From Caballeronia telluris (GTDB lineage Bacteria; Pseudomonadota; Gammaproteobacteria; Burkholderiales; Burkholderiaceae): a stretch of DNA of 64,000 nt. Under the pieces are notes generated by a model. It was given only the letters and a program-made list of their open reading frames with translations. It searched no databases and was not told the origin of the DNA. Position numbers and translations under genes: made by a program. The stretch is taken from contig NZ_FCNZ02000004.1 in assembly GCF_001544495.1 (NCBI RefSeq), positions 1-64,000 on the forward strand, in the 5' to 3' direction. Within the stretch, counting starts at the first letter, position 1. Every line of letters starts with the position of its first letter. Of the stretch, positions 1 to 64,000 are shown piece after piece.

Positions 1-110
1 AGCTCGGCGATGAAGGCATCCTCGTCATCGATGCGTACGGCGCGTTCGAAACGATGAGCGTCTTCAGCGGTGATTTCGGGGAACTCCATGGCGGGCATTG
101 GCTTGGACAT
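1..110 (-). CDS. hypothetical protein, N-terminal part only (runs off window start)
   Basis: An open minus-strand frame begins with ATG at 110 and stays open to the window edge (36 codons seen). The peptide starts MSKPMPAMEFPEIT and is rich in acidic residues (a TAEDAH stretch, then RIDDED). A GAGG ribosome-binding site lies about 8 bases before the ATG, which supports this start. Too little is visible to name a family. It is divergent from the ProQ-like gene to its right. Confidence 0.45.
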   Translation of the reverse strand, partial: MSKPMPAMEFPEITAEDAHRFERAVRIDDEDAFIAE

Positions 111-290
111 GGTTCGGCCTCATGCGAGACACAATACCAAAACAATGATCGCTTTTGTCGTGTTTGTCAACTTTGTCGCCTTTGCCTCAGCTTCACGCTC
201 ACGCGGCGAACGGTTGCAGTTCTTGGGCTTGAAGACGGTGATGTTTGAAGGCGACTGGTAAAATTTGGCGACTGATTTCAGGCATGCACC

Positions 291-774
291 GTGGGACTCG
301 AACAGCTCGTTGCGCTTAAGGCGCAGCTGAACCAGGGCGCGAAGCGCAAAAGGCCGCATCGCGCCTGACGTCAGCGCCAGTAGGCGCCGGAAGGGAATCA
401 AGCAGCCACCGAAGGCTCCGCGAACGTCTGCTGACGCAGCCGCGCGCGCAGTCACCATGCTGCAACGACATTTCCTGCACGCCTTTGCGCACAGTCCCGC
501 ACCAAAGGTTCCTCTCAAGGTTGGGATTGTCAAGGACGTGCTTGCCCATGCGGCGTCGCTTGGACTAAGCGACCGAGACGCTCGTAACGGCGTCAAGCTC
601 TGGTGTCGGGGCCAACGCTATTGGACCTGTCTCGTCGAAGGCAATGTGCGCGTGGATCTTACCGGCGCAATCACTGGCGTTGTCACCGCTGTCGAAGCGG
701 AGTACGGCACAAGTCAGGAGAAGGCTCGGCTCGCGCGCAGACGGGAGCAAATTGCAAACAAGCATCGTGCTTGA
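291..774 (+). pseudogene. ProQ/FinO-family RNA chaperone, apparently frameshifted
   Basis: The ProQ/FinO domain is clear in the frame ending at 774. It contains APKVPLKVGI, then WCRGQRYWTCLVEG, then RVDLTG, the signature of the small beta-proteobacterial ProQ/FinO proteins that bind structured RNA. The first Met in that frame is at 457, but family members normally begin with an MGFEQL-type N-terminus. Exactly that (M/V-GLEQLVALKAQL) is readable from GTG 291 in a different frame, which stops at 366. The two frames overlap at 331-365. Removing one A from the AAAA run near 348-351 would join them into a protein of about 160 residues. Either the gene is frameshifted, or a shortened protein of 105 residues (457-774) with an intact RNA-binding core is made. 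Confidence 0.65.
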
Positions 775-857
775 CCCGTTGACCGGAAAAAACATACGCA
801 ATTCCGGATCGCATTTGACATAAACCTAATTATCGAAGTTCGTGATGTAGTAGCTTT

Positions 858-2300
858 ATAGAAATGTCGTGTTCTGGCCAAATAGAAATGTCGTGTCTTG
901 GCCTCGGTATGCTTGCCGGTTCTCTGCGGGACTATGGAGCCGGCCATGCATGCAGCCGCACTGGTGACATTGAACATGCGCGAACTCGACCGTCTGAAGG
1001 ACATCCAGGCAATTGTCGACATGGGCCTCAAGCCTGGTCGCACGGCCGAACGCTTGGGCGTGACCGTACGTCAGGTTGAGCGCCTGGTGATCCGCGATCA
1101 GGAATCCGGTGCGGCGGGACTGGCCTCGCGCAGACGTGGCCGTTGCGGCAACCGGAAGCTGGACGAAGGACTGGCTCAGCAGGCGCTGGCGATCATTCGT
1201 GAACGCTACGCCGATTTTGGGCCGACGCTGGCCTGCGAGAAGCTTTGGGAATGCCACGGCATCGGGATGGCCAAGGAAACGGTCAGACGGCTGATGACGG
1301 ACGCGGGTCTGTGGAGACCACGCCGGCAGCGCCCGCCGAAGATCTACCAGCCGCGGGCGCGTCGTGCGTGTCTGGGCGAACTGATCCAGATCGATGGCAG
1401 CGATCACCGCTGGTTCGAGGAACGGGCGCCGGTCTGCACGCTGTTGGTGTACGTCGACGATGCGACCAGCCGGCTGATGCATCTGCACTTCACGGCGAGC
1501 GAATCGACCTTCAGCTATTTCGAGGCAACGCGGGCGTACATCGAATGCCACGGCAAGCCTGGCGCGTTCTACAGCGACAAGGCGAGCGTGTTTCGCAGTG
1601 CCAAGGCCCATGAAACGGGAAGCAGCGTGACGCATTTCGGCCGGGCGATGTTCGAGCTGAACATCGACACGTTCTGCGCGAACAGCAGCTCAGCGAAGGG
1701 TCGCTTCGAGCGCGCCCACCTGACGCTGCAGGACCGGCTGTGAAGGAATTGCGACTGCGCGGAATCAGCACGATCGTCGAAGCCAATGCGTATGCGCTCT
1801 CCTTCATGGCCGCCTACAACGCACGCTTCGCGAAGCCGCCGAAGAGCGATTTCGACGCGCACCGGCCGCTGCGGGGTGACGAGAATCTCGACCTGCTGAT
1901 GACGTGGCGCGAGACGCGACGTGTGACGAAATCGCTGACCATTCAGTACGACCGCGTGATGTACCTGCTGGATGACACGCCGGAGAACCGCAAACTGATC
2001 CACCACTACATCGACGTGTGGGAGTACCCGGACGGGCGCATCGAGATCCGCGCAGATGGCCGGGTGCTACCGTACAGGCAGTACGACCGGCGGGCCGAGA
2101 TCGACCAGGGCGCGGTCGTTGAACATAAACGCCTGAGTCACGCGCTGCAGGTCGCGCAGGCGATTCAGGCGCAACGCGACAACCGGCGCATCTCCGGCTC
2201 CCCCGCGCGCACCAATCAGGGACAACCGGTTCGGGCAACGGAACGCGCGCAGGGCACGAAGAAGCAGCGTGAATTTACCCAGGACGACATCAAGGCGTGA
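858..2300 (+). mobile_element. Degenerate ISNCY-type insertion sequence
   Basis: The left end carries two direct copies of a motif beginning ATAGAAATGTCGTGT at 858-872 and 882-896, 24 bases apart and followed by a similar TGGCC-ending tail. This is the end architecture expected for this element group. The transposase reading frame follows. No inverted copy of the motif was found downstream of the transposase, up to about 2600, so the right end seems lost or strongly diverged. I found no target-site duplication. The right boundary given is only the end of the transposase. Confidence 0.7.
934..2300 (+). pseudogene. ISNCY-family DDE transposase broken by a one-base frameshift
   Basis: The first part (ATG 934 to a stop at 1741-1743) has an N-terminal helix-turn-helix (MRELDRLKDIQAIVD, then RLGVTVRQVERL). 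An integrase-type DDE core follows: Asp in LIQIDG, Asp in FYSDKAS and Glu in GRFERAHLT. The second part (1740-2300) continues without a gap as KELRLRGIS through the C-terminal domain to a normal-looking end. The junction reads CTG-TGA. One additional G would restore the expected DRLVKELRLRG. Both halves keep family-like sequence, so the break looks recent, and transposition is probably abolished unless ribosomes shift here. An upstream TTG at 898 is an alternative start. Confidence 0.75.
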
Positions 2301-2584
2301 TCACGGAATTGGCACAACGAAGGCAGCCGAACCCAACACGCAAGCCTGGCCGTCGGTCTGGAGAGTTGTAATGTCCGCTTTTAGCTAAGTTCAAATTTCC
2401 GGTTCTGCCCCTGAGGCGCATGCTGATGGCAAGCGTCTTCAAGCGGCTCATCATGAACAAGCGCGGTTTATGAACCAAGACGCACTGCTTCGTCTTTGCT
2501 TCTGAGACTGGCTTTTCCAGACTCCATGTCCGGAGTCGTCGCAAGGCCCAGTCAATTTCCATCAATTGCCGGAAGGGAGTAAAC
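2301..2584. other. Gap between IS remnant and hypothetical gene
   Basis: No convincing gene was seen. The base composition looks less GC-rich than the T6SS region. It ends in a strong ribosome-binding site (GGAAGGGAG) just before ATG 2585. It probably contains whatever is left of the right IS flank and the promoter for the next gene, but no promoter could be fixed. Confidence 0.4.
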
Positions 2585-3012
2585 ATGACCTGGGATCACC
2601 TCGCGAAGCAAAAGGAAAACGCCCTGATCGCGATCAACCGGCCGCGCCTTATCGGCCCCTCAAGGTGATGCCGCACGATCCGGCGCGCGATCCTGGAAGT
2701 ATCCGCGAGATTGGCGGCTGGTTCGGCACGGAAATCTTTCTGATGGGCAAAAGCCCGGAACAGATGGAAACGTTGCTCGGCTTCTGCGTGGGTTATCTGA
2801 CACATGGCGTGGACGTGTTCGAGTTCGCGAGAGCGATAAACGCCGACGACATAGATCTGCTCGGCGCTTATACGTATCTGCCGGGCGGCAAGGAGTGGAA
2901 TCAGGTCGACTTGAAGTGGCCGCCCGGTCTCGGCGCGCCACAGTGGAAACTCAAGCGACGTGTGCCATGCCGCTTTATCAGGACCGTGCCACGCGGCACG
3001 CCGTTTGTTTGA
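2585..3012 (+). pseudogene. hypothetical protein with probable frameshift near its N-terminus
   Basis: A well-placed ribosome-binding site (AAGGGAG) precedes ATG 2585, which opens MTWDHLAKQKENALIAIN and stops at about 2668. The bulk of the coding signal lies in another frame that ends at 3012. It contains SIREIGGWFGTEIF, then MGKSPEQMETLLGF, and it ends RTVPRGTPFV. A single-base shift near 2650-2666 would join them to give about 142 residues. I do not recognise the family. It converges on the amidase effector/STY0301 pair, so it could be a leftover of the same effector-immunity neighbourhood, but nothing in it proves that. Confidence 0.45.
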
Positions 3013-3038
3013 GCAAACTCGACAGGAACCAGCCATGC

Positions 3039-3395
3039 TCATTCGCAACGCAAGCTCGTGGTTCCCGCCGAGTCGATCCGGTAACGACACATGTCGACAC
3101 GTCGCTTCAGCGTGATATCACGCCTCTCTTCATTGGCGTACACGCACTGAACCGTTACCGAGCGGCCTTCGTCATACACGTATCCGAGCTTCCAGTATCC
3201 ATGCCGGTCATCGCCATGATCGGCCATCAGGGACACCAGTTCCTCGGGCTTGCCATCGAAGACCTGAACATAGAGCTCACGTGTACCGGGAAGCCGCGGG
3301 CAGACAATGACCTTCGCAGCGGCGACCGTGCTGAGACAAAAGAAACAGCACGCTGCGGCGGCCGCGAGCAAGTTAATCGCGCGGCTCCACCACAT
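3039..3395 (-). CDS. STY0301-like secreted protein, candidate immunity protein
   Basis: This small protein of 118 residues has an N-terminal signal peptide (MWWSRAINLLAAAAACCFFC, cleaved about AAA-KV) and a mature domain starting VIVCPR. Conserved-looking Trp and Cys residues follow (GYWKLGYVY, VTVQCVY, MCRYRI). The spacing resembles the STY0301 family of small periplasmic proteins. The start at 3395 lies 23 bases inside the upstream effector gene. Tight coupling to a peptidoglycan-hydrolase-type effector plus periplasmic targeting is the classic layout of a T6SS immunity protein. The immunity role is inferred from this context; the family match is moderate. Confidence 0.55.
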   Translation of the reverse strand: MWWSRAINLLAAAAACCFFCLSTVAAAKVIVCPRLPGTRELYVQVFDGKPEELVSLMADHGDDRHGYWKLGYVYDEGRSVTVQCVYANEERRDITLKRRVDMCRYRIDSAGTTSLRCE

Positions 3396-3819
3396 AGTAG
3401 TTGTTTCCGTTATTGCTTCCGGACGCGTTATGCCAGCGCAAGACGCGAGGACCAATGGGTTTGGGTGGCGTGGTGCGAATGTACTGGTCCCACACAGTGA
3501 TGCCCTGAGGGCTCTGGCTGACATAGATCGCCGCGTGCCCCAGGTAATTCCCGTCTTCGTCGAAGGTGGCGATGACCGTACCTTCGCCAATATCGCGGTT
3601 ATTCTTGACCGCCTCCCCTTTCTTCCATCGATCCTTATTGGGCAGCAGCGGGCACACCGCCTTGACATACGACACGCATTGTCCGCAATAAGCCGGCCCG
3701 TTCCTAACATTGAGAGGAGGCGGCGTCGAATACGGCTCGTGTCGCCACGTAGGCGCGCAGACCCAACGCTCTTTTGGCGCCGAGGACGATTGCTTGTAGT
3801 TGCTGCTGACATAGCTCAT
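3373..3819 (-). CDS. BPSL0067-family T6SS effector (cysteine amidase/peptidase fold)
   Basis: The 148-residue protein matches the BPSL0067 family, NlpC/P60- or CHAP-like cysteine hydrolases encoded beside vgrG and thought to cut peptidoglycan peptides. The likely nucleophile is the Cys in YCGQCVSYVK, the His is in GHAAIYVS and an Asp lies in VWDQYI. The intervening RWKKGEAVKNN and GTVIATF segments are typical. I chose ATG 3819 (MSYVSSNYK) because AAGAAGG lies at the right distance; the frame itself extends to 3888. It follows vgrG by 65 bases and overlaps the candidate immunity gene. There is no signal peptide, as expected for a T6SS cargo. Confidence 0.75.
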   Translation of the reverse strand: MSYVSSNYKQSSSAPKERWVCAPTWRHEPYSTPPPLNVRNGPAYCGQCVSYVKAVCPLLPNKDRWKKGEAVKNNRDIGEGTVIATFDEDGNYLGHAAIYVSQSPQGITVWDQYIRTTPPKPIGPRVLRWHNASGSNNGNNYYVVEPRD

Positions 3820-3884
3820 GTCATCACCTTCTTTCGATCGTGTGAAACGATGACGCCGCTTTTCACAGGCATGTCTAAAGCACT

Positions 3885-6242
3885 TCAATTCTGCAAGATC
3901 TTCGAGCCTTTCATCACGATATCGCTGCTCGCCTTGATATTGATCTTGCCACTGCCGTCGACCGTGATGTCTTTTCCCTTGATGTGGATGGTCCCGTCCT
4001 TCTTCATGCTGAGGCTGGCATCGCCCGTGACGAGGGTAATGGATTCCGTCGCGTTGATCGTGAGGTTCTTGCCGACACTAAGCGCATCGTCTTCGCCGAC
4101 CGACGTCGTTCGCCCTTTTCCCACCGTGCTCGACTGTGCGCCCTGGATCGACTCGCCCGCATCTTTCGCGACGCTGACCGTCTGCCCGCCACCTACGTTG
4201 AGCGTCTGATCACCGCCCACGCTCGTCGACTGATTTCCACCAACGCTAACGGTCTGATCGGACCCGACGCTCACCGTCTGGCTGGCCCCGATGGTTTCCC
4301 TGTGATACGCCCCGACCGTCACCAGTTGATAGGCGCCGACGGTCACAGCCTGGAACGCGCCGATGGTCACTTCCTGCGCGGCGCCCACCGTGATGGTCTC
4401 GTTGATGCCGACGCTGTGCGTCCGTTGCAACATGACGGTGGCTGTCTCGCTCGCATGAACGGTCTTCGTCCGGTTCGCGCCGATCGTGATGCGCTCGTCG
4501 ACGCCGACCGTCTCGGTCCGGTTCATCACGATGTCGATCTTCTCGTTGTTGCCCACCGTTTCCGTGCGGTCATGCTTCACGTGATTGGTTTCATCGTTGT
4601 CGATGGTCTTCTTTCGATCGTGCCCGACCCAATGCGTCTCGTCCTTTTCGACCTCGATGTCCTGATTCCTTTCCGCATGCAGCAGCACCTGCTCGGCGCC
4701 CTTCTTGTCCTCGAAGCGGAACTCGTTGCAGTTCGCACCGCTGCCGCCCTTGCTCGATCGGCTCTTGATGCCGGTCTGCGTCATGTTGGCCGGCAGATCG
4801 TAGGGAGGCATCTGCTCGGCGTTGTAGACGCGGCCCGTAATGATCGGCCGGTCCGGATCGCCTTCCAGAAAATCGACGATCACTTCCTGTCCCATGCGCG
4901 GAATCGCAATCGCGCCCCAGCCCTTGCCCGCCCACGGCTGCGATACGCGGATCCAGCAGGAACTGTTCTCGTCGCGCTTGCCTTGCCGGTCCCAGAAGAA
5001 CTGCACCTTCACGCGCCCGTATTGATCGGTGTAGATCTCATCGCCGCCCGGCCCCACGACCAATGCCGTCTGCGGACCCTGCACGAACGGCTTGCGCGCG
5101 GTGCGGGCCGGCGCGAACGGCTGCTTTGCATCGATCGCGGAAAACCAGCACTCGCAGCGATTGGTCTGCGCGCCGTCGAAGGCTTCGTAGTCGGCGAGGT
5201 CGATTTCATAGTGCGTGCGCGTGACGAGATACTGCACGTTCTGATCCGCGCGCGGATGCCGCGCCAGCTTGAGCAGCGTGCCCGCGCGCACGCTCTTGCC
5301 GTTGCTGCGCGCATCCGCCTGATGCCAGTTGATATCCGGATCGTCGGGGACGCTGCCTTCTATGCGCAGTTCGTCCGCTCTGGACTTCGCGCGGCTCTCG
5401 CCGTGATCGGCCTCCACATAGCCGCCCGGATAATCGAAATTCTCTAGCCCTGAGAACGCATCGAAACCCGGCATGTGCTTGACCGCCTGCTTTTGCAGCG
5501 GCCGCGACGGGTGCTTGAAATCGTAGTCGGTCAGCAGCCAGTTGCGCGTTTCGATCACATGGTTCACGCGCCACTCGCTCACATATTCGACATCGGGCGC
5601 GGCGGCCATCGTCGCGCCATAGGGTAGCGATTCGCAGCCCGCGACGCTCTCGTGCGCGGCGAGCGTGTCGGTCAGGATCAGCGATTCCTTGCCGTCCTTG
5701 TCCTGGAACCAGTAGTAAATGCCTTCATCTTCGAGCAGCCGGCTCACGAAGTTGAAGTCGGACTCGCGATACTGCACGCAGTACTCGCGCGGCGGATGTG
5801 CGCGCGCGTTCGCCTTCCATTTGATTTCGCCGAATTCGAGGCCCTTATAGACCGGATCGGCGAACACGGCCTTCACGATCTCTTCCACCGTCTTGTTCTG
5901 GAAGATGCGGCAGTTGCTACGCCGGGCGAGCAGCCATAGCCACGGTCGCACCGCGGCCTCGTAGACATGAAGACGTCCGCGCATCCCGGTTTGCCGGAAA
6001 CCCACCACGTACCCGCCGAAAACGCGCGGTTTGGCCTTCGGCACGCCGAGCGAGACGCTCACGCGCTTGCCGAGTATCCGGCCGATGTCGAGGTCCGCGC
6101 GTTTCGAGACGAACGTCAGTTCGTAACGCGGCATGCGCCCGAGTTCGGCGCTCGCGCGCAGGCTAAGAAAGCGCAACTCGTCGGACAACGGCGTATCGAC
6201 GGTGACGAGCGGTTGCGCGGTATCGGCATCGTTGCTAGCCAT
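3885..6242 (-). CDS. vgrG: T6SS spike protein VgrG
   Basis: VgrG/TssI forms the trimeric tip of the T6SS needle and carries effectors. At 785 residues it has the gp27-like base domain, the gp5-like OB fold at about residues 405-480 (GRVKVQFFWDR, then IPRMGQEVIVDF, then DRPIITGRVYN), and a long C-terminal beta-helix of short xTVG-type repeats (about 560-715). It ends in a lysine-rich tail related to DUF2345 (GTIHIKGKDITVDG, final KGSKILQN). The start ATG 6242 is 32 bases after hcp, so the two should be co-transcribed. No catalytic C-terminal toxin domain is evident; cargo is probably the downstream BPSL0067 protein. Confidence 0.93.
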   Translation of the reverse strand: MASNDADTAQPLVTVDTPLSDELRFLSLRASAELGRMPRYELTFVSKRADLDIGRILGKRVSVSLGVPKAKPRVFGGYVVGFRQTGMRGRLHVYEAAVRPWLWLLARRSNCRIFQNKTVEEIVKAVFADPVYKGLEFGEIKWKANARAHPPREYCVQYRESDFNFVSRLLEDEGIYYWFQDKDGKESLILTDTLAAHESVAGCESLPYGATMAAAPDVEYVSEWRVNHVIETRNWLLTDYDFKHPSRPLQKQAVKHMPGFDAFSGLENFDYPGGYVEADHGESRAKSRADELRIEGSVPDDPDINWHQADARSNGKSVRAGTLLKLARHPRADQNVQYLVTRTHYEIDLADYEAFDGAQTNRCECWFSAIDAKQPFAPARTARKPFVQGPQTALVVGPGGDEIYTDQYGRVKVQFFWDRQGKRDENSSCWIRVSQPWAGKGWGAIAIPRMGQEVIVDFLEGDPDRPIITGRVYNAEQMPPYDLPANMTQTGIKSRSSKGGSGANCNEFRFEDKKGAEQVLLHAERNQDIEVEKDETHWVGHDRKKTIDNDETNHVKHDRTETVGNNEKIDIVMNRTETVGVDERITIGANRTKTVHASETATVMLQRTHSVGINETITVGAAQEVTIGAFQAVTVGAYQLVTVGAYHRETIGASQTVSVGSDQTVSVGGNQSTSVGGDQTLNVGGGQTVSVAKDAGESIQGAQSSTVGKGRTTSVGEDDALSVGKNLTINATESITLVTGDASLSMKKDGTIHIKGKDITVDGSGKINIKASSDIVMKGSKILQN
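4100..4560 (-). repeat. Coding repeats of the VgrG beta-helix
   Basis: A run of degenerate 21-base units encodes repeated TVG-xx-x heptads (for example RTETVGVDE, QTVSVGSDQ, QAVTVGAYQ). They build the triple-stranded beta-helix of the VgrG needle. The copies differ at many third positions, so this is an old protein repeat, not a recent tandem expansion. Confidence 0.75.
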
Positions 6243-6274
6243 CGACGCACCGTCCTGCCGAATCGGCGTGAGGG

Positions 6275-6757
6275 TCAGCGGGTTTCAGTGCTGCGCACGT
6301 CCCAGCCGAACTTGACGGCGCCGCCCAGCGCGCCCTTATCGTCCTGTGGCTTGTACTCGAACTCGATATCCGCATACATCATGCTGACCGTTTCCCGTAC
6401 TTCGCCGCCCGTGCCGCCGCCGACCGCGATGTTCGTCACGGTCACCTGCTTCATCGTGACCGTCAGGAATTCCTTCTGCCCTTCGCCCGCCTTGCTCGCG
6501 GTGAGCTTCGCGCTTGCGAGATGCTTGCCGCTCGCGCAGCTCTTTGCGAGCGTCGGCGAAGCCTTGTCGTAGAAGTGCATGAACGTGAACATCCCGGGAT
6601 GCGCCTTGCCCACGCCGCTGCCGCCGCCGACCGTCGGGCTGCTGGCGTTGGTCACGTCCCAGTCCCAGGTCTGCACTTCGATCTGCCCTTCCGCACCCTT
6701 GTGCTTCGATTCGCCGTCGATTCCGTCGATCTTCAAATAGCAATCGGTCGTAGACAT
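6275..6757 (-). CDS. hcp: T6SS tube protein Hcp
   Basis: Hcp/TssD hexamers stack into the inner tube of the T6SS. The 160-residue product starts MSTTDCYLKIDGIDGESKHK. The YLKIDGIDGES motif, WDWDVTN, GMFTFMHFYDKASP and the C-terminal GWDVRSTE are textbook Hcp. ATG 6757 is chosen because GGAGG precedes it by 6 bases; the frame is open further upstream without family similarity. It heads the hcp-vgrG-effector-immunity unit and is divergent from a second Hcp-like gene. Confidence 0.92.
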   Translation of the reverse strand: MSTTDCYLKIDGIDGESKHKGAEGQIEVQTWDWDVTNASSPTVGGGSGVGKAHPGMFTFMHFYDKASPTLAKSCASGKHLASAKLTASKAGEGQKEFLTVTMKQVTVTNIAVGGGTGGEVRETVSMMYADIEFEYKPQDDKGALGGAVKFGWDVRSTETR

Positions 6758-6917
6758 GAGGTCCTCCGTCGTCATCGTGTATTCGTGGTGCATGCGTCGC
6801 GCACGCGGTCCGCATGGAATCACTCGGTAAACGAATGCGGGCGCCGGTTTTTTGAAGTTAAAAATCGCGCGGTGTCTGCCGTCTTGTCATCAGCACCCTG
6901 CTTACCGGATCAGGACG
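6758..6917. promoter_or_regulatory. Divergent promoter region between hcp and the Hcp-like/tssE operon
   Basis: These 160 bases separate two divergent T6SS transcription units and should hold both promoters. An AT-rich patch around 6850-6865 (GGTTTTTTGAAG then TTAAAAATCG) stands out from the GC-rich surroundings. No clear sigma-70 or sigma-54 promoter could be assigned by eye. Confidence 0.4.
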
Positions 6918-7517
6918 ATGCCAGGCTCCGATGTACGCGATCAGCGCTTCGAAAGCATCCTCACGCTGGACAGCCTGCGCCAGTTCGATCAGCTCGCGCT
7001 CACGGAAGCGGACGACATGTTCCTGCAAGTCGTCCCGAAGCGCAGCAACACGCCGGTCAAGGGCGAAGCCGACAAGCGCGGCGACTGGGACACGCCCATG
7101 CAGATCCACGGCTGGCGCTGGGCGCAAGGCTACGATGCCGCGCCGCATGCCGCCGCACTCAACGCGAGCGACATGCGCGTGACGGCGCTCGGCGTGATCA
7201 AGACGGTGGATTCGGCGTCGCCTGTGCTTGCGAAACTTTGTGCGCAAGCCGAATTGCTCACGCTCGCGCAGATCAAGTGCTTCAAGTCGGCCGGCACCGC
7301 GCATGGCACGCAGATCGAGTTCCTTTCGATGAAGCTGGAACAGGCGTACATCCGCAATTACCAGATCTACACGAGCGCGCGGCTCGCGCGGCCATGCGAG
7401 ATTTTCGAGCTGTCGGCGCAACAGATCACGATGACGTGCGCCCCGCAGACCGCGACCGGAAGCCGCGGTGCGGAAGTGACCTTTGCGCTCGACGTGTCCG
7501 CGCGTCGCGTGAGTTGA
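6918..7517 (+). CDS. Hcp-like T6SS tube protein (extended variant)
   Basis: This protein of about 199 residues occupies the usual tssD place immediately before tssE. It has the Hcp hallmarks: DDMFLQVVPKRS, KGEADK, IQ/MQIHGWRWAQGYD, LAKLCAQAELL and KLEQAYIRNYQI. It carries about 35 extra N-terminal residues before the Hcp core and a longer C-terminus than the hcp at 6275-6757. ATG 6918 is the nearest start consistent with Hcp length; its ribosome-binding site (AGGA) is weak and other starts upstream are possible. It may be a structural tube subunit or a specialised variant. Confidence 0.75.
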   Translation: MPGSDVRDQRFESILTLDSLRQFDQLALTEADDMFLQVVPKRSNTPVKGEADKRGDWDTPMQIHGWRWAQGYDAAPHAAALNASDMRVTALGVIKTVDSASPVLAKLCAQAELLTLAQIKCFKSAGTAHGTQIEFLSMKLEQAYIRNYQIYTSARLARPCEIFELSAQQITMTCAPQTATGSRGAEVTFALDVSARRVS

Positions 7518-7554
7518 CGCGGGTCCAGCCGGACCGCGATGAACCGGGAAAACC

Positions 7555-8067
7555 GTGCCGATGAACGAGCCCAAAGCAGCAGAACGCCTTCAGCCGTCGC
7601 TGCTCGACCGCCTGATCGACCACGATCCCGCGACCCGCGCCGATCCTCCCGGCGAGCGCTTCATGACGCATCGCGGCTTGCGCTCGGCCGTGCTGCGCGA
7701 CGTGTCGTGGCTTTTCAACACGACCAATCTCGGCGATGCGATCGCCGAAGAGCGCTATCCGCACGCGTTCGCGTCGGTGCTGAATTACGGCCTGCCGTGT
7801 CTGTCCGGGCGCTTCGCATCGACGATCGACGCCGTCTTGCTCGAACAGGCGATCCGCCATGCAATCGAACGCTTCGAGCCGCGCATCGATCCGGCGACGC
7901 TCGAAATCGAACCGGTGCTCGACCGCTCGGTGCTCGACATGCATAACCAGATCGCGCTCGTGATCCGCGGCATGCTCTGGGCGCAGCCGGTGCCGCTCGA
8001 ATTCGCGCTGCGCACGCAGATCGATCTCGAAGAAGGCGGCATCACGGTCATGGAACTGGCGCGCTGA
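7555..8067 (+). CDS. tssE: T6SS baseplate subunit TssE (gp25-like)
   Basis: TssE is the gp25-like wedge component that starts sheath assembly on the baseplate. The product (about 170 residues) contains SLLDRLIDH near the start, a long GLRSAVLRDVSWLFNTTN block, HAFASVLNYGLPCLSG and a C-terminal VPLEFALRTQIDLEEGG. All are typical of the GpW/gp25 family. GTG 7555 lies 5 bases after GGGA and is preferred; ATG 7561 is two codons downstream and equally plausible. It lies between the Hcp-like gene and tssF, the canonical order. Confidence 0.9.
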   Translation: MPMNEPKAAERLQPSLLDRLIDHDPATRADPPGERFMTHRGLRSAVLRDVSWLFNTTNLGDAIAEERYPHAFASVLNYGLPCLSGRFASTIDAVLLEQAIRHAIERFEPRIDPATLEIEPVLDRSVLDMHNQIALVIRGMLWAQPVPLEFALRTQIDLEEGGITVMELAR

Positions 8068-8082
8068 CGCCCGGGCATACTC

Positions 8083-9966
8083 ATGGACCCGCGTCTCCTT
8101 CGTCACTACAACACCGAGCTTGCGCATCTGCGGGAGATGGGCGCGGAGTTCGCGCAGCAGTTCCCGAAGATCGCCGCGCGGCTCGGGATGAGCGGCATCG
8201 ACGTGGCCGATCCGTATGTCGAACGCTTGCTCGAAGGCACCGCGTTTCTCGCCGCGCGAGTCCAGTTGAAGCTCGAAGAAGAGTTTCCGCGCTTCACGCA
8301 GCAGTTGACGCACGTCGTCTTGCCGCAGGCCGCCTGTCCGACGCCCGCGATGCTGATCGCGCGTCTGGCGCCCGATCTCGCGAGTCCCAATCTCGCGGAA
8401 GGCTTCACGGTGCCGCGCCATACAGCGCTTTTCGCGAGCCGCGCGCCGGGGCAGACGACGTCCTGTGAGTTCCGCACCAGCGCGGACCTCAGGCTTTGGC
8501 CGATCGAGCTGACCGAGGCGCGTTATCTGGCGCAAGTGCAGGATTTGCCGCTCGCCGCGATGCCCGCGACCCAGGCGCTCGCGCCTCGCGTCAAGGGCGC
8601 GCTGCGCATCCGCCTTGCGACGCCCGAAGGTCTGTCGTTCGACGCGCTGCGTCTTGATGCGTTGAGCCTTTACTTCGCTGGCGGCGACGAAACCGCGTAC
8701 CGGCTCTTCGAACTGGTCGTGGGCGACACGCTTGCCGTCGTCGTATCGACGCCCGAGCGCCCCAGCCGCGCCCTGGCCGCCCTGCCCGGCGATGCCGTGA
8801 CGCCGGCCGGTTTCACCGATCAAGAAGCGCTTCTGCCCGTCACGCCGAACGCGTTTCAGGGCTATCGCGTGCTGCACGAATATTTCGCGCTGCCCGAACG
8901 CTTTCGCTTTGCGCGTATCGACGGGCTCGCGAACGTCCTGCCGTCGTTCCCGGCGCGCGAAATCGAACTGACGCTGCTCTTTGCGTCGGGCGCGGCGTCG
9001 CTCGAGCGCATCGTCACGAAGGAGCACGTGCTGCTCGACTGCGTGCCTGCGATCAATCTCTTTCCTAAGCAGGCCGACCGCGCGCTGGTGACGGAAGCGA
9101 ACGCGCGCTTCCATGTGATCCCCGACCGCACGCATCCGCTCGACTTCGAAGTGCACTCGGTCACCGCCGTGTCGGGCTATGGCGCGCACGACGATACGGA
9201 GCAGACCTTCTTGCCGTTCTATGCGGATTTTCTCGCGGACCGCCCGGGCGACGCCGCCTACTACACCCTCGAACGCGAGCCGCGCATCGTGCCCGCCGGA
9301 CGGCGCAAGAGCGGCGCGCGCACGGAATACGTCGGCAGCGAGACGTATGTGTCGATCGTCGATCCGAATGCCGCGCCGTATCGCGGGACGCTGCGTCAAC
9401 TGGCGTTCGCCACGCTGTGCACCAATCGCGACCTGCCGCTCATGATGCAGCGAAGCGGTGGGCAGAGCGATTTCTCGCTCGACATCGCCGCGCCCGTGTG
9501 CGCCGTGAAATGCGTGAGCGGCCCGTCGCGTCCGGCGCCGGTGAGCCTCGATGCGGGGCAAGGCTGGCGCCTGATCGACCAGTTGTCGCTGCACTATCTG
9601 TCGCTCGGCAACGGCCCGCGCGAGGCCGCAGCGGCGTTGCGCGCCCTCTTGATGCTGCATGTTCCGCCCGCCGATCAGGCTGGCCGCGCCCAGGTCGGCG
9701 GCGTCGTATCCGTCGAGGCGAAACCGGTCGTGCGCCGCCTGCCGATGCCGGGACCGATCGCGTTCGGGCGCGGCCTCTCGATCCATGTCCTCGTCGACGA
9801 TCTCGCTTTTCAGGGCGGCAGCGCGTGGCTGTTCGGCTGCGTGCTCGACCGCTTCTTCTCGCGTTACGTGTCGATCAATTCGTTCGTGCAGACGGTCCTC
9901 GCGACGAACGCACGCGGCGACATCCTGCGCCTGCCTCCGCGATGCGGCACGAGAGCCCTCTTCTGA
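8083..9966 (+). CDS. tssF: T6SS baseplate subunit TssF
   Basis: TssF (VasA/ImpG) pairs with TssG to form baseplate wedges. The 627-residue product has the diagnostic start MDPRLLRHYNTELAHLREMG, followed by FPKIAARLG and the DPYVERLLEGTAFLAAR block. Its C-terminus includes GRGLSIHVLVDD and FSRYVSINSFVQT. Length matches the family. It begins 15 bases after tssE and its 3' end overlaps tssG by 25 bases, showing operon organisation. Confidence 0.95.
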   Translation: MDPRLLRHYNTELAHLREMGAEFAQQFPKIAARLGMSGIDVADPYVERLLEGTAFLAARVQLKLEEEFPRFTQQLTHVVLPQAACPTPAMLIARLAPDLASPNLAEGFTVPRHTALFASRAPGQTTSCEFRTSADLRLWPIELTEARYLAQVQDLPLAAMPATQALAPRVKGALRIRLATPEGLSFDALRLDALSLYFAGGDETAYRLFELVVGDTLAVVVSTPERPSRALAALPGDAVTPAGFTDQEALLPVTPNAFQGYRVLHEYFALPERFRFARIDGLANVLPSFPAREIELTLLFASGAASLERIVTKEHVLLDCVPAINLFPKQADRALVTEANARFHVIPDRTHPLDFEVHSVTAVSGYGAHDDTEQTFLPFYADFLADRPGDAAYYTLEREPRIVPAGRRKSGARTEYVGSETYVSIVDPNAAPYRGTLRQLAFATLCTNRDLPLMMQRSGGQSDFSLDIAAPVCAVKCVSGPSRPAPVSLDAGQGWRLIDQLSLHYLSLGNGPREAAAALRALLMLHVPPADQAGRAQVGGVVSVEAKPVVRRLPMPGPIAFGRGLSIHVLVDDLAFQGGSAWLFGCVLDRFFSRYVSINSFVQTVLATNARGDILRLPPRCGTRALF

Positions 9967-11039
9967 GCGCGGCCACGGCCGACGAAAGCCGCGAAACGCC
10001 GCCGCGGGAGGAGACACTGCGCGCGTTGCTCGACCTGTTCGACGCCGTCGCCGCCGCGCCGCATCGTCACGATTTCTATCGACTGATGCGGCATATCGAG
10101 GCACTTACGCCGCAGTTGCCGCGACTTGGCTGCGGCGCGCGGCCCGCCGACGAACCGTTGCGTCTCGCGCAGGACGTTTCGCTCGCCTTCGCGCCCGCGC
10201 CGCTCGCGGCGCTGACCCGCAAGGACGCCGACCCGGCACCGCGACTCGAACAGCGCTTTTTCGGCTACCTCGGCCCGAACGGGCCGCTGCCGTTGCATCT
10301 GACCGATTTCGCCCGCGAGCGCGCGCTGCATCATGGCGACCTGACGTTCGCGCGTCTGCTCGATATGCTGCTGCATCGCTTCCTGCTGCTGTTTTATCGC
10401 GCGTGGGCGCAGGGGCGCCCGGTCAACGGACTGGATCGACCCGGGAACGACCGCTTCGCGTTCTATGCGGGCGCGCTGATCGGTCTCGCCGATCCAGCCA
10501 GCCGCCATCGCGATGCCGTGTCGACGCACGCGAAGCTGCATTTCGCCGGCGTCATGAACATGCAGACGCGCCCCGCCGAGATCCTCGAAGCGATGACGTC
10601 CGCGATGCTGCGCGTGCCCGTGCGCGTCGAGCCGTATCGCGGTCACTGGATGACGCTCCAGCGCGACGAACGCACCGCATTGCGCTCGCGCATGGCGGAC
10701 CCGGCCGGTCTCGCGCAACTCGGCCGAGGTGCCGTGCTGGGCCAAGCCGTGTGGGACCGCCAGCATGCGTTTCGTCTGGTGATCGGGCCGCTGACGCTCG
10801 TGCAGTACGAGTCGCTCTTGCCGGGCGGCGCGGCGCTGCCGACGCTCGTCGCGCTGGTTCGCCAGCACCTGAACGGCGAACTGACGTGGGACGCGCAACT
10901 CGTGCTCGTCGCGAGCGAGGTGCCTGCCGCGCAGCCGGGCCGCTATGGGCGTCTGGGTTATTCGGCGTGGCTGGGTCTCGCCGACCGTCAAGCCGATTGC
11001 GCCGATCTCGCCCTCGACGCCGATACGCATCTCGCCTGA
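9942..11039 (+). CDS. tssG: T6SS baseplate subunit TssG
   Basis: TssG (VasB/ImpH) is the second wedge protein. ATG 9942 gives 365 residues, close to the family length. Typical blocks are HRHDFYRLMRHIEAL, FFGYLGPNGPLPLHLTDF, FLLLFYRAWAQGRP, DRFAFYAGALIGL and FRLVIGPLTLVQYESLLPGG. The frame is open further upstream inside tssF, but that extension is only an out-of-frame reading of tssF. A 25-base overlap with tssF suggests translational coupling. Confidence 0.94.
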   Translation: MRHESPLLSAATADESRETPPREETLRALLDLFDAVAAAPHRHDFYRLMRHIEALTPQLPRLGCGARPADEPLRLAQDVSLAFAPAPLAALTRKDADPAPRLEQRFFGYLGPNGPLPLHLTDFARERALHHGDLTFARLLDMLLHRFLLLFYRAWAQGRPVNGLDRPGNDRFAFYAGALIGLADPASRHRDAVSTHAKLHFAGVMNMQTRPAEILEAMTSAMLRVPVRVEPYRGHWMTLQRDERTALRSRMADPAGLAQLGRGAVLGQAVWDRQHAFRLVIGPLTLVQYESLLPGGAALPTLVALVRQHLNGELTWDAQLVLVASEVPAAQPGRYGRLGYSAWLGLADRQADCADLALDADTHLA

Positions 11040-11146
11040 CAGGCATCGAAAGCAAGCGGGTTGAAAAATAGACGCCGCAGCGCCGTCTTATCGGATGAGG
11101 ACGCGCCTTCGGACACCACGCGCCCATGAAAGAAGGGAGTCGGACG

Positions 11147-13831
11147 ATGGCGGAAATCAGTCGCGTGGCGCTGTTCGGCAAGCTCGACAGGCTCGGCTAC
11201 AAGACCGTCGAAAGCGCGACGGTCTATTGCAGGATGCGCGGCAATCCCTATGTCGAGCTCGCGCACTGGCTCATGCAGATTCTCGAAACGCCGCGCTCCG
11301 ACTTGCAGCGCATCGTCGCGCATTACGGCGTGGACGCCGCCGCGCTCGCTCGCGAGATGACCGCGGCGCTCGATCGCCTGCCGCGCGGCGCGACGTCGAT
11401 CTCCGACATCTCCGAGCACGTCACCGATGCGATCGAACGCGGCTGGGTCTACGGCACGCTGATGTTCGGCGCAACGAAGGTGCGCACCGGCCACCTGCTG
11501 GTCGGCATCCTCAAGACGCAGCGCCTGCGCAGCGTGCTCTTCGGCATCTCGCGACAATTCGAGCGCATCAGGCCGGAAGACCTCTCGGACAATTTCGCGC
11601 GCATCGTCGCGGATTCCATCGAGGAAGAGGAAGCCGAACCGCAGACGTTGACGAACACGAACGCGAGCGACGCGCAACCTGCCCCGGCCAGCATGGGCAA
11701 GCAGGAAGCGCTGCGCAAGTACGCCACCGACCTCACCGAGAAAGCGCGCAACGGCAAGCTCGATCCCGTCACCGGCCGCGACGAGGAGATTCGTCAGCTC
11801 GTCGACATCCTGATGCGCAGGCGGCAGAACAATCCGCTGCTCACCGGCGAGGCGGGCGTCGGCAAGACGGCGGTCGTCGAAGGCTTCGCGCAGCGGCTCG
11901 TGCGCGGCGACGTGCCGCCGCCCTTGCGCGAAGTCGCGCTGCTGTCGCTCGATCTCGGGCTCTTGCAGGCGGGCGCGAGCATGAAAGGCGAGTTCGAGCA
12001 ACGCTTGCGTCAGGTCGTCGAGGACGTACAGGCGAGTCCGAAGCCGGTGATCCTCTTCATCGACGAGGTGCATACGCTCGTCGGCGCGGGCGGCGCGGCG
12101 GGCACCGGCGACGCGGCCAATCTGCTCAAGCCGGCGCTCGCGCGCGGCGATCTGCGCACCATCGGCGCGACGACCTGGGCCGAGTACAAGAAGCACATCG
12201 AAAAGGACCCGGCGCTCACGCGGCGCTTCCAGGTCGTGCAGGTCCACGAGCCGGACGAAGCGAAAGCCGTGCGCATGCTGCGCGGCGTGGCGGCGGTGCT
12301 CGAAGGGCATCATCGCGTGCAACTGCTCGACGAGGCCATCGAGGCGGCCGTGCGGCTGTCGCATCGCTACATTCCCGCGCGGCAGTTGCCCGACAAGGCG
12401 GTGTCGTTGCTCGATACCGCGTGCGCGCGCGTGGCCGTCAGCCAGCACGCGACGCCGCCGCAAGTGGACGACTGCCGCCGCCGCATCGAGGCGCTTGAAG
12501 TCGAAGCGCAGATCGTCGCGCGCGAGGCGAATGTCGGCGTCGACGTGGGGACGCGCGCGACGGATGTCGAAGCGTCGCTCGCGCGCGAACGCGCCACGCT
12601 CGGGGAACTCGAAGCGCGCTGGAACGAAGAGAAAGGCGTCGTCGACGAACTGCTGTCGCTGCGCGCGTCGTTGCGCGAACAAGGCGAAGCCGTGGATGCC
12701 AACCCCGTCGATGATGCCTCGCAGCCTTCGCCGGAAACGTCGCGCGGCGCCCTGCTCGCCCGCCTCGCCAAACTGAAGGCGCGTCTCGCCGACCTCCAGG
12801 GCGACGCCCCGCTCATCCTGCCGAGCGTCGATGCGGGTGTGGTCGCCAGCGTGGTCGCGGACTGGACCGGCATTCCGGTCGGCCGCATGCTGAAGAACGA
12901 ACTCGCGGCCGTGCTCAATCTCGCCGATGCGCTCGACAAGCGCGTGATCGGCCAGCGCCACGCGCTCGACATGATCGCGAAGCGCATCCAGACATCACGC
13001 GCGCGGCTCGACAATCCCAACAAGCCGATCGGCGTGTTCCTGCTCGCGGGCACATCCGGCGTCGGCAAGACCGAAACCGCGCTCGCGCTCGCGGAAACGC
13101 TCTATGGCGGCGAGCAGAACGTCATCACCATCAACATGAGCGAGTTCCAGGAAGCGCATACCGTCTCCACGCTCAAGGGCGCGCCGCCCGGTTACGTGGG
13201 CTATGGCGAAGGCGGCATTCTCACCGAAGCCGTGCGCCGCCGCCCTTACAGTGTCGTGCTGCTCGACGAGGTGGAGAAAGCGCATCCGGACGTGCACGAG
13301 ATCTTCTTCCAGGTCTTCGACAAGGGCTGGATGGAAGACGGCGAAGGCCGCTATATCGACTTCAAGAACACGATCATCCTGCTCACCTCGAACGTCGGCT
13401 CGGAGCTCATCATGTCGATGTGCCGCGATCCGGCCAACGCGCCCGCGCCGGAAGACCTCGCGCGCGCGCTGCGCAAGCCCCTGCTCGACGTGTTTCCCGC
13501 CGCGCTGCTCGGGCGGCTCGTCACGGTGCCCTACTATCCGCTCTCCGACGCGATGATGGCCGACATCGTCCGCCTTCAGCTGGAGCGCATCCGGCGCCGG
13601 GTCGCGGACAATCACGGCATCCCGTTCGATTACGACGACGACGCCGTGCGCCTCATCGTTTCGCGCTGCACGGAGGCCGAATCGGGCGGGCGCGTGATCG
13701 ACGCGCTCCTGACCAACACCGTGCTGCCACGCATTTCCACGGAGTATCTGACGCGGCTCACCGAAGGCGGCGCGCTCGCGCGCATACGCCTGTCGGCGAG
13801 CGCGAACGACTTCGTGTATTCGTTCGACTGA
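11147..13831 (+). CDS. clpV: T6SS sheath-disassembly ATPase ClpV (TssH)
   Basis: ClpV is the AAA+ unfoldase that extracts TssB/TssC from contracted sheaths. ATG 11147 follows AAGGGAG by 8 bases; an upstream in-frame ATG at 11126 lacks such a site. The 894-residue protein has the Clp N-domain, then a first ATPase module with GEAGVGKT near residue 234 and [11 protein letters not shown] coiled-coil middle region follows at about 445-515. The second module has [11 protein letters not shown] near 634 and [12 protein letters not shown]. Both Walker pairs look intact, so it should be active. Confidence 0.95.
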
Positions 13832-13856
13832 GGGACGCCCAGCGGAGCCGACGGCG

Positions 13857-15257
13857 ATGCTCACACTCACGGTGACACGTCACAATGGAGAGCCGCAGCG
13901 TCAGCCGCTGTCGGCGACTTTCGACGCCGAAGGCGGCACGATCGGGCGCGCGGTGACGAACCGGCTCGTGCTCGACGACGCCGAGCGCACCGTTTCGCGC
14001 CTGCACGTGCAGATCGTGTGGCGCGAGGGGCGCTTCCGGCTGATCGACCGGGGCAGCAATCCGGCGCTCGTCAACGGCGCGCCGCTCGACCCCGGCCAGG
14101 AAGTGCCGCTCGCGCACGGAGACGAGGTGCAGATCGGCGGTTATCAGCTCCGCGCGGAGGTTTCGAGCGAGGAAGAAACCGTCTGGGAGAATCCGGCTTC
14201 GAACGACACGCCGAACGACGATCCCTTCGCAGGCCTGTTCGACGCCGCGCCCGACGCGCCGCGTGCACCGGCGTCGCGAGACACCGCAAGCGACTTCGAC
14301 GATCTGCTCGCCCCGCCGTCGGCCCGCGTGGCGCCAAAACCCGTGGCGCCCGCCGAGGACTTCGACTTCGGCCTCGACGATCCGGCATCGAAACGCTCGA
14401 TCGACGAACTGTTCGACCTGACGCCGGGCGCCTCGCCGCTCATCGAGCCGCTTATCGCTCCCGTTACTCAGCCCAACACCGCGCACGACGCCGACCCCTT
14501 CGCGAGCCTGACCGGTGGCGCGCGTCCGGTTCAGTCGCCCGCCACGCGATCCGATGCGGGTTCGGAACTGCACAGCGCGTTCACGCCGCCGAAGCCGCGC
14601 GCAGCGCCGGCGCCCGTCACACCCGCGCCGCGCGCACCGGCCGCACTGCCCGCGAACGACCGCGCGCTCCTCGACGCGTTCCTGCGCGGCCTGTCCGCGC
14701 CCGGCGTGCGACTCGACGCGCTGACGCCCGAACTCATGCAGCTCGTCGGCGAACTGCTGCGCGAAACGACGCGCGGCACGCTCGAACTGCTCACCGCCCG
14801 CGCCGCGCTCAAGCACGAGATGCGCACGGGCGCGACGATGATCGCCGCCGCCGACAACAATCCGCTCAAGTTTTCTCCGAACGTCGAAGCCGCGCTCGCG
14901 CATCTGCTCAATCCGCCGATGCGCGGCTTCATGCCGCCCGCCGCCGCGCTCGACGATGCCTACGCCGATCTGCGCGCGCATCAGGTCGGCGTCGTCGCGG
15001 GCATGCGCGCGGCGCTCGACGGCGTATTCGAGCGCTTCGAGCCGGAGCGCATCGAGGCGCGGCTGTCCGGGCGCTCGATGCTCGACGGCCTCTTGCCCGG
15101 ACTGAACCGGCGCGCACGCTGCTGGGATCTCTTCATGGAGACGTACGGCCAGCTTTCGCGCGAGGCCGCCGAGGACTTTCACACGCTGTTCGGCAAGGCT
15201 TTCGTCGCCGCCTACGAGGCGCAGATCGAGGAACTGAAACGCAGCGGCCGACATTGA
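13857..15257 (+). CDS. tagH: T6SS FHA-domain protein TagH
   Basis: The 466-residue protein has an N-terminal FHA phosphothreonine-binding domain (about residues 20-95: GTIGRAVTNRLVL, ERTVSRLHVQI, NPALVNG). A long Pro/Ala/Asp-rich linker follows, then a conserved C-terminal TagH domain (FLRGLSAPGV, LRETTRGTLELLTARA, NPLKFSPNVEAAL, FGKAFVAAYEAQI). In the threonine-phosphorylation pathway, the membrane kinase PpkA phosphorylates the FHA protein to trigger firing. Here the kinase lies about 29 kb away in another operon of the same locus. Start ATG 13857 is 25 bases after clpV. Confidence 0.92.
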   Translation: MLTLTVTRHNGEPQRQPLSATFDAEGGTIGRAVTNRLVLDDAERTVSRLHVQIVWREGRFRLIDRGSNPALVNGAPLDPGQEVPLAHGDEVQIGGYQLRAEVSSEEETVWENPASNDTPNDDPFAGLFDAAPDAPRAPASRDTASDFDDLLAPPSARVAPKPVAPAEDFDFGLDDPASKRSIDELFDLTPGASPLIEPLIAPVTQPNTAHDADPFASLTGGARPVQSPATRSDAGSELHSAFTPPKPRAAPAPVTPAPRAPAALPANDRALLDAFLRGLSAPGVRLDALTPELMQLVGELLRETTRGTLELLTARAALKHEMRTGATMIAAADNNPLKFSPNVEAALAHLLNPPMRGFMPPAAALDDAYADLRAHQVGVVAGMRAALDGVFERFEPERIEARLSGRSMLDGLLPGLNRRARCWDLFMETYGQLSREAAEDFHTLFGKAFVAAYEAQIEELKRSGRH

Positions 15258-15280
15258 CGCGCGGGTTCGAGAGAGACGAC

Positions 15281-16066
15281 ATGCAACTGCAAACCGCAAA
15301 CGTGAGTGACAGAGGCGGCCGCGCGCGCAACGAGGACGCCTACGCGCAATGGCGGCACGCGGCGCTGTTTGCGAGCGTCGTCGCGGATGGCGCGGGCGGA
15401 CACGGCGGCGGCGATGCGGCGTCGCGCATCGTCGTCGACACCGTGCTGGAAGAACTGACGCGCGTCGCGGCGGCAGGCGTTGCGCTTACCGGCACAGCGC
15501 TCTTGCGCGTGCTCTTGCGCGCGAACGATGCCATCGTAGATGTGCAGGAACACGAGCGCGATCTCGCGCAGATGCGTTCGACGGCCGCTGTGCTCGGCAT
15601 CGACGAGGCGACGGGGCTCGCCGCGTGGGCGCATTGCGGCGATACGCGTCTCTATTGCTTCCGGCGCGGCGCGACGGTCGTGCAGACGCAGGATCACAGT
15701 CTCGTGCAGAGCATGATCGACGCGAACCTGCTCGACACGCGCGACGCGCGCAGCCATCCCCGGCGCAACGTGCTCTTCTCGGCGCTCGGCACCGCCGACG
15801 AGCTGTCGATCGCGGCGTCGGACGAGCCGTTCCCGATCGCCGACGGCGACGCCTTCCTGCTTTGCACCGACGGCTTCTGGGAATATCTCGACGAGTCCGT
15901 GATGATCGACGCCATCGGGCAGGCGCAAACGCCCGTGGCGTGGCTCGATCTGATGGTGGCGCATCTGCGCGAGGCCGCGCGGCCCGGTCACGACAACTTC
16001 ACGGCGAGCGCCGTGTGGATCGGCGATGCATCGCAGACGACGGTGCTGAAGATGCCCGCGACCTGA
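15281..16066 (+). CDS. pppA: T6SS PP2C-type Ser/Thr phosphatase PppA
   Basis: This 261-residue PP2C phosphatase would reverse phosphorylation of the FHA protein. Metal-binding motifs are visible: GGRARNEDAY near the N-terminus, VVADGAGGHGGGDAA, HCGDTRLYCFR, LLCTDGFWEYL and PGHDNFTASAV. All Asp positions expected to coordinate the metal pair appear present. It starts 24 bases after tagH, an arrangement that fits antagonistic pairing with PpkA, and it ends convergently against tssC. Confidence 0.93.
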   Translation: MQLQTANVSDRGGRARNEDAYAQWRHAALFASVVADGAGGHGGGDAASRIVVDTVLEELTRVAAAGVALTGTALLRVLLRANDAIVDVQEHERDLAQMRSTAAVLGIDEATGLAAWAHCGDTRLYCFRRGATVVQTQDHSLVQSMIDANLLDTRDARSHPRRNVLFSALGTADELSIAASDEPFPIADGDAFLLCTDGFWEYLDESVMIDAIGQAQTPVAWLDLMVAHLREAARPGHDNFTASAVWIGDASQTTVLKMPAT

Positions 16067-16079
16067 ACCGGTCGCGGGC
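16054..16079. terminator. Perfect hairpin between convergent pppA and tssC
   Basis: The 10-base arm GCCCGCGACC at 16054-16063 pairs perfectly with GGTCGCGGGC at 16070-16079 across a 6-base loop. The pppA stop codon lies in the loop. No clear T-run follows on either side, so intrinsic termination is uncertain. The position between two converging operons makes a bidirectional transcription barrier or 3'-end stabiliser likely. Confidence 0.6.
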
Positions 16080-16096
16080 TCGTGCGTCAGCGGCGC

Positions 16097-17602
16097 TCAG
16101 GCCGCCTGCTTGGCCGACGGCAGCCGCGAGACCAGCCGCAACGACACGGTCAGCCCTTCGAGCTGGTAGTGCGGACGCAGATAGAACGTCGACGTGTAGT
16201 AGCCCGGCGCGCCCGCCACTTCCTGCACCTTCACTTCGGCGGCCGCGAGCGGCTTTTGCGACTTCGTGTGCTCGGACGAATTGGCGGGATCGCCGTCCAC
16301 GTATTGCGTGATCCACTTGTTGAGCCACGTCTCCATGTCCGAGCGCTCCTTGAACGTGCCGATCTTGTCGCGCACGATGCACTTCAGGTAATGCGCGAAG
16401 CGGTTGCATGCGAACAGATACGGCAGGCGCGCGGCGAGCGCCGCATTGGCGGTGGCATCCGGATCTTCGTACTCGAAGGGCTTTTGCAACGACTGCGCGC
16501 CGATGAACGCCGCGAAATCCGAGTTCTTGCGATGAATGAGCGGCATGAAACCGTTCTTCGCCAGTTCCGCCTCGCGCCGGTCCGAGATGGCGATCTCGGT
16601 CGGGCACTTCATGTCGATGCCGCCGTCGTCGGTCGGAAAACTGTGCACGGGCAGGCCTTCGACCGCGCCGCCCGACTCCACGCCGCGGATGCGCGAACAC
16701 CAGTTGTAGAGCTTGAACGAACGGTTGATGTTCACCGCCATCGCATACGCGGAATTGGCCCACGTGTACTTGGTGTGATCGGCGGAACCGGTGTCTTCCT
16801 CGAAGTCGAATTCGTCGACGGGCTCGGTGCGTGCGCCATAAGGCACGCGCGCGAGAAAACGCGGCATCGCGAGTCCGATATAGCGCGCATCTTCCGACGT
16901 GCGCAGCGAGCGCCAGCTTGCATACTCCGGCGTGCCGAAGATCTTCGTGAGATCGCGCGGATTGGCGAGTTCCTGCCACGAGTCCATCTGCAGGAGGCTC
17001 GGGTCGGCCGCAGCGATGAACGGCGCGTGCGCGGACGCCGCGATCTTCGATATTTCGCCGAGCAGTTCGACATCGGGCGGCGTCTGATTGAAATAGAAGT
17101 CGCCGATGAGCGTGCCGAACGGCTCGCCGCCGAGCTGGCCGTATTCGTGTTCGTAGATCTGCTTGAAGAGCGGACTCTGATCCCATGCGACGCCCTTGAA
17201 GCGCTTTAGCGTCTTGCCGAGATCCTTCTTCGAGATGTTCATCACGCGAATCTTCAGCATCTCATCGGTTTCGGTATTGTTGATGAGATAGTGCAGCCCG
17301 CGCCACGAGCCCTCCAGCTTCTGGAAATCCGGGTGATGCATGACCTCGTTCACTTGCTCGGTCAGCTTCGCGTCGATCTCGGCGATCATCGCCTGAATCG
17401 AGCGGATCGCATCGCCGGAGATGATCTTGGTCTGCGAGAGCGCCTGTTGCGCGAGCGTTTGCACCGCCGTCTGCACGGCGGTTTTGGCCTCGTCGCTCTT
17501 CGGCCGGAACTCCTTGTTCAGGAGCGCGGCGAGATCGTTGCCTTCGAGCGTCGCGCCCTGCAGTTCGGGCTTCGATTCGGACGATTGAGGGATGTCGGAC
17601 AT
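16097..17602 (-). CDS. tssC: T6SS large sheath subunit TssC
   Basis: TssC (VipB) forms the contractile sheath with TssB. The 501-residue product is the family length. It has WRGLHYLINNTETD, KRFKGVAWDQSPLFK, GTLIGDFYF, FLARVPYGART, FPTDDGGIDMKCPTEI and a C-terminal LEGLTVSLRLVSRLP. It is the last gene of the long minus-strand run, 57 bases after tssB. Confidence 0.96.
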   Translation of the reverse strand: MSDIPQSSESKPELQGATLEGNDLAALLNKEFRPKSDEAKTAVQTAVQTLAQQALSQTKIISGDAIRSIQAMIAEIDAKLTEQVNEVMHHPDFQKLEGSWRGLHYLINNTETDEMLKIRVMNISKKDLGKTLKRFKGVAWDQSPLFKQIYEHEYGQLGGEPFGTLIGDFYFNQTPPDVELLGEISKIAASAHAPFIAAADPSLLQMDSWQELANPRDLTKIFGTPEYASWRSLRTSEDARYIGLAMPRFLARVPYGARTEPVDEFDFEEDTGSADHTKYTWANSAYAMAVNINRSFKLYNWCSRIRGVESGGAVEGLPVHSFPTDDGGIDMKCPTEIAISDRREAELAKNGFMPLIHRKNSDFAAFIGAQSLQKPFEYEDPDATANAALAARLPYLFACNRFAHYLKCIVRDKIGTFKERSDMETWLNKWITQYVDGDPANSSEHTKSQKPLAAAEVKVQEVAGAPGYYTSTFYLRPHYQLEGLTVSLRLVSRLPSAKQAA

Positions 17603-17659
17603 GGTCGTTTCCTTTCAGGCGATGTCACGCGCGCGGGCTGTCCCGGCGTGTCGCGGCGT

Positions 17660-18181
17660 TCACTGAGCGGCCGGCGCGGCGCTGTCGGACGGCGGATGCG
17701 TGACCGTGGCGAGCGTCTTGAGCAGCGCGGGATCGTCGAGCACCCGGGCGATCAGTTCTTCCGCGCCGGTCTTGCCGTCCATGAAGATGACGAGATTGGC
17801 GAGCTGCGTACGTGCTTCGAGCAGCTTCGAAAGCGCATCGACCTTGCGCGCGACGGCGGCCGGCGAGAAGTCGTCCATGTTCTCGAACGTGATGTCGACG
17901 GCGAGATTGCCCTCGCCCGTCAGCTTGTTCTGAACCTGGAACGCGACGCGCGGATGCATCGCCTTCATGCGGCTGTCGAAGTTGTCGATGTCGACTTCCT
18001 GGAACTTGCGCTGGTCGACGGGCGGCAGCGCCTCGGCGGGCTTGCCGGAGAGATCGGCGAGCACGCCCATCACGAACGGAAGCTGGACCTTCTTCTCGCT
18101 GCCGTACGTTTCGACGTCGTATTCGATCTGCACGCGCGGCGCGCGGTTGCGGCCGATGAATTTCTGACTGCTGGTTGCCAT
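17660..18181 (-). CDS. tssB: T6SS small sheath subunit TssB
   Basis: TssB (VipA) is the small sheath protein and ClpV recognition partner. The 173-residue product contains IGRNRAPRVQIEYDVET, KKVQLPFVMGVLADLSG, FQEVDIDNFDSRMKAMHPR and DFSPAAVARKVDAL, all highly conserved. ATG 18181 follows AAGGAGG closely. The frame is open further upstream but without family similarity. Confidence 0.96.
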   Translation of the reverse strand: MATSSQKFIGRNRAPRVQIEYDVETYGSEKKVQLPFVMGVLADLSGKPAEALPPVDQRKFQEVDIDNFDSRMKAMHPRVAFQVQNKLTGEGNLAVDITFENMDDFSPAAVARKVDALSKLLEARTQLANLVIFMDGKTGAEELIARVLDDPALLKTLATVTHPPSDSAAPAAQ

Positions 18182-18249
18182 GACGCCTCCTTCGCGTGAG
18201 CGCGGGCTACGCTCTGAAGACGATTGACGCGTGCGGGAATTGAAAAGCC

Positions 18250-19494
18250 TTAAGTCGTTGCATGCAGAAGGCGCTGCTGACGCCATGCGGGCGCGGCGCA
18301 ATTGAACAGCGCCGTGCCGGGGCGAAGCAGGCACAGGTGGCGCGCGGCGGCCATGCGCGGGCGCTGGTAGCCGTCCTTCAATACGTCGATGCAGTGCGCT
18401 TTCGATGGCGGTGCGCCCGCCAGATAGCGTGTGCCGCTTTGGAAGCGCGGCGCGTTCGTCTGCAACCATGCGGCGATTTTGTCGGCGTCGGGCCATGGGG
18501 CGCCGTCGTCTTCGTCCATGGCGACGTTAGGGTCGCTTGGGTCGTCGGTCGGGCCGGCGGGCGGGTGCTCCGGCGGCTTGCGGTCGAGGTCGAGCCAGGC
18601 GAGATCGGCGCCCGTGATGAAGCTGAAGCTTTCGCCGGCGAGGCGGGCGTAGCGGTCGTCGGACATGAGGCCGATCAGCCAGGGCACGTAGCGAGGGTCG
18701 CCTCCGTAGCCGACTGCGCGGATCAGGATGCGTTTGCTTTTTCGTTGCGTGGCGATGACTTCGAGCAAGCGTGGGACGTCGGCCGATGGCAGCGACATCG
18801 CGGCGAGCGCGGCGGCGTCGGGGCGTGACGGAGCGAGCTCTGTCAGCACGTTCAGCGATGCGCCTCGGTCGCCGAGCAGCAGCCCGGATTGCGCGGCGTG
18901 GAAGCGGCATGCGTCGTCTTTGTCGTTCAGGCTGTCGATGCAGGACGCGAGCAAGTCCACGCGGCCGATCTCACCCGCGCATTGCAGCGCGCGAGCGCGG
19001 ACGTCGTCGTTCTCCGAGGTGATGGCCGTGTCGAGAAAGCGTTTTGGGTCCACGCGATGCAGCGCGCAGGCTGCGAGGCCGGCGAGTTGCGCGGCGGGTT
19101 CGTCGCGGGCGAGCAGCATGCCGACCGTTTCGCCGAGGCGGCTCGCGGACACCCAGCCGAACGCCGAATGCAGGCCGCGACGGGCGTCGGGAAGCGCTTG
19201 CGCCAGTGCGATGAGTCGCAGGAGGCCTGGGTCCGAACGCGCTTCGATGCAGCCGATGGCGGCGGTGAAGAGCTCGCCCCTGCCGGGGCGATCGAGTGCC
19301 TGCATGCTGAGTTGCGCGCCGACGCGGCCGGCTACGGCGATGCCGTCGAGATGCGCGGCAATGCGTTCGTCGAGGCGGGCGAGGTGCTTGAGTTTGACGT
19401 GCGGGGCGCGGACGAGGTAGCTGCGCGTGTTGCGCAGGCAAGCGGCGTCTTCGAGGTGTTGGTGGAGGATGGAATAGACGGGATGACAGTCCAC
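18250..19494 (-). CDS. T6SS-associated TIGR02270-family HEAT-like protein
   Basis: The 414-residue product resembles TIGR02270 proteins, a family found almost only in T6SS loci. The pattern is helical-repeat: VYSILHQHLEDAACLRNTRS near the start, repeated AAL/LAA helices such as RARALQCAGEIGR and RFHAAQSGLLLGDR, then FSFITGADLAWLDLD. It starts with GTG (19494). Its job is unproven; the repeat architecture suggests a scaffold or adaptor. It sits between the effector cassette and tssB in the same transcription direction. Confidence 0.8.
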   Translation of the reverse strand: MDCHPVYSILHQHLEDAACLRNTRSYLVRAPHVKLKHLARLDERIAAHLDGIAVAGRVGAQLSMQALDRPGRGELFTAAIGCIEARSDPGLLRLIALAQALPDARRGLHSAFGWVSASRLGETVGMLLARDEPAAQLAGLAACALHRVDPKRFLDTAITSENDDVRARALQCAGEIGRVDLLASCIDSLNDKDDACRFHAAQSGLLLGDRGASLNVLTELAPSRPDAAALAAMSLPSADVPRLLEVIATQRKSKRILIRAVGYGGDPRYVPWLIGLMSDDRYARLAGESFSFITGADLAWLDLDRKPPEHPPAGPTDDPSDPNVAMDEDDGAPWPDADKIAAWLQTNAPRFQSGTRYLAGAPPSKAHCIDVLKDGYQRPRMAAARHLCLLRPGTALFNCAAPAWRQQRLLHATT

Positions 19495-19545
19495 GATGCG
19501 AACTCAACACGTGCCACTCTGATTGATCTCTTCGTCACGCATGGT

Positions 19546-20463
19546 TCATTCCAAATTGTCCGGATGGCGAACGTAGTGCCAGTCAGTGCCGTCAAAATAC
19601 GCGAGATGATCGGTACCGAATGACCAGAGCACCTCGCCATTAGAATGGAGCCTGTGGAAGGTCAGCTTTGGCTCGTTGTCGGGAAGAACTTCCATGGGCT
19701 CGAGGCTGGCACCCTTCAGCGTCCAAATTCCCTTCATGGCACTCACATACAACTCCTCCCGGAAAAACTCGACATCGTAAAAATTGGACAAGATGCTTCC
19801 GGGAGATAGTACATTCCAACCGTCCTGATTACCTTTCATAAGCACACCGCGAAATCCGCAGATATAGACTTCTGTGCTGCTGACGCACCGGACACCGGTC
19901 AAATGCACATTGGTAGGCGAGGAAAGCGCCCGCCATTGTGCACCATCGAAATGCCACATCGCCCCGCCTGTTCCAACCGCGTACAGATCGTCCGGACCGT
20001 TGCCGTCAATGTCAAGCAGATCGACGGACATCGCGTCTGGTTTCGGAATCAGAAGTCCAACATCATGGTGATTCCACGCGTTGTCTTTCCGCTTGTACAC
20101 CTGCCCTCCATAACCACAAATATAGAAGTCACCTGAAATGCACTTCACCCTGTTCAGGTTGCCGTACCGCCGTGTGTCAGGAATCTTAAAATCTGAACGG
20201 CCGGAACTTGGCAAGGTCTCAATGACAGAGCCATCTAGACCAAGCCACAAGCCTTGCCCGGCGTCACTATCGAACGTTGCCGAATGCACGGAATCTTTCA
20301 CATCCGCGCGTAACCAGCGCCCATGAGTCAGACAGTAAAGGCGCGAGAAATACTGGTCGGCGATCGCATTCAATTTCGCGGCAACCAGTACGACTTCCTT
20401 TGAGACGACGTAGCCATCGGTGAAGAATATCGATCCGTCTTTGACTTGCGCGGGATCATTCAT
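19546..20463 (-). CDS. beta-propeller-like protein, candidate immunity to the GHH2 effector
   Basis: The 305-residue protein has no signal peptide. It is made of repeated blade-like units, for example FYICGYGGQVYKRKD, DDLYAVGTGGAMWHFDG, VYICGFRGVLMKGNQ and ELYVSAMKGIWTLKG, each with a GG/RG turn and an aromatic end, consistent with a beta-propeller. It follows the PAAR-like/GHH2 effector by 33 bases. Immunity proteins normally lie in this position, and a cytoplasmic protein fits a nuclease toxin. Its DNA looks less GC-rich than tssB or tssA on either side. The immunity role is inferred. Confidence 0.6.
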   Translation of the reverse strand: MNDPAQVKDGSIFFTDGYVVSKEVVLVAAKLNAIADQYFSRLYCLTHGRWLRADVKDSVHSATFDSDAGQGLWLGLDGSVIETLPSSGRSDFKIPDTRRYGNLNRVKCISGDFYICGYGGQVYKRKDNAWNHHDVGLLIPKPDAMSVDLLDIDGNGPDDLYAVGTGGAMWHFDGAQWRALSSPTNVHLTGVRCVSSTEVYICGFRGVLMKGNQDGWNVLSPGSILSNFYDVEFFREELYVSAMKGIWTLKGASLEPMEVLPDNEPKLTFHRLHSNGEVLWSFGTDHLAYFDGTDWHYVRHPDNLE

Positions 20464-20496
20464 TGGCCCACCTCGCGATTTGGTCTTGCAACCGTT

Positions 20497-21483
20497 TCAA
20501 ACATCGTCCACGAATTCGTATTGTTTGCTGACACGGACCACTTTGATCCGTGAGTCGTGGTAAACCGCAATCTGCTTTTCTATGCAGTCTACCGGACACT
20601 GCGTTTCCTTCGAAACGGACTGAGCAGCAACGGTTTTAGCACTTGGATAATCCCACGGCTGGCTCTGTTCGAGGTGTAGCGTTCGTCCCTGCTTGTATGC
20701 GTTATGGAAGAGTCCGTGCGAGCCCACCATGCCGTCGCCATCCCGCTTGCCAGGACTTCCCCCTTCAGCGCATACACATGGAGCGTCCTCGTGCTTATAT
20801 CCCTCATTTCCCTTTAGCGGCCGCTTCCCAGCACTTCCTTCCTCGCACATTTCCTGTTTGGGAATTGCGTGGTGCCCGGTCGTCCCATGATTGGGGCAGC
20901 AGCACGATTTGTCCGAACGCTTTGGAACCATGACACATTGGCGCTGAGGGACTGCGCAGCATGAATCGGAAGTGTCGGTGGGCGAACTGCAGTGATCTTT
21001 CATGGCGGTAACTGCGCTGTGACATGCGCCGTTTGGGGCTATCGCTTCACCCGCGATGAAAGGCCACGGCGCCGACTCGTTCGAGTTCGGACACGCGTGA
21101 TTGCCGGTGGTCTGATCGAGATTCCGGACGGCATTTTCTCCTTCAATTTGTACATCCATCGACCACGCCGTGAAATACACCTTCCCCTGTATGCTGCTGT
21201 TGACGAATCCCTTCTTCGGAGCACAACCCGCTTCATCTCCCGTACTCTTCTTGAAATAACTTTTGTTCTTGAGCATGATCTCCTGTCCAGAGATCAAGAC
21301 GGACTTCGACCCGTCAGTGGTGTCAGACGACATTCCGGTGTTTGGATAGGGAAGCGGTACGCCCGGCGGCGTCGCGGGCGTTTGCGGCGGAGTGAAGCAA
21401 ACATCGGGAAACGCACAGATCGTTTTTCCCGTTGACTCCTTGCACGAAATCTCCATGCCATTGGCATATACCTGATTGCTCAC
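20497..21483 (-). CDS. T6SS effector: PAAR-like DUF4150 domain plus Tox-GHH2 nuclease
   Basis: Residues 1-125 form a DUF4150 PAAR-like spike tip (MSNQVYANGMEISCKEST, FPDVCFTPPQTPATPPGVPLP, then LISGQEIMLKNKSYFKKS). The C-terminal half is Cys-rich and carries the GHH signature (TTGHHAIPKQ), APCVCAEGGS and GSHGLFHNAY, ending with CPVDCIEKQIAVYH. This matches the Tox-GHH2 class of HNH-like nuclease toxins. It is 328 residues and overlaps the upstream ketosynthase-like gene by 4 bases. It is therefore a spike-tip toxin predicted to degrade nucleic acid in target cells. Confidence 0.82.
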   Translation of the reverse strand: MSNQVYANGMEISCKESTGKTICAFPDVCFTPPQTPATPPGVPLPYPNTGMSSDTTDGSKSVLISGQEIMLKNKSYFKKSTGDEAGCAPKKGFVNSSIQGKVYFTAWSMDVQIEGENAVRNLDQTTGNHACPNSNESAPWPFIAGEAIAPNGACHSAVTAMKDHCSSPTDTSDSCCAVPQRQCVMVPKRSDKSCCCPNHGTTGHHAIPKQEMCEEGSAGKRPLKGNEGYKHEDAPCVCAEGGSPGKRDGDGMVGSHGLFHNAYKQGRTLHLEQSQPWDYPSAKTVAAQSVSKETQCPVDCIEKQIAVYHDSRIKVVRVSKQYEFVDDV

Positions 21484-22508
21484 GTAGCCGCCTCGAATTT
21501 CAGTAGCATTGCTGCACGCCCGCCCGCGTCATTCGCAGCATGAAGAAGAAACAGGCGGCCGCGCGTGTACCGCTTCCCGCATGCGGCATGTACGGATGTC
21601 ACGAGCGCCAAGCCCGTCGCCGCGCCCACTTCCCCGATGCACTCAGCGGGATTCCAGAGATCGAACTCGTCCTTGTGGATTCGCAGAAGCCGCGCAACGA
21701 CGAGCGCCGCCTCCTTGAAATAATATTGCTCGCCCGAGATGTCCGACACGCGCAGGTCCAGCTGATGCATTTCGCAACCGCCAGCCGCGAGGGCAGCCTG
21801 GACCGCTCGGGTCAGACCATCACCTCGAAGCGGTTCGGACTTCCCAATGGTGCACGCTTCCGTTCCAAAGCCTATCCCGATACATGAGAGGTCCCCGCTT
21901 TTTTCCGAAGCGCTGACGAGAAGGGCAGCGCCGGCCTCGCCGGGCATGAACCCATTCGAATTGTGTCGGGAAAACAGGCGGTCTTGGATTTCATAGGTTG
22001 AAAGGGTCGACCAGGCAAGGAGGCTATCAACCCCTGCAATCAGCGCGTGCGCACACGCGCGCGTTTCGATCAGCCTCTGAGCCACCGACAGCGCGGTCAT
22101 CCCCGCCACTCTTCCCTGCGCGATGACCGCCGAATCGGAGTTGAATCGGGTGGCGAGTTCAGTCTGTATCTCGTCGAGCAAGTAGTCATCCAGCCCCTCC
22201 AACCTCCCGGGCCTTTCTTTTTCCGCCACACACAACAATAACGGGATCGTCTTCCACTCACTTTTCTCTACGCCCTCGAGACACTCCTCAATCGCCATCG
22301 CCGCCATCTTCGCCAACTTAGTCCGCCCCCGCCAGGGCTTCTCGAGCTGCACTTGATGCGCCATTATCCAATCGCCTCCGGAGTCGATGAACCGTGTCTC
22401 GGTCGGGTTACTGAGCTTCGCCCGAATAGCTGCACACGATGCTGGAGCCGACAAACCTACGCTCGTTACGAGGCCCGTACTCAGGATCGCAATGGACCGA
22501 TCGTTCAT
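21480..22508 (-). CDS. ketosynthase/thiolase-fold protein lacking the catalytic Cys
   Basis: ATG 22508 (MNDRSIAILSTGLVTSVGLS) gives 342 residues with beta-ketoacyl-synthase-like organisation. GMTALSVAQRLIETR is in place of the nucleophile elbow, HALIAGVDSLL follows, and FMPGEAGAALLVS corresponds to the conserved GEGAGAL segment. At the position where active synthases have a Cys the segment reads VIAQGRVAGM, so catalysis by the normal route is unlikely. It overlaps DUF2169 and the PAAR-like effector by 4 bases each. A chaperone or adaptor role in effector loading is inferred from this tight packing. Confidence 0.7.
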   Translation of the reverse strand: MNDRSIAILSTGLVTSVGLSAPASCAAIRAKLSNPTETRFIDSGGDWIMAHQVQLEKPWRGRTKLAKMAAMAIEECLEGVEKSEWKTIPLLLCVAEKERPGRLEGLDDYLLDEIQTELATRFNSDSAVIAQGRVAGMTALSVAQRLIETRACAHALIAGVDSLLAWSTLSTYEIQDRLFSRHNSNGFMPGEAGAALLVSASEKSGDLSCIGIGFGTEACTIGKSEPLRGDGLTRAVQAALAAGGCEMHQLDLRVSDISGEQYYFKEAALVVARLLRIHKDEFDLWNPAECIGEVGAATGLALVTSVHAACGKRYTRGRLFLLHAANDAGGRAAMLLKFEAAT

Positions 22509-23605
22509 GGCGTGGTCTCGCTGCGCTCCATCGGCACCATGATGACCGGCATCGGAAACGGAACGGCGCCTTTCTGCTGCCACCACTCCCTCCCCTTCCT
22601 CCCAACCAGCACCCGCGCTATCTCGAACATATTTTTCTTCAACGGCCGTCTCACCCGCCAACTCATCGTGAACCTCTCCAGCTCTGGCTCGAACACGATC
22701 GTATCCACGCGCGCCCGATAATCCTCCGGCTCCCCACGCTTCGGCAAGACGAGCACCGGCGCCTCAAAATCCGGCAACACGAAACTGCGCTTGCCATCCG
22801 GCGTCAGATTCACCAACCTCACCTCCACTCCACCGACCGGCATAGCAAGTTGCTGATCCTCGGGCGCTGCCGAGTAATACCGTTCATCGAAATCCGGCGG
22901 CAGAAACGGAAAGTGTTTCTCCAGCCACTCATCGTCATAAGTGCCCGCATACCCGAGCCGCGGCGTCCACCCTCGACCGACCACGCCGAACGACATCGGC
23001 CGATACACCTCGTCCGGACGCATCACCGGCCGATTCAGCTCTTCCGTATTGGGCAACAACCGCCCATCCACCCAATCTCGCCGCAGATGCCGCCTGAACC
23101 CCCGCCCGACCGGATTCGCCATGAACGCCGCATGCTGCATCGGATCGTCGTGTTCCTGATCGACGCCTCCGAACGCGACATCGTAGGTAATCGGTTTCGA
23201 CACGAACGGCACCGGCGCGCTGACGTCGATGCGCGTCGCGCCCGCCTGCCAGACGCGGTCGCCGATCACCGCGAATTGCTTGGTCATGTTGCCCACACGC
23301 AAGCCGACCGGCACACGCGTCGCGGGCCGCCCGCCGGGCGCGTGCGCGCTGCCCGACAGCAGCACGTCGCAGCGCGGCTTATGCGGCGCGTAGTCCACTT
23401 CGTAATACGGCGCGGAGTAGCCCGGCTGCCCGGTGAACGTGTCGGCCATGACGAGCGGCAGTTGTTCTTCCGCGAGCCTCACCGCTTCGCCCGGCGCGGG
23501 CAGGCGAAACGTGCCCTTGACGACGACGATGAGCGATTCGCGTCCGCTCGGCTCCGTGCCCATCGTGTAGCCGGCGACCATGCGGGTGGCGTTGATCAGT
23601 TCCAT
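22505..23605 (-). CDS. DUF2169-family effector adaptor/chaperone
   Basis: The 366-residue protein has the DUF2169 layout: MELINATRMVAGYTMG, ESLIVVVKGTFRLP, APYYEVDYAPHKPRCDVLL and PITYDVAFGGVDQ, then the PVGRGFR and RPMSFGVVGRGWTPR blocks. In Agrobacterium a DUF2169 protein stabilises a PAAR-like DNase effector and helps load it on VgrG. The same order (adaptor, then DUF4150 toxin) appears here with one gene inserted between them. It starts 13 bases after the OB-fold gene. Confidence 0.85.
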   Translation of the reverse strand: MELINATRMVAGYTMGTEPSGRESLIVVVKGTFRLPAPGEAVRLAEEQLPLVMADTFTGQPGYSAPYYEVDYAPHKPRCDVLLSGSAHAPGGRPATRVPVGLRVGNMTKQFAVIGDRVWQAGATRIDVSAPVPFVSKPITYDVAFGGVDQEHDDPMQHAAFMANPVGRGFRRHLRRDWVDGRLLPNTEELNRPVMRPDEVYRPMSFGVVGRGWTPRLGYAGTYDDEWLEKHFPFLPPDFDERYYSAAPEDQQLAMPVGGVEVRLVNLTPDGKRSFVLPDFEAPVLVLPKRGEPEDYRARVDTIVFEPELERFTMSWRVRRPLKKNMFEIARVLVGRKGREWWQQKGAVPFPMPVIMVPMERSETTP

Positions 23606-23618
23606 GAGTCGGCCACGT

Positions 23619-24086
23619 TCAGTTGAGCTGCACCGAACCGCCCTTGATGCGGTTCACGCCCGACGATCGGCTCGACACATACGTGCCGCGTATCAGCACC
23701 TTGCCCGCCTTCGTCAGCGTGATGCTCGCCTGCCCGCAACGCAGCACGATCTCGTCCTTCGCCGTGACGACGAGCCGCTGTCCGTCCGCATCCGCTTCGA
23801 CTTGCGCGGGCGCTTCGTCGAGCGGCCAGGTTTCATCGGCCTGCAGGCAGCCGACGATGATCGGCCGCATCGGATCGCCCGCTTCGAACGTCAGCAGCAC
23901 TTCACGGCCGATATGCGCGCCACGCAGGTCGGGAATCGTGCGCGCGACGAGCGCGGCGTCGCCGGGCTGTCCGGCATACACGACGAGCGGCCGCGCGCCC
24001 TCTCCGCTGAATCCGATCAACGCACCGATGCGCACGCCGTCGATGACCGGTATCGACGCTGGCTGCATGAAGTCTCGTCCGCTCAT
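23619..24086 (-). CDS. DUF6484-like protein with VgrG-type OB fold
   Basis: ATG 24086 follows GGGAG and gives 155 residues. The central part (PVIDGVRIGALIGFSG, then GREVLLTFEAGDPMRPIIVG) mirrors the VgrG OB-fold block GQEVIVDFLEGDPDRPIITG. The C-terminus is short beta-strand sequence (DEIVLRCGQASITLTKAGKV, then VNRIKGGSVQLN), like the start of a VgrG beta-helix. It could be a mini-spike or spike-docking piece for the PAAR-like effector encoded downstream. An upstream in-frame start (24140) is less likely. Confidence 0.65.
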   Translation of the reverse strand: MSGRDFMQPASIPVIDGVRIGALIGFSGEGARPLVVYAGQPGDAALVARTIPDLRGAHIGREVLLTFEAGDPMRPIIVGCLQADETWPLDEAPAQVEADADGQRLVVTAKDEIVLRCGQASITLTKAGKVLIRGTYVSSRSSGVNRIKGGSVQLN

Positions 24087-24144
24087 CACGCTCTCCCAAG
24101 CCTCACGCTCAAGAGACGAACGAAGCCGCGTCAGTTTCAAAGCA

Positions 24145-25155
24145 TCACGGCTCCCGCTTTCCGGCGATCAAATGAATTTGCGCGAGACTGTCGGGCGCGA
24201 GGTCCTGCATCACGGCGAGAAAATCCTTGCCCATCAGCCCGCGCGCGCGACGAATGAGCAGCGGCGCGGGATTTGTCGGCTCGGTGCGTTCGAGAAATGC
24301 GCACACCGCATCCAGCAAGGCGATCGCGTCCTCGCGCGTCGCAAGCGCGCCGAGGCGCGCGGGCGCGCGATGCTCCACTTGAGCCTCTTCTTCCGGCACC
24401 GAAGCGGCGGCCGCGACTGGCGCCACCGCGCTGAACTGCACGGCGACGTACCGCGCCGTCGCCATCATTGCGTTCAGCAAAGGCGCATGCTCGGCGCCGA
24501 GCTTTTCCGTCATGCAGTCCGACAGGGCCTGCACGGCGCGCGGCAGATCGAGGCCTTCGGCGAGCGCGTCGGGATCGTGGGCGAGCGCATCGGCGAGCAT
24601 GCCCGCCACGCGCGGCAGGGTCGCGGCGCTCGAACCGTCCGGCGGCGCGATCTTGCCTTGGGCGACCAGGAGGTCACGGACCGTGAGCCGCTCGCCATGC
24701 ACGCGGCACACCTCGCATTCGCGCAGATCGTGCAGCAGGGTTTCGGCTTCCGCGAAAGGCGTATAGGCGTCGGCAAGCGGCGCGAGCGCGTTGACGCGCA
24801 GCGCGGGGTCGTTGCCATCGTCGTGATCGAGCGGCGGATAAAGGTGCTCCCAATAACGCTCGAAAAGGCCTGTCAACACGCGCACTCCCGCATGAAAACC
24901 CGCAAGACCGTGCACGTGCGACGCCGCGCGCGTATAAGCCACGGCGATACGCAGATCCTTCGATCGCGACAGCAGCGCCTCGGCTTGCTCCATGACGTCG
25001 GCCCAGGGCGGCGGCTCGGTGAGCGTGTCGAACTGGCGCTCGGGCATGCCGCGCGCGAGTGACTCGAATTCGAGAAACGCCGCATCGTATTCCAGATCGA
25101 TGCCGGCGGGCGGCATCGTCTGAGTCGGCGCGAGCAGCGGTTCAACGTCGATCAT
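24145..25155 (-). CDS. tssA: T6SS assembly protein TssA
   Basis: TssA organises baseplate and sheath growth. The 336-residue product has the ImpA N-terminal signature (DLEYDAAFLEFESLARG, PPPWADVMEQAEALLSRSKDLR, GLFERYWEHLYPPLD) and a shorter C-terminal domain. Its ribosome-binding site (CGGAG) lies immediately after the tpsA stop; the intergenic gap is 11 bases. It is therefore almost certainly co-transcribed with the two-partner secretion genes. Confidence 0.93.
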   Translation of the reverse strand: MIDVEPLLAPTQTMPPAGIDLEYDAAFLEFESLARGMPERQFDTLTEPPPWADVMEQAEALLSRSKDLRIAVAYTRAASHVHGLAGFHAGVRVLTGLFERYWEHLYPPLDHDDGNDPALRVNALAPLADAYTPFAEAETLLHDLRECEVCRVHGERLTVRDLLVAQGKIAPPDGSSAATLPRVAGMLADALAHDPDALAEGLDLPRAVQALSDCMTEKLGAEHAPLLNAMMATARYVAVQFSAVAPVAAAASVPEEEAQVEHRAPARLGALATREDAIALLDAVCAFLERTEPTNPAPLLIRRARGLMGKDFLAVMQDLAPDSLAQIHLIAGKREP

Positions 25156-25166
25156 CGCGACTCCGT

Positions 25167-28100
25167 TCAGAATTCACCGCAGCCATGCTGACCGTTGACG
25201 ACCAGACAGTTGTTCAGATTCGGCCGCGAGCGCACGCGCTTCCATTCGGCGGCGAGCGTGTCGGCCGCGCCTTCGGCCTCCTGCAGTGCGAGGATCGGCT
25301 GGTTGGTGCCCACGCAGATGTTGACGCCGCCCAGATTGCTTTCGTAGACGAAGCTGTCTTCCTGCGCCGTGAAGAGCGGCTGCAGGCCGGAACGGTTGAA
25401 GACACCGCCGTTCGCGAGCGGGTCCTGCACCGTGAGCGTTCCCGGGGTGACGACCACGTTGTAGCCCGTCGGCGACGAAAACGTGCCGCTGATCGGATAC
25501 GTCCCGCCGGGCGACTCCGTCGTCGCGGGCGATCCAAGCGGCCCCGCAGCCAGAGAATTGCCCTGTTGATCGCCTCTCAGGAGCCCGCTGACCGTGAAAC
25601 CGAACGGGCCGTTCGCGCTGCCCCGGCTGCGGGTCTGACCGCCGATCGTAACGGCCAGCGTCGGCCGCTCGGCGTACACGAAGTGGTTGCTGTTGCCGGG
25701 CACGACCGCGAGCGACCGCAGGCCGTTCCAGCTGCAAATGCCACCGTAGACGCAGCCGTAGAAGTTGGGCAGCGCGCCGCCGGGATCGATGCCGCCGCGG
25801 TTCTCCTGCTGATCGCGACTCCGGACCCACACGCGCCATCCGTTGCCCGCGCTCAGCGTGCCGCCCGCCGCGTTATCGAGGACGACGTTCTGCATGACGA
25901 GGTCGATGCTGCCGCCCGCGCTCAGGTGCGTCGGCGAACCCATGGAGCCGAGCGACACGCGGCCGTTCTCGGAAATCGCCGCGAGGTTGCCCGTCACGGT
26001 CGATTGCGTGCCGTCGATCGTCGCGGCCCTGCCGGTTGCCCCGTCGAAGCCCTGCGCGGAAACCGGCCCGATTGTGAAACCGTGGGACTCTTTGAAACTC
26101 ACGTCGTGTGCGCCCGCGAGGGCGAGCGTGTTCACGTCGTTGCCGGCGTCGGTAAGCGTGAAATCGCCGCCTCCGGCGAGCAGCAGCGACTGCGCCTGGA
26201 TACCGCCCGGATCGGTCACGATGCCGCTCGAAGCGAGCGCGAGCGTCTTGCCGGGCAGGGAGATGCCCGACGGCAGGTCGATGCCCTGACTGCCCGCGCC
26301 GGTGTTCTGGAGCGTCAGGCCGGTCGCGACGGCGGGACGTTGCGCGCAGGCCGAGCCGCCCTCGCACGGGCCCCGGACCGAGATGTGCCCCGTTTGCGTC
26401 GATGAGCCGAGCACGAGTGTCTGGAGGGTGGTCGAGAAGGTCTGGTAGGTCGCGGCGTCGATGGACAGGCCCTGCGTCGCGTTTGTGCCGAACAGCGTGA
26501 TGGGCACGGCGTTTTGCGCGGTGACGTCGAAGGTCGACGGGTCGACGGATGCCGGCGAGATGAAGAGCGATCCGCCCTGCGCGTCGATCGACTGCGCGGC
26601 GCTGCGGCCGATCAGGCTCGTGGCGGCGCCGTTGTTGGACGAACGCATCGTGACGAGTCCTTGCGGGCCGGTGCTGATCGAGAACGGTCCGGCGACCAGC
26701 CCCGAGTTGGCTGGCAGCGGCACGGCGCCGTAGGCAATGCCCGCGTCGGCGGTGGTCGTCGAGCCGGCGAGTGAAACGGTGCCGCCCGGCGCGCTCGCGT
26801 TGATCGAGCCGCTGAGCAGCAGCAGGCCGTAGGTAGGCGATGGCGTGCCCGTGCCGGTGTCGGTGATTGCGCCGCGTAGGTCGATCGGGCCGCCCGTGGT
26901 GGTGATCGACGAACCGTCGAGAAGCGCCACGCCGACTGCGCCGGCGCCGCTGCCCGTACCGTAGACGCGGATCGCGCCACTGGTGGTCGTAAGTTGCGAG
27001 GGGCCCGGCTGCAGGGCCGCGGCGGTCTGCGAGTTGCGAACGAGAACGCCGCTACCCGGCGTCGATGTCGGTACGTGGGCGCGTCCTGCGAGTTCGATGC
27101 CGCCACCGCCGGCGAGGAGTCGTGCGTCGTCGATATCGACGCCCGCGGTCTGCGGCACGCCCGCGTTGTACGCCGGCGCGACGCCGTGAATCGTGATCGA
27201 GCCATCCGTCGTTTGCGCGGACGTCGCGCGCGCGTCGATGTCGGCGTCGGCCACCGTGACCGATGAGCCGCCGTATCCGCTCGCCGTGGCGCCGGTGCCG
27301 AGCGTCACGTTGCCTCCGTTGGTCGAAAGCCCGATGCGCACGCCCGGACTCTCGCCCCGGTAGCCGTGAATGGCGATGCGATTGCCCGCATCGGCCTTGA
27401 TATCGAGCGGACCGCCGGGCGCCGAGATGTTGCCAGCGAAGATCACGGTATCCGCCGCGTTCAGCGTGAGCGTCGACCTGCCGGGCGAGGTCTTGACGAG
27501 GGGATCGGCCACGGTAATCACACCCGTGCCAGGCGTCCCGGTTCCGGCGAGCGCGGTCACGCTCGTATTCCCGGCGGGCGTCACGATGCCGCCGGAGCCG
27601 ATCTGCGTCACGGTTTGCGTGGCGTTGTCGAAGGAAGCGAACGTAACCGGCGTGGCTGCCGACTGCGGCGAGCTGCGGAAAGTGCCGGCGATGCTGAAAT
27701 TTCCGGTCCCGACGACGGTCGCATTGCCGCTGTTGACGAGCGCGAGCGTGGAAAACACGTTGGCCCCGTTGGTCAGCTCGAAGGGACCGAGGCCCGTCAG
27801 CGTCACGATTCCTGCGGTAATGCCTTGCGCGCCCTGCGTCACCGGTCCGGCGGATGCGAACGTCAGCTTGCCGGGCGTGTAGGCGCCGCCCCGCGACGCC
27901 TGCACGGAAAGGCGGTTGAGCAATGCGATGCCCTTGCTGCCCGTGCCCTGGTTTTCGAGCGTGAGGTTGTTGTAGATCACCTGCGCCGGCGAAGGACATC
28001 CCCGGTAGTTGCACGCGTTCACGGCAATCTGCCCGGTATGGCTCGTCGATCCGATCACGACCGTATCGATGCTCGACGAAACCGCGCCGAGGATCGACGG

Positions 28101-31100
28101 CCCCACTGTGAACCCGCCGTTCAGGCCCCACACATTGATCGTCTGGGCGTCGTCATTGACGATCGCGAAGTCGGGACCGACCTTGCCCGGCACGAACACG
28201 ATCGTGCCCGAAGGCGCAGAGAAGAACGCGTTGCTATCGGAGAACACGGTGCTTTCGCCACCGGCGTTATCCGCGCGCACGATGATCGTGCCGGTCGAGC
28301 CGGCCGAAACCGTCGTGTCGGAGAAGAGGATGGCGTTGGCGTCGGCCGGCGTCGATCCGGTGAGCGACACCGTCTGTCCAGGCGCGCTCGCCTGGACGTT
28401 CACTGCGTCGAGCGCCAGTCCGTACCCGTAGAAACTGGCGTTGGCGTTCTCGCCGCCACGGATGTCGACGGAGCCGGCCGCCGAGCTGACCAGGCCCCGG
28501 ACGGGCGCTTGACCGTCGCCGTTTCCCGGCGTGCCGGCCAGCGCCACGCCGCTATCCACGTTGCCGATGCCGAAAATCCGTACGTTGCCGTTCGCGTGAA
28601 TGCCGAGATTCTGACTCGCGTTCATGCCCGTGACAACGACGCCTCCGGCGGGAGCCACTCCAGGCGGCGCCACGCCGAAGATCGACAGGTTGCCCGTCGT
28701 CGCGCCGACATCCGACGACTGGATAACGACGCCGCCAAAATGATCCACGGTGCTGGTGTCCCTGGGCTGCCCTGCTGCACTCGTGCCGTCGATGGTGACG
28801 TCGCCGCCGCTCGACGTGAGCCTCGACGTCGCAACATAGACACCCGCGCCGCCAATGGTCGACCGGGCGCCGCCCGCCGTCGCGCCCCTTCCGGTGATGT
28901 CCAGCGCGCCAGCCGAGGTGATCGTCGCGTTGGAGATGACCACGCCGTCGCCGACGCCGGAGACCGTCGTCGTCGTCGTCGCCGCTCCCGCCACCGCGCC
29001 GGTGCCGTCGATGCTCATCGCGCCGCCCGTGATGATCCGGGAGCCCGCGATGGCGACGCCGTCGCCTTGAACCGAAAGCTGCGCGGCCGTGCTGCCGGCG
29101 GCCGTGCCCCGAATGGTGACGGCGCCGCTCGTCGAGTTGATCGACGAGTTGTTGGACATTTGCACGCCATCGCCCGAGAGCGCGCCCGGCCCGAGACCGG
29201 CCGTCGTCGTCGGGTCGCCGGTCGCGCCGAATCCGGTGACGCTGACCGCGCCGCTCGTCGTCCTGAGAGCCGTGTTCGTGATCGACACGCCCGAGCCGAA
29301 CGCGTCGACATAGTCATAGTTCGACGCCTCGGGCGAAAAATAGCGGGTGCCGCCGTGCCCCTCGATCGTGATCGCACCGGAGCCGGACGTCATTGTCGAA
29401 TTGGACAGACTCACGCCCGTGTCGAACGGCGACGACCCGCGGATCGTGATGCTGCCGCCCGTGCCAGTGCCGGTTCTGCCGACCGTGGTGTCGATGGCCG
29501 CGTAGGTGAGTTCCACGCTTGCCGCGTTGCCCGGCGACGCCGCCCCGTTGATCACGAGATTGCCGCCGTTCGTCGCGATGCCCGGATGCGTCGGCACGCC
29601 GCCGACGACCATGCCGTTCACCGTGACGGAAGCGGACGGATTCCTGCCCTCCACGTTGGCATTGAGATTGACGTCGAGCCTGCCGGTATCGGCCAGTCCC
29701 TGCGCCACGCCGATCTGCGGCGTCGTAAAGACCAGAGCCGCGCCGGTCGACGCATAGGTGTCGATGTGAATCGAGCCCGCGGCGTTCAGCGTGAGTGCGG
29801 CGTTCCTGTCGCCGCCCTTCGTGATGTTGGTCAGCACCTTGATCGTACCGAGGTCCGTTCCGCTCGCCCCTGTGTTCACCGTCACCGAGACGCCCTGGTT
29901 GAGCTGGCCGGTGATCTGCCCGACGCCAAGCCGCGACGCAGATCCCGTGGGAGAGACGGGGCTGAAGGTCCAGCCCGTGGTATCCGATGACGTCGCGAAG
30001 TCGAGCGCCGAACTGTCGGCGACGATATCGACATCGTGCGGATCCAGCACCCACGTCCCCCCCACCCCATGCAGCGCCGACGCGTCGATCTCCGCGCCCG
30101 CCACATCCAGGAACCGCGCCGACGTCTCGATCAACCCGCCGTTGCCGCTTTGTGCACCGCCTTTCGCGGTCAGCATCCCGTAGACGCGCGCCGCGTTGGT
30201 TCCGTAGATGACGACATTCCCGCCATTGCCGGTGACGAGCGCATCCGCCCTCACCTGCGCGCCCGGCCCCATCCACACTGCGTCCGCGTTATGGATGTCG
30301 GCCTCCTTGCCCGCCGCGCCGCCGCCCACGCGCACGCGTCCGCCGCCCGCAGCGCCGCTCGCGTCGATGCGCGCGCCGTCGTGCACCGCGACCTGATAGC
30401 CCGTGACGTCGATGTTGCCGCCCTTGAGCCCCACGCCGCCCGTCGCATCGACGCTGCCCGCCACTTCCGTCACGCCCGCCGCGCCGCCGTCGAGCACGAT
30501 GCGCCCGTTGCGCTCCGCGACGCTCTGCGCGCGCACCGTGCCCGTCTGGTTCAGCACGGTGGCGGCGAGCGCGTCGGCGGTCTGCACCGACATCAGCACC
30601 TGCCCGCCGTCCGCCGCCAGCACGCCGGAGTTGCGCGCGAGCGCCTGCGCCGCCGCGCCGTTGACCTTCAGCATGGTGAGGCCGTCGCCGGCGAAGTCGA
30701 GCGTAATATCGCTGCCCGCGCCCATCGCGACGGTGCCGAGCTTCGCGCTCACCGTGCCGCTGTTGTCCACCTGCGCGCCGAGCAGCGCGACCGTGCCGTG
30801 CTCGCCGGCCGTGATCGTGCCTTGATTGACGACCTGCCCGCCCGCCTGCGGCGACGCGCTCGCGAAGCGATATTTGCCCGCAAGAAAATCGCGGTCCGAA
30901 ATCCCGAGCGTCGACGCGACGAGCGATCCCACGTTGACCGACGCGCCGCGCGCAAACAGCACGCCCGCCGGATTGACGAGAAACACCTGTCCGTTGGCGT
31001 TCATCCGTCCTGCGATCGTGCTGGCCTGACTGCCCACCACGCGATTCAGCAACACGGCCTGCGCCGAAGGTTGCGCGATGTTCACCGTCTCGTTGGCCCC

Positions 31101-31379
31101 GATCGAAAACGAGTTCCAGTTGACGATGCCCTTCGGCGTGCCTTGCGTGATCGCCATCGTGTTCGGAGCGGGCGTGCCGATGGTCACGTTGCCGCTCGCG
31201 ACCTGCCCGCCGAGCGGCAGTGCGAGTGCGGGCGGTGCGACGAAGAGCGCGATCACCGGCAACAGCGACGGAACGATCGCCACGCCCGCATGCCGCGCCG
31301 CGCGCCGGGCGAGCCGCCTGATCGCACGCTCCCATGCCCGGCGATGCTTGCGGGTCCGAAGGCAGGTGATGTCGCTCAT
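25167..31379 (-). CDS. TpsA: giant two-partner-secreted filamentous-hemagglutinin-type exoprotein
   Basis: ATG 31379 follows AGGAG and gives about 2070 residues. An extended signal region (LLPVIALFVAPPALA) leads to the TPS domain (PLGGQVASGNVTI, GIVNWNSFSIG, then NPAGVLFARGASVNVGSLVAST near 136). The rest is a long beta-helix of Gly/Thr/Ser-rich repeats (GSITIRG, GDVTIDGT types). Near the C-terminus comes an MBG-like segment (LAVTIGGQTRSRG), and the protein ends with a Cys pair (C2058, C2067). It would be exported by the neighbouring TpsB to the surface as adhesin or exoprotein. No toxin domain (for example a CdiA-type C-terminus) was seen. Confidence 0.88.
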   Translation of the reverse strand: MSDITCLRTRKHRRAWERAIRRLARRAARHAGVAIVPSLLPVIALFVAPPALALPLGGQVASGNVTIGTPAPNTMAITQGTPKGIVNWNSFSIGANETVNIAQPSAQAVLLNRVVGSQASTIAGRMNANGQVFLVNPAGVLFARGASVNVGSLVASTLGISDRDFLAGKYRFASASPQAGGQVVNQGTITAGEHGTVALLGAQVDNSGTVSAKLGTVAMGAGSDITLDFAGDGLTMLKVNGAAAQALARNSGVLAADGGQVLMSVQTADALAATVLNQTGTVRAQSVAERNGRIVLDGGAAGVTEVAGSVDATGGVGLKGGNIDVTGYQVAVHDGARIDASGAAGGGRVRVGGGAAGKEADIHNADAVWMGPGAQVRADALVTGNGGNVVIYGTNAARVYGMLTAKGGAQSGNGGLIETSARFLDVAGAEIDASALHGVGGTWVLDPHDVDIVADSSALDFATSSDTTGWTFSPVSPTGSASRLGVGQITGQLNQGVSVTVNTGASGTDLGTIKVLTNITKGGDRNAALTLNAAGSIHIDTYASTGAALVFTTPQIGVAQGLADTGRLDVNLNANVEGRNPSASVTVNGMVVGGVPTHPGIATNGGNLVINGAASPGNAASVELTYAAIDTTVGRTGTGTGGSITIRGSSPFDTGVSLSNSTMTSGSGAITIEGHGGTRYFSPEASNYDYVDAFGSGVSITNTALRTTSGAVSVTGFGATGDPTTTAGLGPGALSGDGVQMSNNSSINSTSGAVTIRGTAAGSTAAQLSVQGDGVAIAGSRIITGGAMSIDGTGAVAGAATTTTTVSGVGDGVVISNATITSAGALDITGRGATAGGARSTIGGAGVYVATSRLTSSGGDVTIDGTSAAGQPRDTSTVDHFGGVVIQSSDVGATTGNLSIFGVAPPGVAPAGGVVVTGMNASQNLGIHANGNVRIFGIGNVDSGVALAGTPGNGDGQAPVRGLVSSAAGSVDIRGGENANASFYGYGLALDAVNVQASAPGQTVSLTGSTPADANAILFSDTTVSAGSTGTIIVRADNAGGESTVFSDSNAFFSAPSGTIVFVPGKVGPDFAIVNDDAQTINVWGLNGGFTVGPSILGAVSSSIDTVVIGSTSHTGQIAVNACNYRGCPSPAQVIYNNLTLENQGTGSKGIALLNRLSVQASRGGAYTPGKLTFASAGPVTQGAQGITAGIVTLTGLGPFELTNGANVFSTLALVNSGNATVVGTGNFSIAGTFRSSPQSAATPVTFASFDNATQTVTQIGSGGIVTPAGNTSVTALAGTGTPGTGVITVADPLVKTSPGRSTLTLNAADTVIFAGNISAPGGPLDIKADAGNRIAIHGYRGESPGVRIGLSTNGGNVTLGTGATASGYGGSSVTVADADIDARATSAQTTDGSITIHGVAPAYNAGVPQTAGVDIDDARLLAGGGGIELAGRAHVPTSTPGSGVLVRNSQTAAALQPGPSQLTTTSGAIRVYGTGSGAGAVGVALLDGSSITTTGGPIDLRGAITDTGTGTPSPTYGLLLLSGSINASAPGGTVSLAGSTTTADAGIAYGAVPLPANSGLVAGPFSISTGPQGLVTMRSSNNGAATSLIGRSAAQSIDAQGGSLFISPASVDPSTFDVTAQNAVPITLFGTNATQGLSIDAATYQTFSTTLQTLVLGSSTQTGHISVRGPCEGGSACAQRPAVATGLTLQNTGAGSQGIDLPSGISLPGKTLALASSGIVTDPGGIQAQSLLLAGGGDFTLTDAGNDVNTLALAGAHDVSFKESHGFTIGPVSAQGFDGATGRAATIDGTQSTVTGNLAAISENGRVSLGSMGSPTHLSAGGSIDLVMQNVVLDNAAGGTLSAGNGWRVWVRSRDQQENRGGIDPGGALPNFYGCVYGGICSWNGLRSLAVVPGNSNHFVYAERPTLAVTIGGQTRSRGSANGPFGFTVSGLLRGDQQGNSLAAGPLGSPATTESPGGTYPISGTFSSPTGYNVVVTPGTLTVQDPLANGGVFNRSGLQPLFTAQEDSFVYESNLGGVNICVGTNQPILALQEAEGAADTLAAEWKRVRSRPNLNNCLVVNGQHGCGEF

Positions 31380-31410
31380 GTCGAACTCCTGTTTGAACGT
31401 TTTCCTGTCG

Positions 31411-33198
31411 CTAGAACGACTTCGACACCTGCACGTACACGCGCGGCAACTTGTCGTCGCCGGTGGTGTCGGCGCGGGTCGTGCGCCAGGCCATGCTCGC
31501 ATCCACGGTGAGGCCGTAGGGCCCGTTCCAGAACAGCCCGAGCCCGGGTCCGCTGCGCGTCACGGTGTTGGCGCCCTGTTCGGGAATCGAGCGCGCGTTG
31601 TAGCGCCCGACGCCGATATCGAAGAACGCGGACAGCGTGAGCGTCGGGATGACTGCGTAGCGGAACGCGGCCGTCGCGATCAGCCCTTCGTCGACGACCG
31701 ACTCGGAAGGCGAATAGGCGCGCACCGCGCGCGGGCCGCCGAGCGTGATGCGCGACGAGCTGTCGAGGTTCTGGTTGGCCCATTGCCCCGACACGCCGAC
31801 GAACATGCTGACCTTCTGCGTGATCGCGTTGAGACGGTTCGCCTGCATCGTCACGCGCACGCTGTTGCCTTGCGTGTTGCGCCCGAACGGACTCTGGTCG
31901 ATCTGCTCGGCGAGCGACGAATCGATCTTCAGATGCGCGAACGCAAGCTGGATGTCCGCGCTGTTGAAGCCGCCGCCGAGCAAGCTGTCGCGGCTCTCGT
32001 AAGACAGCCCGACGCTCGCGACAACGAGCTTCTGCGGATTGTCGAAGTTGACGCTGTCGATCTTGTCGGTCAGCGCGCGGTATTCGAGCGCGCCGCGCAA
32101 GAGCAGGTTCTGGCTGCGCGAGCGGATGAGCGGATGCGAAACCGAGGCGGTCACGACATCGGCATCGCCGTGCGCATTGAGCGAGGAGAAATCCTGCCCG
32201 AGGTAGTAGTACAGATGCGAATACGCCACGCCCACGCGCGTGCCGTTCGCGTCGACCGGTGCGTCGTAGCCGATGCGCCCGTACAGCGTGTCGGCGCGCT
32301 CGGCGGCGAGCAGGTTCACGTCGAGGTTGTCGCCGATGCCGAACGGCGACGCGAGCCGTCCCACCGCACCCAGCCGCCAGCGCCCGGCGGCGGCCGCGCC
32401 GTAGTTGTCGGTGGCGAGGGCGAAATCCCAGCGGCGCGAGGGCTCGACGGTCACGCTCAGATCGACGGTGCCCGGCGTGCTGCCCAGTTCCAGCGCCGAG
32501 GTCACGCGAATGCCGGGCAGATCCGAGAGCAGCAGCATCGTGCGTTCGAGTTCGCCCTGCTTGAGCGGCTTGCCGGGCTCGATCGCGGCGAGCCGCGCGC
32601 GCACGAGCGATTCCTTGATCGGCGCGCCGGGGACGATGGTCAGCCGCACCGCGCCGATCTTGCCTTCCAGCACGGTGAAGGCGACATCGCCATTGGTCAC
32701 GTCCTGCGGCGGAATCACGACCTGCGCGAGCGGATAACCGCGATCGCGATACGCTTGCGCGATGAGCGCGCCCATCGCGTTGAGATCGTCGATCGACACT
32801 TCCTGACCGATCTTGCCGGAGACGAGCGGGAGCAGCATGTCGGACGGCAAGGTCTCGTTGCCCGTAAGACGAATGCTCTTCAACGTGAACTTGCGGCCTT
32901 CGGGCACGGCTGCCGGCGCCGCGGGTCGCGCCGGCAGCACGGCCGCGCCGCCGGGCGGCGGCGCGGCAGGTGTCGGGCGCTGTTGTTCGTTGAGCAGCGT
33001 GCCGGCGCTCGGAATCTGCTGCGTGCCCGGCATCGGCACTTGCTGCGCCCACGCCGTCAGCGCGCCCGCGCACGCGATGCCCGCTCCGGCAAGACCGGCC
33101 GCGCGCGCGAAACGTCGTCCACGATGGGGGCGCGCGCGCGCACCGGTACGTTCGCCGGGGCGCGATGCGATGAGTTCGGTTTTCATGGCGTCGTTCAC
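31411..33198 (-). CDS. TpsB: ShlB/FhaC/HecB-family outer-membrane transporter
   Basis: TpsB pores thread TpsA proteins across the outer membrane. The product is about 595 residues. A signal peptide (LAGAGIACAGALTAWA) is followed by a Pro-rich linker, two POTRA domains (KFTLKSIRLTGNETLPSD; VAFTVLEGKIGAVRLTI) and a beta-barrel with GDNLDVNLLAAE, LGGPRAVRAYSPSE (family motif near GGxxxVRGY) and a terminal Phe (VQVSKSF). GTG 33198 is preferred because GAGG lies 8 bases upstream; ATG 33186 is four codons later with no clear site. It is 31 bases before tpsA. Confidence 0.92.
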   Translation of the reverse strand: MNDAMKTELIASRPGERTGARARPHRGRRFARAAGLAGAGIACAGALTAWAQQVPMPGTQQIPSAGTLLNEQQRPTPAAPPPGGAAVLPARPAAPAAVPEGRKFTLKSIRLTGNETLPSDMLLPLVSGKIGQEVSIDDLNAMGALIAQAYRDRGYPLAQVVIPPQDVTNGDVAFTVLEGKIGAVRLTIVPGAPIKESLVRARLAAIEPGKPLKQGELERTMLLLSDLPGIRVTSALELGSTPGTVDLSVTVEPSRRWDFALATDNYGAAAAGRWRLGAVGRLASPFGIGDNLDVNLLAAERADTLYGRIGYDAPVDANGTRVGVAYSHLYYYLGQDFSSLNAHGDADVVTASVSHPLIRSRSQNLLLRGALEYRALTDKIDSVNFDNPQKLVVASVGLSYESRDSLLGGGFNSADIQLAFAHLKIDSSLAEQIDQSPFGRNTQGNSVRVTMQANRLNAITQKVSMFVGVSGQWANQNLDSSSRITLGGPRAVRAYSPSESVVDEGLIATAAFRYAVIPTLTLSAFFDIGVGRYNARSIPEQGANTVTRSGPGLGLFWNGPYGLTVDASMAWRTTRADTTGDDKLPRVYVQVSKSF

Positions 33199-33266
33199 TG
33201 CAGCATCCTCATCGGGCCGGCGCACAGCGTCGCGCCGGGACGGCGCCGGGCACGAGGGTCCGGCGT

Positions 33267-35522
33267 TCAGTGGGCGACCGAGAGCCGCCAGTTGCCCATC
33301 AGGTCGAACGGCGCCCAGTAGAACGGATGGGCGTACCTGCTGTCGGCCAGCACGGCGAGCTGCGCCTCGCGCATGGCGTCGATCGCCTCTTCGCCCTTGG
33401 TGAGCGAGCCGTAGAACGTGCGCATGGTGAGCGAGGTCGAATCGTCGGCGACAGGCCACATCGACACGAGCAACGCCGACGCGCCCGCATAGAAGAACGC
33501 GCGCGTGAAGCCCATGATCTCGTCGCCGCGCTCGATGCGCCCGAGCGCCGTCTCGCACGCGGAGAGCGTGACGAGCGCCACCGAATCGAACTTGAGGTTG
33601 TAGATGTCCTGCGCGAGCATCGGGTCCGGGCCGTCGGCCGGCTGCTTCGCGGGCGCGAGCAGCACGCGCGAATGCAGCGGATCGACCGTGTCCGCCTGTG
33701 CGTGCGTCGCGACGTGGACGATGCGGCCCGCCGGTGCGTTGTCGCTGAAGGTCTTGCGCGTGACGTCGCTCTGCACGAAGGCCTCGTGCTGCGCGAACAG
33801 CGGTCCGATCGCGCGCACTTCGGCCTCGGCGCCCGGCAAGTCGAATTCCGGCGCGATGCGCGGATTGCCGAACGCGACGAGACTGCTCGCGATGCGCTGC
33901 TGGCGTCGCACGAGCTGCACGGCGACGCTCGCCGAAGGCGCGAGCGCGAGCGCATGCCGCTGGATCAGAAAGCCCTGCGGATTGCGAAGCGCCTGAAACG
34001 GCATGTAGTGCAGCGCGCCATTCGGCACGATGATGAGCCGCTCGCCGGGACGCACGCCGAGCGGCTGGATGAGCAGCGCGTCGAGCTTCGTTCCGTAGGT
34101 GAGCGCTTGCGGACGCCCGCGGATGATCGCGTTGCGAAAATCGCCGACGGCCAGCGTCATCTCCTTGCGTGCGATCGGCAGCGTGAAGCCCTGGATGCCG
34201 TCCGGGCGCACGACCCACGCGATCATCTTGTCGGGAAGACCGTGATATTCGACGATCGCCTCGCCTTGCCTGAGCGTGCCGCGCACGTCGTCGAGCGAGA
34301 GCGTGCGGCCGTTCAGTTGAGCCTCGTCGACGTTGGCCGCGAGCCGGTTGCGCACGACATCGAGCAGCGCGCGGCTGCGGCTTCGCTCGGAGAGCGTCCA
34401 CGCGAGCGGATAGTCGCCATCCTCGACGACGAGCGAAATCGTCTCCTCGAAGACCGTCTGCGTATCGGAGAAGAGTCCGGTCTTGAACTCGTCGCTGCGA
34501 AAGCGCGCGCGGATCTTCTCGGAGTCGTCGAGTGCGGCGAGCCACGCGTCGCGGGCCTGCTGGCGCTTGCCGAGCGCGAGATACGCGCGGCCCATGCCTT
34601 CGTGCGCCCACAGACTGTCGTAGCTCGCGTCGGCGCCGCCCGCGCTCGCGCTGGCGGCGAACGCGTCGAGCGCCTCCTGTGGCTTGTGTTCGGCCAGCAG
34701 CAAATTGCCTTCGATGCGCTTCCTGAGCGGCGCCAGCAAGCTTTCCTTGACGCCGCTCGTCTGTTCGAAGGTGGCGCGCGCGCCCGCGGCGTCGCCGGAT
34801 GCGATCTGCGCATTGGTGATCGACAGGAGCACCATCGGGCGATAACGCGCGGAAGCGCTTTCCAGCGCCACCCGGTATTGCGCGAGCGCCGCCGCCGGAT
34901 CGCCGCGCCGGGCCGCGATGTCGCCCAGCACCTTGTACGCGGGCGCCAGCACCTGCTCGGGATTCTTCGCGCCGGCGGCGATGGCTTCTTTCGCGTAGCG
35001 TTCGGCGTCGTCCAGATCGCCGGCGTAGCTGTAGGCGATCGCCAGATCGCGGCGCGAGAGTGCGGCGAGGTTGGCGTTGTCCGTCTGCCGCGCGACGACG
35101 AGCGCGCGCGACGCCGCTTCGATGCTGTCGCGGAAATCGCCGCGCTCGGCGGCCGCCACCGACATGCTGCAGTACGCGTAGCCGTCGAGCTTGACCTGAT
35201 CGCGCGCGAGCAAAAGACGCCCTTCCTGCGACAGCGTGGCGATCGTTTCGGCATCGCGCACGCGGGCTTCGGCATCGCGCGCGACGGGCGTGAGCGCCGC
35301 GTCCGGCGGCGTGGGCGCGGTCTGGGCGATTTTCGCGGTCTGGGCGGTTTTCGCGCCCTGCGTGCTTTTCTTTTGCGCGCCTTGCGCATGGACGCCAGGC
35401 GCGGCGAGCGCGAGCGCCGCAAACAGCAGGAACGCGAGGCCGAGCCGCCTTGCCGCGCTGCCGTCAAGTGCGCAAGCGCCGGCCGCCACACGGACCGACG
35501 CGATCTGCCCGATCGGTTTCAC
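33267..35522 (-). CDS. secreted TPR-CHAT protein (caspase-like protease)
   Basis: I chose GTG 35522, which follows GAGGAG by 8 bases and gives a sensible signal peptide (RRLGLAFLLFAALALAAPGVHA). The frame is open to 35663. Of 751 residues, about 100-370 are TPR-like helices (RDLAIAYSYAGDLDDAERYA, GDPAAALAQYRVALE). About 480-748 form a CHAT domain with both catalytic residues: His in VHVATHA (about 604) and Cys in LSACETA (about 655), followed by GEEAIDAMREAQL. CHAT proteins are clan CD peptidases. It heads the run leading to TpsB, TpsA and tssA, so a role in maturing or releasing TpsA in the periplasm is plausible but unproven. Confidence 0.85.
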   Translation of the reverse strand: MKPIGQIASVRVAAGACALDGSAARRLGLAFLLFAALALAAPGVHAQGAQKKSTQGAKTAQTAKIAQTAPTPPDAALTPVARDAEARVRDAETIATLSQEGRLLLARDQVKLDGYAYCSMSVAAAERGDFRDSIEAASRALVVARQTDNANLAALSRRDLAIAYSYAGDLDDAERYAKEAIAAGAKNPEQVLAPAYKVLGDIAARRGDPAAALAQYRVALESASARYRPMVLLSITNAQIASGDAAGARATFEQTSGVKESLLAPLRKRIEGNLLLAEHKPQEALDAFAASASAGGADASYDSLWAHEGMGRAYLALGKRQQARDAWLAALDDSEKIRARFRSDEFKTGLFSDTQTVFEETISLVVEDGDYPLAWTLSERSRSRALLDVVRNRLAANVDEAQLNGRTLSLDDVRGTLRQGEAIVEYHGLPDKMIAWVVRPDGIQGFTLPIARKEMTLAVGDFRNAIIRGRPQALTYGTKLDALLIQPLGVRPGERLIIVPNGALHYMPFQALRNPQGFLIQRHALALAPSASVAVQLVRRQQRIASSLVAFGNPRIAPEFDLPGAEAEVRAIGPLFAQHEAFVQSDVTRKTFSDNAPAGRIVHVATHAQADTVDPLHSRVLLAPAKQPADGPDPMLAQDIYNLKFDSVALVTLSACETALGRIERGDEIMGFTRAFFYAGASALLVSMWPVADDSTSLTMRTFYGSLTKGEEAIDAMREAQLAVLADSRYAHPFYWAPFDLMGNWRLSVAH

Positions 35523-35672
35523 GAATGCGCTCCTCGAAGACCGTAGCCGCGCACCGGCGCGAGCGGCGCGCTGCCGCCGCGGTGCCACTGCTAGACGAAA
35601 CATCGCGCCGGATTTGAAAAGCGTCCCGGGATCATTCGTTTGCTGCTGTGTTGGGAGAGACACAGATCAATC
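35523..35672. promoter_or_regulatory. Divergent promoter region between the CHAT and tssJ operons
   Basis: These 150 bases separate the long minus-strand run from the plus-strand tssJ run and should contain both promoters. No consensus promoter pair was clear by eye. GGGAGAGA at 35653-35660 is close to tssJ and may serve its translation. Confidence 0.4.
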
Positions 35673-36218
35673 ATGCAAACCATCGGTTCGATCGCAAGCC
35701 GCGCGCGTTCTGCGCGTCTCGCGCGCAGCGCGGCGCGGGTCGTCTGCGTGTGCGCGCTCGTCGTCGCGGCGTGCAAATCGGCACCGCCGCCTCCGCCGCC
35801 GCCGACGGTCGTGCGCATCACCGTGAGCGCGCTCGACCAGGCCAATCCCGATCAGCGGGGCCGGCCCTCGCCCGTCGTCGTGCGCGTGTACGAACTGAAG
35901 ACGACCGCCGCCTTCGATAGCGCCGACTTCTTCACGCTCTACGCAAAGGACCAGGCGACGCTAGGCGGCGATCTCAACGCAAAGAACGAATTCCTGCTCA
36001 AGCCCGGCGACAGCCGGAGCGTCGAGGCGACCGTGCAGCCGGGCACGACATTCGTCGCGGTCGTGGCCGCGTATCGCGACATCGAACGCTCTCGCTGGCG
36101 CGCAACCGTGCCGGTGCCGCCGAACCAGACGACCGTGCTCGACGTGCGCATCGACGCGGCCGATGTCTCGATCGCCGCACACCGCGCGAGCGCGCCGGCA
36201 TCGAAGGCCGCCAAGTAA
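35673..36218 (+). CDS. tssJ: T6SS outer-membrane lipoprotein TssJ
   Basis: TssJ anchors the TssJLM membrane complex to the outer membrane. ATG 35673 gives 181 residues with a signal peptide and lipobox (LVVAAC), then a Pro-rich linker. The mature domain follows with VVRITVSALDQANPD, SPVVVRVYELKTTAAFDSADFFTLY and FVAVVAAYRDIERSRWRATV, all typical. An in-frame upstream start at 35640 would only lengthen the signal region. Confidence 0.92.
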   Translation: MQTIGSIASRARSARLARSAARVVCVCALVVAACKSAPPPPPPPTVVRITVSALDQANPDQRGRPSPVVVRVYELKTTAAFDSADFFTLYAKDQATLGGDLNAKNEFLLKPGDSRSVEATVQPGTTFVAVVAAYRDIERSRWRATVPVPPNQTTVLDVRIDAADVSIAAHRASAPASKAAK

Positions 36219-36373
36219 GCGCGCGCGCGCCGGCGAGTTCCAAATTCGTATCGCTCGTTCGTTTTTGAGGGAGCGTCGGGGTCGCTGACCCGCCGGACGC
36301 CGACGGCACGGCCGGCGCCGGCACAGCGCGCGCGGCGCCGTGTCGAACCCCCAGAGAGCGGATACGAGCCACC

Positions 36374-37720
36374 ATGACCTGGCACCAACGCATGATCTGG
36401 TCCGAGGGGCTGTTCCTCGAACCGCAGCATTTCCAGCAACACGACCGCTTCATCGAGCATCTCGTGAGCGCGCACGCGCGCGCGACCGAAGCGTGGCCGT
36501 GGGGATGCGCCGCCGTCATGCTCGACGAGATCGCGCTCGGGCTCGGCAAGATCGCGCTCGCGTCCGCGTTCGGCGTGCTGCCCGACGGCACCGCGTTCTC
36601 GTTTCCCGACGACGCGCCAGCGCCGCCGCCGCTCGACGTTCCCGCCGGCACGCGCGACGAAGTCGTGCTGCTCGCCCTGCCGCTCGCGCGCGCGGGCGCG
36701 AAGGAGTTCGATGCCGACGGCGCGGGCGATCGCATCGATGGCGCGAGCGGCCTGCGCTATCGCACGACCGACACTTCGGTCGTCGATGTCACGACGAGCA
36801 CCGACCGCGTTGCGCAGATTCGCGTCGGCGCGCCGAACCTGCGGCTCATGCTCGCGCGCGACGCCACCGACGCGTTCGCGACCATCGGCATTGCGCGCGT
36901 GCTCGAACGGCGCGCGGACAATCGCGTGCTGCTCGACACGAGCTACATCCCGCCGATGCTCCACGCGCTCGCAGATAAACGCCTGCTCGGCCACGCGCAG
37001 GAACTCGCGGGACTGCTGCATCAGCATGCGGACCGGATCGCGAGTCATCTCGCCAGTCCGGGACGCGGCGGCGTCGCGGAGATCGCCGATTTTCTGCTGT
37101 TGCAAACGCTCAACCGGTTCGAGCCGCAGTTCGCGCATCTGCTGAACGTGCCGTTGCTGCATCCCGAACGCCTGTACCAGACGACGCTCGCGCTCGCCGG
37201 CGATCTCGCCGCGTTCGACGAGCGCCGCCGCGTGCTCGCGTATCCGCCGTATCGTCACGACGATCTCGCCACTTCCTTCGAGCCGCTCATGCGCGACGTG
37301 CGGCAACTGCTCGCGCAGGTGCGCGAGCCGGACGCGGTCGCCATCGAATTGCAAAGCCGCAAGCCCGGCGTGCGCGTCGCGATGATCAACGACCTCGAAC
37401 TCGTGCGCACGGCGGGTTTCGTGCTCGCCGCCAACGCGCAGATGCCCGGCGAAACGCTGCGCACGCGCTTCCCGACGCAGGTAAAGGTCGCCCCCGCCGA
37501 AAAACTGCGCGATCTCGTGAATCTCGCGCTGCCGGGGATCGGTCTGCGGGCGATGCCGATGGCGCCACGGCAGATTCCGTTTCACGCGGGCTTTTCGTAT
37601 TTCGAGCTGGATCGCGGGGGCGAGCTCTGGAAGGAACTGGAGCAGACCGGCAACCTCGCGATGTACATCGCCGGTGAATTCCCCGCGCTCGAACTGGAGT
37701 TCTGGGCCATCCGTCATTGA
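36374..37720 (+). CDS. tssK: T6SS baseplate-membrane connector TssK
   Basis: TssK links the baseplate wedges to TssL/TssM. The 448-residue product has the family start MTWHQRMIWSEGLFLEPQHF, then TALRYRT-type core blocks, SRKPGVRVAMINDLEL, KVAPAEKLRDLVNLALPGIG and FHAGFSYFELDR near the end. The 155 bases before it (36219-36373) hold no gene. Its stop codon lies in the first unit of a 9-base tandem repeat. Confidence 0.94.
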   Translation: MTWHQRMIWSEGLFLEPQHFQQHDRFIEHLVSAHARATEAWPWGCAAVMLDEIALGLGKIALASAFGVLPDGTAFSFPDDAPAPPPLDVPAGTRDEVVLLALPLARAGAKEFDADGAGDRIDGASGLRYRTTDTSVVDVTTSTDRVAQIRVGAPNLRLMLARDATDAFATIGIARVLERRADNRVLLDTSYIPPMLHALADKRLLGHAQELAGLLHQHADRIASHLASPGRGGVAEIADFLLLQTLNRFEPQFAHLLNVPLLHPERLYQTTLALAGDLAAFDERRRVLAYPPYRHDDLATSFEPLMRDVRQLLAQVREPDAVAIELQSRKPGVRVAMINDLELVRTAGFVLAANAQMPGETLRTRFPTQVKVAPAEKLRDLVNLALPGIGLRAMPMAPRQIPFHAGFSYFELDRGGELWKELEQTGNLAMYIAGEFPALELEFWAIRH

Positions 37721-37749
37721 GGTCATTGAGGTCATTGAGGTCATTGGGA
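37714..37749 (+). repeat. 9-base tandem repeat between tssK and tssL
   Basis: Three perfect copies of TCATTGAGG (37714-37740) and a degenerate fourth (TCATTGGGA, 37741-37749) span the tssK stop and the tssL leader. The unit length is a multiple of three. Copy-number change would therefore alter the spacing between the genes, but not the frame of any read-through. Confidence 0.85.
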
Positions 37750-37761
37750 TCAGGAAGTGCC

Positions 37762-39078
37762 ATGACGAACGACGACGATCCTTTCGCCGGATTCGAATCC
37801 GACCAGACCATGATCAAGCCCAATCCCGGCGCGCGCCGCCGCGCCGGGAGCAGCGGCGGCACGGACGGGCCGTTCGCGCCGGGCGCCGCGCCCGGCGCCG
37901 AACAGCGTGCGTTCGACGCCGCATTCACACGAGGCGGCGCGCTCAATCCCCTCGTGGCGGCGTGCGCGCCGCTCTTGCAACTCGCACCCCGCATCCGCGC
38001 GATGAGCGCCTGCGCCGACCCCGCCGCCCTGCGCGATTCGCTCGCGGCGGGCGTGCGCCGCCTGGAGTCGGAGGCGCGCGCGAGCGGTGTCGCGGCCGAG
38101 CAGGTGACGGCGGCACGCTACATCGTCTGTACGATGCTCGACGAAGCCGCTTCCGGCACGCCGTGGGGCGCGGGCGTTTGGGCGCGGCAAAGTCTGCTCG
38201 TGACATTCCACAACGAGGCGTGGGGCGGCGAAAAAGTGTTTCAACTGCTCGCGAGGCTCGCGCAGAAGCCCGCGCAGCATCTGCATTTGCTGGAACTGGC
38301 GAGCATGGTGCTCGCGCTCGGCTTCGAAGGCCGCTATCGCGTGGCGGCGCAAGGCAGGCAGACGCTCGACGCGATCCGCGCGCGGCTCTACGACCTGATC
38401 CGCAAGGAGCGCGGCGAGCCGGAGCGCGCGCTGTCGCCGCACTGGCAAGGCGTGCACGCCGCGCGGCGGCGCACGACCGACGTGCTGCCGGTCTGGGTCG
38501 TCGGCGCATTCGCGCTGCTGTTCATCGCGATGGCCTATCTCGCGATGAGCTTCCAGCTCGGCCGGCTGTCCGATCCCGCGTTTGACACGCTCGCCTCGAT
38601 TCGCGCGGGGGCGCAGCGGCCGCTCGTCGTGACGCAGGCGGCCAAGCCGCGTCTCGCCGAATTCCTCGCGCCGGAGATCCGCGACGGCCTGGTCGCCGTC
38701 GACGACCGCGTGGACCGCTCGGTCGTCACGCTGCACGGCGACAACGTCTTCCGGCCCGGCAGCGCGGAAGTCGCGGCGCCGGTCAGGCCGCTCATCGAGC
38801 GCATCGCGGCGGCCCTCAACGCGGTGCCCGGCAACGTGCTCGTCACGGGTCACACGGACGACCGGCCGATCCGCTCGGGGCGTTTTCCGTCGAACTGGGA
38901 ACTCTCGAAGGAGCGCGCCGCGAACGTGCGCGACCTGCTCGCGGCGACCGTCCCGGCCGCGCGCCTGAAGGCCGAGGGCAAGGGCGACGCCGACCCCGTC
39001 GCGCCCAACGATTCGCCCGCCGGCCGCGCGCGCAACCGGCGCGTCGAGGTGACGCTGTTCGCGAAGCCCGGGTCCTAG
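37762..39078 (+). CDS. tssL: T6SS membrane protein TssL with C-terminal OmpA-type domain
   Basis: TssL is the inner-membrane anchor that contacts the baseplate. ATG 37762 follows AGGA and gives 438 residues. The cytoplasmic DotU-like domain is at about 50-220 (NPLVAACAPLLQLAPRIR, VCTMLDEAASGTPWG, WGGEKVFQLLARL). One transmembrane helix follows at about 244-268 (VWVVGAFALLFIAMAYLAM). A periplasmic OmpA/MotB domain occupies 326-438 (VLVTGHTDDRPIRSGRFP, SNWELSKERA, ARNRRVEVTL). The OmpA part makes this the evolved, peptidoglycan-binding form. Confidence 0.94.
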   Translation: MTNDDDPFAGFESDQTMIKPNPGARRRAGSSGGTDGPFAPGAAPGAEQRAFDAAFTRGGALNPLVAACAPLLQLAPRIRAMSACADPAALRDSLAAGVRRLESEARASGVAAEQVTAARYIVCTMLDEAASGTPWGAGVWARQSLLVTFHNEAWGGEKVFQLLARLAQKPAQHLHLLELASMVLALGFEGRYRVAAQGRQTLDAIRARLYDLIRKERGEPERALSPHWQGVHAARRRTTDVLPVWVVGAFALLFIAMAYLAMSFQLGRLSDPAFDTLASIRAGAQRPLVVTQAAKPRLAEFLAPEIRDGLVAVDDRVDRSVVTLHGDNVFRPGSAEVAAPVRPLIERIAAALNAVPGNVLVTGHTDDRPIRSGRFPSNWELSKERAANVRDLLAATVPAARLKAEGKGDADPVAPNDSPAGRARNRRVEVTLFAKPGS

Positions 39079-39091
39079 GGCCGCCCGCGCC

Positions 39092-42000
39092 ATGAAGAAG
39101 CTCTTGTCGATCCTCTTTCATCCGGTCCTGCTGCTGATCGTCGGACTGGTGCTCATGGCGGGCGCGATCTGGATCGCCGGGCCGCTCGTGTCGTTCGCGC
39201 GCAGCTATCCGCTCGAATCGCGCACGGCGCGATACATGGCGATCGGCTGCGTCGCGCTCGTCGTCATCCTGCGGCGGATCTGGGTGGCGTGGCGCGCGCG
39301 CCGCACGCAGGCGGCGCTGTCGGCGGGACTGGCCGCCCATCGCGAGGCGCCGCGCGCCGCCGCCGCGCCGAGCCCGGGCGACACCGAAGTCGCGACCCTT
39401 TCGAAGCGTTTCGACGAAGCGCTCGCCGTGCTGCGCGAGGCGCGCATCACCGCGTCCGGCAAGAAGCCGGGCTGGCGCGACTGGGTCACGCTCTCGGGCA
39501 GGCAGTATCTCTATCAACTGCCGTGGTACATGTTCATCGGCGCGCCGGGCGCGGGCAAGACCACGGCGCTGATTCACTCGGGCCTGCGCTTTCCGCTCGC
39601 GGAACGCTTCGGCACCGACAAGATCCGCGGCGTCGGCGGCACGCGCAACTGCGACTGGTGGTTCACCGACGACGCCGTGCTGATCGACACCGCCGGCCGC
39701 TACACGACCCACGAAAGCGACCGCGACGCCGACCAGGCCGCGTGGCAGGGCTTTCTCGCGCTCCTGAAGAAGACGCGTCCGCGCCAGCCGATCAACGGCG
39801 TGCTGATGACGCTCGCCGTGCCCGACCTGATCGCCGCGATGCCCGCCAGCGTCGAGGAGATGGCCTCGACGCTGCGCGCGCGCATGCGCGAACTGATGCA
39901 GGCGTTCGGCACGCGCTTTCCGGTCTACGTGCTCGTCACGAAGACGGACCTGCTCGCGGGATTCACGGAGTTCTTCGCGGACATGTCGAAGGAAGAGCGT
40001 GGGCAGGTCTTCGGCTTCACGTTTCCCTACGACCCGAAGCGTCCGCTCACGGAAAGCGAATTCGGCGCGCGCGTCGATGCCGAACTGGATGCGCTCGAAG
40101 CACGGCTCGTCGCGCGTCTGCCGGAACGGCTGAATGCCGAAACCGGACTTGCGCAGCGCGCGGCGATCGTCGGCTTTCCGCAGCAGTTCGCGGCGCTGAA
40201 ACCCGCACTCGCCGAGGCGTTGCGCGCGACCTTCGTGCAGTCGAAGCACGACGACATCCCGCTCGTGCGCGGCGTCTATTTCACGAGCGGCACGCAGGAA
40301 GGCACGCCGATCGACCGCGTGATGGGTTCACTCGCGCGTGCGTTCGGCGTCGAGCGGGGCGTGCAGCCGCCGCGTCCTGCGAGCGGGCGCAGCTATTTCA
40401 TCGAGCGGCTCCTGACGCAGATCGTGTTCGCCGAACAGGGCCTCGCCGGATCGAATCTCAGATGGTCGCGCCGGCGGCATCTGTGGCGGCTCTCGGCGTA
40501 CGCGGCGATCGCGGCCGTCACCGCCTGCGTGCTCGCGCTCTGGGGCACGAGCTATCTGCGCAACCGCACCTACGTGGCGAGCGTCGATCAGGCGGCGCAG
40601 ACGGCGAAACAGGCCGTGGCCGGCACCTCGGCGGCCGGCACGAGTCTCGTCGCGTTGCTGCCGCTCTTGTCGGCGGTGCGCCAGCTCGCGTCGACCCGCC
40701 AGGTCGATGCCGCGCGTCCGCCGCTTTCGATGCAATGGGGGCTGTGGCAAGGCGCCAAGCTCGACGCCGCCGCCAGCGACGCCTACGAGCGATTGCTGAC
40801 CGACCTGTTCCTGCCGAAGCTCGCCGCGCGTATCGAAGAGCAGGCGCGCAGCGCGAACCCCGCGAACCCGGGCTACGCGTACGAAGCGCTCAAGGCGTAT
40901 CTGATGCTCAACCAGCCGGAGCATCAGGACCCCGACGCGCTCAAGACCTGGATCGTGACCGACTGGGACCGGTCGCTGCCGCGCGAAGTCGGCAACGAGC
41001 AGCGCGCCGCGCTTGCCGGTCATCTCGACGCGCTCCTCGCGCGCGGCGTCGTGCATCCTAATTTGCCGTTCGACGAACGCCTCGTCGCGCATCTGCGCAC
41101 GATGCTCGCCGCCAGCACGCTCGCGCAGCGCGTCTACGGGCGCGTGAAGCAGCAAGGCGTCGGCGCGAACTATCCGGAGTTCACCGTGGCGCATGCGGGT
41201 GGGCCGAACGCGTCGCTCGTGTTCGTGCGCGCGAGCGGCATGCCGCTCACGCGCGGCGTGCCGGGGCTCTATTCGTTCGACGGCTATCACAAGGCGTTCC
41301 TGAGCGCCGTCGATCAGGTTGCGGTGCAACTCGCCGCCGAGGAACCGTGGGTGCTCGGCATCCGCGACCAGAGCGGCCTGCCGCGCGGCGATCCGGCCGC
41401 GACCCAGCGCCTGACCGAAGACGTCCGGCTGCTCTACCTTCAGGACTACGCGCGTATCTGGAACGACTTCCTGAACGACATCCGCATCGTTCACGCGGAC
41501 AGCCTCGCCCAGTCGGCGCAGATCGCGCGCATCCTGTCCGCGCCCGATTCGCCGCTCGCCATGCTCGCGAAGGCCGCGTCGCGCGAAACCACGCTCGCCA
41601 CCCGGCCGGAGAACGAAACGACCGTCGTCGACAAAGCCAACGACAAGATCAGCGCCGCGCGCGAGCAGTTGCTGAAGATCATCGGCGGGCCCGATCCCAC
41701 GCAGATCGCGCCGGTGGCGCCGGGCACGCGGCTGGAGAGTATCGTCGACGACCGTTTCGCGGGATTGCGCGCGCTCGTCACGAGTCCGGGCGCGGGCCAG
41801 CCCGCGCCGATCACGCAGACGCTTGCGCTCATCAACGATGTCTACGCGAATCTGAGCGCCACCGACGAGGCGTTGCAGCAGAAGACCGCGCCGCCGCCGT
41901 CGGACGCGCCCGCGAAACTGCGCTCGCAGGCGGCGCGTCTGCCCGAGCCGATCCGCACCGCGCTGCTCGATCTCGGCAGCCAGGGCGCGGCGCAGACGCA

Positions 42001-42718
42001 GCAGGCGCGGCGCGTGAACCTGTCGGCGGACCTGAAGGAGTCGATCGCCTCGTTTTGCGACCGCGCGCTCAAGGGGCGCTACCCGTTCAACCCGAACTCC
42101 GCGCGCGACGTGCTGCCCGAGGACTTCGGCGCGCTCTTCGCGCCGGGCGGCAAGTTCGACGATTTCTTCCAGAAGAACCTCGCGCCAGACGTCGACGTCT
42201 CCGCGAAACCCTGGGCCTTCCGGAAATCCGATTCGTCCGCCACGCAGATCAGCCCCGCCGGGCTCGCGCAGTTCGAGCGGGCGGCGACGATTCGCAGCGT
42301 GTTCTTCCGCGCGGGCGGCAAGACGCCCGCGCTCGCCCTGCAATTCAAGCCGCTCGAAATGGACCCGACCATCCTCTCGTTCACGCTCGACGTCGACGGC
42401 CAGGTGCTCACCTACGCGCACGGCCCGCAGATCGCGACGGCGATCCAGTGGCCCGGCACGCGCGGCTCCGGCCGCGTGAGCGTGCAACTCTCGCCGCCGC
42501 CCGGCAGCGGCGCGAGCGATCTCGTCTTCGAAGGCCCGTGGGCGCTCTTTCGCATGTTCGACCGGCTCGACATCCAGCCGACAGACCAGCCCGAGCGCTT
42601 CATCGCGACCTTCGACGTCGAAGGGCGCAAGGCGCGCTTCGAAGTGACGGCGAACAGCGTCGAGAATCCGTTCCGGCTTGCGGACCTGCGCGCATTCTCG
42701 TGCCCGGAGCGGCTATGA
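39092..42718 (+). CDS. tssM: T6SS membrane complex protein TssM (IcmF)
   Basis: TssM spans the periplasm from the inner membrane to TssJ. The 1208-residue product has two N-terminal membrane helices (LLLIVGLVLMAGAIWIA; YMAIGCVALVVIL). A cytoplasmic NTPase domain with an intact Walker A motif (GAPGAGKT, near 150) and RDADQAAWQGFLALLK follows, then a third helix (about 464-489). A large periplasmic domain ends in the conserved C-terminal block (GPWALFRMFDR). It starts 13 bases after tssL and overlaps tagF by 4. Confidence 0.95.
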   Translation: MKKLLSILFHPVLLLIVGLVLMAGAIWIAGPLVSFARSYPLESRTARYMAIGCVALVVILRRIWVAWRARRTQAALSAGLAAHREAPRAAAAPSPGDTEVATLSKRFDEALAVLREARITASGKKPGWRDWVTLSGRQYLYQLPWYMFIGAPGAGKTTALIHSGLRFPLAERFGTDKIRGVGGTRNCDWWFTDDAVLIDTAGRYTTHESDRDADQAAWQGFLALLKKTRPRQPINGVLMTLAVPDLIAAMPASVEEMASTLRARMRELMQAFGTRFPVYVLVTKTDLLAGFTEFFADMSKEERGQVFGFTFPYDPKRPLTESEFGARVDAELDALEARLVARLPERLNAETGLAQRAAIVGFPQQFAALKPALAEALRATFVQSKHDDIPLVRGVYFTSGTQEGTPIDRVMGSLARAFGVERGVQPPRPASGRSYFIERLLTQIVFAEQGLAGSNLRWSRRRHLWRLSAYAAIAAVTACVLALWGTSYLRNRTYVASVDQAAQTAKQAVAGTSAAGTSLVALLPLLSAVRQLASTRQVDAARPPLSMQWGLWQGAKLDAAASDAYERLLTDLFLPKLAARIEEQARSANPANPGYAYEALKAYLMLNQPEHQDPDALKTWIVTDWDRSLPREVGNEQRAALAGHLDALLARGVVHPNLPFDERLVAHLRTMLAASTLAQRVYGRVKQQGVGANYPEFTVAHAGGPNASLVFVRASGMPLTRGVPGLYSFDGYHKAFLSAVDQVAVQLAAEEPWVLGIRDQSGLPRGDPAATQRLTEDVRLLYLQDYARIWNDFLNDIRIVHADSLAQSAQIARILSAPDSPLAMLAKAASRETTLATRPENETTVVDKANDKISAAREQLLKIIGGPDPTQIAPVAPGTRLESIVDDRFAGLRALVTSPGAGQPAPITQTLALINDVYANLSATDEALQQKTAPPPSDAPAKLRSQAARLPEPIRTALLDLGSQGAAQTQQARRVNLSADLKESIASFCDRALKGRYPFNPNSARDVLPEDFGALFAPGGKFDDFFQKNLAPDVDVSAKPWAFRKSDSSATQISPAGLAQFERAATIRSVFFRAGGKTPALALQFKPLEMDPTILSFTLDVDGQVLTYAHGPQIATAIQWPGTRGSGRVSVQLSPPPGSGASDLVFEGPWALFRMFDRLDIQPTDQPERFIATFDVEGRKARFEVTANSVENPFRLADLRAFSCPERL

Positions 42719-43467
42719 GCGACGCGCTCGACACGACCCTCGCCGACGATGGCGAGACGATCGCCGGCTGGTACGGCAAGCTGCCGTCGCTCGGCGACTT
42801 CGCGGCGCGGCGGCTGTCCGACGCGTTCGTCGCGCCGTGGGACGCGTGGCTCGCCGCGCGCGTCGCCGAGACGCAGCTCGCGCTCGGCGCCGACTGGCTC
42901 CCGCTCTATCTCACGTGTCCGGTGTGGCGTTTCTTCGCGATGCCCGGTGCGATCGCGCCGACGCTCGCCGGATGCTGGACGGGCGTCGTGATGGCGTCCG
43001 TGGACCGGGTCGGGCGGCATTTTCCGCTCACGATCGCCGCGTCGATGCCGTGCGCGCCCGCGACGGGCGGCGAGATCGCCGCGCTCTGGCAATGGCTTTC
43101 CGCGATCGAAGGCGTGGCGCTCGCCGCGCTCGACTTCGATCACGGCATCGAGCGCCTCGACGCGCAACTCGCCGCCCTGCCGGTGCCGCTGCCCGTGCCG
43201 GCCTCTCACGGCGCGCGGGCTGCCGTGCTCCAGGAGCCGTGGGTCGTGCAGTCGCCCGCGACGCTCGCGAGCGCGCTCGCGCGGACTTTCGCGCCGGTCT
43301 GGCAGACCGAGGTCGTCGGCATGAGCATGTGGACCTCCGCGCAGGCCGCGCCCGACGCCGCGCACGATCCAGAGGACCCGTCGCCGCGGCCGTTCACGAT
43401 CTGGCCTGTGTACGGCTTGCCGGACACCGCGCTTTTCACCACCTTGCTGCGGGACTGCGGATCATGA
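42715..43467 (+). CDS. tagF: T6SS-associated protein TagF
   Basis: TagF is a post-translational brake on T6SS assembly; in some species it is fused to PppA. The 250-residue product contains GWYGKLPSLGDFAARRLS and FVAPWDAWL, then YLTCPVWRFF, GCWTGVVMASVDRVGRHFPLT and, in the C-terminal half, PFTIWPVYGLPD. ATGA overlaps with both tssM and ppkA show tight coupling. Confidence 0.92.
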   Translation: MSDALDTTLADDGETIAGWYGKLPSLGDFAARRLSDAFVAPWDAWLAARVAETQLALGADWLPLYLTCPVWRFFAMPGAIAPTLAGCWTGVVMASVDRVGRHFPLTIAASMPCAPATGGEIAALWQWLSAIEGVALAALDFDHGIERLDAQLAALPVPLPVPASHGARAAVLQEPWVVQSPATLASALARTFAPVWQTEVVGMSMWTSAQAAPDAAHDPEDPSPRPFTIWPVYGLPDTALFTTLLRDCGS

Positions 43468-45356
43468 ACGCGGCCGGCGAGCTACCGGGCAAAAACGGCG
43501 AAGGCGGCGACAGCGGCAAGGCCGAAAGCAACGCCGAAAACAGCGCCGAAACCGACAAGACGGTCATCGTGACCGGCGCGCGAGTCACGCCTGCCAGCCG
43601 GTCCGGCGCACCGGGCGACGTCGCGTCGCACAACATCCTGCCGCCCGGCACGCGACTCGGCGAATTCGAGATCGTGGGGCTGATCGGCGAAGGCGGCTTC
43701 GGCATCGTCTATCTGGCCTTCGACACCTCGCTCGACCGGCACGTCGCGCTCAAGGAATACATGCCCTCGGCGCTCGCCTCGCGCGTGGGCGGCACGCAGG
43801 TGCGGGTCAAGTCCGAGCGCTACGAGAACATGTTCCGCGCCGGGCTGAAGAGCTTCATCAACGACGAGGCGCGGCTGCTCGCGCGCTTCGACCACCAGTC
43901 GCTCGTGAAGGTGTATCGCTTCTGGGAAGCGAACGGCACCGCCTACATGGTGATGCCGTACTACAAGGGCGTGACGCTCAAGGATGCCCTCAAGGCGATG
44001 AAAAAGCCGCCCGACGAAGCCTGGCTGCGCGCGCTTCTCACGCCGCTCGTCGATGCGCTCGCCGTGCTGCACGCGTCGGACTGCTTTCACCGCGACATCG
44101 CGCCCGACAACATCATCCTGCTCGACGACAGCCATCGGCCCGTGCTGCTCGATTTCGGCGCGGCGCGGCGCGTGATCGGCGACATGACGCAGGCGCTCAC
44201 CGTGATCCTCAAGCCGGGCTATGCACCGATCGAGCAGTACGCCGAAGTGCCCTCGCTCAGGCAAGGACCGTGGACCGATCATTACGCGCTCGCCGCGCTC
44301 GTGTATTTCGCGATCACCGGGAACACGCCGCCGCCTGCGGTCGGCCGGATGGTGAGCGACAGCTATCAGCCGCTCGCGAAGCTCGCGGCGGGCCGGTATT
44401 CGGAGCGCTTCCTGAAGGCGATCGATCACGCGCTCGCGGTGGCACCGGCGAGCCGGCCGCAAACCGACCGGCAGTTCGCCGCCGAACTCGGCATCACGCT
44501 CGATGACGCGCCCGCGCAGCGCGCGGCGGGCGGCGGGAAGGACAAGACGGCGCGGCGGCTGCGCGTCGGCTGGGTACTCGGCGCGGGGTGCGTGCTGACG
44601 GCGGCGGCACTCGCCTTTCTCGTGCCGACGTTCCTCTCGCATCGGTCGCCGGCGCCACAGATCGGACGCGCAGCCGACGGCGGCGTGACGCTGGCCCCCA
44701 CAATCGTCGCGCCGTCCGCGTCCGCGCCGGCGGGCACGGCTGCGTTGCCGGCGTCACCCGCGCTGGCGCAACTCGCGCCGAAGCCCGCCGACGTGCCGCG
44801 CCAATCGCCGCCGCCCGCCGCGCTGCCGCCCTTCTCGCCAGCCGACGAATTCACGCGCATCGTCTCGCTCGCGGACCCGTCGATCGCGGTCAAGGTGGAC
44901 GTGCCCGTCGCGCGCGCCGTCGTCGACCGGGACCGGCTGCGCTTCTCGATCCTCAGCAATCGCGATGGCTATGTGTACGTGTTCGTCGTCGATCCGGCGA
45001 ATCAGTACCTGCAACTCTTTCCGAACGAGCTCGACCGCGACAACCGCATCAGCCAGAAGAAGCGCCTCACGCTGCCGCGTCCCGCCTGGCCGATGCAGGC
45101 GGGCGAGCCGGTCGGCGCGAATCATTTCGTGGCGGTCGTATCGCTCGCGCCGCGCGATTTTTCCGCGCTCGGCATGACGCACGATGCGGTGTTCGCGAGC
45201 CTCTCGCCCGAGGCTCAGGCGGCGGCGAGCGCAGAGCGGACGCTCACCGCATCCCCGTTCGCGGGCGTGCCGGCGTGCGGCGCCGAGGCGCCTTCGTGCC
45301 CCGTCGCCTATGGCGCGGCGACCTTCAAAATCGAGGTCGTCCGTTCGTCTAAATAG
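43464..45356 (+). CDS. ppkA: T6SS membrane Ser/Thr kinase PpkA-like with C-terminal DUF4384
   Basis: The kinase domain (about 65-330) is complete: GEGGFGIVYLAFD loop, catalytic Lys in HVALKEYMP, FHRDIAPDNIILLD catalytic loop and VLLDFGAAR. One transmembrane helix lies at about 369-392 (VLGAGCVLTAAALAFLVPTF). A Pro/Ala-rich linker and a periplasmic DUF4384 domain (SNRDGYVYVFVVDPANQYLQ, FPNELDRDN) follow. It would sense an external cue and phosphorylate TagH. It has DUF4384 where the Pseudomonas PpkA has a different sensor domain. Starts by a 4-base overlap with tagF. Confidence 0.9.
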   Translation: MNAAGELPGKNGEGGDSGKAESNAENSAETDKTVIVTGARVTPASRSGAPGDVASHNILPPGTRLGEFEIVGLIGEGGFGIVYLAFDTSLDRHVALKEYMPSALASRVGGTQVRVKSERYENMFRAGLKSFINDEARLLARFDHQSLVKVYRFWEANGTAYMVMPYYKGVTLKDALKAMKKPPDEAWLRALLTPLVDALAVLHASDCFHRDIAPDNIILLDDSHRPVLLDFGAARRVIGDMTQALTVILKPGYAPIEQYAEVPSLRQGPWTDHYALAALVYFAITGNTPPPAVGRMVSDSYQPLAKLAAGRYSERFLKAIDHALAVAPASRPQTDRQFAAELGITLDDAPAQRAAGGGKDKTARRLRVGWVLGAGCVLTAAALAFLVPTFLSHRSPAPQIGRAADGGVTLAPTIVAPSASAPAGTAALPASPALAQLAPKPADVPRQSPPPAALPPFSPADEFTRIVSLADPSIAVKVDVPVARAVVDRDRLRFSILSNRDGYVYVFVVDPANQYLQLFPNELDRDNRISQKKRLTLPRPAWPMQAGEPVGANHFVAVVSLAPRDFSALGMTHDAVFASLSPEAQAAASAERTLTASPFAGVPACGAEAPSCPVAYGAATFKIEVVRSSK

Positions 45357-45437
45357 CGAATGGTCATTCGGCCGAAGACGCGCAGGGCATGGCCCGATGG
45401 CGAATGACGGACGGTTCTGCGGCAGGGCGAGGACACC

Positions 45438-47294
45438 ATGGCATCACGAACGAGCGGCGCCGCCGCGCAGTCGGGCAGGACGCCTGGCGTATCCGTTGCA
45501 GCCTCCCCCACGGTCGCACCGTGCCCTTCGGATTTGAAGATGCGCGCCACAGCGGCGCTCTTCGCGCTCGCGGCGGCCGCGCTTGCCGGCTGCGCGAGCA
45601 CGCCGCCCCCGACCGTCCAGAGCGCGCCAACGACGGCCAACGCGCCGTCCGTCGAGGCGCCCGACGACGCCCGCATCGTCAGCGCGACGGGTGCGGATGC
45701 GGGCATCGCCAATCCCCTGCCCGCGAGTCCGGCGGCGTCGCTTGCCGGCACCGCGGCGCCTTTCGCCACGAAGAACGCGCTCTACACGCCCGTGCCCTTC
45801 GCGAGCGTGCCGGGCTGGGCGACCGACAACGTCGTCGAATCCTGGGAAGCGTTCCGGCGCGGTTGCGCGGTGCTCGGCGGCAAGCCCGGATGGGCGGCGC
45901 CGTGCGCGGCATCGCGCGGCATCGACACGAACGACAGCGCTTTGGTACGCCGCTTTTTCGAAGACAACTTCACGGTCTACCAGATCCGCAATGTCGACAA
46001 GTCGACGCGCGGCGTGCTGACCGGCTATTACGAACCGATCCTCAAGGGCAGTCGTGAACGCCGCGCGCCGTATGTGTATCCGGTCTATGGCGTGCCGAAC
46101 GACATGCTGTTTCTCGATTCGCGCCGTCTTCCGCCCAACGCGCGCGGCACGCCGGTTCCGGCGCGCGTCGAAGGCCGCAACGTGATCCCGCTTACGACCG
46201 TGCCGATGAGCGGCAAGACCTACACGCTCAGGCTCGGCGACAGCACGCCCGACATCCGCGACAAGAAACTGCGGCTGCGCCGCAACGGCAGCGAGATCGT
46301 GCCGTACTACGCGCGCGCGGAGATCGAGCGCGGGCGGCTCAATGCGCCGGTACTCGCCTATGTGGAAGACCCTGCGATGCTCTATTCTATGCAGTTGCAG
46401 GGCGCCGGAAAGATACGCCTGCCTGATGGCTCCATCTTGCGGCTCGCCTATGCGGAACAGAACGGCCTGGCTTTCAATCCGCCCGTCGCCAGCGCGGGAA
46501 GCAAGGGCCGCAAGATCCTGGTGCGGGGCGTCGAGATCGACCTGGAAGAAGGCACCGTGAGCACCCAGAGCACGCAAGACACCGCCAGCGGCCCCGCGCC
46601 CGACGATGCACCGCAGTCGTCGCTCTTGCGCGGCGCGCAGGATACCGGCGAGCCCGATGCCGCTTCGGCCATCGAGAGCGGCAACGCGGACTCCCCGCCC
46701 GACTCGACGCTCCTGCGCGGCTTCAATCTCGCCAAGGGCGCGGGGCCCGCCGTGCATCCGGCACGCGTGAGCAACCCGTCGCCGGCGGCAACCGCGAGCA
46801 CCGCCGCCCGCCCGTCCGCGTTCGTGAGCGCCCCGCCGATCGCCTATACGTTCGCAAGCTCGGACCCCAGCTACGTGTTCTTCCGCACGATCCCCGATTC
46901 GCCGACGGGTCCCATCGGCGCGCTGGGCGTGCCGCTTTCCGCGGGGCGTTCCGCCGCCATCGATCCGCGCACGACGCCGCTCGGCGCGCCGGTCTTCATC
47001 AACGCGAACGAGGGCGCTTCCGGCGCTTCGTCCGTCACGCGCCTCCTGATGGCGCAGGATGCGGGCGGCGCGATTCGCGGCGCCGTGCGCGCCGACTACT
47101 TCTTCGGCACGGGGCCGCAGGCCCAGCAACAGGCGAGCCGGATGAAGCAGCCCACGCAGATGTGGGTCCTGCTGCCGAAGGGACTCAGGATTTCCGCGAA
47201 GGAAACGGCCGTGCGCGTGCGAGGCGGCCCTTCGCTGCCGAGCGCCGATTGCGTCGTGAGCGACCCGGACCTGTGCGTCGACGACACCCCATGA
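45438..47294 (+). CDS. MltA-like membrane-bound lytic transglycosylase with low-complexity insert
   Basis: MltA-type enzymes cut glycan strands of peptidoglycan. The lipobox is LAAAALAGC (Cys52). Family blocks include FTVYQIRNV, GVLTGYYEPILKGS, PVLAYVEDPAMLYSMQLQGAG, SYVFFRTIPDSPTGPIGALG and LLMAQDAGGAIRGAVRADYF, with the likely catalytic Asp in RADYF (about 553). At 618 residues it is far longer than E. coli MltA (365). A Ser/Pro/Ala-rich stretch with two similar LLRG units is inserted before SYVFFR. ATG 45438 has GAGG; ATG 45540 gives a more ordinary lipoprotein signal. It may open the cell wall for T6SS assembly. Confidence 0.8.
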   Translation: MASRTSGAAAQSGRTPGVSVAASPTVAPCPSDLKMRATAALFALAAAALAGCASTPPPTVQSAPTTANAPSVEAPDDARIVSATGADAGIANPLPASPAASLAGTAAPFATKNALYTPVPFASVPGWATDNVVESWEAFRRGCAVLGGKPGWAAPCAASRGIDTNDSALVRRFFEDNFTVYQIRNVDKSTRGVLTGYYEPILKGSRERRAPYVYPVYGVPNDMLFLDSRRLPPNARGTPVPARVEGRNVIPLTTVPMSGKTYTLRLGDSTPDIRDKKLRLRRNGSEIVPYYARAEIERGRLNAPVLAYVEDPAMLYSMQLQGAGKIRLPDGSILRLAYAEQNGLAFNPPVASAGSKGRKILVRGVEIDLEEGTVSTQSTQDTASGPAPDDAPQSSLLRGAQDTGEPDAASAIESGNADSPPDSTLLRGFNLAKGAGPAVHPARVSNPSPAATASTAARPSAFVSAPPIAYTFASSDPSYVFFRTIPDSPTGPIGALGVPLSAGRSAAIDPRTTPLGAPVFINANEGASGASSVTRLLMAQDAGGAIRGAVRADYFFGTGPQAQQQASRMKQPTQMWVLLPKGLRISAKETAVRVRGGPSLPSADCVVSDPDLCVDDTP

Positions 47295-47330
47295 CCCCAT
47301 CGGGCGCCAGTCTCAATCTGAGGAGAGAGC

Positions 47331-48038
47331 ATGAGGTTCCTCGTCGCCGACGACCACGAACTGATCCGTCAGGCCGTCAAGTCGCTGTTGCGCAAGATCG
47401 ATCCCGAAGCGCAGTTCGACGAGGCCGACAACTGGGACACGCTCGCCGCCGCCGCGCGTCCCGAAGCGAATCACGATCTCGCGATCGTCGACCTGCACAT
47501 GTCGGGCATGGCAAGCGCGTCCTCGCTGACGGCGCTGCTCAAGGCCAATCCCGCGTTGCCGCTCGTCGTGCTGTCGGCGGAGGAATCGGTCGACGAGATG
47601 CGCGCGGTGCTGGCCGCGGGCGCGCTCGGCTTCGTGCCCAAGCGCGAGCCGGCCAACGTGATGCTCAAGGCCATCGAACTGGTGCTCTCGGGCGGCGCCT
47701 ACGTGCCGATCGAAGCGCTGAGCCTGATCGGCGCTGCCCCGCCGAACCCGGCGCGTTCCACCGCCGCCGAGCGCGCGCGCCCGCTGACGAGCCTGCCGGC
47801 GGCGTCGCTCGCACCGCATCATCTTCATCTGATGGAGAACCTGTCGCCGCGCCAGCGCCAGATCATGCGGCTCGTGCATAGCGGCTGCACCAACAAGATG
47901 ATCGCGCGCGAGCTGCAAGTGGCCGAAGGCACGGTCAAGGTGCACCTGTCCGTGATCTTTCGCGCGCTCGGCGTCCACAACCGGTCGTCGGCGATTGCGA
48001 TCATCAACGGCTGGCTGCAAGGCGGGCGGCCGCTGTGA
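47331..48038 (+). CDS. LuxR/NarL-type response regulator
   Basis: The 235-residue product has an N-terminal receiver domain (MRFLVADDHELIRQAVKS; phospho-acceptor Asp54 in AIVDLHMSG; Lys in GFVPKREP). It has a C-terminal LuxR-type helix-turn-helix (LSPRQRQIMRLVHSGCTNKMIARELQVAEGTVKVHLSVIFRALGV region, about 165-230). No kinase is in the same operon; the hybrid kinase converging at 48816-50591 is a likely partner. Position right after the ppkA-mltA run suggests a link to T6SS control. Ends by overlap with the glycosyltransferase gene. Confidence 0.85.
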   Translation: MRFLVADDHELIRQAVKSLLRKIDPEAQFDEADNWDTLAAAARPEANHDLAIVDLHMSGMASASSLTALLKANPALPLVVLSAEESVDEMRAVLAAGALGFVPKREPANVMLKAIELVLSGGAYVPIEALSLIGAAPPNPARSTAAERARPLTSLPAASLAPHHLHLMENLSPRQRQIMRLVHSGCTNKMIARELQVAEGTVKVHLSVIFRALGVHNRSSAIAIINGWLQGGRPL

Positions 48039-48790
48039 ACGCGCCCAACGTGCTCATTTGCCTGCCGACCCATCACGACGACGTGCACATCAACTTCGCC
48101 TTCTCGCTGATGGAAACCGCGCGCGCGCTGACCGATGCGAACTGCGGTTTCCAGACCATGCACGTCGGCTCGTCGCATATCATTCGGGCGCGCAACTTCT
48201 TCGCGAGCTATTTCGTCGCGCATCCCGAGTTTTCGCATCTGCTCTTTCTCGACACCGACATGCAGTTTCCACCGCAGGCCGTCATGAAACTGCTCGCGGC
48301 GAACAAATGCGTCGCGGGCGTCGCGTATCCGTACCGGCGTCTCGATCTGGATCAGCGCATCGACGAATCCGACCACGGACTCTCGATGCGCGAGTGGCTC
48401 GAAAAGCATGCCGATTACACGGTGCGGCTGCGAACCTCGGAAGACGGTCGGGCGCACGTGGTGGACGGTTTCGTCGAAGCGGAGCATGTGGGCACCGGCA
48501 TCTTTCTCGCGCGGCGCGATGCGTTCGACGTCGCGAAACCGTTCACGCAACGTTATGAGCCGCCCGAGCAATACCGCGAAGCGCTGCCCGCAGGCGAGTT
48601 CTATGGCTTTTTCGACACCATCGAAGAGCAAGGCCACTATCTTTCCGAAGACCTCTCCTTTTGCCGGCGCGTGCGGCTCGGCGGCGCTGCCGTCTGGGCG
48701 CTCGTGGACCAGACCGTGGTGCATTACGGCGCGTCCGAAGTCGCGGGGCAGTATCTGCGCGCCTTGCGTCTGCGCGGCAACATCGCCTGA
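48035..48790 (+). CDS. glycosyltransferase-like protein (GT-A fold)
   Basis: The 251-residue protein begins with GTG overlapping the regulator's stop codon. It contains NVLICLPTHHDD at the N-terminus, SSHIIRARNFFASYF, and a metal-binding DxD motif (LLFLDTDMQF, Asp73 and Asp75). AGVAYPYRRLDLDQ and HVGTGIFLARRDAF follow, consistent with a GT-A glycosyltransferase. Substrate is unknown. A second, unrelated glycosyltransferase lies 2.8 kb away, so both might modify one surface component. Confidence 0.65.
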   Translation: MNAPNVLICLPTHHDDVHINFAFSLMETARALTDANCGFQTMHVGSSHIIRARNFFASYFVAHPEFSHLLFLDTDMQFPPQAVMKLLAANKCVAGVAYPYRRLDLDQRIDESDHGLSMREWLEKHADYTVRLRTSEDGRAHVVDGFVEAEHVGTGIFLARRDAFDVAKPFTQRYEPPEQYREALPAGEFYGFFDTIEEQGHYLSEDLSFCRRVRLGGAAVWALVDQTVVHYGASEVAGQYLRALRLRGNIA

Positions 48791-48815
48791 CGCGACGACC
48801 GCCGCCGCGTGCGGT

Positions 48816-50591
48816 TCAGGCGGCTTCGTCCTGTCCGTGAGGCTGAAGCAGTGAGTCGAGCGTGCGGCGCAGGCGCGCCGGCGTCACCGGCTTGCGCAGC
48901 ACCGGCACGCCCTCCGCCGCGAGCGCCATCAGTTCGGGCGATAGCATGTCGCCGGTGATCATCACGCTCGCGAAGCCGTTATGTCCGCGCCGCCGCAACG
49001 CTTCGCGCACTTCCTTCAGTGCCTCGACGCCCGTCTGGTGACGGTCGATCTGGTAGTCGCACAGCACGGCATCGGGAACGAAGCCCTCTGAAATCGCCCG
49101 CACTGCGGCGAGTTCGTCGCGGCAACCGCGCACGATGCAACCCCAGCGCGCGAGCAAGGTGCCGAGCGCGTCGAGATTGCCGGGATCGTCGTCGATGCAC
49201 AGCACGTGGCGGCCTTCGATGAACGCGCTCATCGCGAGCGGCGCGGCGAAGCTCGCCGTGACGAGGCCCGCGTCGCCCAATCCGAGCGGCACGCGCATGG
49301 TGGTGCCGCGCCCGAGATCCGAGCGCAGCGACGCTTCTGCGCCCAGTAACCGGGTGAGACGCCGCACCGTCGCAAGACCGAGACCATGACCTTGACGCAC
49401 GGCGTTGTGCGGCATCGGGACCTGGTAGAAGTCTTCGAACACCAGTTCGTGTTCGTGCGCGGCGATGCCGATACCCGAATCGCGAACCTCGATGCGCGAG
49501 CGCGCAAGATCGCTGCCGTGCCGCACGCCGATCCAGATCGAGCCGCGCTCGGTGTAACGCACCGCGTTCGACACGAGGTTGGCAAGCACGCGTTCGAGCA
49601 GCACGGGATCGGTAAACGCGACGCAAGCCGTCGGCGCGACGCGCAACGCCAGCCCTTTCGCGGCGGCGCTCGGCCGGAACTGCCTTTCGATGCGCGTCAG
49701 CAGTTCCGAGACGCGGAAATGCTGCGGCATCACTTGCGTCACGCCGCTTTCAATCCGCGCCAGGTCGAGCACCTGATTGAAAAGCTGATTCAATGCATCG
49801 ACGTTCGAGATAATGTGTTGCGCGGTTTCATCGCGCTCCTGCGTGCTTGCGCCGTGATCGGCCAGCGCGTGAGCGAGCAGTCCGATCGCATGAAGCGGCT
49901 GACGCAGATCGTGACTCGCGGTCGCGAAGAAACGCGTCTTCGCCAGGCTCGCTTCCTCGATCACGGCCTTCTGGCGCGCGATGGTTTCGGCGAGCCGCTG
50001 TTGATCGACGCGGGCCTCGACGATGCCGCGAAAGAAGCCGCGATATTGGGTCGCGAAGCCGTAGATCGCGACCATGAACACCGCGAGCACCACGCCCAGC
50101 GCGAACCCGCCGTCGACCGGCTGCACCAGATATAAAGCCGTCGCGGGCAGGAGCAGCATCGGCACCGCGCTGCACAGGTTGAGCAGGTTCATGCCGTTGG
50201 AGGCATACGCGAGCGCGGCCAGCGCGACGAGCAGCACGATATGCGCGGCAGCAAGCTCGGCGGATTCGCTCTGGAACACGAACCAGATCGACAGACCCGG
50301 CGCGGCATGAAGTACCGCGTTTCTCAGCGCATGCAGACCGATCCATTGACGCGCGCTGAAAAGCAGCGGCCGCCGGCGGCGCCACGCCCATAGACCCATG
50401 GCGAAACAATTCGCAATCCCATAGAAAACCACGCAAAGGGTTACGAGCCAGCCCGCTTGCGGCCGTGTCAGACAGACAGCGCCGAGGAGCGCCAGAGCAC
50501 ACCCGTGGGCGAAAAACGATGCGGGGTCCGCCGCATAGAGCGCGCTGGCGAGATCGTCCGAGACCTCGCATGGCTCAAGATCGCCTTGCAT
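48816..50591 (-). CDS. hybrid sensor histidine kinase/response regulator
   Basis: Residues 1-190 contain about six membrane helices and act as the sensor. A dimerisation/phospho-acceptor domain follows with His near 227 (ATASHDLRQPLHAIGLL). The ATP-binding domain has N-box NLVSNAVRYTE and G-boxes RDSGIGIAA and GHGLGLATVRRL. A C-terminal receiver domain has HVLCIDDDPGN, phospho-acceptor Asp in VLCDYQIDR (about 512) and LRKPVTP. It converges on the LuxR regulator operon with only 25 bases between, and is a likely partner for it. Confidence 0.88.
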   Translation of the reverse strand: MQGDLEPCEVSDDLASALYAADPASFFAHGCALALLGAVCLTRPQAGWLVTLCVVFYGIANCFAMGLWAWRRRRPLLFSARQWIGLHALRNAVLHAAPGLSIWFVFQSESAELAAAHIVLLVALAALAYASNGMNLLNLCSAVPMLLLPATALYLVQPVDGGFALGVVLAVFMVAIYGFATQYRGFFRGIVEARVDQQRLAETIARQKAVIEEASLAKTRFFATASHDLRQPLHAIGLLAHALADHGASTQERDETAQHIISNVDALNQLFNQVLDLARIESGVTQVMPQHFRVSELLTRIERQFRPSAAAKGLALRVAPTACVAFTDPVLLERVLANLVSNAVRYTERGSIWIGVRHGSDLARSRIEVRDSGIGIAAHEHELVFEDFYQVPMPHNAVRQGHGLGLATVRRLTRLLGAEASLRSDLGRGTTMRVPLGLGDAGLVTASFAAPLAMSAFIEGRHVLCIDDDPGNLDALGTLLARWGCIVRGCRDELAAVRAISEGFVPDAVLCDYQIDRHQTGVEALKEVREALRRRGHNGFASVMITGDMLSPELMALAAEGVPVLRKPVTPARLRRTLDSLLQPHGQDEAA

Positions 50592-50811
50592 TCTGTCATC
50601 CCCTTTATGCGTTGGATATTTCGGGTGACGTCAGGAATTCGGCGGACGGGTTGAACGAGGCGACGGCATGGCCGTGGCGCAATTCGGCTGGTCCCCTGCT
50701 TGACAGGTTTACCCGAAAGTTTAGACGACGGATATCACTAATTCCATATTGGTCGTTCGGTCAGAGAAAACCATACTCATCACGTTGCCACCGCTTTGGG
50801 GGGATTGACAC
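50592..50811. promoter_or_regulatory. Divergent regulatory region, kinase versus sigma-like gene
   Basis: These 220 bases separate two divergent genes. A TTGACA at 50700-50705 could be a -35 element for the rightward gene, but no good -10 is seen 17 bases later. GGGGGGA lies 8 bases before ATG 50812. Confidence 0.35.
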
Positions 50812-51588
50812 ATGGAGACCTTGACGGTGGACGCCGCCTCGCAGACAGGCGCGCCCTCGAATCTCACCGACCTTTGGCGTCGTCGCACGCATCTGTCGCA
50901 CGACGAAATGGTGTCGATCTATAACCTCGTGAAGGGCGCATTGCGCAGCTATCATCCGCCCGAGTTGCAATCGCTACGCGAAGACAAGGAAGAACTGATC
51001 GCGCAGTTCATCTATTCGAAGGTGTTGCGCCTCGAACCGGGACACGGCGAATCGCATGCGAGCGAGCAAAGCGCGCCATCGACCGGCTACGCAGTATGTA
51101 CGTATTTCAGGCGCTTTTTGATCGACTGCCTGCGTAGCGCGAGCTATCAGCGAGACGTGTCGATGGAGCTGGACGGCATCGGCCAACAAGTGGACGAGCG
51201 CGCCCATGTCGTGGACGATCCGGTCGAATCCGTGCTGCTGCAATACGGACTCGACGAAGCGCGCGTGCGGCGACTTGCGCGCGGCTTCATCGGCGGACTG
51301 GACAAATACGAGCAACTGGTTCTGGCGGGCACGCTCGGCTGGTGCTCGGGCGGCAAGGGCGGGCTGTTCGGACTCGCCGCGCAGCACCAGATCCCTTCGT
51401 ATCACTATCGCGCGATGAAGCTCGGCGTCACGCTCAAGAAATCCGCGCGAAGCGAAGATTTCGCAAGCACCAAGATCGGACGCTGGATCGTGAGCACGCT
51501 CGGCATCGAAATCAGCCTAGACAATCAGACCGCCATCCTGCTCATCCTGAACCTGCTTGCAGTCGAATCGAGCCAGAGCATGTCCTGA
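50812..51588 (+). CDS. unrecognised protein, possibly sigma-factor-like
   Basis: The 258-residue protein has no signal peptide or membrane helix. REDKEELIAQFIYSKVL, then YFRRFLIDCLRSASYQRDVS recall sigma-70 region 2 helices. A later KYEQLVLAGTLG segment and AAQHQIPSYHYRAMKLGV look like a region-4 style helix-turn-helix. These similarities are weak and by eye only. A strong ribosome-binding site supports the start. If it is a sigma or DNA-binding factor it would be a candidate regulator of the neighbouring surface/T6SS genes. Confidence 0.45.
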   Translation: METLTVDAASQTGAPSNLTDLWRRRTHLSHDEMVSIYNLVKGALRSYHPPELQSLREDKEELIAQFIYSKVLRLEPGHGESHASEQSAPSTGYAVCTYFRRFLIDCLRSASYQRDVSMELDGIGQQVDERAHVVDDPVESVLLQYGLDEARVRRLARGFIGGLDKYEQLVLAGTLGWCSGGKGGLFGLAAQHQIPSYHYRAMKLGVTLKKSARSEDFASTKIGRWIVSTLGIEISLDNQTAILLILNLLAVESSQSMS

Positions 51589-51612
51589 CGCCGCGTCGTT
51601 CGGTGCAAGCGC

Positions 51613-52443
51613 TTATGCCAGGGCCGCGCGCAGATAGTCGGCGGCCCTGCGCGATTGCATCTCCAGCAGCCCATCGCGCGCAAGCCGCTCGCGTTCCGCA
51701 GACGATTCAACGAGCTGCGCGGCGCGTTCGGGCAATGCATCGTAGTCGGCAAAGGCGATCGCGTGCGCTAGCGGCGCTTCTTCCGCAGGGTCGGCGCAGC
51801 GCTCGCTCAGGACCGCGCAACCGTTCGCCAGCAGATACGAAAGGCGCACCATTTCAAGCACGCCGCCTTCGCGGCCGTGTACGTTGAGCACCAGCTTGCT
51901 CCGGGCGAGAAGCAGATCCCGCGCACGTCCGTAGACCCCGAATGCCGCGACGACATTCACGCCGGCGGCGCGCATCCTGTCGATGATGCGCTGACGTCGC
52001 GGACAAAGCGCGCCAACGAACAGCACGTCGATATCGCGCGTCGCCGCGAACCGGATGCGTGTCAACTCCGGCACGTAACCGATGGGCAGCACGCGCGCCA
52101 CATGCACGCCGAGTCCGGCAAACGCGCGCGCGTTCGCTTCGCTGTAATCCCATACGACATGGCCGCGCAGGATGTGAAGCAGTTCAGGCGTGATCCACGA
52201 CGATCCGGTGTAGACCTGCTCGAGGTTGTAGAGAATCGCGTCGGGCGCGAGCAGCAGCCCGTAATGAGGCAGCAGGTTCGATCCGAGCACGATGTGCCGC
52301 CGCGAACCGAGCCGTCCCTCGCGCGTCATCACACTGTCGAGGCCCAACGCCAGCAGCGCGTGATGAAGCGTCTCGGCCACTTCATGAAATGCGGCGGAAT
52401 GTGGATAGCCGGGCGGAGAGACCACGGTGACGGCGAAGTTCAT
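51613..52443 (-). CDS. glycosyltransferase-like protein (GT-B, group 1 type)
   Basis: ATG 52443 gives 276 residues. The N-terminal half has MNFAVTVVSPPGYPHSAAF and HIVLGSNLLPHYGLL, then WDYSEANARAF. The C-terminal half has DIDVLFVGALCPRRQRIID, ARSKLVLNVHGREGGVLEMVRLSYLLANGCAVLS region and FADYDALPERAAQL, like the donor-binding half of group 1 glycosyltransferases. Substrate unknown. The frame continues upstream to 53211 but without similarity. Confidence 0.65.
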   Translation of the reverse strand: MNFAVTVVSPPGYPHSAAFHEVAETLHHALLALGLDSVMTREGRLGSRRHIVLGSNLLPHYGLLLAPDAILYNLEQVYTGSSWITPELLHILRGHVVWDYSEANARAFAGLGVHVARVLPIGYVPELTRIRFAATRDIDVLFVGALCPRRQRIIDRMRAAGVNVVAAFGVYGRARDLLLARSKLVLNVHGREGGVLEMVRLSYLLANGCAVLSERCADPAEEAPLAHAIAFADYDALPERAAQLVESSAERERLARDGLLEMQSRRAADYLRAALA

Positions 52444-52472
52444 GGGCTCGGTGCACGGAAGTTGGCGAACGG

Positions 52473-53117
52473 CTAGTGCGCTTCGGCGAGAATCTGGCGT
52501 ATCGCCTGCTCGAACGCCTCGACCGGTTGTCCGCCGCTCACGAGATGGCGCTGGTTGAAGATGATTGCAGGAACCGACTGGATTCCCATCGCCTGAATCT
52601 GGCTCTCCCGCTCGCGAACTTCGTCGGCATAGGCGCCGCTTTCGAGCACGGCTTGCGCTTGGGCTGCATCGAGCCCCACCGAGCGCGCGGTCTCGACGAG
52701 GACTTCGCGATTGCTCGGATCTTTGCCTTCGCCGTGATAGGCGCGCAGCAACGCCAGCTTGAGCGGCACTTGTTTGCCTTCGATGCCCGCCCAGTGCAAC
52801 AGGCGATGCGCGTCGAACGTGTTGTAGACATGCGTGCGCGGACCGAACTCGAAGCCGACGCTCGCGCCGCGTGCGCGAATCGCGTGCTGCGTTTCGGCGA
52901 TCTGTTCCGGCGTGCGTCCGTACTTCCTGCCGAGATACTCGGCGATGGCTTCGCCTTCCGGAGGCATCTGCGGATTCAGTTCGAACGGATGCACGACGAT
53001 CTCGGCATCGACCACATCGGACAGGCGTGACAACGCCAACTGGAGCGACGACAGCCCGATGGCACACCACGGACAGGCGATGTCGGAGATAAAGTCGATA
53101 TGAAGCGCTTGAGTCAT
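52473..53117 (-). CDS. DsbA-family oxidoreductase, FrnE-like
   Basis: The 214-residue cytoplasmic protein has a thioredoxin-fold active site CPWC at Cys15-Cys18 (DIACPWCAIGL), a helical insertion (FELNPQMPPEGEAIAEYL, HRLLHWAGIEGKQ) and the cis-Pro loop SVPAIIFNQRHLVSGGQP. This is the FrnE/DsbA-like 2-hydroxychromene-isomerase-related class. It probably reduces or isomerises disulfides. It is followed by the cytochrome b561 gene in the opposite reading order of the same strand. Confidence 0.88.
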   Translation of the reverse strand: MTQALHIDFISDIACPWCAIGLSSLQLALSRLSDVVDAEIVVHPFELNPQMPPEGEAIAEYLGRKYGRTPEQIAETQHAIRARGASVGFEFGPRTHVYNTFDAHRLLHWAGIEGKQVPLKLALLRAYHGEGKDPSNREVLVETARSVGLDAAQAQAVLESGAYADEVRERESQIQAMGIQSVPAIIFNQRHLVSGGQPVEAFEQAIRQILAEAH

Positions 53118-53158
53118 GAAAGTCCTGCAAGAAGGGAAAGTCGGTCAGGCCGGCGCGC

Positions 53159-53692
53159 TCAACGCCACGGCGCCATCGCCTGGAACACGCCGTCGCGCCT
53201 GACCAGCGCATGAAACAGCGCCGCCGCCAGATGCACGACGATCAGCGCGAAGAAACACAGCGCGAGGAAGCGGTGCGCATTCCACAGCAGCGTATGCAGT
53301 TCGTTGCTGTGCGGCAGCAGCGAAGGCAATCGCACGCCGAACACCACCACCGGATAATCCGCCGCCGACAGCATGCCGTACCCCAGCAACGGCAGCGCGA
53401 TCATCAGCGCATAGAACGCGAGATGCGACAGATAGGCCGCCAGCTTCATCGGCGCGGGCATGTCGGCGGGCAGCGGCGGCGCGCCGCGCATGAGCCGCAC
53501 GACCACGCGAATCAGCGCGAGTACGAGTATCGCGACGCCCAGCGGCTTGTGAATGGACACGAGCTTCAGATAGTCGGGCTTGACCGTGGACACCATGCCC
53601 ACGCCGATAAAAAGCATCGACAGGATGCAGACCGCCATGATCCAGTGCAACGCACGTTGAAGCGGCGAGAACCGCGTGTGGATCGGGGTCAT
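53159..53692 (-). CDS. cytochrome b561 family protein
   Basis: The 177-residue protein has four membrane helices, with heme-ligand His residues in ALHWIMAVC, VSIHKPLGVAIL, and later NAHRFLALCFF and VVHLAAALFHALV. It matches bacterial b561 (CybB-type) electron carriers that take electrons from the quinone pool. ATG 53692 overlaps the catalase-like stop by 1 base, so the two proteins probably work together, with b561 feeding electrons to the periplasmic peroxidase. Confidence 0.9.
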   Translation of the reverse strand: MTPIHTRFSPLQRALHWIMAVCILSMLFIGVGMVSTVKPDYLKLVSIHKPLGVAILVLALIRVVVRLMRGAPPLPADMPAPMKLAAYLSHLAFYALMIALPLLGYGMLSAADYPVVVFGVRLPSLLPHSNELHTLLWNAHRFLALCFFALIVVHLAAALFHALVRRDGVFQAMAPWR

Positions 53693-54750
53693 CACTTGGC
53701 TCCTTGCGCCGCGGTGCGTGGATAGTCCTTGTCCTCGGCGGTCCGGCGATTGAACGAAACCGAGTAGGCGGCTGAACGCGCGGCGGGAAACGGGTCGTCG
53801 GAGACGCGCATGCCCGGCGGCAGGATGGTCGGATCGAAGTTGAGATCGCGGCACGGGCCGTCGGGCTCGGCTTCGATGGCTTTCACCACCAGCATGCCCG
53901 CCTCCACGGAGCGCCGATCGTCGCCCCACGCCTTGCTCGGATCGGCGGTCGGATCGCCCGGATTCGCGATCGTGACGACCATCGACCAGCGCTGCGGCGC
54001 GCTGCCGACACGCTGCGTGATGTCCGCACCGAGAAAGTCGGCGCCGCGCTTCTTCAAATCGTCAGCCGACACATTCTCAGGCGTGGCCGCGGGCACGAAC
54101 GACCAGCGCACGGTCTCGTCCTTGCCGTCGGCGTTGGTGAAGACGAAGCTGTTCAGGCTGTTGTAGCGCTCCTCGGCATAAGAAGCTGTCCACGGCGCGC
54201 TGCCCGCCCATTTGCCGAATGCACCGATCTCCGGATGAGCGGCGGCGAAGGTCTTCATCGCGTTCGGATCGTCCTTGTGCGCGAGCGCGCGTTGCAACTC
54301 GAAGAACGCCTGCGGCGTGGCAACGGGAAAGACGGGCGCATCGATCATCGCCGAGCGCCACTCGCTGCCGTCCGGCATGACGATGCGCAGGCTCAGGCCG
54401 CGCACTCGCGCCATCGCGTCCGACGCCTTCGCGTCCGGCGTGGCGAGGTTGAAACGCCCCGTGACCGGATAAGTGCCGGCCGCGAACATGCGCGCTTTGG
54501 ACAATTGCGCGGCCGCGCCGTTGGATTCGAACTCGCCGGTAAAGCAGATGCCCTTCGCGTGATTCCGGCGAAAACCCAGCGCCGGGCCGCCGGGCGGCGC
54601 CAGGCTGTCGACGATCTTCGCGGGCGTGAGTCGACCCGGCGAAAGCCAGCCTGCCGTGTACGCGAAGGCCGCGACCAGCGCGGCCGCGACCACGGCGATG
54701 ACGATCAGGGAACGGACATGCGATGCGGGGGAATCGGGTCTGCCGGCCAT
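53692..54750 (-). CDS. catalase-related peroxidase, membrane-anchored or secreted (SrpA-like)
   Basis: The 352-residue product starts with a signal/anchor helix (about 14-34, LIVIAVVAAALVAAFAYTAGW). It then has the short catalase core: GFRRNHAKGICFTGEF with the distal His (about 64), PVTGRFNLATPD, RVRGLSLRIVMPDG, and DLNFDPTILPPGM near the C-terminus. At this length it is the small, periplasm-facing catalase-like peroxidase class, not a full catalase. It is coupled with cytochrome b561. Confidence 0.87.
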   Translation of the reverse strand: MAGRPDSPASHVRSLIVIAVVAAALVAAFAYTAGWLSPGRLTPAKIVDSLAPPGGPALGFRRNHAKGICFTGEFESNGAAAQLSKARMFAAGTYPVTGRFNLATPDAKASDAMARVRGLSLRIVMPDGSEWRSAMIDAPVFPVATPQAFFELQRALAHKDDPNAMKTFAAAHPEIGAFGKWAGSAPWTASYAEERYNSLNSFVFTNADGKDETVRWSFVPAATPENVSADDLKKRGADFLGADITQRVGSAPQRWSMVVTIANPGDPTADPSKAWGDDRRSVEAGMLVVKAIEAEPDGPCRDLNFDPTILPPGMRVSDDPFPAARSAAYSVSFNRRTAEDKDYPRTAAQGAK

Positions 54751-54846
54751 CGGGCACTCTCAGTCGACGATTTTGCTGAGGGCTAATCTATCAGCACGGC
54801 GCGAATCGTGCAGCGACGCGGGGAGCCGCGACACCCCGCGCCGCAT

Positions 54847-55839
54847 TCAGCCCGAGTGTCCCGTCGAGGCCGGGGTCGAAGTGGCTGCGGCTGCCCTCGC
54901 CGCTTCTTCGTGCGTCGAGCCTTTCGCGGGCCGGCCCGCCCAATAACCCGCGAGCATCGATCCCGAAAGGTTGTGCCACACGGAAAACAGCGCGCCGGGC
55001 AACGCGGCGATCGGCGTGAAATAGAGCTTGCCGAGCGTCGCGGCGAGCCCCGAGTTCTGCATGCCGACTTCGATCGCCAGCGTGCGGCACACGGCTTCGT
55101 CGAAACCGAGCAGACGGCCGCCCCAGTAGCCGCCGAGCAAACCAATACCGTTATGCAGCACGACCCCGAACGCAACGACGAGCCCGACCGAAGCGATGCT
55201 CTTCTGCGTCCCGCCGACCACCGCGGCGATGATCAGCAGGATCGACACCATCGACACGATCGGCAGCAGCCACTCGATCCGGCGCACGAAGCGGCCGAAC
55301 AGATGGTTAATGACGAGCCCCAGCACGATCGGCAGCGCGACGATCTGCAGGATGCTCATCAGCATGCCGTGCACGTCGACGGTGATCGAGGCATCGACGT
55401 AAAGGCGCGTGAGGAGCGGCGTCGCGAACACGCCGACCAGCGTCGACAAGGCGCTGATCGTGACCGACAGCGCCACATCGCCGCGCGCCAGATAGATCAT
55501 GACGTTCGACGCCGTGCCGCTCGCGACGCTGCCGACCAGCACCATGCCCGCCGTCAGATCGGGCGGCATGTGCAGCGCCTTCGCGATCACCCACGCGGCG
55601 AGCGGCATCACGAGGTAATGCAGCACGATGCCCGCGATGACCGGCGCAGGACGCGTGAAAACGCGCCGGAAATCGGCCACGGACAGCGTCACGCCCATCG
55701 AGAGCATGATGATCGTGAGGAGCGTCGTCACGTGCGGCGCGATGCCGGTCACGGACGAAGGCGAGAAGTAGGCGGCCGTGGAAACCAGCACGGCCCAAAG
55801 CGGGAAGAGACGAGTGAGTTGGGTGATGCGGGCAAGCAT
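54847..55839 (-). CDS. bile acid:sodium symporter family transporter
   Basis: ATG 55839 follows GAGG and gives 330 residues with about ten membrane helices. Family blocks are [66 protein letters not shown] and [12 protein letters not shown]. It should take up an organic anion with sodium; the substrate cannot be told. The frame runs upstream to 55929 without similarity. Confidence 0.88.
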
Positions 55840-56032
55840 GAAAGCAATCCTCGAGTGTCGTGGCGTATCGTGATCAAGACCGGAGCTTGCCTTCGTGAGG
55901 CGGATGCCCGTTGCCGGCGCCCGTCGCACGGGTCACGCGCGACACGGCCGGAAAGCGGGCGGGCGCAGCATTTTACCGGTCGCGCCGACGCATTTCGGGA
56001 ATTGCTTAATTCGCGCGATCAGGCGGGCGCGC

Positions 56033-57292
56033 TCAGGCCGCTTCCGCGCCGCGCTCGGCCGCCTGCGCCTGCATCTGTGCCAGATGACGCAACAGCTTCG
56101 TCACCATCCACACGACCGTGAAGGCGAGGATCACGAAGAAGCCCGCAAGCGGCGCCAGTATCTGCACCGATACGAAGCCCGCGAGGCCCATCATCAGCGA
56201 CGAGACGAGCAGCAACGCGCATCCGAGAATCGCGCTCGTCAGCCCCGCGATGTGCGGAAAGAGCGAATTGCCCTTCGCCATCAGCGTGGGATACATCGCA
56301 CCCGCGCAAAAGCCCATCACGAGCACGGGCGCCGCGAGCGTCCAGACGCGCAGGCCGACCGTCAGCGCAAGCACGAGCATCACGATGGACGCGCCCGCCA
56401 TCACGCGCGAGCAGATCAGCAGACGCGCTTCCGCGCTCGGCAAACGCTTGCCCTGCATGCGATTGGACAGTCCGCCGAGGAAGTACATCAGCCCGATGCC
56501 GAGCGCGAGGTAGCCAAAATAAGTCGGCGGCTTGTGCAGCGTGTTCTGCACCATGAACGGCCCGATGATGTTGAACACCAGCAAGATGCTGTAGCACAGG
56601 CCCTGCGCGAGAAAGCAGCTTTGAAACACCGGGCTCGACAGCACCTTGCCGGCGTTGGCGATCAGCGTGCGCGGTTCGAGACGCACGGCGCGCGGCAAGG
56701 TTTCGCGATAGCGCCAGACGAGCGCCCACATCACGAGCGAATAGACCAGCAGGAAGACGAGGCATGCCTGCCAGCCGAACCACGTCTGCAAATGCGCGCC
56801 GATCACGGGCGCGACGATCGGCGCGAGTCCCCAGGCAATCGACATGTAGGTGAACGCGTGCAGGAGCGCAAGCCCCTTGAACGAATCGGTGATGATCGCC
56901 TTCGCAAGCAGGTTCGTCGCCGCGATGCCGAAGCCCTGCAAACCGCGCGCGATCAGAAACGTCTCCAGGTTCGGCGCCGCGAGCGACAGCAGACAGCCGA
57001 TCGTGAAGATCACCAGCCCGAATGCCAGCACGGGTTTTCTGCCGTAGGCGTCGGCGATGGGCCCGAAGACAAGCTGGCCGAGCGCATAGGCGGCCATGTA
57101 GCCCGATACGCTCGACTGGATCGCCTGGGGCGAAGTGTCGAAGAAACGGGCCATCGCGGGAAGCGCGGGCACGTAGATGTCGATGGCGAGTTGCCCGGCG
57201 GAGGCGAACAGGCACACCACAAACAGCAGGAAACGCTGCGAATTGGCGGTGCGCGCCGGCATGGGCGGGCGCAGGGGAATATCGTGGTTCAT
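56033..57292 (-). CDS. MFS multidrug exporter, Bcr/CflA type
   Basis: ATG 57292 gives 419 residues with twelve predicted helices. The N-terminal half contains FASAGQLAIDIYVPALPAMARFF and QSSVSGYMAAYALGQLVFGPIADAYGRKPVL, the drug/proton antiporter motif A, then RGLQGFGIAATNLL. The longer open frame to 57526 lacks a signal of coding. It is divergent from the hybrid kinase at 57585, with a palindromic site between. Confidence 0.87.
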   Translation of the reverse strand: MNHDIPLRPPMPARTANSQRFLLFVVCLFASAGQLAIDIYVPALPAMARFFDTSPQAIQSSVSGYMAAYALGQLVFGPIADAYGRKPVLAFGLVIFTIGCLLSLAAPNLETFLIARGLQGFGIAATNLLAKAIITDSFKGLALLHAFTYMSIAWGLAPIVAPVIGAHLQTWFGWQACLVFLLVYSLVMWALVWRYRETLPRAVRLEPRTLIANAGKVLSSPVFQSCFLAQGLCYSILLVFNIIGPFMVQNTLHKPPTYFGYLALGIGLMYFLGGLSNRMQGKRLPSAEARLLICSRVMAGASIVMLVLALTVGLRVWTLAAPVLVMGFCAGAMYPTLMAKGNSLFPHIAGLTSAILGCALLLVSSLMMGLAGFVSVQILAPLAGFFVILAFTVVWMVTKLLRHLAQMQAQAAERGAEAA

Positions 57293-57411
57293 GACAGGTC
57301 GAGGGGACGCATTACCGCGACGCAGCGCATCTGCGGCGTCTTCGGCGCGTATTGTGCCTGTCGACGGGCACGCCCGCTTGAGCGCACGCGTTTCCACACT
57401 TTCGATCAGCA

Positions 57412-57452
57412 TGCGTTTTCCGTTATCGCCGGAGAAAATCCCGTAAAACGCA
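57412..57452. promoter_or_regulatory. Long imperfect palindrome, candidate operator
   Basis: TGCGTTTTCCG at 57412-57422 pairs with CGTAAAACGCA at 57442-57452 (10 of 11 bases) across 19 bases. It lies in the AT-richer 292-base gap between the divergent MFS gene and the hybrid kinase gene, a natural position for a regulator site serving one or both. Confidence 0.5.
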
Positions 57453-57584
57453 CGATGGTAAGAAAACACGTATAAATGTATACCCGAAGCGAAAGCGATT
57501 ATCTCGACATATTGCTTTTCGAACATCGTTTGACGCTATGCAGCTAACTGAATATGCTTCGCCTTTCGCCGAAGCACGTCTCTT

Positions 57585-59798
57585 ATGATTACAAATCCGG
57601 AATCGTCCGCTCTAGATATATCGGCGCTCGAAATCCCCGTGCCACCGCGTGATTTCGGCGCGACGCGCCGAATGTTGATGGCCGCACTGGTTGCATCCAT
57701 TGTCACACCCCTGCTTTTTCTGGTGACTTACGGTTATTTCGGTTATCAGACGCGCGTCGCCGATTCGTCGGAGGTAATCGATCGCCTCGCACGGGTCGCC
57801 GAAGAGCAAGCGGTAAAGATTCTGGACGTCGATCAGGAAATGTCGTTGCGCGTCATGTCCATGCTCGGAACGGACGGCGACGCGCAAATTCGCGCGCGCC
57901 AACAGCAGCTTCACCACTTTTTGCAGGAAACGGCGCAGCGCCTGCCGCCGGTTGCGTCGATCGCCCTGTTCGGCAAAAAAGGCGATTTGCTCGTCAGCAG
58001 CGGCACCTATCCGGTCGGGATTCTGTCGATCGGCGATCACGCCGAGTTTCGCCCCGCGCAAGTTCCCGATGCCGCCGCGATCGAGGTTTCACTGCCGGAG
58101 CGCGCGCCGGCCACGAGTGTCGACGTGTTCAATACGAGCACGCCACGCTACGACGCGAATGGCCGCTTTCTCGGCGTCATCTATATTTCGCTGCGCCGGG
58201 ATGCCTTTCTCTCTTTCTATGAACAACTCACGTCGCACGACCGCGCGCTGACGCTCGGATTGTTCAGGAAGGACGGCGCGATTCTCGCCCGCTCGCCGCC
58301 GCCCAAGGCCCGCCGCGCACCGACGAACAATCAGCCGCTCGTCGACGCCATTCGCGTCAGCAACCGCGACGGCCGAATCAGGATCAATTCGACGCTCGAT
58401 GGCGTCGAAAAGCTCCTGGTCTATCGGAAAGTCGGCGCTTACCCGCTCTACGTGACGGCCGGCATTCCGGTCTCGGCCGTCACTTATCGCTGGATCAAGC
58501 AAGACGGGCTCATTGCCGTCGCTACCTTGCTTCCCTGCTGCGGTATCTGGCTTCTCGTGCTCTTCAGCTTGCGCCGCCTCAAAGCGGAGCGAATCGCGTG
58601 GGAAAGATGGCGGGCCGAGTTCGGAATGCGATTATCGGCGGAGGCGACCGGCCGGCAAATGAAGCGAATGAGCGCGCTCGGCAATCTCGTGGCGAACGTC
58701 GCGCACGACTTCAATAATCTGCTCATGGTCGTCAAGGCCAATATGGAACTCGCGCGGCGCAAAGGCTTCAACGGACTGGAAAAGGAAGTGATGGCCGTCG
58801 AACGCGCGTCCGCCGGAGCGGAAGTGCTGGCTCGCAGGCTCTTGAGCGTCGCTCGCAAGCAGCCGTTGCGACAGGAGGAAATCAACCTGCAGCGCTGGTT
58901 CGAAGACGACGCCGCGCTGATCCGCACCTCGCTCGGCGACCGTGTCAGCCTGAGCATCTCGTCGTTCGCGGACATCTGGCCCGTCCACGTCGATGCCAGC
59001 GAGTTGCAGTCGGCCTTGATCAACCTCGCGGTCAACGCCAAGGATGCGATGCCCGATGGCGGCGAGTTCATCATTCGCGGGGAAAATATCGAGGTGGCGC
59101 ACGCGTCGGGCGGCCTCAAGGCGGCTGAATACGTGGTCATAGCCTGCACGGATACCGGCGTCGGCATGACGCGTTCCGTCGCGCAGCGCGCTTTCGAGCC
59201 GCTCTTCACGACGAAGACCGCGAGCGCCGGGACGGGGCTCGGTCTCGCACAGGTCATCGCGATGTGCGAGCAGGCGGGCGGCACGGCGCGGATCGAAAGC
59301 GTCGTCGGCGAAGGCACGACGATTCGCCTCTATCTTCCAAGACGGGCCGCACAGACGGAGACCGGAACGCGCGTCATGCCCCCGTCGCAGGCTCCGGCGA
59401 AGGCGTCGGGAAAAGGCTCGATCCTGCTTGTCGAGGACAACGAGGAAGTCGCAGCCGGGCTCGCGGCCGTGCTGGAAGTGTTCGGCTGGCGAGCGCAGCA
59501 TGAACTGACCGGCGATGCCGCGCTCAGGCTGCTGGACGACGGAAAGACCTTCGACCTCATTCTCTCGGACATCCAGATGCCGGGCGTGAACAATGGCATC
59601 GACGTCGCGGAAAAAGTCCGGCGCCGGTGGCCCCGGCAAGCCGTTGCCCTGATGACGGGCTACGCGGATGAACTGGAAAGAGCGAAGCACGCGGGCGTCG
59701 CGATCCTGTCCAAGCCGTTCAATATCGACGATCTGCAGGCGCTGCTGCAAAGCGTACACGTCGCGGCGTCGCCCGTGGCCGGGTCGGGCAAGGCCTGA
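57585..59798 (+). CDS. hybrid sensor histidine kinase/response regulator with extracytoplasmic sensor
   Basis: The 737-residue product has a membrane helix near 30-52 (LMAALVASIVTPLLFLVTYG). A Cache-like periplasmic sensor follows (about 60-300; IALFGKKGDLLVSSGTYP, GVIYISLRRDAFLSFY), then a second helix (about 305-330). The kinase core has His374 in VAHDFNNLLMVV, then NLAVNAKDAMPDG, DTGVGM and GTGLGLAQVI. A C-terminal receiver domain has Asp662 in LILSDIQMPG and SKPFNIDDL. It probably senses a small ligand. The ATP-binding fold is of the FNNLL-type kinase family. Confidence 0.88.
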   Translation: MITNPESSALDISALEIPVPPRDFGATRRMLMAALVASIVTPLLFLVTYGYFGYQTRVADSSEVIDRLARVAEEQAVKILDVDQEMSLRVMSMLGTDGDAQIRARQQQLHHFLQETAQRLPPVASIALFGKKGDLLVSSGTYPVGILSIGDHAEFRPAQVPDAAAIEVSLPERAPATSVDVFNTSTPRYDANGRFLGVIYISLRRDAFLSFYEQLTSHDRALTLGLFRKDGAILARSPPPKARRAPTNNQPLVDAIRVSNRDGRIRINSTLDGVEKLLVYRKVGAYPLYVTAGIPVSAVTYRWIKQDGLIAVATLLPCCGIWLLVLFSLRRLKAERIAWERWRAEFGMRLSAEATGRQMKRMSALGNLVANVAHDFNNLLMVVKANMELARRKGFNGLEKEVMAVERASAGAEVLARRLLSVARKQPLRQEEINLQRWFEDDAALIRTSLGDRVSLSISSFADIWPVHVDASELQSALINLAVNAKDAMPDGGEFIIRGENIEVAHASGGLKAAEYVVIACTDTGVGMTRSVAQRAFEPLFTTKTASAGTGLGLAQVIAMCEQAGGTARIESVVGEGTTIRLYLPRRAAQTETGTRVMPPSQAPAKASGKGSILLVEDNEEVAAGLAAVLEVFGWRAQHELTGDAALRLLDDGKTFDLILSDIQMPGVNNGIDVAEKVRRRWPRQAVALMTGYADELERAKHAGVAILSKPFNIDDLQALLQSVHVAASPVAGSGKA

Positions 59799-59830
59799 CG
59801 CTCACGGCGATCCCGGCTAAAACCGGAAGC

Positions 59831-59980
59831 TCAATCGACGGGCGGCGCCCGATCCACCTCTTCCGGTCCGCGCAGCATGTCCAGAAACGCGCGCACCTTC
59901 GCGCTCAACAAGCGGCGCGAACTGTAGAGCGCCCAGACCTCGACGGGCGGCCCCGCATCCCTTCCCAATACGCGCGTCCC
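59831..59980 (-). pseudogene. C-terminal remnant of a LysR-type regulator
   Basis: The minus-strand segment encodes VEVWALYSSRRLLSAKVRAF then LDMLRG, the conserved C-terminal end of LysR regulators (SRRxLSAKVRAF). The DNA-binding N-terminus and most of the effector domain are missing. Just to the right the frame runs antisense through another truncated gene. The remnant is not expected to be functional. Confidence 0.65.
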
Positions 59981-60277
59981 GACGCCGACGCACTCGATGC
60001 CACGAGCATGTGCGCCATCTGGAGCGAAGTGCTGAAGCGGCCGATCCGCTACGCGGGCAATGATCTCGACGCGCTCGAAGACGGCCTGAAGCACGCCGCG
60101 CCCGCCTGGCTCGCCTACGACATGCGACTCATGATGCGCCGCTACCAGCAGGACGGCGCAGTGGCGAAGGCGGCGGACGTCGAACGGCTCGCGGCATTGC
60201 TCGGCCGGCCGTTGCGCTCGTATCGCGAGTTCGCGACGTCGATGGCGGCCGAGTGGGCGGATCAGCCGGCGTCGTGA
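59980..60277 (+). pseudogene. C-terminal remnant of an NmrA-like NAD(P)-binding protein
   Basis: The plus-strand segment reads DALDATSMCAIWSEVLKRPIRYAG region, then DLDALEDGLKHAAPAWLAYD, MRLMMRRYQQDG and ADVERLAALLGRPLRSYREF. This is the C-terminal end of NmrA/SDR-a5-type proteins. The Rossmann N-terminus is absent. It abuts the LysR tail. A divergent lysR-nmrA pair seems to have lost both 5' ends and the shared promoter by one deletion near 59960-59985. The first ATG, 60008, lies inside the remnant. Confidence 0.65.
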
Positions 60278-60505
60278 CGGCGACGGCAGTTGCAGCAGGC
60301 GCATCGTTCGGGGAACGGGCGGCGGCATCGCACGGCGCCCGACAGCAGGCGCGGGCGTCGTTCATCGAATGCCGGCGCCGCGCGCTCGTATGAGCGCCAC
60401 ACATGCCTCCCATGCAGAGATTTCGTTGGTGACGGTATTTTGACGCGCCTACAGTGCATTCACGCGCATCAGTGAACGTTCCTTCGATCACCACGGGAGA
60501 CCGCC

Positions 60506-61600
60506 ATGCAGCACATCAAGAAAAGCAGAAGGCAGGCCATCAAGGCAATCGGTACGGCGCTCGCGGCCTCTGCCCTCCCGATGCCCTTCGTCAATCTGAG
60601 GGCGCAGGAACAGAACTTCTCCGGCAAGACGCTGCGCCTCTTGACGTGGTCCGACGATACGGGCGCCGCCGCGCTGCGCAATATCGCGGGGACCTTCTCC
60701 GCCAAGACCGGCGCCAAGGTGATCGCCGACCGCGCCGACGGTACGTCCGGCATGGTCGCCAAGCTGAAGGCGGCGGGTGACCGTCCGACCTACGACGTCA
60801 TCACGCTGGCGGGCGTGGGCGCCGCGGGCCTCGCGGATGCGGGCCTCCTCGTCAAGCCCGATCTCGACAAGCTGCCGAACCTCAAGGAAGTCGCGCCGCA
60901 GTACCGCACGGGCGCCAACGGCTTCGGCGTGGGTTATCTGCTGTGGTCCGACGGGCTCATCTACAACACGTCGACCGTCAAGACGCCGCCGTCGTCCTAC
61001 GAAGCGCTGTGGGATCCGAAATACGCGGGGCGCCTGTTCCTGCCGCCGCCCGAGTGGGCCGAAGCGGTCGACCTCGCGATCATCGCCGCGAAACTGGCGG
61101 GCGGCTCGCAGCAGAACATCGAGCCCGGCTTCAAGAAGCTGATGCAGCTAAAAGACCACGTGATGACGCTGGGCGAAAACCCGAACCAGGTGGCCGACCT
61201 GTTCCGGACCAACTCGCTCGATATCGGCGGCATCTATTCGCCCGCGTTCTTCCCGGCCCAGATTCGCAAGCCCGAGTACAAGATGGGCGTGACCTACGGG
61301 ATGAAGGAAGGCTTCGCCACGCAGTTGATGTTCACGGTGATCCCGAAGTCGCATCCCGGCGACAGCGACCTGATCCATGCCTTCATCAATCATTCGCTCG
61401 ATGCCGGCGTGCAGGGCCGCATGGCCGCCGACGTGCTGAACGGTCCGGTCAATTCGAAAGCCGTGATTCCGGCCGAAAGCCGCGCGTTCGTGCCGAGCGC
61501 ACAGCAGATCGCCGAGAAGGCCGTGCTGCACGACGACAAGGCGCTCGCCGCTGTACAACCCGCCTGGATCAAGCGCTACACCGAGATCTTCTCGGCATGA
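60506..61600 (+). CDS. ABC transporter substrate-binding protein, spermidine/putrescine (PotD/F) type
   Basis: The 364-residue protein begins with a Tat/Sec-like signal region (KKSRRQAIKAIGTALAASALP; the RR pair suggests Tat). It is a family-1 extracellular binding protein with KTLRLLTWSDDTGAAALRNI, GFGVGYLLWSDGLIYNT, YEALWDPKYAGRLFLPPPEW and NPNQVADLFRTNSLDIGG. GGGAG precedes ATG. It heads a four-gene transporter operon; the ligand is probably a polyamine or other organic cation, not certain. Confidence 0.88.
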   Translation: MQHIKKSRRQAIKAIGTALAASALPMPFVNLRAQEQNFSGKTLRLLTWSDDTGAAALRNIAGTFSAKTGAKVIADRADGTSGMVAKLKAAGDRPTYDVITLAGVGAAGLADAGLLVKPDLDKLPNLKEVAPQYRTGANGFGVGYLLWSDGLIYNTSTVKTPPSSYEALWDPKYAGRLFLPPPEWAEAVDLAIIAAKLAGGSQQNIEPGFKKLMQLKDHVMTLGENPNQVADLFRTNSLDIGGIYSPAFFPAQIRKPEYKMGVTYGMKEGFATQLMFTVIPKSHPGDSDLIHAFINHSLDAGVQGRMAADVLNGPVNSKAVIPAESRAFVPSAQQIAEKAVLHDDKALAAVQPAWIKRYTEIFSA

Positions 61601-62523
61601 CCACGATGCGCACGCGCTTTTCGCGGCGCCCTTCCGGCACGTTCGACGAACTCGCGTCCGCGCCGCCGGGCGCGGCGCTGGCGAAGGCGCGTCCGTGGCT
61701 GTTGCTCGCACCGATCCTGCTGTTCCTGCTGATCCTCGCCGCGGCCGCGCTCGTCGTGCTGCGCATGAGCTTCGGCACGCCGGGCGCCGAATGGCGCGGC
61801 TTTACGCTGCACAACTACGTCGAACTGGGCGATGGCTATTTCCTGAAGTCGCTCTGGCTGACGCTGCGGCTCGCGTTCCAGAGCATGATCTGCGCCGTGT
61901 TGCTGGCGATTCCCGTCGCGCTTGCGATGGCGCGCACCGAATCGCGTGTCGCGCGGCGGCTGTTGCTGGCAGGCGTGCTGTTGCCGCTGCTCGTCAATCT
62001 GCTGCTGCAGGGCTATGGGTGGCTCATCATCCTCGGGCCGGCCGGCCTGCTCAATCACGGGCTGCTTGCGAGCGGCCTCGTCGAGCGGCCGGTCATGTGG
62101 CTGTATCGCGAGCATGGCGTGCTGCTCGGCCTGATCCAGACGGCCTTCCCGCTCGCGGTGCTGCCGTTGTCGAGCGCGATGCGCGCCGTCTCGCGTTCGT
62201 ATGAGGAAGCCGCCGCGACGCTCGGCGCGAGCCGCTGGCAAATCCTGCGCGACGTGATGCTTCCGCTCGCGATGCCGGGTCTCGTCTCGGGTGCGTTGCT
62301 CGTGTTCGCGTACAACGCGAGCGCCTTTGCCGTCCCGCTGCTGCTCGGCGGACGCCGCGTGCCGATGCTCGCGGTACTCGTCCACGATCAGGTCGCGCCG
62401 CTCTTGAACTGGCCTGCCGCATCGGCATCGGGCATCGTGCTGATGGCCGCGACGCTCGCCGTGATGGCGATTTCACAGCGTCTGGTACGCCGCACGCGCC
62501 GTATCGAGGAGCCGTCCGCATGA
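61597..62523 (+). CDS. ABC transporter permease (PotB/H type)
   Basis: The 308-residue membrane protein has six helices (LLLAPILLFLLILAAAALV first). The permease EAA loop is EEAAATLGASRWQILRDVML. It overlaps the binding-protein gene by 4 bases and the next permease by 4. It forms the channel with the second permease. Confidence 0.9.
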   Translation: MTTMRTRFSRRPSGTFDELASAPPGAALAKARPWLLLAPILLFLLILAAAALVVLRMSFGTPGAEWRGFTLHNYVELGDGYFLKSLWLTLRLAFQSMICAVLLAIPVALAMARTESRVARRLLLAGVLLPLLVNLLLQGYGWLIILGPAGLLNHGLLASGLVERPVMWLYREHGVLLGLIQTAFPLAVLPLSSAMRAVSRSYEEAAATLGASRWQILRDVMLPLAMPGLVSGALLVFAYNASAFAVPLLLGGRRVPMLAVLVHDQVAPLLNWPAASASGIVLMAATLAVMAISQRLVRRTRRIEEPSA

Positions 62524-63389
62524 GTACGCCCGCCCCCCTGCTGCGCCCGCGCGCGTGGCGCCTGCCCGCGTCCATGCCCGGCCAGCTCGGCAAGCCCACG
62601 GCACTGCTCGCCGCGATCGTCCTGTTGCTCGCCGCGCTGCCGATCCTGACGATGATCACGATGTCATTCAGCGCCGCGGGCACGCTCGAATTCCCGCCGC
62701 CGAGCTACAGCCTGCAATGGTATCGGGCGGCCTGGCACACCTTCATCGCGCCCGATGCGAACGGTGCGCTCTCGATGGGCGATGCGCTCGCGAACAGCAT
62801 GATCGTCGCGGTCTCGACGATGCTCATCGCCACGCTCGTCTCGGTGCCTGCCGCTTACGCGCTTTCCCGTTACCGGTTCCGGGGCAAGTCGGCGGTCGAG
62901 CAACTGGTCGCGCTGCCGCTCGTCTATCCGCTCGTGATGCTCGGGCTGTCGCTGCTGCTGGTGTTCAACGTGCTGCCGGTCGAACTCGGCCTCGTTCGTT
63001 TGATCATCGCGCACGTGATCCTGGCGTTGCCGTTCACCGTGAAGAACTGCGCGGCGTCGGTGGCCTCGATCGGCCCGGAATTCGAGGAAGCGGCCTGCGT
63101 GATGGGTGCAAGCCCGGGGCGCGCGCTCATCGACGTGGTGCTGCCGCTGATGCGTCCAGGCATTCTCGCGGGCATGCTGTTCGCGTTCATCGTGTCGTTC
63201 AACGAGTTCACCGTGACGTTCTTCCTGTACGGCATCGACACGATGACCTTGCCGGTCTGGCTCTATAGCCGCACGGTTTCGTCGCTGGACCCGACCGTGT
63301 TTTCCTTCGCGGTCTTCATCGTCGTCATCGACTTCGCGCTGATCTGGATGCTCGAAAAGCTCGTCGGCGATGCGGGCGTGGCGCTCTGA
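62520..63389 (+). CDS. ABC transporter permease (PotC/I type)
   Basis: The 289-residue membrane protein has about six helices (LLAAIVLLLAALPILTMIT first). Its EAA loop is FEEAACVMGASPGRALIDVVL, with MRPGILAGMLFAFIVSFNEF after it. It partners the preceding permease, as in PotABCD-type systems. Confidence 0.9.
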   Translation: MSTPAPLLRPRAWRLPASMPGQLGKPTALLAAIVLLLAALPILTMITMSFSAAGTLEFPPPSYSLQWYRAAWHTFIAPDANGALSMGDALANSMIVAVSTMLIATLVSVPAAYALSRYRFRGKSAVEQLVALPLVYPLVMLGLSLLLVFNVLPVELGLVRLIIAHVILALPFTVKNCAASVASIGPEFEEAACVMGASPGRALIDVVLPLMRPGILAGMLFAFIVSFNEFTVTFFLYGIDTMTLPVWLYSRTVSSLDPTVFSFAVFIVVIDFALIWMLEKLVGDAGVAL

Positions 63390-63424
63390 CTTCGCATCCG
63401 CATTCGTATTTCCAGGGGCATTCG

Positions 63425-64000
63425 ATGACTCATCTGACCTTGCAGGCCGTCACCAAGCGTTTCAATGCGGCATACGCCGTCGATCACGTCGACCTGAGCG
63501 TCCCCGACGGCAAGCTCGTCTCGTTCCTGGGCCCGTCCGGCTGCGGCAAGACCACGCTGCTGCGCATGATCGCCGGGCTTGAGACGCCGACGTCGGGCAG
63601 CGTGACGTTCGCGGGCCGCGACATCACGCACGTGCCGGCCAACCGCCGCGACTTCGGCATGGTGTTCCAGTCGCTCGCGCTCTTTCCGCATATGACCGTG
63701 GCCGAGAACATCGCCTATCCGCTGCGGCTGCGCAAGACCGACAAGGCCGCGCGCACGCGCCGCATCGCCGAGTTGCTCGAACTGATCCAGTTGCCGCACA
63801 TGGCGAACCGGCCGGTGACGCAACTGTCCGGCGGGCAACGTCAGCGCGTTGCGATTGCACGCGCGATCGCGTCGTCGCCGAAACTGCTGCTGCTCGACGA
63901 ACCGCTGTCCGCGCTCGACGCCAAGCTGCGCGAAGCGATGCAGGTCGAGATCCGCCTGCTGCAACAACGTCTCGGCATCACGACGATCATGGTCACGCAC
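63425..64000 (+). CDS. ABC transporter ATP-binding protein (PotA/G type), 3' end beyond window
   Basis: ATG 63425 opens MTHLTLQAVTKRFNAAYAVD. The Walker A motif GPSGCGKT, Q-loop FGMVFQSLALFPHM, signature LSGGQRQR, Walker B KLLLLDEPLSALD and H-switch VTH are all intact. The window ends in VTH, so the C-terminal regulatory TOBE domain is not seen. It should energise the two preceding permeases. Confidence 0.9.
   Translation, partial: MTHLTLQAVTKRFNAAYAVDHVDLSVPDGKLVSFLGPSGCGKTTLLRMIAGLETPTSGSVTFAGRDITHVPANRRDFGMVFQSLALFPHMTVAENIAYPLRLRKTDKAARTRRIAELLELIQLPHMANRPVTQLSGGQRQRVAIARAIASSPKLLLLDEPLSALDAKLREAMQVEIRLLQQRLGITTIMVTH

Follow-up and report, generated by a model that had tools for sequence, protein, structure and literature searches.

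Type VI secretion systems (T6SSs) need close contact, though few of them are known to bring an adhesin of their own. A precedent for an adhesin encoded in a T6SS island is TasL of Vibrio fischeri, a large surface protein that mediates the contact for T6SS killing and is described as a putative lipoprotein (PMC9040878, partial text). TslA is a TPR-containing periplasmic protein, present in most i4b T6SS clusters and needed for T6SS localisation (PMC10434147, partial text), and in Acinetobacter it is needed for T6SS assembly at cell-cell contact (PMC10564176, partial text). Two-partner secretion (TPS) offers related cases: HMW1 and HxuA are locked in their TpsB transporters by a C-terminal disulfide anchor, and the periplasmic C-terminal tail of CdrA, a TPS adhesin of Pseudomonas, is cut by the periplasmic protease LapG (PMC5422565, partial text). 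Synergy between T5SS and T6SS is treated in a review, the available part of which names no shared locus (PMC10778856).

In the open-licence literature searched, no paper was found that described a TPS fibre and a CHAT protease built into a T6SS locus. Searches joining the CHAT domain with two-partner secretion and type VI secretion, or with filamentous hemagglutinin, returned no paper, and the arrangement was the subject of no title among the top matches listed in the broader open-licence literature. The terms hemagglutinin, two-partner and CHAT domain are absent from the main texts of the T6SS papers PMC8356804, PMC5732942 (P. phymatum) and PMC11481896 (Ralstonia), and from the available part of PMC10434147 on T6SS-1 of P. 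sabiae, which does describe a TPR gene beside tssJ. The "hemagglutinin" of PMC9430734 is an epitope tag and was discarded.

In this study, we analyzed a stretch of 64,000 nucleotides from Caballeronia telluris (positions 1 to 64,000 of contig NZ_FCNZ02000004.1), referred to here as the window. The original prediction had placed genes for a TPR-CHAT protein, TpsB and a giant TpsA between tssJ and tssA, and the gene calls on the minus strand confirm this with exact coordinates. The features of the locus are as follows:

35673..36218, plus strand: tssJ, head of the divergent tssJ-tssK-tssL-tssM arm (T6SS-SciN, 1.3e-39)
35523..35672, no strand: divergent intergenic region of 150 bp between CHAT and tssJ (alignment of eight sequences)
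33267..35522, minus strand: TPR-CHAT protein, putative caspase-like cysteine protease, 751 aa, GTG start, signal-like N-terminus (Pfam CHAT, 1.5e-64, with TPRs)
31411..33186, minus strand: TpsB outer-membrane transporter, 591 aa (ShlB, 6.4e-21; POTRA_2, 1.9e-18)
25167..31379, minus strand: TpsA giant exoprotein, 2070 aa (Pfam TPS, 1.2e-36; MBG_2, 1.6e-08)
25167..25259, minus strand: conserved C-terminal tail of TpsA, last 30 aa and stop, W-x2-VR-x2-PNL-x2-C-x8-C
24145..25155, minus strand: tssA, first T6SS gene after the TPS module (ImpA_N, 1.2e-29)
16097..18496, minus strand: sheath genes vipA and vipB, 3' of tssA and on the same strand (T6SS_VipA, VipB, VipB_2)

The minus-strand genes are separated by gaps of 80 nt (CHAT to tpsB), 31 nt (tpsB to tpsA) and 11 nt (tpsA to tssA). 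CHAT opens with GTG at 35522, preceded by AGGAG, and both the start and the ribosome-binding site are kept in the window and seven relatives (leader alignment of eight sequences); tpsA starts with ATG at 31379, within a mechanically called reading frame that opens at 31502. The tpsA stop, TGA, runs directly into ACGGAG and then the tssA ATG, so that the predicted junction (same strand, 11-base gap, ribosome-binding site right after the stop) can be read from the letters. tssA is of the TIGR03363 type (167.1 bits; cut-off 160.85), and on the plus strand, divergent from CHAT, tssJ is followed by tssK, tssL and tssM. Twelve of the 13 T6SS core components were identified in the window (TssA, B, C, E, F, H (ClpV), J, K, L, M, VgrG and Hcp), and the locus is a T6SS by its core genes (tssA to tssM); TssG was not identified, the single reading frame tried (9659-11071) having no Pfam match. 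PF05860, PF08479 and PF03865 were all above cut-off, which identifies the TPS genes as a two-partner secretion (type Vb) system.

Several other features of the window were recorded. In the intergenic region (35523-35672), an 11-bp block, TGTTTCGTCTA, does not vary between the CHAT leaders of the window and seven relatives and is a possible regulatory site; it is followed by a GGCACCGC stretch. The stretch 3' of tssA (19546-24140), which as a whole gave no tblastn match in several relatives, holds DUF6484 and DUF2169 genes and encodes a 393-aa protein that weakly resembles ketoacyl synthases (E 0.01-0.04); TsmK, a T6SS protein of Acinetobacter, is described as ketoacyl-synthase-like too (PMC10564176, partial text). 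The product of 20497-21483 is PAAR-like and contains a Tox-GHH2 nuclease domain, and a 305-aa reading frame of this stretch may specify its immunity protein. Genes for a PP2C phosphatase and a Ser/Thr kinase occur in the T6SS locus (14018-16066 and 42678-45356), which suggests phospho-regulation of firing. Past the T6SS kinase (45438-48038) are genes for an MltA/3D-domain protein and a LuxR-type response regulator, and C. grimmiae, whose strain Lep1A1 has an annotated copy of the locus, has an MltA protein and a response regulator at the corresponding place.

CHAT was sought in 58 Caballeronia genomes, the home genome included, with orthologs defined by at least 61% identity. Matches were found in 24 of the 58 and orthologs in 22, and tssJ adjoins CHAT in all 22 CHAT-positive genomes, an adjacency that is not due to chance. 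In 18 of the 22, a TssA relative lies 5.8-8.8 kb from CHAT on the same contig; the contigs of four genomes (G012, G016, G018 and G022) break inside the TPS genes, and their TpsA end adjoins tssA on another contig. A search of the 58 genomes for the C-terminus of TpsA gave the same 22 as CHAT and no others, at one locus each, although in two of them it lies in two pieces. The CHAT protein closest to that of the window is from C. arationis (93%). Contigs C5, C6, C12 and C16 of the home genome encode another six TPS-domain proteins (open frames of 796-846 aa), and the TpsA C-terminus was found in none of them.

Within the family, CHAT orthologs (at least 61%) were present in 26 of 349 genomes, six of them outside Caballeronia; among 399 genomes of the order, eight matched the CHAT profile at E<=1e-60, six of these over profile parts only. 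Both searches took the best two to five candidates per genome, behind which weaker matches may be hidden. A scan of named genomes gave 73 loci from the best 80 of 545 relatives, of which 52 (L073-L124) matched CHAT at 48% or more and the remaining 21 at 26-38%; the linkage counts cover the 52 only. These 52 are hosted by Caballeronia, Paraburkholderia, Burkholderia, Polaromonas, Thauera, Pseudoduganella and MAGs. Among these 52 loci, drawn from the best 80 of 545 relatives, 49 are linked to a T6SS: T6SS genes lie inside the stretch around CHAT in 43, and in six (L098, L099, L103, L104, L106 and L120) the contig carries a VipB 12-23 kb further downstream. The three outside the count are L090 and two contigs of 5.8 and 8.6 kb (L112 and L116). 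Many of the named loci belong to the same species as genomes searched above, and the genus and named-locus counts are therefore not independent. The linkage that was to be sought in related genomes is thus conserved across genera and families, and the evidence linking the CHAT-TPS module to the T6SS is strong.

The order of the genes around the module varies. In arrangement (a), seen in Caballeronia, Paraburkholderia monticola, Polaromonas and Pseudoduganella, the J-K-L-M arm is divergent from CHAT-tpsB-tpsA-tssA-...-vipA-vipB, with tssJ not detected in the Pseudoduganella locus. tssA-vipA-vipB follow the module in a Thauera locus (L117) and two MAGs, and the J-K-L-M arm is absent within 10 kb upstream. 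In arrangement (b), found in a Paraburkholderia locus (L095), CHAT-tpsB-tpsA is followed by an opposite-strand PP2C gene and one further reading frame before tssA. In arrangement (c), found in the genome G089, the module lies about 7.5 kb past tssM, on the side of the cluster away from tssA. In a further genome, G695, 45 kb of a single contig separate the module from the nearest VipB. One genome (G585, 91% complete) has CHAT-like matches of 33-42% on two contigs, and VipB was not found in it; perhaps this CHAT type is there used outside the T6SS.

These layouts bear on the shared tpsA-tssA transcript of the original prediction. The gap between the two genes was sought at 39 loci and measured at 31, with tssA starts extrapolated by tblastn; it is 9-18 nt in 23 of the 31 and 42-153 nt in the other eight. 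Given such short gaps, co-transcription is plausible in the Caballeronia arrangement. It is not a general feature: seven of the 39 loci have no long reading frame directly 5' of tssA, among them L095, where the convergent PP2C gene sits between, and in G089 the module lies beyond tssM. Clustering is thus conserved, whereas one tpsA-tssA transcript is not. A consensus scan showed no terminator-like site at the tpsA-tssA junction of the window, but its total for the region was 8 sites against a shuffle mean of 14.0, so that this promoter/terminator scan is without power.

The layout of L095, by which no tpsA-tssA transcript is possible, is in accord with an adhesin whose role is to colonise hosts or surfaces (insect gut, plant or soil biofilm) and not to aid needle firing, and that shares only its niche with the T6SS; some carriers are insect-derived, with records from Leptoglossus zonatus and Physopelta gutta. 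However, the carriers also include Thauera, Polaromonas and one record from a human sample, which makes one shared host niche unlikely, and we regard colonisation as an improbable explanation of the locus.

The sheath protein VipB was used to follow the T6SS itself. Among the 349 family genomes, the 24 best VipB matches (at least 862 bits) all come from CHAT-positive clusters, 20 of them on the CHAT contig and four in broken assemblies. The next match, at 857 bits, is not in a CHAT-positive cluster, and the lower-scoring rows include second T6SSs of CHAT-positive genomes; in two CHAT-positive genomes (G033 and G044) a divergent VipB, at 64-67%, lies inside the CHAT cluster. The VipB tree contained 47 rows, 27 CHAT-positive and 20 CHAT-negative, the latter hand-picked (19 from the family VipB list, plus L177, whose very long branch makes its place unsure). 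Three CHAT-positive rows were left out, one with VipB missing (L051) and two too short (L109 and L124). All 27 CHAT-positive rows fall inside one 32-row group (97/96) together with five CHAT-negative rows, and the CHAT labels change 3 times on the tree versus 15.4 times in shuffles. The simplest reading of the tree would be one gain of CHAT and one or two losses, and the five CHAT-negative rows show that close T6SS relatives work without CHAT. A CHAT tree of 24 rows, made by a quick method, has the same main groups, and CHAT and VipB distances are correlated over these 24 rows (r=0.69; none of 2000 permutations reached this value, in a test uncorrected for shared ancestry). The co-inheritance of CHAT and VipB is partly shared ancestry.

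One gain with one or two losses also fits the explanation that an ancestral T6SS island acquired the module once and has kept it by linkage, the two systems being uncoupled neighbours by descent, and so does the tolerance of a 45 kb separation in G695. Against this, the clustering has survived at least three arrangements and the CHAT and VipB trees have their main groups in common; the prospects of this explanation seem slim.

The candidate dyad of the CHAT protein, His607 and Cys656, is invariant in alignments of 12 and 20 rows and is what we take to be its catalytic pair; a CHAT domain with an intact His-Cys dyad puts the protein among the CHAT peptidases. A structure model (pLDDT 82, below 50 in the loop after the catalytic Cys) had Csx29, DdvA and separase as its best PDB matches. 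A TPR-CHAT profile retrieved TPR proteins only from the solved structures, and a CHAT-only profile was therefore used, which gave DdvA, a CHAT-bearing transmembrane anti-sigma factor, as the best match (1.3e-05), followed by Csx29, with which both dyad positions are aligned. The CHAT protein is accordingly described here as a putative protease with a predicted Csx29/separase fold. The original prediction called it secreted, and the one feature that points this way is a signal-like N-terminal segment, judged by eye and present in the 50 loci listed out of 56, which suggests export to the periplasm. The LapG family (PF06035) was detected in none of the 58 genus genomes, a weak negative since the control was detected in only one of 14 genomes. 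The caspase-like releasing peptidases of polymorphic toxins were considered as a counterpart and rejected: those are domains within toxins (PMC3482391, partial text), and CHAT is a separate gene.

The target of CHAT may lie elsewhere than in the TPS pair. The TPS module could be a partner of the T6SS in which CHAT acts on the apparatus, for example by placing or stabilising the membrane complex where cells touch, in the manner of TslA, or on another envelope protein. The contact-linked roles of TslA outlined above are in favour of this, as is T6SS-1 of P. sabiae, where an operon next to tssJ begins with a TPR gene, much like CHAT (PMC10434147, partial text); in addition, CHAT is better conserved in the closer genus relatives (77-92%) than TpsA (best segments 45-67%). 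However, CHAT stands immediately upstream of tpsB-tpsA in every arrangement seen, even with tssJ and tssA elsewhere, so that it is tied most closely to the TPS pair, and TslA, whose tagged construct has 25.4 kDa, is a much smaller protein (PMC10564176, partial text). We consider this the main alternative and a possibility of some weight, if not a likely one; a fibre for contact and a TPR-CHAT protein for placement can also hold together.

The conservation profile and the C-terminal alignment give the order of TpsA as TPS domain, hypervariable middle, MBG_2 domain and C-terminal Cys tail. With gaps scored as differences, identity per 100 residues to 13 genus relatives is 75-84% over residues 101-400, 21-36% over 601-1400 and 61-68% over 1601-2000, and the last 30 residues reach a mean of 96%. 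The motif W-x2-VR-x2-PNL-[NST]-x-C occurs 25 residues from the TpsA end in 76 of 88 loci, and in 77 when that of G695, with one substitution, is included; the other 11 appear, by their coordinates, to be cut off before the tpsA stop. These counts are partly circular, as W, VR, PNL and the first C are themselves part of the pattern. Loci from the same genome are redundant, and the distinct 30-residue tails number 40; in every one of them the second Cys is fixed, as is a Leu placed four residues ahead of the Trp, although the pattern requires neither. Two further checks were free of the pattern, namely the genome search with the C-terminus and a search for similarity to the last 171 residues. 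The latter gave 110 database proteins, of which 84 end in the full motif, six have close variants (VR to LR or VH; PNL to PNI or PNLL) and 20 are without it; one is from Paraburkholderia phymatum and others are from Variovorax. Two proteins of Variovorax paradoxus (P0084 and P0086) are TpsA proteins with a related C-terminus, and P0086 has the tail motif. The C-terminal profile was matched by 18 of the 399 order genomes; in 16 of these the match stops in the MBG region, and it extends through the tail only in the CHAT-positive home genome and the likewise CHAT-positive G695. Three of 229 genomes of the class match, and the tail is reached in the home genome only.

The model of the last 330 residues of TpsA is beta-rich and mostly confident to about residue 245, followed by a low-confidence stretch (the stalk), a short helix at 301-310 and a tail with pLDDT below 50. 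Foldseek gave no match for it in the PDB at E<=0.001. At the sequence level, the tail has a Cys pair spaced x8 at a fixed position, and this suggests that TpsA may be tethered by its C-terminal Cys-x8-Cys tail in the manner of HMW1 and HxuA.

TPS export and the neighbourhood of a contact weapon would also fit a dual-weapon locus in which TpsA is a CdiA-type toxin of contact-dependent inhibition (CDI). This candidate was rejected as extremely unlikely: the C-terminus is near-fixed and not polymorphic, Pfam and profile searches found no toxin domain in TpsA, and the 11-nt gap to tssA has no room for an immunity gene. The locus thus differs from CDI systems in having neither a polymorphic C-terminal toxin nor a downstream immunity gene.

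Taken together, we tentatively favour a T6SS-dedicated, tethered, two-partner-secreted adhesin with its own envelope protease, a reading that we hold at a little under an even chance. The locus would represent a T6SS subtype with its own TPS adhesin, in which TpsB exports the TpsA fibre. The TpsA tail, consisting of the flexible stalk, the short helix and the Cys-x8-Cys loop, would stay in the periplasm and plug TpsB, and we propose that the fibre is tethered in this way, could keep another cell, a neighbour or one of the host, within needle range, and may take its partner specificity from the hypervariable middle. The TPR-CHAT protein, if periplasmic, might act on the TpsA tail or stalk and so govern retention or release, as LapG does for CdrA. 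Our guess is that cutting of the tail would bring release of this kind rather than maturation, because a conserved segment sits just before the plug. Clustering kept through at least three arrangements counts for coupling of the module to the T6SS; the 45 kb separation in G695 and the CHAT-negative rows inside the VipB group count against the favoured reading.

A more specific form, which we find doubtful, is that the disulfide-plugged fibre grabs the target, the needle fires, and TPR-gated periplasmic CHAT cuts the tail on contact or firing. The cut site would then be the E/D-W-x-R-V-R segment just before the plug, which we take to resemble the E-x-x-R consensus of separase. Against such a site, His replaces the first Arg in one of the 40 distinct tails and the second Arg in a database protein (P0074). 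With a conserved TPS fibre and protease in one T6SS group, contact control by the weapon's own locus becomes testable. The locus also points to what an exported TPR-CHAT protease may do in the cell, and the C-terminal motif of TpsA is a signature for finding more such systems.

Compared with the systems described previously, TpsA would be like TasL in being a large surface protein of a T6SS island, with the difference that TasL, as described, is not two-partner-secreted and has no dedicated protease named in the available text (PMC9040878). The layout of HMW1 and HxuA, a fibre, a flexible stalk and a cysteine plug, resembles by description the predicted C-terminus of TpsA, which would be exported in the same way (PMC5422565, partial text); unlike them, TpsA has a tail with its own motif and a locus in a T6SS cluster, with a CHAT protease. 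CdrA and LapG offer the likeness of a TPS adhesin with a periplasmic protease, but the CHAT protein resembles caspases and separase, contains TPRs and shares a locus with its TPS pair. TslA shares with the TPR-CHAT protein the TPRs, the periplasmic place (presumptive for CHAT), a gene in a T6SS cluster and a link to cell-cell contact, whereas it is small and, by description, no protease domain is named for it in the available texts (PMC10434147, PMC10564176). Csx29 of the type III-E CRISPR Craspase has the same TPR-CHAT architecture, is among the best fold matches and has an aligned dyad; it works with the CRISPR effector Cas7-11, whereas the CHAT protein of the window begins with a signal-like segment and is encoded among secretion genes.
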